Assembly (NCBI RefSeq): GCF_027484505.1
Contig: NZ_JAIXSV010000007.1
Coordinates: forward strand, 1 to 38,269
Reading direction: 5' to 3'
DNA: 38,269 nucleotides
Source: Asticcacaulis sp.
GTDB taxonomy: Bacteria > Pseudomonadota > Alphaproteobacteria > Caulobacterales > Caulobacteraceae
Below are positions 1 through 38,269 of the stretch, piece by piece; the first letter of the stretch is position 1, and every line of letters starts with the position of its first letter. The notes under the pieces were generated by a model. The model saw only the letters and a program-made list of their open reading frames with translations. It was not told the DNA's origin and ran no database searches. A program made the translations under genes and the position numbers.

Positions 1-13
1 CCCCCCTCTGACC

Positions 14-361
14 TCACGCAAACAAGGCCGCATAGACCTCCGGCTTGAAGCCGACGGTGATCGTACCGTCCTTATCCAGCACCGGGCGTTTGATCATCGA
101 CGGATTGGACAGCATCAGACGGATGGCCTTGCCCTCATTAATGTCGGCCTTGTCGGCTTCGGGCAGAGCCTTGAAGGTCGTGCCCGCCTTGTTGAGCAGA
201 ACCTGCCAGCCAACCTTCGAAGACCAGTCCTTCAGATGCGCCTCATCTATGCCCGCGACCTTATAGTCGTGAAAGGCATAGGCCTGCCCCTGCCCTTCCA
301 GCCACAGGCGCGCCTTCTTCATCGTATCGCAGTTTTTGATGCCGTAGAGGGTCAAGGCCAT
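14..361 (-). CDS. YffB/Spx-like ArsC-fold protein
   Basis: A 115-residue thioredoxin-fold protein of the ArsC/Spx/YffB group (COG1393). The N-terminus MALTLYGIKNCDTMKKAR carries the single Cys followed by a Lys-rich helix that is typical of YffB (IKNCDT-KKA), and the C-terminal half has the IKRPVLD motif that closes the fold. The family resembles arsenate reductase, but most YffB proteins have no proven arsenate activity; a glutathione- or thiol-linked reductase role is only inferred. I chose the ATG at 361 because it begins exactly at the conserved beta-strand; the frame extends upstream only into the neighbouring ATPase gene and gives unlike-protein sequence. It lies 43 bases after the ABC ATPase stop in the same direction, so co-transcription is possible, but no functional link is obvious. 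Confidence 0.88.
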   Translation of the reverse strand: MALTLYGIKNCDTMKKARLWLEGQGQAYAFHDYKVAGIDEAHLKDWSSKVGWQVLLNKAGTTFKALPEADKADINEGKAIRLMLSNPSMIKRPVLDKDGTITVGFKPEVYAALFA

Positions 362-404
362 GAGGGGACTCCTGTCTGTAAGATGAGCCCCCTCCCTAAA
401 CGGC

Positions 405-1715
405 TTACACCACGTCCTCAAGGCTGAAACGATCGGCCTTTTCGTCATAGTCGAAGGCTTCGGCATAACGGCCCCACTGCACCACCGAACGCAGGGTTTG
501 CTGCGCGAAGGTTTCGGACATGTGGGTTTCCAGTTGGTCGCGCACGCGCCGCGCACTCAGCCCCGCCTCACCGCCGGTTTCGAGCGCATGGCGGATATGG
601 GTGGCCAGCGGCACATGGGTCAGGAACTGCTGGCGGAACAGATGTTTGCGGCCATCGACATCGGCCTCGACAAAGGCCTGACCGGGGGGCAGCAGCAGCA
701 GGTCCCCGCCTTCCAGTTCGGCAAAGCGCAGCAGTTGCAGCACTTCGGTAATGGGGAAGAGTTCGTCGGCTTCGTACTGAAGCTCAGCCGCCAACGCCGG
801 TAAGTCGGCCTTGCCGGCATAGGCCGACCCGGCCAGCGCCTCCATCAGACCGGCCAGAATATTGGTCGAGACACGCGGCAGGACCATGGCCATGCCCATC
901 CCCGCAAACAGGCCTTCCTGCGCCGGGGCTTTGGGCGTGCGCGTAGTCATGCGGCGGTAGATATCCTCGACCAGCGCGCGGAAGGCCGGGTCCAGACGGT
1001 CGCGTGGTTGCGGCAGATCGACGGTGATTTCGGCCACCACCCGCCCCGGATTGGACGAAAAGACGAGGATGCGGTCGCACATCAGCACCGCCTCCTCGAT
1101 ATTGTGCGTCACGATCAGGATCGACTTGAGCGGCGTGCGCCCTTCGAACCACAGGTCGAGCAGATCGGTGCGCAGGGTTTCCGCCGTCAGCACGTCGAGC
1201 GCCGAAAAGGGCTCATCCATCAAAAGGATATCCGGATCGACGACCAGAGCCCGCGCCAGGCCGACGCGCTGACGCATCCCGCCCGACAACTCCTTCGGGT
1301 AGGCGTTTTCAAACCCATCGAGTCCGATCAGGTCGATGGCCTTCAAAGCGCGTTCGCGGCGCATCGCCGGAGCCACGCCCTGCGCCTCAAGGCCGACCTC
1401 GACGTTTTGCAGCACGCTCAGCCACGGGAACAGGGCAAAGCTCTGAAAGACCATGCCGACATTCGCCTGCCCGTCCAACGCAGAGGGGAAGCGGACCGTG
1501 CCTTCGCTGGGCTCGATCAGGCCCGCCACGGTGCGCAGCAGGGTTGATTTACCGGAGCCGGAGCGCCCCAGAAGGCCGACGATTTCATTGGCATTCAGGG
1601 TCAGATCGACCTTGTCCAGCACGGTGTGGCCGGTGGATTTGCCCTTTTCATAAACGTGCGACACCTGACGCAGTTCGACCAGAGGGCAAGCGGGGGTGAA
1701 TTGGGTGTGGGTCAT
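405..1715 (-). CDS. NitT/TauT-type ABC transporter ATP-binding protein with C-terminal AAA-associated domain
   Basis: A 436-residue ABC ATPase that powers the permease encoded just upstream. Visible motifs are Walker A GRSGSGKST (about 50-58), Q-loop (Q91), signature LSGGMRQR (143-150), Walker B ILLMDEP (163-169) and the H-loop His in VTHNIEEA (about 204). This is the nitrate/sulfonate/taurine subfamily arrangement. Residues about 280-436 form an additional region that fits the AAA-associated C-terminal domain (helical, winged-helix-like) found on a subset of these ATPases; ordinary subfamily members are about 260 residues. The start has a GGAG ribosome site 8 bases upstream. A palindromic repeat separates it from the permease. 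The substrate cannot be read from the sequence, because no periplasmic binding protein is present in the window. Confidence 0.93.
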   Translation of the reverse strand: MTHTQFTPACPLVELRQVSHVYEKGKSTGHTVLDKVDLTLNANEIVGLLGRSGSGKSTLLRTVAGLIEPSEGTVRFPSALDGQANVGMVFQSFALFPWLSVLQNVEVGLEAQGVAPAMRRERALKAIDLIGLDGFENAYPKELSGGMRQRVGLARALVVDPDILLMDEPFSALDVLTAETLRTDLLDLWFEGRTPLKSILIVTHNIEEAVLMCDRILVFSSNPGRVVAEITVDLPQPRDRLDPAFRALVEDIYRRMTTRTPKAPAQEGLFAGMGMAMVLPRVSTNILAGLMEALAGSAYAGKADLPALAAELQYEADELFPITEVLQLLRFAELEGGDLLLLPPGQAFVEADVDGRKHLFRQQFLTHVPLATHIRHALETGGEAGLSARRVRDQLETHMSETFAQQTLRSVVQWGRYAEAFDYDEKADRFSLEDVV

Positions 1716-1735
1716 GGGAAAGCTCCTTCCCTCAA

Positions 1736-1816
1736 AGCGCTTGCCGAAAAGCGTGATGCACTTTTCGGCTAAAAAAGCGCGTTAAACCAAGAATTTAGAG
1801 CGTGATAACGCTCTAA
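1736..1816 (+). repeat. Dispersed palindromic repeat, copy A
   Basis: The first 67 bases (1736-1802) match 11951-12017 with only four differences. The unit holds one hairpin with 9-bp arms (1743-1751 and 1761-1769, outer pair G-C) around a 9-base loop, an A-rich linker, and a second perfect hairpin TTAGAGCGT/ACGCTCTAA (1795-1803 and 1808-1816) with a 4-base loop. It lies between the ABC permease stop and the ATPase ribosome site, inside what should be one transcript. Palindromic units of this kind (REP/RIME-like) are common in alphaproteobacterial intergenic DNA, and when transcribed they can stabilise or attenuate mRNA. That role here is inference. Confidence 0.8.
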
Positions 1817-1818
1817 GA

Positions 1819-3576
1819 TCAGTTCAGACGCAGGCGGCGTTCGGCGAAGACGTAGAGGCGGCGCCACACGATGCGATTAAAGGCGATGACGAACAGGCTC
1901 ATCACGGCGATGCCCAGCACCACGCGGGGATAGTCGGCCGCGGCGGTGGCGCGGGCGATATAGGCCCCAAGGCCCGCCGCTTCGAGGTGGGTATGGCCCC
2001 AGTCCACGGCCTCGGCCACGATGCTGGCGTTCCACGACCCGCCCGAAGCCGTCAGGGCCCCGGTCACATAGTAGGGAAACACCGCCGGCAGGGCGATCTG
2101 ACGCCACCATTGCCAGCCCCGGATACGGAACATCTGCGCCACCTCTTTCAGGTCGCCCGGAATGGCGCTGGCCCCGGCAATGACGTTGAAGAGGATGTAC
2201 CACTGCGTCCCCAGCACCATCAGCGGCGACAGCCACAGATTGGCATTGAGGTGCAGGCCGACGATCAGCATGACCGCGAAGGGGAACAGCACATTGGCCG
2301 GAAAGGCCGCCAGAAACTGCGCCAGAGGCTGAAGCCGCTCGACCCACACCGGGTGCAGACCGATCCATACGCCCACCGGCACCCAGATCAGGCTGGCCAG
2401 CGCAATCAGCACCACCACCCGCAGCAGGGTCAGGCTGCCCAGACCAAACGCCAAGCCAATGTCGTTGAGGCTTAGATGCGCGGCCACATAGTGCCCCAGC
2501 GTCCACAGAGCAAACAGGCAGGCGACACCCAGAACGACGGCCCAGAGGGCATCCCCCAGCGGCGACGGGGCCCGGCGGGTCGGGCGGCTGATGCGGCGCG
2601 GAGTGGCCGCGGGCCAGCGGGCTTCGAGCCACACAAAGGGTTGCCGCAGGACCTGACCCAGCCGCGCCAGACCGCGCGAGCGCCGCAGAAGGTCCAGCAC
2701 CCACGAGCGCGGGGCCTGACCCGACGCCGTCTGTTCAAAGCGGAAACGATCCGCCCAGGCCACGACCGGCCGGAACAAGAGCTGATCATAGAGCAGAATG
2801 ACCAGCCCCATGGCGAACACGCCCCAGCCGACGGCCCCGAAATCCGCCCGGTCGATGGCCAGAGCCAGCCACGAACCGATCCCCGGCAGGGTCAGGTGCG
2901 TATCGCCCACCGTAATGGCTTCCGAGGCCACGACGAAGAACCAGCCGCCCGACATCGACATCATGATGTTCCATACCAGCCCCGGCATGGCATAGGGCAG
3001 TTCCAGCCGGATAAAGCGCCGCCACGGCGAAAAGCCGAACTGACGGCTGACCTCATCGAGGTCCGTCGGCACGGTAGTCAGCGACTGATAGACGCTGAAG
3101 GCCATGTTCCACGCCTGACTGGTGAAGATGGCGAAGATGGCTGCGGCTTCGGCCCCCAACTGGCTGCCCGGAAACAGGCCCATGAACAGGGTCACGGTAA
3201 AGGTCAGAAAGCCCAGAACCGGGACGGACTGAAGGATATCGAGCGCCGGAATGATCAGAAGGGCCGCGCGGCGGCTCTTGGCTGCCAGAGTGGCGACAGT
3301 GAAGGTGAAGACCAGTGACGCCGCCAGCGCCGCAAACATGCGCAGAGTCGAGCGCAGGGCATATTCCGGCAGTTGCGCCAGATCGAGCGTGACGGGTGTG
3401 GACTTTAGCTGAGACAGCGGCTGATCCATGGCGGATGCGCCATGAAAAACCAGCACCGCCGCGCCGGCCAGCAGCAGGAAGGCGGCGATATCGGGGAGTG
3501 ACACACCGTAGCGGTCGGCGCGGGACGCACGCACGAGCGGGCGCGCGCCCTGACTATCTTCGAAAAAGAAGACCAT
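1819..3576 (-). CDS. Fused double permease of a NitT/TauT-type ABC importer
   Basis: A 585-residue integral membrane protein made of two binding-protein-dependent transport permease domains in tandem (about residues 75-285 and 345-575). Each has five to six hydrophobic segments and an EAA-type cytoplasmic loop: ELPYAMPGLVWN in the first and ALPAVFPYYVTGALTASGG in the second. Usual family members are about 260 residues and homodimerise, so this is a gene fusion giving both halves in one chain. It precedes the ATPase gene, with 103 bases between them containing a palindromic repeat. The start ATG at 3576 follows AAAGG with 7 bases of spacing, and that site is enclosed in a strong leader hairpin. 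Imported substrate unknown; family members move nitrate, sulfonates, taurine, bicarbonate or thiamine precursors. Confidence 0.92.
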   Translation of the reverse strand: MVFFFEDSQGARPLVRASRADRYGVSLPDIAAFLLLAGAAVLVFHGASAMDQPLSQLKSTPVTLDLAQLPEYALRSTLRMFAALAASLVFTFTVATLAAKSRRAALLIIPALDILQSVPVLGFLTFTVTLFMGLFPGSQLGAEAAAIFAIFTSQAWNMAFSVYQSLTTVPTDLDEVSRQFGFSPWRRFIRLELPYAMPGLVWNIMMSMSGGWFFVVASEAITVGDTHLTLPGIGSWLALAIDRADFGAVGWGVFAMGLVILLYDQLLFRPVVAWADRFRFEQTASGQAPRSWVLDLLRRSRGLARLGQVLRQPFVWLEARWPAATPRRISRPTRRAPSPLGDALWAVVLGVACLFALWTLGHYVAAHLSLNDIGLAFGLGSLTLLRVVVLIALASLIWVPVGVWIGLHPVWVERLQPLAQFLAAFPANVLFPFAVMLIVGLHLNANLWLSPLMVLGTQWYILFNVIAGASAIPGDLKEVAQMFRIRGWQWWRQIALPAVFPYYVTGALTASGGSWNASIVAEAVDWGHTHLEAAGLGAYIARATAAADYPRVVLGIAVMSLFVIAFNRIVWRRLYVFAERRLRLN

Positions 3577-3624
3577 CGGCTTACCTTTGATACTGAGGCC
3601 GCAAAGGCCGGTATCGGTAAGCCG
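3577..3624 (-). promoter_or_regulatory. Leader hairpin covering the permease ribosome-binding site
   Basis: In the permease mRNA the last 48 leader bases fold into one long stem: CGGCTTACC pairs with GGTAAGCCG (3616-3624 with 3577-3585), GATAC with GTATC (3611-3615 with 3589-3593), and GGCC with GGCC around a TTTGC loop (3597-3609). The Shine-Dalgarno AAAGG lies partly in a three-base bulge and partly in the outer stem, and the stem ends on the base before the start codon. Opening the stem would be needed for efficient initiation, so translational control by a ligand, protein, temperature or coupled transcription is plausible. The pairings are seen in the sequence; the regulation is inferred. 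Confidence 0.6.
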
Positions 3625-3625
3625 G

Positions 3626-3693
3626 AAACCCGTTTACCCGATGCGCGGTCCGTGCGGCAATGTGGATCGACGACTGTCGTCGGGCATGGGTTT
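3626..3693 (-). promoter_or_regulatory. Nested helices upstream of the permease leader hairpin
   Basis: Further 5' in the same leader, AAACCC (3688-3693) can pair with GGGTTT (3626-3631), and inside it CCCGA (3680-3684) with TCGGG (3637-3641). A near-perfect palindrome CGACGAC-N-GTCGTCG (3668-3682) competes with the inner helix for three bases, so two alternative folds are possible. Together with the ribosome-site hairpin this makes about 115 bases of structured leader. It does not match the consensus of the TPP, cobalamin or yybP-ykoY riboswitches as far as I can see. The palindrome could instead be a protein-binding operator. Confidence 0.35.
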
Positions 3694-3745
3694 AGGTTCC
3701 TGATAAGCTTGTTCCAAAGGGTAGGATAACCCGTGGAAACAAGAA

Positions 3746-3772
3746 TGCGCGCGGCCAATAGGCCCGCGCGCA
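3746..3772. other. GC-rich inverted repeat between divergent operons
   Basis: TGCGCGCGG (3746-3754) and CCGCGCGCA (3764-3772) are perfect complements around a 9-base spacer. It sits in the 361-base gap between the divergent permease and sigma-factor genes (3577-3937). There is no T-run, so it is not a typical terminator; it may insulate the two promoters or act as an operator. The rest of the gap to 3937 shows no gene; the sigma gene has a GGGAGG ribosome site five bases before its ATG. Confidence 0.4.
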
Positions 3773-3937
3773 ATCGTTGTCAAACGGTAATCTCAGCAAA
3801 AGGGGCGGTTCCTACGCGCTCAGTGAGCGGCGTACAGGCCTACAAGGCCGCAACTGGGGCAGAGTGCCTTTCGGTCATTGCCAAACAAAAATTTACGGAA
3901 GTCGTCCGCTCAGGCATCATAGTATCGGGAGGCCTGA

Positions 3938-4513
3938 ATGGAATCCGCGCCGGATCACATCATTCACTGGGTGGCTTCGCAGATCCTGCCTCATGAGGCG
4001 GATGTGCGGGCGTGGCTGATGCGTGCCCGGTTGGGGCGTGACGACGCCGAGGATATTCTTCAGGAATCCTACTGCCGCATGGCGGAACTGAGCCATATCG
4101 AGCACATCACCTCGCCGCGCGCCTACTTCTTTACGGTGGCGCGCAATATCGCTCTGATGCGGCTGCGGCGGGCGCGCATCGTGCGCATCGAAAGCGTGAA
4201 CGAGATCGACCGGCTGGAGGTCATGAGCGACCTGCCCTCGCCGGAGCAGGTCAGCGTTGCCCGGTCCGATCTGGCGCGTCTGAAGCGGGTGATCGCCACC
4301 CTGCCCGCGCGCTGCCGTCGGGTGTTCGAAATGCGCAAGATCGAAGGTCTGCCGCAAAAGGAAATCGCCCGCCGTATGGGCCTGAGTGAGCATATGGTGG
4401 AAAATGACGCCGCCAAGGCGCTGCGTCTGATCATGAAGGCAATGGCCGAAGACGAACCCCGTCTCCAGCCCCGAAAGGAGTTTATGCGTGGCACCGACGC
4501 CGGTCGAAACTAG
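3938..4513 (+). CDS. ECF sigma factor, FecI type
   Basis: A 191-residue extracytoplasmic-function sigma factor. Region 2 spans about 20-85 (DAEDILQESYCRMAE, then SPRAYFFTVARNIALMRLRR) and region 4 spans about 110-168 (LPQKEIARRMGLSEHMVEND, a helix-turn-helix that reads the -35 element). There is no region 3, as expected for ECF factors. FecI-type factors are released when a TonB-dependent transducer senses its ligand through FecR, and they then transcribe the receptor gene. The following FecR and receptor genes fit this exactly. The start is the ATG after GGGAGG. The 3' end overlaps the FecR gene by 26 bases, indicating translational coupling. Likely target: the receptor and the pectin-active esterases downstream. 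Confidence 0.94.
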   Translation: MESAPDHIIHWVASQILPHEADVRAWLMRARLGRDDAEDILQESYCRMAELSHIEHITSPRAYFFTVARNIALMRLRRARIVRIESVNEIDRLEVMSDLPSPEQVSVARSDLARLKRVIATLPARCRRVFEMRKIEGLPQKEIARRMGLSEHMVENDAAKALRLIMKAMAEDEPRLQPRKEFMRGTDAGRN

Positions 4514-5453
4514 CGAGCAGATCGAGCGCGCCGCCAGTCTGTGGGCGGTCAAGCCACGTCCGCTCTCGCCGGAGGACGCGGCGGCGCTGAACGCATGGCT
4601 GGCCGGTGATCCGCGGCGGCGCGGGGCGCTGCTGCGCGCGGAGGCCGGCTGGCACAGCCTGTCACGCGCGCAGGCGCTGGGGCCGTCCGCACAGTGGCAG
4701 GACAAGGCCGCCAGTCTGTTTCCTCTGCCCTCACGGCGACGGTTTCTGACCGCCGCGGCGGCCGGCGGCGGGCTGATCGCCGCCAGTCTTCTGGTCGTCT
4801 TTGCCCTGCGGCAGGACGAGGCCATAACCCATATGGGCGAAATCCGCCGCCTGCCCATGAGCGACGGCTCGATCGCGGCGCTGAATACGGACAGCCGCCT
4901 GCGCATCGACATGGCCGAGAGCGAACGCCGTATCGAGCTGGTCGAGGGCGAGGCATGGTTCAAGGTGGCGCACAACCGCCAGCGTCCGTTTATCGTCAGC
5001 GCCGGTCAGAGCCGCATCAAGGCCGTCGGCACCGCCTTTTCAGTGAAGAAACACCCTGACGGGGTTGAGGTGCTGGTGACCGAGGGTACTGTGCAGGCCT
5101 GGTCGGTCGCCGACGGTCGCGAAGCCGTCCTGCTGCGCGCCGGGGAACGCACCGTCCTGCGTGAGGATCAGCCGGTCAAGATCGTCCACGCCCCCGACGC
5201 CATCGACAGCGATCTGGCGTGGCGCGAAGGGCAGATTGCGCTGAACGGCAAGACCCTGTCGCAGGTGGCGGCGGAGTTCAATCGCTATAACCGCATCCAG
5301 ATCGTGATTGAGGACGAGACTCTGGGGCGCGAGCGCCTGATCGGGCGGCTGAGCGCCAATGATCCGGAGGCCTTTTCCGGGGCCGTGGTCGAAGCCTTCG
5401 GGGCGAACATCCACAAGACCGACAAGGCCATAGTGATCGGCGCAAAAAAATAA
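4488..5453 (+). CDS. FecR-family anti-sigma factor
   Basis: A 321-residue inner-membrane regulator. Residues 1-80 form the cytoplasmic FecR N-terminal (DUF4880-like) region, LSPEDAAALNAWLAGDPRRRGAL, which binds sigma. A single membrane segment covers about 88-106, preceded by SRRRFLT, a twin-arginine motif; E. coli FecR is known to be Tat-inserted. The FecR domain covers about 110-205 (WFKVAHNRQRPFIV, VGTAFSV, VTEGTVQ), and the C-terminal STN-like domain about 245-318 contacts the receptor signalling domain in the periplasm. I chose the GTG at 4488: AAAGGAG ends seven bases upstream, and the ATG at 4484 belongs to the sigma-factor frame. It overlaps the sigma gene, so the two are made together. 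Confidence 0.93.
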   Translation: MAPTPVETSEQIERAASLWAVKPRPLSPEDAAALNAWLAGDPRRRGALLRAEAGWHSLSRAQALGPSAQWQDKAASLFPLPSRRRFLTAAAAGGGLIAASLLVVFALRQDEAITHMGEIRRLPMSDGSIAALNTDSRLRIDMAESERRIELVEGEAWFKVAHNRQRPFIVSAGQSRIKAVGTAFSVKKHPDGVEVLVTEGTVQAWSVADGREAVLLRAGERTVLREDQPVKIVHAPDAIDSDLAWREGQIALNGKTLSQVAAEFNRYNRIQIVIEDETLGRERLIGRLSANDPEAFSGAVVEAFGANIHKTDKAIVIGAKK

Positions 5454-5497
5454 ATGCGCCGCATACGGAAGTCCGTTTGCCAGACATCGTAACTCAG

Positions 5498-5529
5498 GAA
5501 GGTCCAAATCCAAAATAATCGGGACCTTC
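5498..5529 (+). other. Hairpin between anti-sigma and receptor genes
   Basis: GAAGGTCC (5498-5505) pairs with GGACCTTC (5522-5529) around a 16-base AT-rich loop, in the 120-base gap before the receptor. No T-run follows (the next bases are AATAATAAT), so it is not a standard terminator. It may act as a processing or stability element that separates low sigma/anti-sigma expression from high receptor expression, or it may lie at a receptor promoter. Function inferred. Confidence 0.4.
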
Positions 5530-5573
5530 AATAATAATGCGCACCACGGGGCGCTTCTACAGGGAAAATTCTG

Positions 5574-8500
5574 ATGACGAATGCATTTATGCGCGCGTTT
5601 AATGGCCCGTTGCTGCTCGCCGGCGGCACGTTGCTTATGGTTTCCGCCGTGCCCGCTCAGGCACAGGACGCGGTCAAGTCGTTCAACGTCCCGGCACAGG
5701 CGGCCGAACGCGGCATCCCGCAGTTCGCCCAGCAAGCCAGTATCCAGCTCATGGCGCCGGAAAAGGTCGTGAAGGGCAAGCAGACCGCCGCCGTTCAGGG
5801 GAATATGCCGGTACGCGAAGGCCTGTCACGCCTGTTGGCAGGCACCAATCTGACACCGGTTACCCGCGCCAACGGCATCATCGTGCTGGCTGAGCAGATC
5901 CCGGCGGCGCGCGACAACGCCATCCCCATCACCCGCACCGCCTATGCGGCCGACACCACCGCCTCTGACGAGCCCGCCGCCGCCCCGGAAGAAACCGTGG
6001 TCGTGGTCAAGGGCATCCGCGGTTCGCTGAGCAAGGCCCGCGCCATCAAGCGCCGCGCCGCCAACGCGGTCGAAAGCATTGTGGCCGAAGACATCGGCAA
6101 GATGCCGGACCTCAACCTCGCCGAATCGATCCAGCGCGTGCCTGGCGTGGCCATGTCGCGCGAAGGCGGCGAAGGGCGCAATATCACCCTGCGCGGCTTT
6201 GGTCCGGACTTTACGCGCACCACCCTGAACGGCATGGAAGTCCCGGCCAGCAGCGACGGCCTCGACAGCGGCGGCGTCACCCTCAATGCGGGCCGCGCCT
6301 TCGACTTCCACCTGTTTGCCTCCGAACTGTTCAACCGCATTGACATCGAAAAGTCGCAGAAGGCCTCGACCGAAGAAGGCGGCATTGCCGGTACGGTCAA
6401 CCTCTATTCGGCGCGCCCGTTCGACTTCCGCGACGACTTCACTGTCTCCGCCTCGGCGCAGGCCAATTACAACACCCTGAACGGAAAGGCCGATCCGCGC
6501 GTCGCCCTGCTGGTCAGCAGGACGTTTGCCGACGGTAAGTTCGGGGCGTTGCTCTCCGTGGCGGCCTCCAACCGCACCGTGCATCAGGAAGGTTATTCCA
6601 GCGTGCGCTGGACCTCGCCCTACGCCAATGGCGACTCGTGGGCCAAGAGCAACCCGACCGTAAGCGGTACGCCGAAGGCCTGCGGGGCCGCCAGTGCGCT
6701 CGACTGTCTGTGGGCCCCGCGCCTGCCGCGCGCCGACTATTTCGGCAATGATCAGAAGCGCATCGGTGTCACCGGCTCGCTGCAATACAAGCCCACCGAA
6801 AACGCCCTGATCACGCTGGACGTCCTGCATTCGGAACTGACCAATGACCGCGACAGCTATAATTCGATGGAGTGGCTGCTGACGCACGGCACCGCCGGTA
6901 ACTTTACGGGCCAGACGCCGCTGTCGTTCAAGATCGGGGCCGACGGCAAGACCCTGGTCGCCGCCGCCTTTAACGATGTGACCTCGTGGTACGAAAGCCG
7001 TCGTCAGGATTCGCAATCGACCTTCGATCAGGTCGTCCTGTCCGGCCGCTTCAAGGTCAATGAGCGCCTGACGCTGGACGCCATGGCCGGTTCGGCGGTG
7101 GACGATGCCGACCGTACCGAACTGCGCTTCTACTATCGCTCGGTGCCGCACTATTACGCCTATGACTACAGCGGCAATGCCTATGTGCCGAGCATCAGCT
7201 TCGGCACCTATGATCCGAACAAGGCCAGCAACTATATCAACGCCCTGACGGCCTCGAACCGCATCAATACGGTGAAGAAGGAAAACTTCACCTCGCGCTT
7301 TGACGCCACCTACAATGCCGACAACGTGTCGCTGAAGGCCGGTCTCAGCTATAATGACCGCAAGGTGAGCTATGGTGAAGGTCTGGGTGCGACACCCAGC
7401 TTCGACCCGTCGAACTATACCCGTCCCTTCCCCGTCTCCAACTTCGGCAAGGGGCTGGACGGGCCGGGCCTGCTGCCCTTCCGCGTCGCCGATTTCGACG
7501 CCATCGCCGCCGCAGGCATCATCAAGGGCGGCTATACGGAGAACACCGGCGCAGGCTGGACCGTAGGCGAAGAAACCCTGGGGGCCTATGGCGAACTGAA
7601 CGCCGAATACGACATCGCCGGGATGCGCCTGCGCACCAATGCCGGTCTGCGCTACGTCAAGACCAAGGTCAGCTCCAAAGCGCGCGTCAGCGGCACGCCG
7701 GTTGAGGTCAATGTCGATTACGACAACTACCTGCCCTCGATCAATGCGGCGCTGGATGTGCGCAGCGACCTGGTGGTGCGCGCCTCCTATGGCCGCAGCC
7801 TGACGCGTCCGGGCCTCAGCTCGCTGAATATCGCGGGGCCGGTCTTCGGCTACACCACGCGCACCGTGGGCAATGTCGGCAACCCGTCGCTGAAGCCCTA
7901 TGAATCGAACGATGTGGACTTAGGCGTCGAATGGTATTTCGGCAATGAGGGGCTTCTGGCCTTCACCGTCTTCCATAAGGACATTGTGCGCTCACTGAAG
8001 ACGGATGTGGTCAAACAGATGATCGACCCGTCCTTCTGGCCGGCCATCTATGCCGACCCGCTGTACGACACCTCCTACAATGCTGATCCGGCCAAGGTGC
8101 CCTACACCTTCACCATCCCGGTCAACAGCGACAAGGGCAACAGCGTCAAGGGCTTCGAGCTGACCTATAACCAGCCGTTCACCTTCCTGCCGGGGCCGTG
8201 GTCGAAGCTGGGGGTTGCGTCCAACTACACCCACGTGTCGGCCGAAGACTCCACGGGCCTGTCGCCCAACTCCTATAACCTGACCGTCTATTACGACACC
8301 GAGACCTTCGGGGCGCGCCTGTCGGTCAACAAGCGCGACGACTATCTGCTCAGCGAACCGGGCGGCAATGGTCACGTGCAGGAGCGCAAATACGGCCCCA
8401 CCCACGTGGACTTTGCCTCCTTCTACAACGTCACGCCGCGCTTGACGCTGACCTTTGAGGGCATCAACATCACCGACGAAGTAGAGCGCATCTACGGCAC

Positions 8501-8585
8501 CGGCGATACGGGCGATATGGATCTGACGCGCGAATACACCCACACCGGGGCGCAGTGGATTGTGGGCCTGCGTTATAAGTACTGA
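5574..8585 (+). CDS. TonB-dependent receptor/transducer with STN signalling domain
   Basis: A 1003-residue outer-membrane receptor. In order: signal peptide 1-31 (cleaved after AQA), secretin/TonB N-terminal (STN) signalling domain about 33-107, TonB-box-like EETVVVVKG about 139-147, plug about 150-270 (VESIVAEDIGKMPDLNLAESIQRVPGV, GRNITLRGFG), then a 22-strand barrel ending in an aromatic-rich strand (QWIVGLRYKY). The STN domain together with FecI and FecR marks it as a signal transducer, not just a transporter. The plug sequence belongs to the large Caulobacter/Xanthomonas carbohydrate-receptor group rather than to siderophore receptors. With an esterase and a pectinesterase behind it, a pectin-derived oligosaccharide is the likely ligand (inference). 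ATG after AGGGAA. Confidence 0.94.
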   Translation: MTNAFMRAFNGPLLLAGGTLLMVSAVPAQAQDAVKSFNVPAQAAERGIPQFAQQASIQLMAPEKVVKGKQTAAVQGNMPVREGLSRLLAGTNLTPVTRANGIIVLAEQIPAARDNAIPITRTAYAADTTASDEPAAAPEETVVVVKGIRGSLSKARAIKRRAANAVESIVAEDIGKMPDLNLAESIQRVPGVAMSREGGEGRNITLRGFGPDFTRTTLNGMEVPASSDGLDSGGVTLNAGRAFDFHLFASELFNRIDIEKSQKASTEEGGIAGTVNLYSARPFDFRDDFTVSASAQANYNTLNGKADPRVALLVSRTFADGKFGALLSVAASNRTVHQEGYSSVRWTSPYANGDSWAKSNPTVSGTPKACGAASALDCLWAPRLPRADYFGNDQKRIGVTGSLQYKPTENALITLDVLHSELTNDRDSYNSMEWLLTHGTAGNFTGQTPLSFKIGADGKTLVAAAFNDVTSWYESRRQDSQSTFDQVVLSGRFKVNERLTLDAMAGSAVDDADRTELRFYYRSVPHYYAYDYSGNAYVPSISFGTYDPNKASNYINALTASNRINTVKKENFTSRFDATYNADNVSLKAGLSYNDRKVSYGEGLGATPSFDPSNYTRPFPVSNFGKGLDGPGLLPFRVADFDAIAAAGIIKGGYTENTGAGWTVGEETLGAYGELNAEYDIAGMRLRTNAGLRYVKTKVSSKARVSGTPVEVNVDYDNYLPSINAALDVRSDLVVRASYGRSLTRPGLSSLNIAGPVFGYTTRTVGNVGNPSLKPYESNDVDLGVEWYFGNEGLLAFTVFHKDIVRSLKTDVVKQMIDPSFWPAIYADPLYDTSYNADPAKVPYTFTIPVNSDKGNSVKGFELTYNQPFTFLPGPWSKLGVASNYTHVSAEDSTGLSPNSYNLTVYYDTETFGARLSVNKRDDYLLSEPGGNGHVQERKYGPTHVDFASFYNVTPRLTLTFEGINITDEVERIYGTGDTGDMDLTREYTHTGAQWIVGLRYKY

Positions 8586-8594
8586 TAAAATAAA

Positions 8595-8622
8595 GCGGCC
8601 ACTGGCACCCGTCGGTGGCCGC
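8595..8622 (+). other. Intercistronic hairpin after the receptor gene
   Basis: GCGGCCAC (8595-8602) pairs with GTGGCCGC (8615-8622), in the 54 bases between receptor and esterase. It is followed only by CTTTAC, too weak for a full terminator, and then by the AGGAG ribosome site of the esterase. It could reduce read-through or protect the receptor message 3' end, giving more receptor than esterase. Confidence 0.45.
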
Positions 8623-8639
8623 CTTTACAGGAGTAAACC

Positions 8640-9599
8640 ATGCGGCTTTTGCCCGCCCTTACCGTCGCCGTGCTGGGTCTGGGGCTCCTGACCCCCGCCC
8701 TCGCCGCCGACCTGATCCCCGTGGATGACAGCTACACCGTCTCGCAGCGGTTTGAGCGCTATAAGGATCAGTATGCGGGCATAGGCTGGCCCGTGGCCGA
8801 GTTCCAGAGCGGGCAAAAGGTGCTGTTTGACCGCCGCTATAAAAGCATCGGCGGGCGTGAACTGCATATCGACGTCTTCCTGCCGGTCGCCGGGCACGCC
8901 AATGGCAAGGGTATCCTGCTGGTGCACGGTGGCGGCTGGCGGTCGGGCAATAAATCGCACTTCTACGCTCTGGCCACCCGGCTGGCGCAGCGCGGCTATG
9001 CCGTCTTTCTGCCTGAGTTTCGCCTGTCACCCGAAGCCCCCTACCCGGCGGGTCTGATCGACGTCAATGACGCCCTCGTCTGGGTCAAGGGGCAAGCCAC
9101 GACCTTTGGCATCGACCCTAAGCGGCTGGCCATTGGCGGCGCCTCGTCCGGCGGGCAGATGGCCGCGCTTCTCGCCTATACGGCGGACACGCCCCTCTAC
9201 AAAAGCCGCGCGGGCGATGACACGCAGGTCAGCGCCCTGATCGACATTGACGGCGTACTCGACTTCACCACGCCGCTGGCCCTGCAATACGAAAACGCCG
9301 CGGGAGACACCTCTGCCGCCGGGCGGTGGCTGGGCGGCGCGATGGAAAAGGTTCCCGACCGCTGGCGCGAAGCCAGCGCGGCTCAGCACGTCAGCGCCGC
9401 CTCGCCGCCGACCCTGGTGATCAGCAGCGGCCTCACGCGCTTTACCGCTGGGCACGAAAGCGTTGAGGCCAAGTTGAAAGCACAAGGCATCGCCTATCGC
9501 TACACCGCGTTTGACAACGCCCCGCACGACATCTGGCTGTTCGATCCGTGGTTCAGCCGTATTGTCGATCTGATGGATGGTTTCCTGTCCGAACACTGA
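8640..9599 (+). CDS. Secreted alpha/beta-hydrolase esterase (lipase/carbohydrate esterase type)
   Basis: A 319-residue alpha/beta hydrolase of the esterase/lipase (BD-FAE, HGGG) group. There is a Sec signal peptide at 1-22 (cleaved near ALA-AD). The oxyanion motif is HGGGW (96-100), the nucleophile elbow GASSG puts Ser at 169, and the catalytic His is H296 in NAPHDIW. The acidic member is not evident: where an Asp is usual, after the strand LVISSG, the sequence is LTRFTAGHE, so E273 or another residue may serve. Being between a carbohydrate receptor and a pectinesterase, it most likely removes acetyl or similar esters from pectin or its fragments (inference). AGGAG lies six bases before ATG; the pectinesterase starts 6 bases after its stop. 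Confidence 0.87.
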   Translation: MRLLPALTVAVLGLGLLTPALAADLIPVDDSYTVSQRFERYKDQYAGIGWPVAEFQSGQKVLFDRRYKSIGGRELHIDVFLPVAGHANGKGILLVHGGGWRSGNKSHFYALATRLAQRGYAVFLPEFRLSPEAPYPAGLIDVNDALVWVKGQATTFGIDPKRLAIGGASSGGQMAALLAYTADTPLYKSRAGDDTQVSALIDIDGVLDFTTPLALQYENAAGDTSAAGRWLGGAMEKVPDRWREASAAQHVSAASPPTLVISSGLTRFTAGHESVEAKLKAQGIAYRYTAFDNAPHDIWLFDPWFSRIVDLMDGFLSEH

Positions 9600-9605
9600 G
9601 GTCTC

Positions 9606-10724
9606 ATGTCTGTACGCCCCACCCTGCTCGCCAGCGCCGTCGCCTGTCTGACCCTTGCGGCGCTGAGCCTCCCCGCCGAGGCCGCCACCCGTCTCAACGT
9701 GCGCCCGGACTGCGGTACGCAAAAGGCCTGTTTCACAAGGGTGCAGGCCGCGCTCGACGCTGCGCAAAAGGACACCAGCGACAATTGGGTCGTGATCGAC
9801 GTGGCGGCGGGTGACTATTATGAAAAGGTGACGATCAGCCGCCCGAAGGTGCGCCTCAAAGGGGCCGGGACGCAACGCACGCGCCTGCACTTTAACGCCG
9901 TGGCCGAAACGGCGGGCAAATACCACCGCCGCAACTGGGGCACGCCCGGCTCGGCGACCCTGACCGTCAATGCCGATCAGGTGACGGTCGAGGGGCTGAC
10001 GGTTGAAAACACCTTCGACTACCTCAGCAACGACGCGCGACTTAGCGACGACCCGCAGAAGATCAAAAATTCGCAGGGTGTCGCCGTGCTGCTCGATATC
10101 GACAGCGACCGCGTCCTGTTCCGCAAGACCGCGATGCTCGGCTATCAGGACACGCTGTTTGCCAATGGCAAGCGCGCCATTGTCCGCGACAGCGTGATCG
10201 CCGGCAATATCGACTTCATCTTCGGCAACGGGCAATTGCTGATCGAAGACAGCGAACTGCGCACCCGCAATCGCGGCGCGCCCACCCCGCCGGGAGAGTT
10301 CCATTCCTTCCTGCTGGCCCCCTCCACCCCCCTGAGCCAGCCCATCGGCCTCGTCGTCTATCGGTCGCGCCTGACGCGTGAAGCCGGTGTACCCGACGGC
10401 TCGGTAGCGCTGGCCCGGCCCTGGCACCCGACGACCACCTTCCCGGACGGGCGCTATGCCGATCCCAACGCCGTGGGGCAGGCCCTGTTTATCGACTGCG
10501 TAATGGACGCCCACATCCACCCCGACCACTGGACCAGCATGGGCGGCACGGCGCGCGACGGCACCAAGACCGCCGTCTTCCACCCACAGGATTCGCGCTT
10601 TTTTGAAAGCGGCTCGACCGGACCGGGGGCCAGACACCGCGACATCGGCATCCGCTGGAAAGACGCGCCCGACATCGCCACCGTGCGCCGTCAGCTCTCC
10701 GATGGCTGGCCGCAAGCAAACTGA
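9606..10724 (+). CDS. Pectinesterase (CE8 pectin methylesterase)
   Basis: A 372-residue CE8 enzyme that hydrolyses methyl esters of homogalacturonan to give pectate and methanol. Signal peptide 1-26 (ends PAEA-A). Family motifs are present in order: NSQGVAV with the oxyanion Gln (Q157), GYQDTLF with the acid/base Asp (D182), NIDFIFGNGQ with the nucleophile Asp (D203), and LARPWHP with the substrate-binding Arg and Trp (R271, W273; usually LGRPW). Length and right-handed beta-helix spacing are normal for bacterial family members. It is the last gene of the sigma/receptor/esterase unit and is followed by a terminator at 10767. No pectate lyase or polygalacturonase is in the window, so the rest of the pathway must lie elsewhere. 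Confidence 0.95.
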   Translation: MSVRPTLLASAVACLTLAALSLPAEAATRLNVRPDCGTQKACFTRVQAALDAAQKDTSDNWVVIDVAAGDYYEKVTISRPKVRLKGAGTQRTRLHFNAVAETAGKYHRRNWGTPGSATLTVNADQVTVEGLTVENTFDYLSNDARLSDDPQKIKNSQGVAVLLDIDSDRVLFRKTAMLGYQDTLFANGKRAIVRDSVIAGNIDFIFGNGQLLIEDSELRTRNRGAPTPPGEFHSFLLAPSTPLSQPIGLVVYRSRLTREAGVPDGSVALARPWHPTTTFPDGRYADPNAVGQALFIDCVMDAHIHPDHWTSMGGTARDGTKTAVFHPQDSRFFESGSTGPGARHRDIGIRWKDAPDIATVRRQLSDGWPQAN

Positions 10725-10766
10725 TCCTTCCTGACGCTTCGGCTCCCCGTTGATGCGTCTCACTGG

Positions 10767-10798
10767 CCGCCCTTGTCTCAAGACAGGGCGGTTTTTTT
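10767..10798 (+). terminator. Rho-independent terminator after pectinesterase
   Basis: CCGCCCT (10767-10773) pairs with AGGGCGG (10785-10791), with a further GTCT/AGAC pairing inside, and is followed directly by seven Ts (10792-10798). It lies 43 bases after the pectinesterase stop and closes the plus-strand operon. Confidence 0.88.
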
Positions 10799-11323
10799 AG
10801 AGCTTCATGCCGAAAAGCAAGCTCTCCTTTTTTGAAACATTCATTAAATTTAATATATTAGAGTGAAATGATTTTTTAATGGAACCATAATTCAAGCGCC
10901 TCCCCTGATTTCAACCATAAGATTTTTTCGGTATTATTTGGGCGCAAATACGATAGCACCCACATCGTCCACCCTCTTAAAGCCCAGACCGTCGGGAGCG
11001 TAACAATGGCTCTTTATGATAGCCTATGGCTCGGCCCGACATGGTGCCCGGTCTCACGTTTAAACGCCCACTTTTTTAGGCTCTGGGACGGACACGGGAA
11101 CCCCACAACGGTCTGTTTGCGTCATGGGATTTTGGTTGGATAACCCAACTGGCGAATAATGACCTCAATCTGTTTGGCGAGCTTAATATAGATCTCGACT
11201 GCTACGCTGCCGGTCCGCGTAACAATACATGAACTACCTCTTGGCGTTGCAAGTTTTCGCCCCACTCACCACACTTCATGGTAGTCAGAATAGTATGCAC
11301 ATTTACAAGTCTGCAATTGCAGC
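10799..11323. other. AT-rich intergenic stretch without a convincing gene
   Basis: About 525 bases lower in GC than the surroundings, especially 10826-10940 (a run rich in TTAAATTTAATATATTA). It lies behind the stop codons of convergent genes. Two weak open stretches are present. One, 11006-11143, has a GGGAG site and an ATG and would give 45 residues. The other, 11080-11232, has no start and reads protein-like (WDFGWITQLANNDLNLFGEL). Neither is recognisable. I read this as decayed or foreign DNA, without direct proof; no tRNA, integrase or direct repeat boundary was found. Confidence 0.5.
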
Positions 11324-11935
11324 TTAATTCAACGCATAGCGCGCCTGCCACGCACCGGCCACCTCAGCAGGGGCCACGCCGATCGTCACATCCTCACCAC
11401 GGGCTTCTTTCAGGCGGATAAGCCACGGCGTGCGCGATTGTGGCTGATAGGACTGGGCCATGGCGCGGATATCCTCTTCGGGCACCTCGAACACCACGCG
11501 GGTGAACTGACTGCATTCGCCGGGCATTTCAAACGCCGGGCAGTAGTCGATCCAATGCGTCACCGTGCTCGGTTTGACCTTCACGAGGCGATCGCCGATC
11601 TGATAGCGCACCTCCGATATCTCGCGGCGCGCCCCGCTGTAGGTCAGGTCGTGCCAGACCTCCCAGCGCGCCTGACCCGTTTGCCGGTCTATGCGCACCT
11701 GAACGTGGCCGTCCCAGATATAGGCCCCGTTTGCCGGCCCCGGCTTACGCGTCGCTTTCACGGTAGACAGAAGAATCGCATCGTCGAGGTGATCACCCTT
11801 GATGAGGGCACGGCGTGCAAAATGCGCCGGTTCAAGCTTCGCCAATCCCTTGGACAGGCGCATGTTTTCGACCGGAATCGAGTCGAAAGGTGGGAAGAAA
11901 AAAGCGACCATGACGGCCAGATGCAGGGCACTCAT
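11324..11935 (-). CDS. Conserved-looking hypothetical protein
   Basis: A 203-residue protein I do not recognise. The first 17 residues are hydrophobic (MSALHLAVMVAFFFPP), possibly an export signal or anchor but short for one. The rest is soluble and beta-rich in character, with ARWEVWHDLTYSG, HWIDYCPAFEMPGECSQFTRVVFEVPE and a C-terminal TPWLIRLKEARGEDVTIGVAPAEV. The two Cys in YCPAFEMPGEC could form a disulphide in the periplasm. Codon bias is like that of its neighbours and the start has AAAGGA seven bases upstream, so it is probably a real gene. It is the last gene of a minus-strand group behind a DUF2490 protein, separated from it by the palindromic repeat. The C-terminus may recognise its own membrane partner, but function is unknown. 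Confidence 0.72.
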   Translation of the reverse strand: MSALHLAVMVAFFFPPFDSIPVENMRLSKGLAKLEPAHFARRALIKGDHLDDAILLSTVKATRKPGPANGAYIWDGHVQVRIDRQTGQARWEVWHDLTYSGARREISEVRYQIGDRLVKVKPSTVTHWIDYCPAFEMPGECSQFTRVVFEVPEEDIRAMAQSYQPQSRTPWLIRLKEARGEDVTIGVAPAEVAGAWQARYALN

Positions 11936-11945
11936 ACGAAAATCC

Positions 11946-12053
11946 TTTAGAGCGCTTTCCGAAAAGTGTGATGCACTTTTCGGATAAAAAAGCGCGTTAA
12001 ACCAAAAATTTAGAGCGCTATTTCGATTCAGAATGAACGAAATACGCTCTAAA
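11946..12053 (+). repeat. Dispersed palindromic repeat, copy B
   Basis: The 67-base core 11951-12017 is about 94% identical to copy A (1736-1802) and in the same orientation. The first stem (11958-11966 with 11976-11984) keeps 9 bp although its outer pair is T-A here and G-C in copy A: a compensatory change. The second hairpin is longer than in copy A: TTTAGAGCG...CGCTCTAAA (ends 12010 and 12053) extended by a CTATTTCG/CGAAATA pairing with one bulge. It fills the gap between the DUF2490 stop and the ribosome site of the next gene, so again it is inside an apparent transcript. Confidence 0.82.
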
Positions 12054-12723
12054 ACTGCGCCGTCAGGCTGAGGCTCAGAATGTGGTCAACAGCGTCTTCG
12101 CGGGGACGGCGCACCCACTGATGGATGTAGCCAGGCTCAAGGGTCAGCCGGGGGGTCAGCGGCACGGACACGCCCACGCTGTTGCGCCAACGTTCAAGGC
12201 CCTCCCGCTGGCCCCAATCCGTGGTATTCATCGCCCAGAAGGCCTCACTCCACACTACGCCGGTGACTTTTTGTGTGAGCGGTTGGCTGAACCGGAGCTG
12301 CTGACGCAGACGCCAGCCGGTATCATCCCGCCCGTCGATCCACCTTTGCTCCAGTCGCGTGCGTCCGTTTACAACAGCGCCGCCTTCGAAGGTGGCCACG
12401 CGATAGGTCGCCTGTTGCCACAGACGGTGTTCATCCGTCTTGGCGGGCCCCGGTGGGTTGGTTTGCACGAAGGCATACCCCAGAGCGCCGCGCGTGGTCG
12501 GGCTGAAAGCATAGCTAACGCTAGGGCGGATCAGATACTGTCCCAGACGCGAGGCGTCATTGTTAAAGCGCTTCTGCACTTCCACCGTCGCGGAGACGCG
12601 GTCATTCAGCTTGAATTGGGAATGCAGGCCACCCCAGACCGCTGTGTCTTCGCTCGCCGCCTGAGCGGCAAAAGGCACAAGACAACCAAAAGCGAGCGGC
12701 ACCAGCCGGGTTATGCGAAACAT
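12049..12723 (-). CDS. DUF2490 outer-membrane beta-barrel protein
   Basis: A 224-residue protein of the DUF2490 family, which is predicted to form a small outer-membrane beta-barrel of unknown function. Signal peptide 1-22 (ends AQA-A). Family hallmarks are the start of the mature chain EDTAVWGGLHSQFKLNDRVS, the YLIRPSVSYAFSP strand, HRLWQQATYR, the RLEQRWIDG motif, and the final strand HILSLSLTAQF ending in Phe. I chose the ATG at 12723 because the frame upstream of it runs through the terminator hairpin and adds a basic stretch before the signal peptide. The start codon is only about 15 bases from the T-run of that terminator, so it has little room for its own promoter. Confidence 0.85.
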   Translation of the reverse strand: MFRITRLVPLAFGCLVPFAAQAASEDTAVWGGLHSQFKLNDRVSATVEVQKRFNNDASRLGQYLIRPSVSYAFSPTTRGALGYAFVQTNPPGPAKTDEHRLWQQATYRVATFEGGAVVNGRTRLEQRWIDGRDDTGWRLRQQLRFSQPLTQKVTGVVWSEAFWAMNTTDWGQREGLERWRNSVGVSVPLTPRLTLEPGYIHQWVRRPREDAVDHILSLSLTAQF

Positions 12724-12737
12724 CAAAGGGACCTTGA

Positions 12738-12793
12738 AAGAAAAAAGACGCAGGCGGGTCAGAAGACGGGGGGTCAGCGCCTGACCCGCCTGC
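12738..12793 (-). terminator. Terminator between NTF2-like and DUF2490 genes
   Basis: Perfect 13-bp stem: GCAGGCGGGTCAG (12750-12762 on plus) with CTGACCCGCCTGC (12781-12793), and an 18-base loop. On the minus strand it is followed by a T-rich run (12738-12746). It ends the NTF2-like gene transcript. Because the DUF2490 start follows so closely, it may work as a partial terminator that lowers downstream expression. Confidence 0.85.
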
Positions 12794-12821
12794 ACACGGC
12801 TTAAGTAAAAAGGGGGGGGTA

Positions 12822-13412
12822 TTACTTAGCCGAGTAGGGCAGCGAAGAGTGGTGCAGAACGATACGCAACTTGCCTTCGCCGTCACGGACATAGCCCCAG
12901 GTCTTGTCCACCACAGTGACATTGCCCTTGGCGTCGGTCAGGGTGACATTGCCCATCGAAATGGCGCTGTCGCCCGTGATGACGATACCGGCATTGTCGA
13001 TCTTGAAGCCGCGCCAGCTCTTGAGCGCAAAGCCCTTGTCGTTCGGGAACTTGGTGTCGCCGCCGACAAAATAGGCCAGCGCGCCGTCGCGGGTGGTGCG
13101 GAAGGTTTGCGGAGCCATCGTCAGGGTCGGCTTGAACAGCACCGGGCCGTAATTATAGCCATAGGCGCTATCCAGCACCTTTTCCGCCAGACGCTTGGCA
13201 GCGGCGTAGCCATTCTTGTCATTTTCGGTCGAAATGGCGACCAGCGCTTCGCCCCAGGCCTTCTGGGCGGCTTCGACTTCGGCCACGGTGATCGGGGCAT
13301 AGACGGCCGGGCTGATCTGGGCGGCATTACCCGCCGCCAGTGCCGGGGCACCCGCAAAGGCCAGCGGCAGGGCGAGAGCCAGACAGGCAGCTTTCAGGTT
13401 CATCTTCTTCAT
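12822..13412 (-). CDS. Exported NTF2-like (SnoaL/DUF4440-type) protein
   Basis: A 196-residue secreted protein with a Sec signal peptide at 1-27 (ends ALA-A). The mature chain has the alpha+beta cone-fold pattern of the SnoaL/NTF2/DUF4440 superfamily: helix VAEVEAAQKAWGEALVAIS at the N-terminus, a loop of aromatic residues, and the C-terminal signature VVDKTWGYVRDGEGKLRIVLHHSSLPY, which I associate with exported family members. That tail is the reason for the call; the catalytic or ligand role is unknown. The start is the first of two ATG codons (13412), with AAAGG about ten bases upstream. It is transcribed divergently from the sensor kinase at 13574, so the 161-base gap should hold both promoters. 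Its product may respond to stress, but that is only a guess. Confidence 0.75.
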   Translation of the reverse strand: MKKMNLKAACLALALPLAFAGAPALAAGNAAQISPAVYAPITVAEVEAAQKAWGEALVAISTENDKNGYAAAKRLAEKVLDSAYGYNYGPVLFKPTLTMAPQTFRTTRDGALAYFVGGDTKFPNDKGFALKSWRGFKIDNAGIVITGDSAISMGNVTLTDAKGNVTVVDKTWGYVRDGEGKLRIVLHHSSLPYSAK

Positions 13413-13573
13413 CGTGTTGTACCTTTCCTCTTCAAACGCCGCCAGTCTCGTTGCGGCTCGTGAGGAGAAGGTAGAGGCAAACAGGACGACAGCGCATCCG
13501 CCGACTGGCGCGCTTTGCGGCCTAGGCCGGATGGCCTATGCACAACTGGGCTTTCCCGGTATAGAGACGGGTA

Positions 13574-14680
13574 ATGGAAAGCGCCTCCCCCCTGCTGTCT
13601 GCGCAGATTGAAACCGTCGCCGAGCTGCGCGAGCTTTATCGCGCGGCCGAGGCGCGGGCAGCGCGTTTGCGGCTGTTGTCGCAGGCCGGGGGTGAGCTGG
13701 CGCTGGCCGAGATGACCACGGTCGAGACCGTGCTTCAGACCTGCGCCGGGCGACTGGCGCATTTTCTGGGGCGGGGCCGGGCGTCTATCGCGCCACAGGG
13801 TCCGGGGCTGGGTCTGCGCGCACCGGGTCAGAGCGAGGGGACGGCTACGGCCCCCTTCGCCTTCGTCATTATCGACGGCTTCGCCGATCTGAGCGACATT
13901 GCGGATACCGAGGACCGTGAAGCGGTGCGGCTCGTTCTGGAACTGATGGGGGCCACCGCCAGCCGCATCGAGCGTGAGGCCGAACGCGGTCGCCTGACCG
14001 CCACCCTGCGTGAGCGTGAACAGCGGCTGGAATACGTCGTCGGGCGGCTGTTTACAGCGCAGGAAGACGAACGCCGCCGCCTGTCGCATGAACTGCACGA
14101 TGGCGTGGCCCAGACCGCGACGGCGCTGGTGCGCCTGCTCGAAGGCGGCACCGATCGCGCGCAGGAACCCGTCCCCGGGCCACAGCGGGTGCGTCTGGCC
14201 CAGATTGCGCGCGAGCTGGTGCAGGAAATCCGCGCCATTATTGGCGGTTTGCGACCCACCCTGCTCGATGATCTGGGCCTGCGCGCCGCCCTGCGCTATC
14301 TGACCGAGGCCCTGGAGACGGACGGTTATGCCGTGACCTTTGACGTGCCCAAGGGGGCCATGCCCCTGTCCTCCGCCGTCGAAACTGCCCTTTTTCGGGT
14401 GGCGCAGGAGGCCGTCAGCAATATCCGCAAGCACGCCGGGGGCCCCTGCCCGGTCACCCTGAGCTTAAGCGCCGATGCGCCGTCGGGCATCACCTTGCGT
14501 ATAAGCGATGGCGGGCGTGGCCTGAGTCACACGGAGCCCAGTGGCCCGGAGGCACAGCAGGGCATGCATGTGGGGCGCGAAGTGATGCACGAACGTATGC
14601 TGGCCATTGGCGGACACCTCCTGTGGGAGGCCGGCCCCGGAGGCGTCAGCGTCACCGCCCACCTGCCCCAACCCTTGTGA
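13574..14680 (+). CDS. Soluble NarL-type sensor histidine kinase (HisKA_3)
   Basis: A 368-residue cytoplasmic histidine kinase with no membrane segment. Residues about 25-140 look like a divergent GAF-type sensor domain, and a coiled coil follows (RIEREAERGRLTATLREREQRLE). HisKA_3 dimerisation is at about 160-225 with ERRRLSHELHDGVAQ, phospho-acceptor His 175. HATPase_c covers about 265-368, with the N-box FRVAQEAVSNIRKHA and G-box ISDGGRGLS. This is the NarX/DegS/LiaS-type kinase that phosphorylates NarL/LuxR regulators. The partner gene follows at once. The ATG at 13574 begins shortly after a short leader; upstream GTAATGG gives no strong ribosome site, so the start is fairly but not fully certain. 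Confidence 0.9.
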   Translation: MESASPLLSAQIETVAELRELYRAAEARAARLRLLSQAGGELALAEMTTVETVLQTCAGRLAHFLGRGRASIAPQGPGLGLRAPGQSEGTATAPFAFVIIDGFADLSDIADTEDREAVRLVLELMGATASRIEREAERGRLTATLREREQRLEYVVGRLFTAQEDERRRLSHELHDGVAQTATALVRLLEGGTDRAQEPVPGPQRVRLAQIARELVQEIRAIIGGLRPTLLDDLGLRAALRYLTEALETDGYAVTFDVPKGAMPLSSAVETALFRVAQEAVSNIRKHAGGPCPVTLSLSADAPSGITLRISDGGRGLSHTEPSGPEAQQGMHVGREVMHERMLAIGGHLLWEAGPGGVSVTAHLPQPL

Positions 14681-14690
14681 GTGTATCCTT

Positions 14691-15347
14691 TTGACCGCCG
14701 ATCCCTTGCGCATCCTGATTGTTGACGACCACGCCCTGGCGCGTGAGGGGCTGAAGGCCGTGCTGACCAGCAGCGGGTTCAGCGTGGTGGGCGAAGCCGC
14801 CGATGGACCGGCTGCAATTGCCCTGACCGAGGCCTTGTGTCCGGACGTGGTGCTGATGGATGTGCGCCTGAAAGGCGATATGGACGGGCTTGAGGCGACG
14901 CGGCGCATCGCGGCCCTGGGGCTGTCGGCGCGTGTGCTGATGCTCACCCTGCACGACCTGCCCGCCTATGTGCGTGAGGCACTGGCGGCGGGCGCGGCGG
15001 GCTATGTCCTGAAAGATACGGCTATTGACGATCTGCAAGCGGCCATTGTGCGCGTGGCACAGGGGCAGACGGCCCTGCCGCTCGATCTGGTCAGCGCCGC
15101 CATGCGCGCGCCGGAACCGATTGAACGCGACCCGGCCGCCCTGTCCAGCCTGACCGGGCGCGAGCGCGAAATCGTTCACCTGATTGCTGAAGGCATGACC
15201 AATAAGGAGATCGGGCGGTCCTTGGGCATCAGTCCGGCGACGGTCAAGGCGCATGTCGAGCGTCTGATCGCCAAGCTGGGGGTCACAGACCGCACGCAGG
15301 CGGCGGTGCTGGCGGCGCGGCATCTGCCGGCGGGGCGTGAGATATGA
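14691..15347 (+). CDS. NarL/LuxR-family response regulator
   Basis: A 218-residue DNA-binding response regulator. The receiver domain covers 6-120 with the acidic pair D12/D13, phosphorylation Asp 57 in DVVLMDVRL, and Lys 108 in YVLKDT. The LuxR helix-turn-helix is at about 152-212 (LTGREREIVHLIAEGMTNKEIGRSLGISPATVKAHVERL). No ATG or GTG exists in frame near the domain, so it must use TTG. I chose TTG at 14691, ten bases after the kinase stop, which gives a normal family length; TTG at 14607 would add 28 unlike residues inside the kinase gene. The ribosome site is poor, suggesting translation coupled to the kinase. It overlaps the next kinase by ATGA. Paired with the kinase at 13574. Confidence 0.9.
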   Translation: MTADPLRILIVDDHALAREGLKAVLTSSGFSVVGEAADGPAAIALTEALCPDVVLMDVRLKGDMDGLEATRRIAALGLSARVLMLTLHDLPAYVREALAAGAAGYVLKDTAIDDLQAAIVRVAQGQTALPLDLVSAAMRAPEPIERDPAALSSLTGREREIVHLIAEGMTNKEIGRSLGISPATVKAHVERLIAKLGVTDRTQAAVLAARHLPAGREI

Positions 15348-17278
15348 ATCTGACGCGTTTCCTAACCCGATTCTGGGCTGACCGGCCGCTGGCGCTCAAG
15401 GGGCTGGTGGTGGTGGCCCTGCCGCTGGCCATACTGCTGGTGTCGCTCAGCCTGCTGTTTCAGGCCAGCCACGCCGAGGAGGAGGCCGAAGACGATGTGC
15501 GTCGCGCCTTCGCCGTGCAGCGCGACACCTATCAGGTCCATGCCCTTCTGGCCGAAGCCGCCGCCGGGGTGCGCGGTTATGTCCTGACGCGGCAGGCGCG
15601 GTTTCTGGAGCCCTATCGCAAGGCCGAGGCCGATCTGCCGCCAACCTTTGACAGGCTGGATGGCATCATTCGCGACGCCGAAATCCGTCAGCGTTTTGAG
15701 CGCATCCGCTCGCTGGCCGTGCGCAAACGCGAAGGCCTGCACACCATTGTCGAACTGGCCGATGGGCGGCTAGGCAACGAACGGAACACGGCTGAGATCG
15801 AGGCCGCGCTGGTGTCCAACAAGATCGTGCTTGATGCCATGCGACAGGAAATCGACCGCATTCAGGTGCGCGAAAACGCGCTTCTCGATCAAAGACTGCG
15901 GCGTGTGGAACAGGTGCGCAACCGCTTCCTGCTGCTGACCGCCATCAGCGCCATTGTCGGCCTTCTGGGCAGTCTGGCGGCCGTTTATCTGTTCTCGACG
16001 GGCATTGTGCGCCGTATCGGCAATCTTGAGGACAATGCCGAGCGGCTGGCGCAGGGGGAAGCGCTGAACGACCTGCCGCAGGACGCCGATGAGATCGGGC
16101 GACTGGCGCAGCGGCTGACGCGCGCCAGTGCGCTTTTGCGCGGCCGTGAACAGGCCTTGCGTGAAAGCGAGGAACGCTTCCGCCTCGTGATCGAAGAGGT
16201 GCGTGACTACGGCATTTTTGCGCTGGATCCCGATGGCGTGGTGACCAGCTGGAATCTGGGGGCTGAGCGTATCAAGGGCTGGACGGCGCCGGAAATTCTG
16301 GGCCAGCATTTCAGCCACTTCTACCCCGACGAAACACGCGACTTTCTGCCCGCCCAGATGCTGCAACGGGCGCGCGATCGCGGCACGGTCGAAGACGAGG
16401 GCTGGCGGCTGCGTAAGGACGGCTCACGCTTCTGGGCCAATGTGGTGATCACCAGCCTGCACGACGATAATGGTCAGGTGCGCGGCTTTGCCAAGGTGAC
16501 GCGCGACATGACCGAACGCCGCCGCAGCGAAGAGGCACTGCGCATGGCGCGTGAGGACGCCATCGCCGCCAATCTGGCCAAGAGCGAATTCCTGTCGCGG
16601 ACCAGCCACGAACTGCGCACGCCGATGAGCGCCATTCTGGGCTTTGGGCAGTTGCTGGAGCTGGATGAAGAGACGCTGTCGCCGCCGCACCGGGCCGCCG
16701 TACAGCAGATTATGAAGGCCGGACGGCATCTTCTGTCGCTGATCAACGACCTGCTCGATATTTCCAGCATCGAAGCCGGGGCGACCGATATGTCGATTGA
16801 AGCGGTCGATCTGGACGACGTGGTGCAGGAGGTGCACGCGCTGGCCGCGCCGATTGTGGCCACCGGCGGGCTGACCTTCCAGCTTGAGGCGGCCGAGCCC
16901 GGCCTGATCGCCCAGGCGGACCGGCGGCGGCTGATTCAGGTCCTTCTGAACCTGATTGCCAATGCGGCCAAATATAACCGTACCGGCACCTGCGTGCGTC
17001 TGGCCTATGGGCGGAGGGGCGACGACATCCGCCTCGAGGTCGAAGACGATGGCGAAGGCATCGACCCGTCGGCGGCCTCACGCCTGTTCACGCCGTTTGA
17101 CCGGCTGGGCCAGCAATCGAAGACGCGCGTCGAAGGCACCGGTCTTGGGCTGGCCCTATCCAAGCGCCTCGTGGAATCCATGAGCGGACAAATTGGCTAT
17201 GAGGCCCCGGCGCAAGGGGCGCGCTTCTGGTTCACCCTGCCAGCGGCACCCTCTACCCCCGATAAACCAGAGGACTGA
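15344..17278 (+). CDS. CHASE3-HAMP-PAS sensor histidine kinase
   Basis: A 644-residue membrane kinase. Domains: TM1 about 20-40, periplasmic CHASE3 about 45-180 (with the GVRGYVLTRQARFLEPY helix), TM2 about 197-217, HAMP about 216-265, PAS about 275-390 (DYGIFALDPDGVVTSWNLGAERIKGW), HisKA about 412-477 with SHELRTPMSAILGF and phospho-His 422, HATPase_c about 520-635 (N-box NLIANAAKYN, G1 DDGEGI, G2 GTGLGLAL). There is no receiver domain of its own, so the single-domain receiver downstream is the likely partner. Its ATG overlaps the regulator stop (ATGA), so all four genes probably form one operon. PAS often binds haem or flavin; the signal here is unknown. Confidence 0.93.
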   Translation: MNLTRFLTRFWADRPLALKGLVVVALPLAILLVSLSLLFQASHAEEEAEDDVRRAFAVQRDTYQVHALLAEAAAGVRGYVLTRQARFLEPYRKAEADLPPTFDRLDGIIRDAEIRQRFERIRSLAVRKREGLHTIVELADGRLGNERNTAEIEAALVSNKIVLDAMRQEIDRIQVRENALLDQRLRRVEQVRNRFLLLTAISAIVGLLGSLAAVYLFSTGIVRRIGNLEDNAERLAQGEALNDLPQDADEIGRLAQRLTRASALLRGREQALRESEERFRLVIEEVRDYGIFALDPDGVVTSWNLGAERIKGWTAPEILGQHFSHFYPDETRDFLPAQMLQRARDRGTVEDEGWRLRKDGSRFWANVVITSLHDDNGQVRGFAKVTRDMTERRRSEEALRMAREDAIAANLAKSEFLSRTSHELRTPMSAILGFGQLLELDEETLSPPHRAAVQQIMKAGRHLLSLINDLLDISSIEAGATDMSIEAVDLDDVVQEVHALAAPIVATGGLTFQLEAAEPGLIAQADRRRLIQVLLNLIANAAKYNRTGTCVRLAYGRRGDDIRLEVEDDGEGIDPSAASRLFTPFDRLGQQSKTRVEGTGLGLALSKRLVESMSGQIGYEAPAQGARFWFTLPAAPSTPDKPED

Positions 17279-17288
17279 GACCACGACC

Positions 17289-17732
17289 ATGCCGGGACAC
17301 CTGATCGCACCGGGAGACCTTCTGTCACGTCGTATCCTCGTCATCGACGACGAAGAGGCCAATGTGCTGCTGCTGATCGCGCTGTTGAAGCGCGAAGGCT
17401 ATAATGATGTGCACGGTATTACCGACCCGGCCCGTGCCATGCAGGCCTATATCGACCTCGCGCCCGATCTGGTGCTTCTCGACCTGATGATGCCGGAAGT
17501 GGACGGGTTTCAGCTTCTCGAAGCCTTTGGTCGCCACGAACGCGCCGATGAATACCGCCCGGTTCTGGTGCTTACGGCGGACACCACGCTTCAGGCGCGC
17601 CGCCGCGCCCTGTCTCTGGGGGCCAAGGACTTTGTGGCGAAACCCTTCGACGTCATCGAAGTGGCCTTACGCATTTCGAATCTTCTGGAAACGCGGCTTT
17701 TGTACGAGCGCCTGCGCGCGCAGCAGGCCTGA
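17289..17732 (+). CDS. Single-domain response regulator (CheY-like receiver)
   Basis: A 147-residue receiver without output domain. Acidic pair D20/D21, phosphorylation Asp 65 in LVLLDLMMPE, Thr 96 (LVLTAD) and Lys 118 (VAKPFD) are all in place. The sequence most resembles the receiver of RpfG-type HD-GYP regulators (ATP-free EEANVLLLIALLKREGY), but the protein ends after a C-terminal helix at 147. It would pass phosphate or bind a partner protein, as CheY or DivK do. I chose the ATG at 17289; upstream sequence in frame belongs to the end of the kinase gene. The gene lies ten bases after the CHASE3 kinase and meets kdpE tail to tail, three bases apart, with no terminator visible between. Confidence 0.9.
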   Translation: MPGHLIAPGDLLSRRILVIDDEEANVLLLIALLKREGYNDVHGITDPARAMQAYIDLAPDLVLLDLMMPEVDGFQLLEAFGRHERADEYRPVLVLTADTTLQARRRALSLGAKDFVAKPFDVIEVALRISNLLETRLLYERLRAQQA

Positions 17733-17735
17733 GTT

Positions 17736-18440
17736 TCAGGTCGTCTTTGACGGGGCCTCAAGCCGGTAGCCAATGCCGGGCTCATTAACGATAAACTGAT
17801 CGCGCGCCGGGTCAATTTCGAGCTTCTGGCGCAACTGCGCGATATAGATGCGCAGATACTGATTGTCGTCGGCCTGAGCGTCTCCCCATACCTTCTGCAT
17901 CAGGTATTTGTGGGTGAGCAGTTTTCCGGCGTGTGTGGCCAGAACCTTCAGCAGGGCAAACTCCTTGGGCGACAGCTTGATCGGATTGTCGCGGACGGAC
18001 ACCTTGTGAGCCGCCAGATCGATACAGAGGTCGCCGACTTCGACCCGCGTATCTTCGGCGGAAGCGACGATGGAGTCGCGTAAGGATGCCCGCAGGCGTG
18101 CCATTAACTCCGCCGTGCCAAAGGGTTTGGTGACGTAGTCATTGGCGCCCAGATCAAACGCCTTCACCTTTTCCTCTTCCTGATCGCGCACGGACACGAC
18201 CAGAATCGGCATTTTGGACCAGCTACGGATTGAGCCGATGACCTCCGTGCCGTCAATGTCGGGCAGGCCGAGGTCCAGCAGCACCGCGTCCGGTTTGACC
18301 GAGGTCGCCAGACGAATGCCTTCGCGCCCTGTCTCGGCCGGGATGACCGTATAGTCGTGAGAGGTCAGGGTGATGGTCAGAAACTTGCGCACCTGCGGGT
18401 CGTCTTCGATGACCAGTACCTTGGGCTGCAAACCGCTCAT
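17736..18440 (-). CDS. kdpE: KdpE-type response regulator
   Basis: A 234-residue OmpR/PhoB-family regulator. The receiver has IEDD near residue 12, phospho-Asp 56 (AVLLDLGLPDIDG), and Lys in YVTKPFG; a winged helix runs from about 130 to 228 (LSPKEFALLKVLATHAGKLLTHKYLMQKVWG, DDNQYLRIYIAQLRQKLE, GIGYRLE). The wing sequence and the DNQYLRIYI stretch are characteristic of KdpE, which turns on the high-affinity K+ pump operon. No kdpFABC genes are visible here. Its start overlaps the sensor stop by four bases, so the two are translated together. kdpE is the second gene in the operon. Confidence 0.92.
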   Translation of the reverse strand: MSGLQPKVLVIEDDPQVRKFLTITLTSHDYTVIPAETGREGIRLATSVKPDAVLLDLGLPDIDGTEVIGSIRSWSKMPILVVSVRDQEEEKVKAFDLGANDYVTKPFGTAELMARLRASLRDSIVASAEDTRVEVGDLCIDLAAHKVSVRDNPIKLSPKEFALLKVLATHAGKLLTHKYLMQKVWGDAQADDNQYLRIYIAQLRQKLEIDPARDQFIVNEPGIGYRLEAPSKTT

Positions 18441-19957
18441 TCCGTCTCCTCCTCAAAGGTCGCCAGAGGCAGCGTCGCCGCCGTCGGCAACCAGACACGC
18501 ATACAGGCCCCTGTGCCGTCGGGTGGGTCTATAGCCTCGATACGCCCGCCGTAAGAGGCCACGATCTCGCGGCAGATGTAAAGTCCCAGACCCGTGCCGG
18601 CAATCTTGCGATCGCCTTCTACGGCACGGTAAAACTTGGTAAAAACCGGCTCACGCAGAGGCGGCGGAATGCCCCCCCCCTCATCATCGACATCAATGTC
18701 AACACCGTCCGAAGTGACGCGGGCATCAATGGTGATCTCGCCTTCGGGTGGGCCGTATTTAATGGCGTTTTCGATCAGGTTCAGCAGGACAAGGTCAAAC
18801 AGCGAAGCATTGAGGTTCAGAAGCGGAAACCCCGCTTCGACATTTACGCGAAACTTTTGCCGGCCGATCATAGGGCGCAGGGTGCGCAAGACCCCTGAGA
18901 TGGCGTCGCGAATGTGCAGGGGCTCACTGCGTGGCCGCACACCGGCCTCAAGGCGGCTGATCTCGACCAGATTGACCACATAGCGGTTCAGCCTCAGGGC
19001 TTCGGTCAGTCCATCATTGACGATCTCCCGCGCGTCGGTGTCCACACGGCCCTCCAGCGCCTCCAGCGCGCCGACTATGCCGACCAGCGGCGTTTTGAAG
19101 TCGTGCGATAATGAGGACAGCATGGCACTCATGAAGCGCTCGCGGTCGGCCTGACGCACCTGTTGTTCGTGGGCTTCGGTCAGGGCGGCCCGGCTGAGGG
19201 CACTGGCCACCTGCGCGGCCAGGGTCGGCAGCAGGCTGGGGGGGAAGCGTTCGACCGGAAACGGCGCATGATCTTGCGGTGTAAAGACCAGCACCCCCAG
19301 CCTCTTTTCGCCGTCGATCAGGGGCAGGATCAGGCGCGGATCGTGCGGCGCCAGCACCTGACCGGCCCCCGCAGATGCGCCTTCCTGCGCCGCTTCGAAC
19401 AAGAGCGGGTCATCGACGGGTACATCCTTGTACCAGATCTGACAGGGCACGGTGGTCAGGGCACTCAGGCAGGCTTCGCTGGCCGCCTGCACCTGCGCGA
19501 CGGTGGTTTTGCCGACAAGGTCCTGATTGAGTTGATAAAGCCCTCTCAATACGTTTTCGCGTGCCTGACTTTCGCCGGTGATGCGGCGCAGGCGCGTCGT
19601 CAGAGCGCTGACCACAAGCGTAACGATGAGCAGCACGACGATCTTGGCCACCGCCTGCGGGTTGGTCAGGTCGAAGGTCCAGAAGGGCGGCAGCAGGACC
19701 AGATTGTAGGTGATGACGCTGAGCGCCACCGTCACCAGCGCCAGCCGCAGATCGAGAAAGATGGCCGCCGCCAGAACGGGCAGGACAAACAGGATGCTCA
19801 ATGCCTCAGGCGAGGGAAAGCCGGACTGCATCAGGATGTAACTGATGCAGGCGGCCGCAAAGACCATGACAAGGCTCAGCAGCCCTTCCTGCCACAGGGC
19901 AGGCTGGCCCCGTAACACCGGCAAGGGGGGAGTGTCCAGAAACGGAGGCAGACGCAT
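18437..19957 (-). CDS. KdpD-like sensor kinase lacking the N-terminal KdpD/Usp domains
   Basis: A 506-residue kinase. It has four membrane helices in the DUF4118 arrangement (about 25-45, 52-70, 71-92, 104-122), a GAF-like domain (about 140-255), HisKA with SSLSHDFKTPLVGIVGALEAL (phospho-His 285) and HATPase_c (about 390-500, NLIENAIKYG, DDEGGGI, GTGLGLYI). Full KdpD is about 900 residues and begins with a cytoplasmic KdpD/UspA region that senses K+ and c-di-AMP; that half is missing. The start fits a complete membrane protein, so this is a natural short form, not a broken gene. A run of nine Cs (18672-18680) encodes the GGG of the nucleotide-binding G1 box. The putative ligand is unknown; K+ or turgor is a guess from the family. 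Confidence 0.9.
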   Translation of the reverse strand: MRLPPFLDTPPLPVLRGQPALWQEGLLSLVMVFAAACISYILMQSGFPSPEALSILFVLPVLAAAIFLDLRLALVTVALSVITYNLVLLPPFWTFDLTNPQAVAKIVVLLIVTLVVSALTTRLRRITGESQARENVLRGLYQLNQDLVGKTTVAQVQAASEACLSALTTVPCQIWYKDVPVDDPLLFEAAQEGASAGAGQVLAPHDPRLILPLIDGEKRLGVLVFTPQDHAPFPVERFPPSLLPTLAAQVASALSRAALTEAHEQQVRQADRERFMSAMLSSLSHDFKTPLVGIVGALEALEGRVDTDAREIVNDGLTEALRLNRYVVNLVEISRLEAGVRPRSEPLHIRDAISGVLRTLRPMIGRQKFRVNVEAGFPLLNLNASLFDLVLLNLIENAIKYGPPEGEITIDARVTSDGVDIDVDDEGGGIPPPLREPVFTKFYRAVEGDRKIAGTGLGLYICREIVASYGGRIEAIDPPDGTGACMRVWLPTAATLPLATFEEETE

Positions 19958-20032
19958 GAGGCAGAGCCTAAATCGGTTTGGGGCGAAAGGATAGGAGAAC
20001 TGTCGGGCGAAATCCGTGAGAGGCGACCCATC

Positions 20033-20073
20033 AAAAAAATGGAAGCCGCCGGTGCACCAGCCCGGCGGCTTCC
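20033..20073 (-). terminator. Terminator after the YccA/57-residue gene pair
   Basis: A 12-bp perfect stem, GGAAGCCGCCGG (20041-20052) with CCGGCGGCTTCC (20062-20073), followed on the minus strand by a run of seven Ts (20033-20039 are As on plus). It ends the minus-strand transcript from 21131 and separates it from the kdp-like genes. Confidence 0.9.
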
Positions 20074-20139
20074 CGCAGCGGTCTCTCCTACCGCTGGACG
20101 GCCCGTGATCCGATGTAAGTCAATCGGTCCGGGCGAAAA

Positions 20140-20180
20140 CGGTTCCCTGCGCTGGGGGGGGGGCGATGGCGCGGGAACCG
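20140..20180 (-). other. Hairpin with a ten-G tract
   Basis: CGGTTCCC (20140-20147) pairs with GGGAACCG (20173-20180); the pairing continues with GCGC/GCGC and one bulged base. The loop holds ten consecutive Gs (20154-20163). It lies between the small gene stop (20187) and the terminator. It may be a 3' end stability structure. Confidence 0.4.
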
Positions 20181-20186
20181 ATCCCT

Positions 20187-20360
20187 TTATCGCAGTAATC
20201 TGTTGTTCATGCGCTCGGTACGCTTACGGGACTCGCGACGTGCGGAGCGAAAACTCAGAGTGTCGATCAGGATATCTTCTTCGCGTTCGGCGGCCCGGCG
20301 GGAGCGGCGCTCGCGGTAGGGGTTGCCGGTTTCGTCGAAGTAGAAATCATCATAGTCCAT
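20187..20360 (-). CDS. Small highly charged protein, 57 residues
   Basis: A short gene below usual size cut-offs. It reads MDYDDFYFDETGNPYRERR, then a strongly charged stretch (about 16 Arg in 57 residues and many Asp/Glu), and ends RMNNRLLR before TAA. No membrane segment or cysteine. GGGAG lies eight to nine bases before the ATG, and the start comes 15 bases after the YccA stop, so it is most likely the second gene of that operon. The N-terminal DYDDFYFDETGNPYRERR pattern looks like an acidic or tyrosine-rich tail with a turn. Not recognised. It could be a partner or regulator of the membrane protein, which is inference from position. Confidence 0.65.
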   Translation of the reverse strand: MDYDDFYFDETGNPYRERRSRRAAEREEDILIDTLSFRSARRESRKRTERMNNRLLR

Positions 20361-20375
20361 GGTCGTCTCTCCCGG

Positions 20376-21131
20376 TTATCGCCGCTCACCGGTGAGGTGC
20401 AGCAGGCTGGTGAAGATGTTGATGACGTTGATGTAGAGCGACAGGGCCCCCAGGATCATGATCTTGCCGCGGGTTTCTCCCTGATCGGACAGATCGTAAT
20501 ACAGGCCCTTCAGGCGCTGGGTGTTATAGGCCGTCAGCGCGGTGAAGATCAGCACACCCAGGGCCGACAGGGCCAGTTGCAGCCATGAACTCTGGAGCAG
20601 CAGATTAACAAGGCTGGCGACGATCAGGCCGATGACGGCCATCATAAGAAACCCGCCGAAACGCGTCAGGTCCTGCCTGGTGGTGTAGCCCCAGAAACTG
20701 GTCAGGCCGAAGGTGATCGCCGTGATCAGAAAGGCCTGGGCGATAGAGGCACCGGTATAGGCCAGCACGATCGAGGTCAGCGACAGGCCCATAATGGCGG
20801 CAAAGACCCAGAAGCTGAACTGCGCCGTGGCGAGGCTCATGCGCATTACGCCAAAGCCTAAGACCATAGCCATCACCAGCGGGGCAAAGGCCAGACCCCA
20901 TCCGAGGCCGGTCAGGCCGCTGATGCGGTCGCCGGACATGACGTAGACTGCATTAATGAAATCGGGTGACTGCGCCGCCAGAAAGGCCACACCGCCTGAG
21001 ATCAGCAAGGCCAGACCCATACGGTTATATATGCCCATCATGTAGCGGCGCAGATCGCCGTCCATGGTCAGGGTTCGGGTGGTGGCTCCGCTCCCATTGA
21101 ACAGGTCGCGGGAGTGGCCGCGGGGTTGCAT
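20376..21131 (-). CDS. Bax inhibitor-1/YccA-family membrane protein
   Basis: A 251-residue protein with about seven membrane segments, of the BI-1/YccA/YbhL (UPF0005) family. A hydrophilic N-terminus of about 25 residues (TMDGDLRRYMMGIYNRMGLALLISG) is followed by helices including VMAMVLGFGVMRMS, FWVFAAIMGLSLTSIVLAYTG, FLITAITFGLTSFWGYTTR and the C-terminal MILGALSLYINVINIFTSLLHL. The conserved Asp motif of the family near the last helices is partly replaced by this N-rich segment. Bacterial members include YccA, which modulates FtsH, and the YetJ Ca2+ leak channel. There are two ATGs; I chose 21131, six bases after AAAGGAG, over 21137, which directly abuts it. It is the first gene of a two-gene operon ending at the terminator at 20033. 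Confidence 0.91.
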   Translation of the reverse strand: MQPRGHSRDLFNGSGATTRTLTMDGDLRRYMMGIYNRMGLALLISGGVAFLAAQSPDFINAVYVMSGDRISGLTGLGWGLAFAPLVMAMVLGFGVMRMSLATAQFSFWVFAAIMGLSLTSIVLAYTGASIAQAFLITAITFGLTSFWGYTTRQDLTRFGGFLMMAVIGLIVASLVNLLLQSSWLQLALSALGVLIFTALTAYNTQRLKGLYYDLSDQGETRGKIMILGALSLYINVINIFTSLLHLTGERR

Positions 21132-21370
21132 TGTCATCTCCTTTGAGGGGTCGCTCTCGTTTTGAGCCCCTTCACCCTAGCGTGCCGATGCGCCAAGGCG
21201 CTGTATCGAACGGGGCCTGAGATCGCTGTTTTCGTGCCGCCGGGCTGTAAACGCGCCGTAAAAATGACGCGGCGGAAAAACAGCGCCATCGGCCAGACTT
21301 CCCAACGGAAATGCAGCATGGGGGTGCGCTAGAACGGGCAGGTTGATATTCATTCCAAACAGGCGACCCC

Positions 21371-21598
21371 ATGCCCCTGCGCTGCTGTCCCGACTGCCAG
21401 ATACCGCTCAAGGAAAAGACTCACGGACCCGTCCGGATCGACAAATGCCCGCAGTGCCGCGGCGTCTGGCTCGATAAGGGCGAAATGAACCAGATCGTGG
21501 CGCTCAATCTCGATGGTCTCATGCCCCTCTATGCCCGTCAGCATCCGGCGCGCCCCCACAATGCCCGCTTTTCTGATGAACAGGATCGATCCGCATGA
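21371..21598 (+). CDS. Zinc-ribbon protein (TFIIB-type zf)
   Basis: A 75-residue protein with a single TFIIB-type zinc ribbon (PF13453-like). CPDC (residues 6-9) and CPQC (27-30) are the two CXXC metal-binding pairs, followed by the family's RGVWLDKGEMNQIV helix. These small proteins are common in alphaproteobacteria and their role is unknown; nucleic-acid or protein binding is likely. The C-terminal 20 residues are basic and unstructured. The stop overlaps the TerC start (ATGATGG), so it is translationally coupled to the membrane protein gene that follows. Position suggests regulation or assembly of the downstream metal/ion transport proteins (inference). Confidence 0.85.
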   Translation: MPLRCCPDCQIPLKEKTHGPVRIDKCPQCRGVWLDKGEMNQIVALNLDGLMPLYARQHPARPHNARFSDEQDRSA

Positions 21599-22578
21599 TG
21601 GAGTTTCTTGTCACGCCGGTGATGGACAAGCCCCTGTGGATGTGGGCCGGTTTCATCGGCATCGTTATGGCGCTTCTGGCCTTTGACCTTGGCATTCTGC
21701 ATCGCAAGACGCATGAGGTCAGCATCCGCGAAAGTCTGTGGATGTCGGCCTTCTATATCGCCATTGCACTGGCCTTTGGCGGCTGGGTGTGGTGGTCACT
21801 GGGCGATCAGGCCGGTAAGGAATACCTGACGGGCTTTATCGTCGAAAAGACTCTGGCGCTTGATAATGTCTTCGTTATCTCGCTGATCTTCACCTATTTT
21901 GCCATCCCGCCCCTCTATCAGCACCGCGTGCTGTTCTGGGGGATACTGGGCGTTATCGTCCTGCGCGGCATCATGATCGCGCTGGGGGCCACGCTGGTGT
22001 CGCAATACAGTTGGGTGCTGTACGTCTTTGCTGTCTTCCTGATTTTCACCGGCATTAAGATGCTGTTTGTCGGCGACAAGCACCCGGACATCGGCAACAA
22101 TCCGCTGCTGAAGCTGATGCGGCGCGTCTTTCCGATCAGCGCCGGTCTCGACGGACAGAAGTTCCTGTCCCGTCAGCCTGATCCCAAAACCGGCAAATGG
22201 CGCACCTATGCCACGCCGCTTCTGGTCGCGCTGGCCCTGATCGAATTTGTCGATCTGATCTTTGCGGTCGATAGCGTGCCGGCCATCTTCACCATCACGC
22301 TGGACCCGTTTATCGTCTTCACCAGCAATATCTTCGCCATTCTGGGTCTGCGCGCGCTGTACTTTGCGCTGGCGGCGATCATCCATCGCTTCCGCTATCT
22401 GAAGCCCGCCCTGGCCATCGTGCTGATCTTCATTGGCTCGAAGACCTTTATCGCCGATGCCATGGGGCTGGAGAAGTTTCCTGCCAATATCTCTCTGGGG
22501 GTGACGCTGGGCCTGATTGCCGCCGGTGTGCTTATTTCCCTCATCAAGACCCACAAACCGGGAGGCCACAACTCATGA
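21595..22578 (+). CDS. TerC/Alx-family membrane protein
   Basis: A 327-residue integral membrane protein of the TerC/Alx family with about nine membrane segments. Signature acidic sites are present: the EKTLALDNVFVISLIF motif (about 84-99) and EFVDLIFAVDSVPAIFTIT (about 215-235), each with acidic residues inside helices, as in metal/ion exporters. In E. coli, Alx is involved in Mn2+ export and is induced at alkaline pH; TerC proteins also support tellurite resistance and metal loading of exported enzymes. The large loop at about 155-200 (GDKHPDIGNNPLLKLMRRVFPIS) is typical. Two ATGs are possible, 21595 or 21598. Overlaps the sodium channel gene by ATGA, so three products come from one message. 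Confidence 0.93.
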   Translation: MMEFLVTPVMDKPLWMWAGFIGIVMALLAFDLGILHRKTHEVSIRESLWMSAFYIAIALAFGGWVWWSLGDQAGKEYLTGFIVEKTLALDNVFVISLIFTYFAIPPLYQHRVLFWGILGVIVLRGIMIALGATLVSQYSWVLYVFAVFLIFTGIKMLFVGDKHPDIGNNPLLKLMRRVFPISAGLDGQKFLSRQPDPKTGKWRTYATPLLVALALIEFVDLIFAVDSVPAIFTITLDPFIVFTSNIFAILGLRALYFALAAIIHRFRYLKPALAIVLIFIGSKTFIADAMGLEKFPANISLGVTLGLIAAGVLISLIKTHKPGGHNS

Positions 22579-23390
22579 CGCTCAGGTCCGCACGGCGTCA
22601 GGTCCTGACGATCATCGAACACCCTGCCTTTACCGCGACGGTCGTCACGCTGATTATTCTCAACGCGATCGTTCTGGGGCTGGAGACCTATCCCGCCATC
22701 ATGACCTCGGTCGGCGCGTTTCTGTCCTCCATTGATCAGATCCTGTTGTCCGTCTTTGTGCTGGAATTGTGTCTGCGTCTGTTTGCGCAGGGCTGGCGGT
22801 TCTTCCGCGACCCGTGGAACCTGTTTGATGCGAGCATCATCATCGTGTCTCTTTTGCCCGCCGCAGGCGCCTTCAGCGTCCTGCGCGCCCTCAGGGTGCT
22901 GCGAGTCTTGCGTCTGATTTCCGTTTTCCCCAGCCTCAGACGCGTCATCGGTGGCATAGTGGCGGCCCTGCCCGGTATCGGGTCCATCGGGGCGATACTG
23001 GTGATCATCTATTACGTCTCGGCGGTGATGGCCAGCCAGCTGTTCGGGGCCACGCACCCGCAGTGGTTCGGCACGCTGGATGCCTCCCTGTTCAGCCTGT
23101 TTCAGATCATGACGCTCGAAGGCTGGGCCGATATGGCGCGCAGTCTGGCGGCCACCCATGCCGCCGCCATTCCCTTCATGATCGTCTTCATTCTGGTGGC
23201 GACCTTTACCGTGCTCAACCTGTTTATCGGCGTCATGCTGGAGGCCATGCAGCGGGTTCAGGCGGATAAGGTCGGTCCACCACCCGCTGCCACGGAGGCC
23301 GAAGCGATTGGCGAACTGACAACGGAGGTCGCCGCCCTGAAGGAACAGATCGAAGCACTCACCTGGATACTTACGCGTCCGGACAGGTAA
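22575..23390 (+). CDS. Bacterial voltage-gated sodium channel (NaChBac type)
   Basis: A 271-residue six-helix ion channel subunit. The voltage sensor S4 carries four Arg spaced three apart (R104, R107, R110, R113 in LRALRVLRVLRLISV). S5-pore-S6 follows, with the selectivity filter FQIMTLEGWADM; TLEGW (180-184) corresponds to the TLESW filter of NaChBac, giving a ring of four Glu in the tetramer (Na+ selective). S6 reads FMIVFILVATFTVLNLFIGVMLEAM, and the C-terminus has the neck plus a heptad coiled coil at about 240-265 that tetramerises these channels. This is the right size for a BacNav subunit. Known members drive motility, chemotaxis and pH responses in Bacillus and marine bacteria. It overlaps the TerC gene by four bases. 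Confidence 0.92.
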   Translation: MTLRSARRQVLTIIEHPAFTATVVTLIILNAIVLGLETYPAIMTSVGAFLSSIDQILLSVFVLELCLRLFAQGWRFFRDPWNLFDASIIIVSLLPAAGAFSVLRALRVLRVLRLISVFPSLRRVIGGIVAALPGIGSIGAILVIIYYVSAVMASQLFGATHPQWFGTLDASLFSLFQIMTLEGWADMARSLAATHAAAIPFMIVFILVATFTVLNLFIGVMLEAMQRVQADKVGPPPAATEAEAIGELTTEVAALKEQIEALTWILTRPDR

Positions 23391-23572
23391 CCCGCCACTA
23401 CGGCCAAATCGAGCCAGCAGAAGGTAAGAGCTTCATTATCCCGCACGTTGGACTGGACCTCACGAAGCATTTTCTGATCGGTATCAACACGCCCGCGGAC
23501 CTGTTTCACCCGCCGGGCGAACCCAGTGAGGTGATCGAGGTGCGCAGCCTCAAAGCCGTGCCGTGGATGTGA
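23387..23572 (+). pseudogene. Open stretch without start: probable gene remnant
   Basis: Just after the channel stop, a different frame is open to a TGA at 23570-23572 and reads like real protein: HYGQIEPAEGKSFIIPHVGL, then DLTKHFLIGINTPADLFHPP and a short tail ending VPWM. There is no start codon or ribosome site; the frame enters from inside the channel gene. I read it as the 3' end of a lost gene, joined here by a deletion. I do not recognise the family. Confidence 0.35.
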
Positions 23573-23837
23573 TATTTGAATCGCCAAAGCTTCGATTCAG
23601 AGGGCTTAATCAGCAGGTAAAGCCCCGCCTCATCGAACAGCTTGAATCCCTGATTTTGCCTTTAACACAAAGGATTGTGGCTTCCGAAAGTGACATTTGG
23701 GGATCTTGCTTTTGAGGTTCATCGCGAATTATGAAGAACGCCTTCAGTTTCAAGGTCCGCTACGACGCGGTGTGGGTCACGACCGGAGCGCCGCACGGCG
23801 TTAGCCTGCATCTACGTCACCGCCTGTAAAAGGATAG
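23573..23837. other. Gap between sodium channel remnant and GH84 gene
   Basis: Together with the preceding remnant this is 447 bases without a certain gene. It has a 7-bp hairpin TGAATCG/CGATTCA (about 23577-23599) and a 32-residue ATG-started frame at 23731-23829 (MKNAFSFKVRYDAVWVTTG...) that stops 8 bases before the GH84 stop. That frame has no clear ribosome site and no recognisable family, so it may also be a remnant. Confidence 0.45.
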
Positions 23838-25793
23838 TCAGGGCCAATAGACCAGCTTTGGGGCCTCAGTGATAAACACATCGAGTACGCCGTCGGCGAT
23901 CCTGATGGGGCCTTCGGGGCGCGTAGCACCGGGTATGGTGCGCAGTTTTGAGGCCTCGGCCGCCAGGCCTTGCGCCGCCGCGAAGCGATCCGCGGCCGTT
24001 TGGGCATCGGCGGCCTCAAGCCCCTCAACGGTCAGGCGCAGAGCCTTACCCCACAAGGCGGTAGCCGTCAGCCACGGCGCGGCTTCTTCGACAAAGCCTT
24101 TATCCGTAACCCCAGTGCGGATGCGGTCGGGCGCATTGGTGAGATCATCGGCCCATTGCGACAGGGCGCTCAGCGCCGCCTGACGCTCTGTCATATCGGA
24201 ACCCGCCAGCGCATCGCGCACGCGGTTGATGGCGGCCCTCAGTTGCGGGGCTTGCGCCTGCCACGGCTGATTGCCAAAGGTGGGTGCCAGATGCTGCGTA
24301 TCGAAAAAGGTCAGAAGCGCCTGCGTCACCTGCGGATCATTCCCGGCCAGATCACGCGCCGCCGCCCGCCAGGTACGTTCGGCGTCATAGGCCTGATCAT
24401 TCCACGCAAAGGCCACCAGCCCCGTCACCGCCGGGCGACTGGCCACCTCCTGATTCATCGGGTTGGAGACGATGCCGCTCAGCTCCGCCGACAGGCCGGC
24501 CTCACGCCGCGCATAAGGTGCCATCAGAAGACGACCGGCGGATTCGCCAAAATCATTGACCGGATAATTGTCCCACAACAGCGTCTTGCGCCCGAAAGCC
24601 TTGGTGGCATTGCGCGCATCGGCGACCGAAATCGACGGCGGCACGGTATCGGTCCCCGTCCACTGGATCACCACGCGTGGATCAAGCGCCGCGGCCAGAG
24701 CGGTCTTATAGGGCGAGACCTTGGCATCGTAATATTCCGTCGGCACCATGATCAGTTCGCCATGCCCGCTGGCGGCCAGATCGGCCTGCACGGCGTTCAG
24801 GAGGCTGGCCTGCGCCTTCGCCGCCGCCTCTTCACCCGAAGGTCCAAAGGCCGCTTCATCGGCCGCACAGTTCCATTTTTTATACTCGATATCATCGAGC
24901 GCCACGTAGAAACTGCGCACACCAACGCCGCGCAGGGCCGCGAACTTGGCACGAATATGCGCCAGATCGGTCGGGTCGCTGTAGCAGATGGACGGCCCCG
25001 GTGAGACGGCATACACGAAGTTGACATGCTGCCGGTTGGCCTGCGCCACGAGGCTGCCAAGGTCTTTTAACGTCTCCGCCGGATAGGGCTCGCGCCACTT
25101 GTCGCGCGCATAGACGTCATCCTTGGGGCTGTAGATATAGGTGTTGGCCTTCAGGCCCGACAGGAATTCGATGTGGGCGGCACGCTGGGCCATGCTCCAC
25201 GGCTTGCCGTAAAAGCCTTCGATGGTGCCGCGCACCGGCATGGACGGATAGTCACTGATCGTCAGCGCCGGCAGGCGGCCCTGCGCCACAATCTGCCGGA
25301 GACTCTGGGCCGCGTAATAGAGGCCGTCGTTGTCGGCACCCGCCAGCACGATCAGCGCCCCGGAAGCCTGCTGGCGCGTCGTCAGTAGATAGGATTCGGG
25401 ACGTGTGGGGGCCGCTGCGCCCGTCACGCTGAGCGCCGCCTTGACCTCAGCGTCGTTGACCGTGCCGATCACCGCATAGTCGCCCGCAAAGCGCTTCGGC
25501 AGGCGCTTAACCACGCGAACGGTCTCCACTCCCGCAGCCGTCAGGACCCGGCGCACCAATGCCTCCGTTTCGGCATCGACCTTATCACCGCGCACCAGCA
25601 GCAGCGACGTCCCCAGCTTGAGGTCCGGTCCGGTCAAGGTCAGGGACTGTGGCGTGGGATAGATCGCCGGTGCCGTGGCCACCGGTTGCGCCTGCGCGGT
25701 CACCCCTACCGTACACAGTATGGGCGCGCTGACGGCGCACACAAACCAGCGTAAGGCCAGCCAGCGCGAATGACGGGTTGACTTCGATCCCAT
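23838..25793 (-). CDS. GH84 beta-N-acetylglucosaminidase (O-GlcNAcase type)
   Basis: A 651-residue exported GH84 enzyme that removes beta-linked GlcNAc by substrate-assisted catalysis. Sec signal at about 1-36 (ends AQAQ). A GH20b-type N-terminal domain covers about 40-180 and the catalytic barrel about 185-480, starting RGTIEGFYGKPWS, the family hallmark. The neighbouring Asp pair DD in FYVALDDIEYK (about 300-301) matches the polarising and acid Asp residues of O-GlcNAcases and hyaluronidase-like members. A helical C-terminus follows. I chose the ATG at 25793 (AAGGA seven bases upstream) over a TTG further out. In a bacterium without O-GlcNAc it likely acts on GlcNAc exposed on glycoproteins, mucins or N-glycans. 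Upstream lies an inverted repeat that may bind the GntR regulator. Confidence 0.93.
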   Translation of the reverse strand: MGSKSTRHSRWLALRWFVCAVSAPILCTVGVTAQAQPVATAPAIYPTPQSLTLTGPDLKLGTSLLLVRGDKVDAETEALVRRVLTAAGVETVRVVKRLPKRFAGDYAVIGTVNDAEVKAALSVTGAAAPTRPESYLLTTRQQASGALIVLAGADNDGLYYAAQSLRQIVAQGRLPALTISDYPSMPVRGTIEGFYGKPWSMAQRAAHIEFLSGLKANTYIYSPKDDVYARDKWREPYPAETLKDLGSLVAQANRQHVNFVYAVSPGPSICYSDPTDLAHIRAKFAALRGVGVRSFYVALDDIEYKKWNCAADEAAFGPSGEEAAAKAQASLLNAVQADLAASGHGELIMVPTEYYDAKVSPYKTALAAALDPRVVIQWTGTDTVPPSISVADARNATKAFGRKTLLWDNYPVNDFGESAGRLLMAPYARREAGLSAELSGIVSNPMNQEVASRPAVTGLVAFAWNDQAYDAERTWRAAARDLAGNDPQVTQALLTFFDTQHLAPTFGNQPWQAQAPQLRAAINRVRDALAGSDMTERQAALSALSQWADDLTNAPDRIRTGVTDKGFVEEAAPWLTATALWGKALRLTVEGLEAADAQTAADRFAAAQGLAAEASKLRTIPGATRPEGPIRIADGVLDVFITEAPKLVYWP

Positions 25794-25824
25794 AGTCAGG
25801 TCCTTCAAAGGTAATGTAGAGGTT

Positions 25825-25845
25825 CTATATAGGTATTGGATATAG
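25825..25845 (-). promoter_or_regulatory. Inverted repeat / promoter region upstream of GH84
   Basis: CTATAT and ATATAG are perfect inverted arms spaced by nine bases (AGGTATTGG). On the minus strand the same stretch offers a TATATAG -10-like element, 32 bases before the GH84 ATG. The site may be an operator for the adjacent GntR regulator, since family members bind A/T-rich palindromes, but it does not fully match a known GlcNAc-regulator motif. The rest of 25794-26019 shows no gene. Confidence 0.4.
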
Positions 25846-26019
25846 GCGAAAATTGCGCCTGTCCATAGCCTGCACCGTCACAATCCGGCATTCGCGCGCG
25901 AAGATGCGTCTATCCTACCCTCCCAGCGAAGGGCACAGCCGAACGCAAGGCGGCGGCGATTCGGAGCCACTGCCGGATCACGCTCAGAAACAAGAGAGGT
26001 TTGGGATCAGAAGGCCGGA

Positions 26020-26763
26020 TCAGCCCAGTTCGGCGATCACGTCGTAGGCTTCACCGTGGTAATAACACTGGCTGAATTCGACGGCCGTACCGTTGGACAG
26101 GAAGCCGCGGCGTTCGATAAACAGACCGCATTCCCCCGTATGTACGCCGAGCAATTCCGAATGTGCCTCGCTGAGAGGCGCGGCGCGCAGGCGTTGCAGG
26201 GCGCGCACCGGGCGACTGCCCGCCGCGGCCATGGCTTCGTAGAGCGATTCCTGCACCACATCGACCGAGGGCAGGAACTGCGCCGGGACGACAACGAACT
26301 CCAGACAGACGCGCACGCCGTCGGCGCAGCGAATGCGGTGAAAGCGGTGGACCAGCGACCCCGGCGACAGACCGAGCGCTAGCGCCTCTTCGGGCGTGGT
26401 CATGCTGGTGGTCTTTTTCAGCCAGATGCTGGACGGTTTATAGCCGCGTGAGCGGATGTCCTCGGAAAACGAGGTAAGAATGGCAAAATTCTTCTCAACC
26501 CGCGTAATCGACGGCATGGACACATAGGTGCCCGACCCCCGCGTGCGCGTCAGAAGTCCTTCTTCGACCAGCCCTTCGACGGCTTTACGCACGGTGATGC
26601 GCGACACGCCATAAAGCACGCATAACTCACGCTCAGGCGCCAGCGCCGCCCCCGGCTTCAGCTTCCCCCCCGTGATCTCGTCGCGGATGGCATTGCGTAT
26701 AAGCAGGTAGGCGTGGCCGCCATCATCTTTCAGAAAGGCAGAGCGCAGAGCTGACTCGTTCAT
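26020..26763 (-). CDS. GntR-family regulator with UTRA domain
   Basis: A 247-residue repressor of the HutC/NagR subgroup. Winged helix-turn-helix at about 17-83 (HAYLLIRNAIRDEITGGKLKPG, PERELCVLYGVSRITVRKAVEGL, LLTRTRGSGTYV), UTRA effector domain at about 97-240 (SFSEDIRSRGYKPSS, a central strand LVHRFHRIRCADGVRVCLE, a final EFSQCYYHGEAYDV). Members such as NagR, NagQ and DasR sense amino-sugar phosphates (GlcNAc-6-P). The position between GH84 and GH29, in a locus built around GlcNAc-containing glycans, supports that effector here; it is inferred. The gene is transcribed away from the fucosidase gene, so the 373-base gap (26764-27136) holds both promoters. Start ATG 26763; ribosome site weak (GGATG). 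Confidence 0.9.
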   Translation of the reverse strand: MNESALRSAFLKDDGGHAYLLIRNAIRDEITGGKLKPGAALAPERELCVLYGVSRITVRKAVEGLVEEGLLTRTRGSGTYVSMPSITRVEKNFAILTSFSEDIRSRGYKPSSIWLKKTTSMTTPEEALALGLSPGSLVHRFHRIRCADGVRVCLEFVVVPAQFLPSVDVVQESLYEAMAAAGSRPVRALQRLRAAPLSEAHSELLGVHTGECGLFIERRGFLSNGTAVEFSQCYYHGEAYDVIAELG

Positions 26764-26840
26764 GTCACATCCAGTCGTTTCCTACCCATTTCATGTGGGT
26801 CTTCTGGCTTTCAGTCAATTAGAAGTTTGCATTTTAAGTC

Positions 26841-26881
26841 TTTGCGCGTTGTCCCCACGCGCAAAATAAAGATCGTATACG
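26841..26881. promoter_or_regulatory. Palindromes between gntR and fucosidase, candidate operators
   Basis: Two palindromes lie close together: TTTGCGCGT (26841-26849) with ACGCGCAAA (26857-26865), and CGTATACG (26874-26881). GntR-family operators commonly contain GT-N-AC type half-sites, and GTATAC fits. Either or both could mediate autoregulation of gntR and control of the fucosidase gene. The 373-base gap holds nothing else I can identify, apart from a near-direct repeat CCAATTATGA(A)CC at 26951-26962 and 27107-27119. Confidence 0.4.
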
Positions 26882-27136
26882 GTAGCGATATCAATGGCAG
26901 CCGGAACGGACAATACATATTAAATACATTTGCTTGCCAAAATCCTAAGGCCAATTATGACCGAAATCCCTGCGCCCGCCCCCCTGATCTAACCCGCCTG
27001 TGCGCCCGCTGGCCATACGAATGCCTGTGATTTCAGCATTAAAAAGCAAAATGGGAAGCGCCTGACTTTAAGGCTTGCAATCAATCCCGGCTGAATTAGG
27101 GTGTTACCAATTATGAACCAAAGAGGCAAATTGGCC

Positions 27137-29218
27137 ATGATGATGGATCGTCGCACCCTGTCCCTGTCCGTTTTCGCTGGTCTGGTCGGCGGCCCGGCCC
27201 TGGCCCGCGCCCCCAAAGGCCCCGCCCCCTTCGGCGCGACGCCGTCGGTGCGTCAGTACGACTGGCAACGGCTCGAAACCTACGGCTTCATGCACTACAC
27301 CATGAACGCTTTTACGGACCGCGAATGGGGCTATGGCGATGAGCCGGTCAGCCTGTTCAACCCGACCGATTTCAGCGCCGATCAGATCGTCCTGGCCGCG
27401 AAGGGTGGCGGTCTGAAAGGCATAATCCTGACGGCCAAGCACCATGACGGCTTTTGCCTGTGGCCCAGCCGCTATACCGAGCATTCGGTCAAGTTCAGCC
27501 CGTACAAGAACGGCAAGGGCGACATTGTCGGCGAAATGGCCGAAGCCTGTCGCAAGCATGGTCTGAAGTTCGGCGTCTATCTGTCGCCATGGGACCGCAA
27601 CCACGCGGAATATGGCCGCCCGGCCTATGTCGAATACTATCACAACCAGCTCGAAGAACTGACCACGCAGTACGGCCCACTGTTTGAGGTGTGGTTCGAC
27701 GGGGCCAATGGCGGTGACGGCTATTACGGCGGCGCGCGCGAACGGCGCAAGATCGACGCCCTCACCTATTACGGCTGGGACACCGTGCGCGCCATCGTGC
27801 GCAAAAACCAGCCGCACGCCGTCATGTTTGCCGATGAGCATATGGATGTGCGCTGGGTCGGCAATGAGCATGGTCAGGCCGGTGACCCCTGCTGGCCCAC
27901 GGTCGATGAAACCCCCTACACCATGGCCAAGGGCAATGCCGGTGTGCGTGGCGGCAACATCTGGAACCCGGCGGAAACCAATACCTCGATCCGGCCCGGC
28001 TGGTTCTGGCACGCGGACGAAAGCCCGCGCACGCCCGCCAATCTGACGCGCGTATACTTCGAGTCGGTGGGGCGCGGCACGACCCTGCTGCTGAACCTGG
28101 CCCCTGACCGCCGCGGCCGCGTGCCCGATGCCGATGTGGCCTCGCTCACAGGCTGGAAAGCCATTCTGGACAAGACCTTTGCCCGCAATCTGGCCACCGG
28201 AGCCAAGGTGACGGCCTCCTCGACCTATGGCGAGGGGTTCGGCCCGGCGCAGGCCCTGAAAGCCAATGGCTTCTGGGCCGCGCGCACCTCGGATAAGGCC
28301 GGGGCGTGGATTCGCTTTGACCTGCCCAAGGCGCAGACCTTTGACGTGATCCGTACCGCCGAAGACATCCGCAAGGGCGTGCGCGTCGATGATTTCGCCA
28401 TCGACATCCTTGAAAACGGCCGCTGGCGGACCCTGCAAACCCACACCTATATCGGTTATAAGCGCCTGACGCGTCTGTCGGCCCCCGTGACGACGCGTGC
28501 GGTGCGTATCCGCATCCTCAAGGCCGCCGCCTCGCCCATTCTGGGCGATTTCGGCCTGTTCCTGATGCCGTCAGTGCTGGAAGAACCGGTCATCAAACGC
28601 GACCGCGCCGGTCTGGTCAGCCTCAGTGCCGCCGAAACCGATGTGCGCCTGTTCTACACCCTGGACGGCAGCGCGCCGACAACCGCTTCGACGCCGTTCA
28701 GCGCCCCCTTCCCCCTGCCCGAAGGCGGTCAGGTGCGGGCCGTGGCCTTCAGCCCGGCGCGTAAGGTGCTGAGCGCGGCCTCGGTGGTGTCGTTCGATGT
28801 CGCCCCGGTCGGCTGGCGCATGGTCTCGGCCAGCAGCGATACGCCGAACGCGCTGCTCGACGGCAAGGGCTTTATCGGCCGCAAGGGCCAGCCCGCCGAA
28901 CTGATCCTTGATCTGGGCAAGGTCTATGACCTCAAGGGCTTTACCCTGACGCCCGGCGTGCAGGACATCTATCTGGACGTGAACACGGTGGCCCAGATGG
29001 GCGCACCGGCGGGTTACGTCGCCTCTGTCAGCCTTGACGGCCAAACCTTTGCACCCGCAGGCGAAGGCGAATTCTCCAACATCGCCAATAGCCGCAGCGA
29101 ACAGCGCATCCGCTTCGATGCGCCGCATAAGGGGCGTTACCTGAAACTGGTTCTGCCGCGCGCTGTGCAGGACAAGCCGACCGTAGCCTTCAGCGGCGTT
29201 GGGATTATCACGCGGTAA
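27137..29218 (+). CDS. GH29 alpha-L-fucosidase with C-terminal carbohydrate-binding domains
   Basis: A 693-residue GH29 enzyme. The N-terminus MMMDRRTLSLSVFAG has a twin-arginine-type signal (ends ALARAP). The catalytic barrel covers about 35-370, with YGFMHYTMNAFTDREWG, the HHDGFCLW motif (H102-H103) and nucleophile Asp 188 in FEVWFDGANG; acid/base is not assignable by eye. Beyond it are an F5/8 type C-like domain (about 370-470), a chitobiase-like domain (VRLFYTLDGSAPTTAST, about 485-545) and a second F5/8-like domain (about 570-693). I chose the triple ATG from 27137, since longer frames would place the RR too far inside. AGAGG lies ten bases upstream. Removes alpha-linked fucose, here probably alpha-1,3/1,4 or core fucose. 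Confidence 0.93.
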   Translation: MMMDRRTLSLSVFAGLVGGPALARAPKGPAPFGATPSVRQYDWQRLETYGFMHYTMNAFTDREWGYGDEPVSLFNPTDFSADQIVLAAKGGGLKGIILTAKHHDGFCLWPSRYTEHSVKFSPYKNGKGDIVGEMAEACRKHGLKFGVYLSPWDRNHAEYGRPAYVEYYHNQLEELTTQYGPLFEVWFDGANGGDGYYGGARERRKIDALTYYGWDTVRAIVRKNQPHAVMFADEHMDVRWVGNEHGQAGDPCWPTVDETPYTMAKGNAGVRGGNIWNPAETNTSIRPGWFWHADESPRTPANLTRVYFESVGRGTTLLLNLAPDRRGRVPDADVASLTGWKAILDKTFARNLATGAKVTASSTYGEGFGPAQALKANGFWAARTSDKAGAWIRFDLPKAQTFDVIRTAEDIRKGVRVDDFAIDILENGRWRTLQTHTYIGYKRLTRLSAPVTTRAVRIRILKAAASPILGDFGLFLMPSVLEEPVIKRDRAGLVSLSAAETDVRLFYTLDGSAPTTASTPFSAPFPLPEGGQVRAVAFSPARKVLSAASVVSFDVAPVGWRMVSASSDTPNALLDGKGFIGRKGQPAELILDLGKVYDLKGFTLTPGVQDIYLDVNTVAQMGAPAGYVASVSLDGQTFAPAGEGEFSNIANSRSEQRIRFDAPHKGRYLKLVLPRAVQDKPTVAFSGVGIITR

Positions 29219-29235
29219 CAAACGGCGCAGGCGGC

Positions 29236-31506
29236 TTATCGCGGATAAAGCCAGACCTGCGCCACCTGCCGCCCGCGCCCAGAGCCGCCCAGCCCTTCCG
29301 GGCGAAACCACTTGAGGCTGAGGCGGCCTGTGGCCGTGACCTCTTGCGGCAGGTCCAGCTCTACCGTCTCCGGATTGCTGCGGCGGGCGCGGGCCGTGTG
29401 CAGGGTCGTCGTGTCATTGGCGATCAGGGTCAGCGGCAGGGCATAGTCTTCTCCCGCATACACCACTTTCAGCCGATAGGCGCGCGTGCGGTCGAGCCCG
29501 GCATAGCGCAACTCCAGCGGGGTTTCGTACAGCGCCTCGGCATAGGTGATCCACGCCAGCCGCCAGCCATCATCCGGCGTGCGGTCGGCAATGCTCTCTA
29601 TGGCCCCCGCCATGCGCTGCGGATCGTCGGCCCAGTCGGCCCCACGCACCAGATGCGGTGCCGCCTGCGGATCACCCAGATCATCGTAAAACCCGCCGGG
29701 TGGCGGTGTATCCCGGCGTAAAAGCGCCGCCAGACGTTCAGCGCGCGCGGGTTCGGGCAGGGCCTCGATCTCAGCCATCTGCCGGCTCAGCCACACCCGG
29801 TCGTTCAGCGACACCTCAAGCCGGTCGAGATTGGCCCCCCGCTCCCAGTTGGACGCCCCATAAAGCCGCACGCTCAGTTGCAGACCGATGCTCGTATAGA
29901 GCCGTCCGGCCCGTGTCTGAATCTCTGTGCGCAGTGCCTGTGTGTTCCCGTCGTCAGGGGGCGCCAAAGCACGGCGTGCCTCCTGAAAATTGTTTTTAGA
30001 GAGGGCTTTGTAGGCATCTTCTTCACGTTGCGTCTCCGCCACAGCGCGCCGCTGCACATAGGCGTCATAGGCGGCGCGATAGGCCAGCATGTCGTACCGC
30101 CAATTATCCCGATGCGGCAGGGTCCTCAGCGTCATCAGGGTGCGCGGGATGTCGCGGTTCAGACGCACCGGCCCACGCCAGTTGCGCTCCAAACCTTCCA
30201 GCACCGCCCCGAACCGCGCATCCCCCAGAAAATAGCGCCCATAGTCCGCAGCAATCGTCGCGGATGTTTGCGCGCGATCCGTGCCGAACCCCGCCCACAA
30301 CATCTTGTTCACGTCATCCGTCACCCCTTCGGAATAGGTGACAAAGCCTTCAAAATCACCAGCAAAATGGCGATAGATATGGCCTTGGGCCTGCTGTTGC
30401 GGGTTGATGGGTTCGCGCCCTTCGGTCAGGGCAAAGGCGGGATCGAAGCCCGGCACCGGGAACTGCGCGTGCAGGGTGTGGGCGATGTCGGGATAGAAAA
30501 GCACCTTGTACCGCGCCGGAATGCGGGCCCGCTGCACCGACACGGTGTCGCGCGACTGCGGCCCGACAAAGACACCCGTCAACCATGGATTTTCTTCTGC
30601 CATCAGGGCGTAGAAGCGCTCATACTGCGCGCGGTCAAAGCCCTGCGCCGACACCCACACCGTCGCCTTGGGGTGATAGCGACGCAGGATCGCCGCTTCG
30701 TCGCGGATCAGCGGGAACAGAATATCCGGCGGCGTATGGCCGGGGTCGCCGCCGGGGACGAACAGGCTGCTGATATGCGGCGTGGCGCGCACCAGCGCCT
30801 CAAAGCGCGTCAGTTCCGCCGCCCTTTGTGTCGGGTCGCCATAGTCGGCCATCATCTGCGGGTAATAGAGGTGAAAATCGACGCCATAGCGCTCCGTAAG
30901 CCGCGACACCCCGATCAGGGTGTTCAGCGCAGGTGCCGGAAACAGCGGGCTTTCGGCGGCGTCGTCTGAAATGGGCGCGATCCATTGCAGGCCATTGGTG
31001 CCAAACACGATAAGGTCGCGCAGGTGGCGCTCAAACATAGGCAGCGTAAAGGCGTCATAGCTGTTGTTCTTGAAACGGTAGCCGATCTGATGCGCGCGAA
31101 TGGCCTTGTCAGGCACCACATAGAGCGGCAGGCCGCGCACCCGCCCCTGCGCCGCCTTGCGCAGGACATGGCCCATACCGAACATCAGGCCACGATCATC
31201 GTCACCGGCGATGATCAGCCAGTTGTCTTTGGAAAACAGCGCATAGGCTTCGGGTCGTGCGGTCGGCAAGGTGCGGCTCCAGTCCTGCCACGCAACGCGC
31301 ACCCTGGGTGGTAAAAGCGCCGCTACCTGCGACCGCTGCGCCAGCACCACCTGCCCTTTTAAGGCACCCAGCACCGGCTCCTCCCGGAACCACGCCGTCG
31401 TGGCTTGGGCCTGCGGGCTGGCGTCCGGCGCGGTGATCAGGTTGGCCGCAACCGCCTGTGACGCCGACAGGCACAGCCACACACAGAAGCACAGGAAGCG
31501 TCGCAT
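29236..31506 (-). CDS. Putative glycoside hydrolase of unassigned family
   Basis: A 756-residue exported protein, signal peptide at about 1-20 (ends AVA-A). It has the build of GH20/GH67/GH115-type enzymes: an N-terminal domain at about 25-145 that looks like a GH20b-like fold (LFSKDNWLIIAGDDDRGLMFGMGHVL), a TIM-barrel-like region at about 150-440 (YRFKNNSYDAFTLPMFERHL, FVPGGDPGHTPPDILFPLI, FYPDIAHT, ALTEGREPINP, VTYSEGVTDDVNKMLW), a helical region to about 620 and a C-terminal beta-sandwich. The sequence does not match a family I can name. Acidic clusters at GGDPGH and YSEGVTDD are candidate catalytic sites. The ATG at 31506 overlaps the GH92 stop (TGATG), showing coupling; it is the last gene of the run and meets the fucosidase gene tail to tail, 17 bases away. 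Confidence 0.72.
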   Translation of the reverse strand: MRRFLCFCVWLCLSASQAVAANLITAPDASPQAQATTAWFREEPVLGALKGQVVLAQRSQVAALLPPRVRVAWQDWSRTLPTARPEAYALFSKDNWLIIAGDDDRGLMFGMGHVLRKAAQGRVRGLPLYVVPDKAIRAHQIGYRFKNNSYDAFTLPMFERHLRDLIVFGTNGLQWIAPISDDAAESPLFPAPALNTLIGVSRLTERYGVDFHLYYPQMMADYGDPTQRAAELTRFEALVRATPHISSLFVPGGDPGHTPPDILFPLIRDEAAILRRYHPKATVWVSAQGFDRAQYERFYALMAEENPWLTGVFVGPQSRDTVSVQRARIPARYKVLFYPDIAHTLHAQFPVPGFDPAFALTEGREPINPQQQAQGHIYRHFAGDFEGFVTYSEGVTDDVNKMLWAGFGTDRAQTSATIAADYGRYFLGDARFGAVLEGLERNWRGPVRLNRDIPRTLMTLRTLPHRDNWRYDMLAYRAAYDAYVQRRAVAETQREEDAYKALSKNNFQEARRALAPPDDGNTQALRTEIQTRAGRLYTSIGLQLSVRLYGASNWERGANLDRLEVSLNDRVWLSRQMAEIEALPEPARAERLAALLRRDTPPPGGFYDDLGDPQAAPHLVRGADWADDPQRMAGAIESIADRTPDDGWRLAWITYAEALYETPLELRYAGLDRTRAYRLKVVYAGEDYALPLTLIANDTTTLHTARARRSNPETVELDLPQEVTATGRLSLKWFRPEGLGGSGRGRQVAQVWLYPR

Positions 31507-33794
31507 CACACGAAGGACGGCGGGCGGTCAGCCAGCCGCGCCCCGAAGGCCGGGTTGGGCGTGGCGCTCATCAGGAAGCGGAGTTCGCCGCCACGCATCA
31601 GGGTGTCGTGGGCAATCCACGACCGGCTCCACGCCTTACCGTTCAGGCGCACGCCGCTGACATAGACCTTATCCGGCCCGTTACCATCGGCGACGATGCT
31701 CAGATGCCGCCCGTTACCGAGCGCAAGGCGGGCGCGGTTGACCAGAGGCGAGCCGAAGACATAGACGCCGCTGACCGGATCAACCGTGTACAGGCCCAGC
31801 GCGCTCAGTACGTACCAGGCGCTCATCTGGCCGCAATCCTCATTGCCCTCCAGCCCGTTGGGCTCAGCGCGGTACATGGCCTTCATCAGCATCCGCACGC
31901 GCGACTGGGTTTTCGGCAAGGCCCCGGCATAGGCATAGAGATAGGCGACGTGGTGGCTGGGCTCATTGCCGTGCGCGTACTGCCCGACCAGCCCGCTGAT
32001 GTCGTCCAGCGAGCCGTGATCGAGGTCAGACGGGGCATTAAACAGCGCATCCAGCTTGGCCTCAAAGGCCTTCTCGCCGCCGAACATCTGCATATAGCCA
32101 TAGAGGTCGTGCTGATTGAGGAAGGTCGCCTGCCAGCCATTGGTTTCCGTATAGTCGCGCCAGCGCTTCTGATCGTGGCCCAAAGACTGCGGGAAATAGG
32201 GCGTCACCCAGGAACCGTCGGCCTTTTTACCGCGCATGAAGTGAATGTACGAGTCAAAGAGATTGCGATAATTTCTTGAACGTTCACGCAATTTGCGTGC
32301 ATCCTCATGCGCGCCGACCGCTGCCGCCAGCTTGGAGGCGCACCAGTCGCTATAGGCAAATTCAAGCGTGCGCGACACGGATTCATCGACCTTGTCCGCC
32401 GGGATATAGCCCAACTGGCGATAGAGGCCAAAGCCGTGCACATCGTCATCGAAGGCGCGCTTGCGGATCACCTTATAGGCGGCCTTATAGTCTACGCCGG
32501 GCACGCCCTTAACGCAGGCTTCGGCCAGAACGGCGGCGCTGTGGTAACCGATCATGGTGTCGGTTTCGCGCCCCTGAAGCGGCCAGATGGGCGCGCCTGC
32601 CGGGCTTTCCTGCCCCATGCGCGCCAGACCGCCGATCATGCCGGGCAGGCGTGGTCCCTGCGTCAGGGTGTAGAGCGGATGCGCGGCGCGATAGGTGTCC
32701 CACAGGCTGTAGGTCGAATAATTTTCTTCGCCGGGTTTCAGGCTATGCACCTGATTGTCCATGCCGCGATAGCGACGATCGACGTCCGAAAACAGGGTCG
32801 GCGCCAGCAGGCTGTGGTAATGGGCCGTATAGAAGACCTTGCGGTCATTGGGATCGCTGAGGTCCACGCGGATGCGCGACAGTTCGCCCTGCCACGCCAG
32901 ATGCGCCGCCCGCCGCGTGCCTTCAAAATCAAAGCCCGGCTGTTCGGCCTCAAGGTTTCTGAGCGCGCCGTCGATATCGACCGCTGAAATCCCGACCTTG
33001 ACCAGCAGCGGGGCCGCACCCGCATCATCAAAATGCAGGGCGCATTTCAGCTTGCCACCGGCAACCTCCGTACCACTGATCGGGGCGTCGTTCTGATAAA
33101 GTTCGGCCCGGCTGAACGGCCGCGACAGTTTCAGGGCGAAGAAGATCCAGCGCCCACCCGCCCACATGAAGACCTGACGCCCCCCCACCAGCGTGTCATT
33201 GCCAATCAGGCGCAGGCTGGTGTTGTCGAGTTTGGTCGCGGGCGATTTTTCCCACCAGTTGCGCTGCCCGTGGGCCCAGTCGATCAAAAGGTGCCCCGCC
33301 TCGCCTGTCGGAAAGACATAGCGGTGCAGGCCGGTGCGCAAGGTGGCCGTCAGTTCGGCGCGCACGCGGCTGTCGGTCAGGGTGACGGCGTAGTAGCCGG
33401 GGCTGGCCACCTCATCGGCGTAGCGCGAGCGGTAGCTACCTTCGATCTGACCCGGTTCGCCCGGATTGAGCACCACCGGCCCGGTGCGCGGCGTCACCAG
33501 ACAGTCGAGCATGTCCGCGCAGCCCGTCCCCGACAGGTGGGTGTGCGAAAAGCCCATGATCGAGCCGTCCTTGACGTGATAGCCGGAGCAGGAATCCCAT
33601 CCATTATTGCTGGTGTCCGGCGACAACTGCACCATACCGAACGGCAGGGTCGCCCCCGGATAGGTGTGGCCGTGACCGCCCGTGCCGATAAAGGGATCGA
33701 CATGGGCGCACAGGTCGTCTTCAGCGGCCAGAGACTGAACCGGCAGGACGGAGGCCACCGAGGCGGCCCCCAGAAGCGAACGGCGATTGATCAT
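31506..33794 (-). CDS. GH92 exo-alpha-mannosidase
   Basis: A 762-residue GH92 enzyme, which removes alpha-1,2/1,3/1,4-linked mannose with Ca2+ help. Twin-arginine signal MINRRSLLGAASVASVLP. The N-terminal half has the family's opening VDPFIGTGGHGHTYPGATLPFGMVQLSPDT and GFSHTHLSGTGC. The catalytic half contains GNEDCGQMSAWYVLSALGLY (about 650), whose acidic residues are the family hallmark, after barrel sequences such as YSLWDTYRAAHPLYTLTQGP. I chose the ATG at 33794, 15 bases inside the frame, because GGAG lies nine bases upstream and it gives an ideal Tat signal. It is coupled to the unassigned hydrolase at its 3' end and lies 45 bases after GH125. Confidence 0.95.
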   Translation of the reverse strand: MINRRSLLGAASVASVLPVQSLAAEDDLCAHVDPFIGTGGHGHTYPGATLPFGMVQLSPDTSNNGWDSCSGYHVKDGSIMGFSHTHLSGTGCADMLDCLVTPRTGPVVLNPGEPGQIEGSYRSRYADEVASPGYYAVTLTDSRVRAELTATLRTGLHRYVFPTGEAGHLLIDWAHGQRNWWEKSPATKLDNTSLRLIGNDTLVGGRQVFMWAGGRWIFFALKLSRPFSRAELYQNDAPISGTEVAGGKLKCALHFDDAGAAPLLVKVGISAVDIDGALRNLEAEQPGFDFEGTRRAAHLAWQGELSRIRVDLSDPNDRKVFYTAHYHSLLAPTLFSDVDRRYRGMDNQVHSLKPGEENYSTYSLWDTYRAAHPLYTLTQGPRLPGMIGGLARMGQESPAGAPIWPLQGRETDTMIGYHSAAVLAEACVKGVPGVDYKAAYKVIRKRAFDDDVHGFGLYRQLGYIPADKVDESVSRTLEFAYSDWCASKLAAAVGAHEDARKLRERSRNYRNLFDSYIHFMRGKKADGSWVTPYFPQSLGHDQKRWRDYTETNGWQATFLNQHDLYGYMQMFGGEKAFEAKLDALFNAPSDLDHGSLDDISGLVGQYAHGNEPSHHVAYLYAYAGALPKTQSRVRMLMKAMYRAEPNGLEGNEDCGQMSAWYVLSALGLYTVDPVSGVYVFGSPLVNRARLALGNGRHLSIVADGNGPDKVYVSGVRLNGKAWSRSWIAHDTLMRGGELRFLMSATPNPAFGARLADRPPSFV

Positions 33795-33839
33795 CGAAAG
33801 GCACTCCATAGTCGCGGGTTATCGCGGCAAATCACAAGG

Positions 33840-35270
33840 TCACAGAAGGTCGGGGGCGGTCCGCATCAGGGTCAGCACCGTCTCTCCAAACAGGCTGTTG
33901 GCCCAGGCAAACCATGAGCGGGTGAAATGGCTGGCGTCATCCTTATGCACCGACTCATTGACGAAGCCGCGCGGGGCCGAGGCCCGCAAAATCCCCGCAA
34001 GGCAGGCGCGTTGCTCCGCCTTGTCCTGCGTGGTCAGTATCTGCATCATCAGGGCGATGGGCCACACCGTGTCCGGCTCCGAATGCGGGCTGCCGACGCC
34101 GGACAGCACCTTGCCCTCAAAATAATAGGGGTTGCGGCGGCTCAACACCGCGCGGCGGGTGCGCTGATAGAGCGGGTCGTCAATACGACAGGCCCCCAGA
34201 TAGGGCAGGCTGAGCAGGCTCGGCACATTGGCGTCGTCCATGAACAGGCCATTGCCGAAGCCATCGACCTCATAGGCCCACATGTCGCCACCGTCCGACG
34301 TACTGAGGCGACCATAGGCGTTCAGGGCGTCACTGACCTCCTGCGCCAGCGCCAGACAGGACTGTGCAAATGCGGCCCCCAGCCCCGCGGGTTCCGCCAA
34401 TTGCGCCAGTTGCCGCAGGCTCACGACCGCGAAATGATTGGCCGGGATGAGGAAGGGATAGAGGCAGGCATCGTCGGACGGACGGAAGCCGGAATGGATC
34501 AAACCGACCTTGCGCGTCGGGGCCCCATAGCCGCGCGCCAGCGTCTCGGTGGGTTCGGACGCCGTGCGCTGAAAGCGATACGGCCCATTATTCTCTTTGC
34601 GCTGCTGTACGCGGAAGGTATCGACCACCGTGTGCATGGCAGCGCGCCAGGTGTCGTCAAAGGCGCTGACGTCCCCCGTCTGCCGCCAGTAAAGATAGGA
34701 CAGCCGCACCGGATAGCACAGCGAGTCGATTTCCCACTTGCGCTCGGCCACGCCCGGCTTCATGTCGGTAAAGTCGGTCTGCGACCACGACAGGTTGGTG
34801 CGCGCCTTGGGGTCGTGCATATAGGCATTGGCATAGGGGTCGATCAGGATGCAGCGCGATTGCCGATGGATCAGGCCAACAAACAGGCGTTGCAGCGCCT
34901 TGTCCTCCGTCACCAGCGGCAGATAGGGCGTCACCTGCGCCGACGAATCGCGCAGCCAGAGAGCCTTGATATCGCCGGTAATGACGAAGGTGTCGGGCTT
35001 GCCATCCACCTCGCCCAGCTCAACCGTCGTATCGAGCGTGTTCGGGTAGGCGTTTTCAAACAGCCGCGCCAGAGCCGGATTACGGATAGCGCGGCGGGCC
35101 TTGGCGATGGTCGCTTCGACCGCCGCCGAGCGGAAACCACGCTGTTGCGGCGGCAGCCGCAGGCCGGACGCCACCTGAGGCGACATGGGCGGAATCTCGG
35201 CCACAGCGGGCGTCGCCAATGCCGCGAAGCTGGTTGCCCCCAAAGCGGTGAGGAATTGTCTGCGCTGCAT
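33840..35270 (-). CDS. GH125 exo-alpha-1,6-mannosidase
   Basis: A 476-residue GH125 enzyme (formerly DUF1237) specific for terminal alpha-1,6-mannose. The start [25 protein letters not shown] is a twin-arginine signal. Family motifs: [22 protein letters not shown] near 95-118, [31 protein letters not shown], and the C-terminal [20 protein letters not shown] containing the conserved acidic residues. AAAGGA lies eight bases upstream and overlaps the stop of the GH35 gene, which is only five bases away, so the two are translated from one message. Together with GH92 it could trim the mannose core of N-glycans: GH92 takes alpha-1,3 and 1,2 branches, GH125 the alpha-1,6 arm. Confidence 0.95.
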
Positions 35271-35275
35271 CGCCC

Positions 35276-37117
35276 CTATCCTTTTACCAGACCCGGCAGG
35301 TCCCAGATCTGCGATCCCGAACCGGCCAGCGAGCGTTCGCCCTGATCGTGGAGATCAAGCACCACCACCTCATTGACACCGATCTTAAGATAGGGGGCCG
35401 GGACGAAGACAGCGCGCTGCGGCCCGACAGACCAGTAGCGGCCCAGATTGTGCCCGTTGACCCAGACATAGCCCTTACCCCAGCCCCGCAGGTCCAGGAA
35501 GGTGAAGCCCGCTTCGGAGGTTTCAAACGTGCCACGATAGAAGGCCGGGCCTTCGACGCGCTGACGTTTGAAGCGCAAGGCGCTCAGATCATCGAGAGGT
35601 ATGCCCTGATGCGCCCAGCCGGTGAGGGTCTTACCGTTTAGGGTGACCGGCCCGATCAGGCCTTTCTGGTCCTTGCCGATCTGGTCACCATAGTTGATGT
35701 GGCCCATGGCGTCGATGAGCAACTCAAGCGTTTCACCGGCCTTAAGCGACACCTCAATCTCTGTCTCTTTCAGACGGCGATCCAGCGTCCCGACGCGCGC
35801 CTGTCCGGCGCTGACGAGGGCGTAGTCGCGCACCTCAGCCGCTTTCAGATGGCCCGAAAGCGCGGTCTTGGCGGTGTGCCTGTAGAGCATCAAGCCATGG
35901 GGCAGGCCGATCTGCTCAAAGGTTTTCAGCTGGGGATGACTGACGCTTTTTGGGTAAAGCTGCGACAGCGGGGCCGTTTCGCGCAAGGTAAAGCGTTCAA
36001 TTTTGAGGGCCTTTTCCGGCGTCGGCAGAGGGGTGAAGCGCTCCGGCGGCAGGTAGCGACGGAACAGCTCCCGCGCCGCCTCGTATTTCGGCGTGACGCG
36101 CCCGGCCTCATCAAGCATGGCGTCGTAATCATAGCTCGAAATATCCGGCTGATAGCCGTGAGTTTTATGGAAATTGGCCCCGGCGTCAAAGGCAAACGAG
36201 GTGCCACCGTGCAGCATGTAGAAGGAGAAGCTGATGCGGTTATCGAGCATCCATTTCAAGCTTTCCATCAAAGGCGGGATTTCCATATTGGAGTGCATCT
36301 CACCGAAATGGTCGAACCAGCCGCCCCACAGTTCGGTACACATGCGCGGGCCCTTGGTCTTGAACTTGGCATAGCGCGCAAATTCACCCTCCGCCTTATC
36401 ATAGGTGCCAAAATTGATGCCGTTGAACAGCTCCGGCAAGGCGCCGTTTTCAATGACCGCCGCCCCATCGACCGTATAGAGCTGACCGCTGAATCCGGCG
36501 GCACGCACCTGATCGCGGACGGCGCGCATATAGTTGAGGTCGTTGCCATAGGAGCCGTATTCGTTTTCAACCTGCGTCATCAGAATCGGGCCGCCCTTGT
36601 CGATCTCAAGGTGCGCCACCTCCTGACCCAGCCGCTTCAGCCACTGCCCCGCCGGCCCCATATAGCGCGGGTCGAGCGAACGCGGGCGGATGTCCGGGTC
36701 ATTGAGAAACCACGCCGGATAGCCGCCATTATCCCATTCCGCACAGGCATAGGGGCCGGGCCGCAACAGGACATGCAGCCCCTCCTCCTGCGCCATCTTC
36801 ACCCAAGCGGCAACATCGAGATTGCCGCTGAAATCATAGACACCCGGCTTTTTCTCGTGCGCGCTCCAGAAGGTGTAGGTCGAAAGCGTGTTCAGCCCCA
36901 GTGCCTTCAGCTTGCGCAGACGGTCGCGCCATAGCTCGCGCGGGATGCGCGGATAGTGCATCTCACCCGCCATCAGGTGCAGAGGCTGCCCATCCAGCAG
37001 GAACTGGTCGTCCTTTATCGTAAAGCGCGACGGGGCCGCGCTGGCGTCACCGGCTGAAAAACCGAGCGTCACTGCCGAGGCGGCCAGCCCGCCGAGAATC
37101 TGTCTGCGATCAATCAT
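35276..37117 (-). CDS. GH35 beta-galactosidase
   Basis: A 613-residue GH35 enzyme that hydrolyses terminal beta-galactose. Tat signal [23 protein letters not shown]. The catalytic barrel has [39 protein letters not shown], the acid/base Glu in [10 protein letters not shown] (about 186) and the nucleophile Glu in [13 protein letters not shown] (about 262). C-terminal jelly-roll domains hold [18 protein letters not shown] and end [10 protein letters not shown] chose the ATG at 37117, ten bases after AAAGGA, rather than 37126, which is one base from it and gives a poorer signal. Nineteen bases separate it from GH3. GH35 enzymes in such loci often remove Lewis-a type beta-1,3-galactose. Confidence 0.95.
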
Positions 37118-37135
37118 GAGCGTCATATCCTTTGG

Positions 37136-38269
37136 TTATTTCGGTAGCGGCATCTGGCCGGTGATCGAGAAATCGGCGTTGAGGGTCGGGGCAAAGCCGG
37201 GCTGACCCCCACCGACCGACAGGCTGTAGGCCCCGGCCCGGATGGCGCGATCCCCCTCAAGCGTGACCGTGCTCAGGTCGCGCGGGTCAATGGTCATGAC
37301 GACCGTCCGGCTTTCACCCGCCTTGAGGCTGACGCGCGAGAAGGCCGCCAGTGAGGCATTGAGACCGAAGGCATCGGGCCGTTTGACATAAAGCTGCACC
37401 ACCTCATCACCCGAGCGTTGCCCGCTGTTGCGCACGCGCACGCTGACGCGCAGCGGCTGACCCGCCGTCAATGTGGACGTATCGAGTTTCAGATCGCTAT
37501 AGCTAAACTGCGTGTAGGACAGGCCGTGGCCGAACGGATAGAGCGGCTTGCCCTTGAAATAGCGATAGGTGCGCCCTTCCATGCGGTAGTCGATAAACGG
37601 CGGCAAATCCTGCACCGAACGGTAGAATGTCACGGGCAGGCGTCCGGAGGGGCTGGACTCGCCGGTCAGGGTGCGGGCAATGGCCGTGCCCCCCGCCTCG
37701 CCCGGATACCAGGCGGCCACCACGGCATCGGCGTGGGCATCGGCCCAGTTGAGCGCCACCGCTGAACCAGACATCAGCACCACGACCAACGGCTTACCCG
37801 TCGCCTTGACCGCCTTCAGCAGGTCCTCCTGCGTGCGCGGCAGGCCGAGGTCAGTGCGATCCCCGCGGTCAAAGCCCGGCACCAGAATTTGAAGTTCTTC
37901 GCCTTCGATGTCGGGCGAAAGGCCGACAAAGGCGACAATGGCGTCGGCGGCCTGCGCGGCCTTGACCGCCTCGTCGATCTGCGGCTGCGCCGGGGCGATC
38001 CATTGCAGGCGCACGCCCCAGTCGCCGCCTACATGGCGGTAATCAAGGCGCAGACGGCGCGCGGCGGCGCTGTCGAAGGTCAGTTCGGTTTCCAGCGACT
38101 TGCCGTCGCCCGTATCGACGATGACGGGCTGGTCATCGAGATAGAGGCGCACCTCATCGTGCTGGTTGCTCTCGCAGGACCAGCAGCGATCCACAAAGAC
38201 CTTAAGGCGATAGGTGCCTGCTGCCGGGGGCACGATCTGACCGCTCCAGCGGATGCTGTAAGGCCCGTC
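37136..38269 (-). CDS. GH3 beta-glycosidase with PA14 domain, C-terminal part (cut by window edge)
   Basis: The 3' 377 codons of a GH3 enzyme; the N-terminal catalytic barrel with the nucleophile Asp lies beyond 38269. At the window edge the PA14 domain is visible (DGPYSIRWSGQIVPPAAGTY, then VRLYLDDQPVIVD). Then comes the (alpha/beta) sandwich domain, with VGLSPDIEGEELQI containing the acid/base Glu and GFDRGDRTDLGLPRTQEDLL, followed by VVLMSGSAVALNWA, AAWYPGEAGG, YPFGHGLSYTQF and a fibronectin-III-like end. The EGEEL and GFxRGDRTxLxLP pattern is typical of the beta-xylosidase/beta-glucosidase subgroup with PA14. In this locus a beta-1,2-xylosidase acting on plant N-glycans is a plausible role (inference). 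Confidence 0.93.
   Translation of the reverse strand, partial: DGPYSIRWSGQIVPPAAGTYRLKVFVDRCWSCESNQHDEVRLYLDDQPVIVDTGDGKSLETELTFDSAAARRLRLDYRHVGGDWGVRLQWIAPAQPQIDEAVKAAQAADAIVAFVGLSPDIEGEELQILVPGFDRGDRTDLGLPRTQEDLLKAVKATGKPLVVVLMSGSAVALNWADAHADAVVAAWYPGEAGGTAIARTLTGESSPSGRLPVTFYRSVQDLPPFIDYRMEGRTYRYFKGKPLYPFGHGLSYTQFSYSDLKLDTSTLTAGQPLRVSVRVRNSGQRSGDEVVQLYVKRPDAFGLNASLAAFSRVSLKAGESRTVVMTIDPRDLSTVTLEGDRAIRAGAYSLSVGGGQPGFAPTLNADFSITGQMPLPK

What the first reader, a model, noticed from the sequence alone, without database searches (positions are those of the whole stretch)
23838..38269. Candidate complex N-glycan degradation locus in a Caulobacterales-type genome
Sequence shows GH84, GH29, GH92, GH125, GH35, GH3 (PA14) and an unassigned glycosidase-like protein in one 14-kb block, with five of them in one tightly spaced minus-strand run and a GntR/UTRA regulator in the middle. 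Established: GH92 and GH125 remove alpha-mannose branches, GH29 fucose, GH35 galactose, GH3 members xylose, GH84 GlcNAc. This set matches the sugars of complex plant-type N-glycans. It resembles the Xanthomonas campestris nix cluster, which was shown to take apart a plant N-glycan with GH92, GH3 and GH125 acting in order. That this organism uses it for N-glycans is inference; no GH18/GH85 endo-enzyme or GH2 beta-mannosidase is visible here.
Basis: partly seen in the sequence, partly recalled or inferred. Interest (0 to 1): 0.75.

Follow-up and report, generated by a model that had tools for sequence, protein, structure and literature searches.

The report
Asticcacaulis locus for digesting plant N-glycans
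A bacterium of the genus Asticcacaulis carries a set of enzymes that looks built to take apart, sugar by sugar, the N-linked sugar trees of plant proteins, and one conserved protein of the set belongs to no family in the libraries searched and may be a new kind of sugar-cutting enzyme.

Summary
The genome is an Asticcacaulis. The window is a whole contig, cut inside GH3. Sister species carry the block with GH85 endoglycosidase and glycosylasparaginase-type (AGA) genes. PNGase A-type genes (a class that tolerates plant core alpha-1,3-fucose) occur in 3 of 25 Asticcacaulis genomes, each within about 25 kb of the unassigned gene. The GH92 is closest in the PDB to 7ZGM, a plant-N-glycan alpha-1,3-mannosidase. 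It works like the Xanthomonas nix cluster but is a variant. The unassigned 757-aa protein matches no Pfam family, is predicted (pLDDT 90) to have the GH20/67/84/115 type of fold, and in its clade occurs with GH125 in 13 of 14 rows (one untested). I think it is an undescribed glycosidase family of unknown linkage. This genome shows no GH85 or PNGase A, so how the glycan is freed is open.

The parts
23838..25808 (-). GH84 beta-N-acetylglucosaminidase with GH20b-type N-terminal domain; signal-like leader
   Evidence: Pfam NAGidase 2.9e-103; nearest PDB 6pv5 (nagJ-type), Asp-Asp pair kept as LDDIEY (that this is the catalytic pair is recalled); leader by eye
26020..26763 (-). GntR/UTRA transcriptional regulator, probably the local repressor (inference)
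   Evidence: Pfam UTRA 1.5e-30, GntR 3.3e-17; same position in relatives
26764..27100 (.). GntR-GH29 intergenic region with a stretch (ATACATATTAAATACA) kept in 6 of 6 aligned loci; possible promoter or operator
   Evidence: alignment of 6 loci; function not tested
27101..29218 (+). GH29 alpha-L-fucosidase, alpha-1,3/4 type by similarity, with F5/8C and CHB_HEX_C domains; RR-type leader
   Evidence: PDB list 8ayr, 5k9h, 4zrx, 3eyp, then the alpha-1,3/4-fucosidase 3ues; leader by eye
29236..31509 (-). Unassigned exported protein, candidate new glycosidase family: N-terminal GH20b/GH67N-like domain, TIM barrel, helical part, C-terminal beta part; start possibly the ATG at 31506
   Evidence: no Pfam; model pLDDT 90.1; fold neighbours GH115/GH84/GH20/GH67; invariant D255, D341, E366, D398, D399, K402 in 24 rows
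31506..33809 (-). GH92 alpha-mannosidase, closest in PDB to the plant N-glycan alpha-1,3-mannosidase 7ZGM; RR-type leader
   Evidence: control: another GH92 of this genome prefers 6f8z
33840..35270 (-). GH125 exo-alpha-1,6-mannosidase; RR-type leader
   Evidence: Pfam 2.6e-159; PDB best 3p2c, list includes the alpha-1,6-mannosidases 6rqk and 5m7i
35276..37126 (-). GH35 beta-galactosidase; RR-type leader
   Evidence: Pfam 7.7e-106; PDB 8fa5
37136..38269 (-). GH3, C-terminal half with PA14, cut by the contig end; beta-xylosidase-like. N-half on contig C231:3-1646
   Evidence: full-length G020 orthologue nearest PDB beta-xylosidases, beta-glucosidases not far behind

Best explanation
The locus is a periplasmic N-glycan utilisation system that works like nix, most likely aimed at plant (core alpha-1,3-fucosylated, beta-1,2-xylosylated) N-glycans. 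A TonB-dependent receptor (on the adjoining contig) takes up glycopeptides or free N-glycans. Exported exo-enzymes then trim them: GH29 fucose, GH35 galactose, GH84 antennary GlcNAc, GH92 core alpha-1,3-mannose, GH3 beta-1,2-xylose, GH125 alpha-1,6-mannose, GH2 beta-mannose, and GH84 again on the chitobiose. A BadF-type kinase and a GntR/UTRA repressor would link it to GlcNAc catabolism. The conserved unassigned protein is an additional glycosidase of an undescribed family acting on the same glycan. Gene content, synteny and a predicted fold are shown; substrate, order of action, export and regulation are inferred.
For: Gene families confirmed. C231, joined by an exact 119-base overlap, gives the GH3 N-half, GH2, TBDR, halogenase-like, CutC and BadF kinase. 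The same operon is annotated in Asticcacaulis sp. DW145. GH85 is over cut-off in 7 of 61 genomes, all Asticcacaulis and all with GH125, in the locus in six (G003, G008, G017, G019, G023, G024). An AGA-type gene adjoins GH92 in seven sister genomes (the G024 gene used as query, and G003, G008, G015, G017, G019, G023 at 81-91%). PNGase A family in 3 of 25 Asticcacaulis genomes, about 3.3, 24 and 25 kb from the unassigned gene; also about 6 kb from it in Niveispirillum L018. GH92 nearest 7zgm at 1.3e-174, the plant N-glycan alpha-1,3-mannosidase. Full-length G020 GH3 nearest xylan 1,4-beta-xylosidase 7vc6, 1.4e-102. nagA, GntR and CutC lie within 20 kb of GH2-GH3-GH125-GH92-GH29 in Sphingomonas YK209.
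Against: No enzyme or growth data. This genome has no GH85 and no PNGase A, and no AGA in the part of the locus seen; its three other Asparaginase_2 matches lie on contigs C155 and C197. So release from protein or from Asn is unexplained; PNGase F-type, GH18 and GH20 were not searched genome-wide. Of six +1-subsite residues named for 7ZGM, three are kept (W178, W209, H530) and three differ (Y72 to S, E532 to Q, S533 to K; read by hand), so the GH92 linkage is open. Beta-glucosidases follow the beta-xylosidases in the GH3 list (6r5i 6.5e-95). The GH29 linkage is by similarity only. In G023 the GH3 and the GH2 each read in two pieces.
Confidence: 0.82

Rival explanations
1. The locus digests fungal or yeast alpha-mannan rather than N-glycans; GH92 and GH125 trim mannan side chains and backbone oligosaccharides.
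For: GH92 and GH125 serve alpha-mannan in Bacteroides, and a Salegentibacter GH76 gene is in an operon with GH92, GH2, GH125 and GH43 (passages of PMC10154615).
Against: No GH76 among the genes scanned in the window and on C231. GH35, GH29, a xylosidase-like GH3 and GH84 are not needed for mannan. Sister loci carry GH85 and AGA-type genes, and three sister genomes PNGase A-type genes.
Confidence: 0.06
2. The locus targets invertebrate, algal or high-mannose N-glycans rather than plant complex ones.
For: Core alpha-1,3-fucose also occurs in invertebrates (PMC4231336 passages); an alpha-1,3/4 GH29 and a GH35 would also serve other glycans.
Against: GH3 nearest beta-xylosidases and GH92 nearest 7ZGM point to xylosylated plant glycans.
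Confidence: 0.2
3. The unassigned protein is only a far-diverged GH84/GH20 beta-N-acetylhexosaminidase, not a new kind of enzyme.
Against: No catalytic-domain match in Pfam for any of 24 members. The loop after barrel strand 4 reads PxxDPG with one invariant acid, not the Asp-Asp (GH84) or Asp-Glu (GH20) pair (the pairs are recalled). GH115 is as close by fold and GH67 as close by profile (93%).
Confidence: 0.25
4. The unassigned protein is a structural or binding relative of glycosidases with no catalysis.
For: None direct; no catalytic pair can be assigned with certainty.
Against: Invariant acids D255, D341, D398 and D399 follow closely on barrel strands 4, 7 and 8, where active sites of TIM barrels lie (recalled).
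Confidence: 0.1

Closest known systems
Xanthomonas campestris nix N-glycan cluster (nixD-L plus TBDR)
   Same: TonB receptor with GH29 (NixE), GH35 (NixL) and, as recalled, GH3, GH125, GH92 and GH2; an asparaginase lies in the nix neighbourhood as AGA does in sister loci (PMC5700972 passages)
   Different: no GH18 (NixF) in what was examined, a GH84 instead; GntR/UTRA regulator inside; the extra unassigned protein; alphaproteobacterial; sister loci add GH85, some GH20, and PNGase A-type genes nearby
Bacteroides massiliensis plant N-glycan system (PNGase, GH92, GH3, GH29, GH2, GH20)
   Same: same kinds of activities; GH92 closest to B035DRAFT_03340 (7ZGM)
   Different: split over several loci with SusC/D pairs; galactose removed by GH2, not GH35; no homologue of the unassigned protein mentioned in the passages and section read
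GH84 / GH20 / GH67 / GH115 glycosidases (for the unassigned protein)
   Different: no Pfam match in the catalytic domain, only weak profile matches, and its own invariant motifs HQxGYR, PxxDPG, YPDIxH, YSxGxxDDVNK

Membership tests
nix-type N-glycan cluster | TonB-dependent receptor with the glycosidases | tested here: met
   C231:4520-7195, 97.9% to the G020 TBDR; Pfam
nix-type N-glycan cluster | GH92, GH3, GH125 and GH29 side by side | tested here: met
   (family letters of NixI-K recalled)
nix-type N-glycan cluster | GH35 (NixL) | tested here: met
   NixL as GH35
nix-type N-glycan cluster | GH2 beta-mannosidase (recalled as part of nix) | tested here: met
   C231:1595-4273, Ig_mannosidase and Mannosidase_ig domains
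nix-type N-glycan cluster | GH18 (NixF) | tested here: not met
   no GH18 among window proteins scanned or among the six genes identified on C231; rest of the genome not searched
nix-type N-glycan cluster | sequential activity on a plant N-glycopeptide | not testable with these tools
   needs enzymes
GH84 (for the unassigned protein) | match to the GH84 catalytic domain (PF07555) | tested here: not met
   no match at E 10, none of 24 members at 0.1
GH84 (for the unassigned protein) | adjacent Asp-Asp after barrel strand 4 (recalled) | tested here: not met
   PxxDPG, one invariant Asp in 24 rows; strand from the model, numbering mine
GH67 (for the unassigned protein) | match to the GH67 middle domain | tested here: not met
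   only the N-terminal GH67N domain, 5 of 24 members; hhalign 93% over 281 columns
GH115 (for the unassigned protein) | GH115 fold and sequence | tested here: inconclusive
GH20 (for the unassigned protein) | GH20 catalytic domain PF00728 | tested here: not met
   only the GH20b domain, 4 of 24 members

The most novel reading that the evidence does not exclude
The 757-aa protein founds an undescribed glycoside hydrolase family in the GH20/67/84/115 fold group. In its Alphaproteobacteria-Granulicella clade it is a dedicated step of core-fucosylated N-glycan breakdown, for example releasing the antenna or opening the fucosylated chitobiose. More distant members in Verrucomicrobiota, Bacteroidota and Clostridia act on other glycans.
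Probability: 0.42. Interest if true: 0.7.

Novelty: new variant of a known kind. Interest (0 to 1): 0.52.

Why it matters
The passages read here describe bacterial breakdown of plant N-glycans in one plant pathogen and in gut Bacteroides. A complete, syntenic system in Asticcacaulis, with sister genomes that add GH85, AGA and PNGase A-type genes, gives a natural comparison of ways to free and finish the glycan. It also points to a probable new enzyme family, and to alphaproteobacterial PNGase A-type and GH85 genes of possible use in the analysis of plant glycoproteins.

Tried and rejected
Rejected: galactomannan, xyloglucan or arabinogalactan as the target (sister genomes carry PNGase A-type, GH85 and AGA genes with it). 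Rejected: that no GH2 or TonB receptor belongs to the locus (found on C231). Considered and dropped: the unassigned protein as the missing endo-enzyme, because G015, G017, G019, G023 and G024 have both it and GH85. Against its being indispensable: G003, G008 and G022 have GH125 but lack it, and G003 and G008 have the locus with GH85 and AGA.

Led nowhere: Rfam (0 matches) and tRNA (0); PDB sequence search with the unassigned protein alone (0); a regulatory palindrome (only a conserved stretch). Papers on the unassigned family: 12 of 25 listed, listing only, none seen to name it. Asticcacaulis with N-glycan: one paper, on tomato root communities, listing only, no Asticcacaulis paper among the 10 listed of 323. 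The nix paper (Dupoiron 2015) is not held; I rely on passages of PMC5700972 and PMC10154615 and on recall. PMC10154630 passages were seen and not used. Three phylum-sample hits covered only the N-terminal domain and were not counted as members. In the VIA list a family not shown is not excluded. One GH85 match below the cut-off, in G029 of another genus, was not counted.

Counts dropped: L037 and L038 (fragments) were left out of alignment A1, which holds 24 of 26 possible rows (25 loci plus the window); A2 left out two more (L020, L031). PF01112 hits 55 of 61 genomes, so AGA was counted only by similarity to the in-locus gene. The third GH92 of this genome (C74) was not compared with the PDB.
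Full report
OBSERVATION. The window is the whole of contig C309 (38269 bases), so GH3 is cut. Titles of close matches place the genome in Asticcacaulis (inference from kinship). The five minus-strand genes GH3-GH35-GH125-GH92-unassigned are nearly contiguous. GH29, GH92, GH125 and GH35 begin with twin-arginine type leaders (DRRTLS, NRRSLL, QRRQFL, DRRQIL), and the unassigned protein and GH84 with signal-like leaders (read by eye), so export is likely.

WHAT LIES BEYOND THE CUT. A search of the same genome with the sister GH2 found C231:1595-4273 at 95% identity. The first 119 bases of C231 equal the last 119 of the window. C231 carries the GH3 N-half, a GH2 with Ig_mannosidase domains, a TonB receptor, a halogenase-like gene, CutC and a BadF-type kinase. 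From GH84 to the kinase the locus is about 25.1 kb. The same order stands annotated in Asticcacaulis sp. DW145 plasmid pASDW145_1, where the unassigned protein is 'hypothetical'.

SISTER LOCI. G006, G011 and G020 (unassigned protein 87-89% identical) have the window's arrangement with GH29, GH84, GH2, GH3, GH35, GH125 and GH92. G017, G019, G023 and G024 (58-62%) have GH29, a second GH29, GH2, GH3, GH35, GH125, GH92, an Asparaginase_2 (AGA-type) gene, the unassigned gene and GH85, with GH20 also in G024; in G023 the GH3 and GH2 each read in two pieces. In G019 GH29 and GH85 form one 1442-aa frame. G003 and G008 have the block with AGA and GH85 but no unassigned gene. Among 61 relatives GH125 is in 13, all Asticcacaulis. 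GH85 is over cut-off in 7, all among those 13; the window genome has none.

PNGASE. The PNGase A family is in 3 of 25 Asticcacaulis genomes (G015, G017, G023), all with the unassigned gene (Fisher p 0.05). In G015 it lies on the same contig as that gene (PNGase A frame 4043-5773, unassigned match from 9098), although there that gene is not beside GH125. In G017 and G023 it is about 24 and 25 kb away. Niveispirillum L018 also has it (Pfam 7.3e-53) about 6 kb from the unassigned gene, and L020 has a homologue. Almond PNGase A releases glycans with core alpha-1,3-fucose, as found in plants (PMC4231336, abstract and passages).

ENZYME DETAIL. The window GH92 is nearest in the PDB to 7zgm (1.3e-174), ahead of 6f8z (1.9e-159). 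[quoted passage not shown] As a control, one of the two other GH92 genes of this genome prefers 6f8z; the other was not compared. Mapping the +1 residues by hand keeps W178, W209 and H530 but not Y72, E532 or S533. The full-length GH3 of G020 is nearest to a xylan 1,4-beta-xylosidase (1.4e-102), with beta-glucosidases from 6.5e-95. The GH29 matches 8ayr best and, lower in the list, 3ues, an alpha-1,3/4-fucosidase. GH84 keeps its Asp pair.

DISTRIBUTION OF THE UNASSIGNED PROTEIN. It is in 10 of 61 relatives, all 10 with GH125 (Fisher p 3e-9 over 61, 1e-4 within the genus, not corrected for kinship). In a sample of 398 Pseudomonadota, full-length copies occur in 2 (own and G382); G382 has TBDR-GH20-GH2-GH3-GH125-GH92-unassigned-GH29. 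A tree of 29 rows gives a 14-row clade (100/100) of Alphaproteobacteria plus Granulicella. In Sphingomonas YK209 and G. tundricola the two genes are on different plasmids. Outside the clade, 14 neighbour genes of 8 loci scanned with Pfam showed no N-glycan family, and comparison with the locus proteins showed only a GH3 relative in L036 among the glycosidases; GH125 was not searched in those genomes.

READING. The bond-specific genes of sister genomes make Asn-linked glycans the target with high confidence. Plant type follows from the GH3, GH92 and PNGase A evidence and is less sure. It works like nix but has no GH18 in what was examined, so I call it a nix-like variant, not a member. How this species releases the glycan is unknown: plant free N-glycans (mentioned in PMC5700972) or an unsearched enzyme are possible.

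Noticed in passing
window 3938-10724: ECF sigma factor, FecR, a TonB-Xanth-Caul receptor, a BD-FAE esterase and a PemA-type pectinesterase in one plus-strand run: a separate, pectin-type uptake locus.
   Followed up: partly
window 13574-19957: Two-component genes in a row: kinase with LuxR-type regulator, CHASE3-PAS kinase, OmpR-type regulator with DUF4118 kinase.
   Followed up: no
L043:13630-17955: GH29 and GH85 read as one open frame of 1442 aa in G019, a possible fused fucosidase-endoglycosidase; in G023 and G024 they are neighbours.
   Followed up: partly
G023 locus, L045/L046, joined coordinates 29369-34616: The GH3 and the GH2 each read in two overlapping frames in G023: sequencing errors or decay, not decided.
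   Followed up: no
L095:1-22085: In Sphingomonas YK209 a homologue of the unassigned protein sits beside type I-E CRISPR and DISARM genes; the only glycosidase annotated in the stretch is a GH3 about 20 kb away.
   Followed up: no
L028:12041-14185: In Chitinophaga the homologue is followed by a 715-aa protein without any Pfam match, in a SusD-containing locus with phosphatase and phosphodiesterase genes.
   Followed up: no
L110:7537-9903, L049, L052, L094: A tryptophan-halogenase-like gene, and in most of these CutC, recur beside the N-glycan genes; CutC also lies beside GlcNAc genes in L114. The role of CutC there is unclear.
   Followed up: no
window 405-3576: ABC ATPase with an AAA-associated C-terminal domain next to a 585-aa protein with two permease-domain matches.
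   Followed up: no
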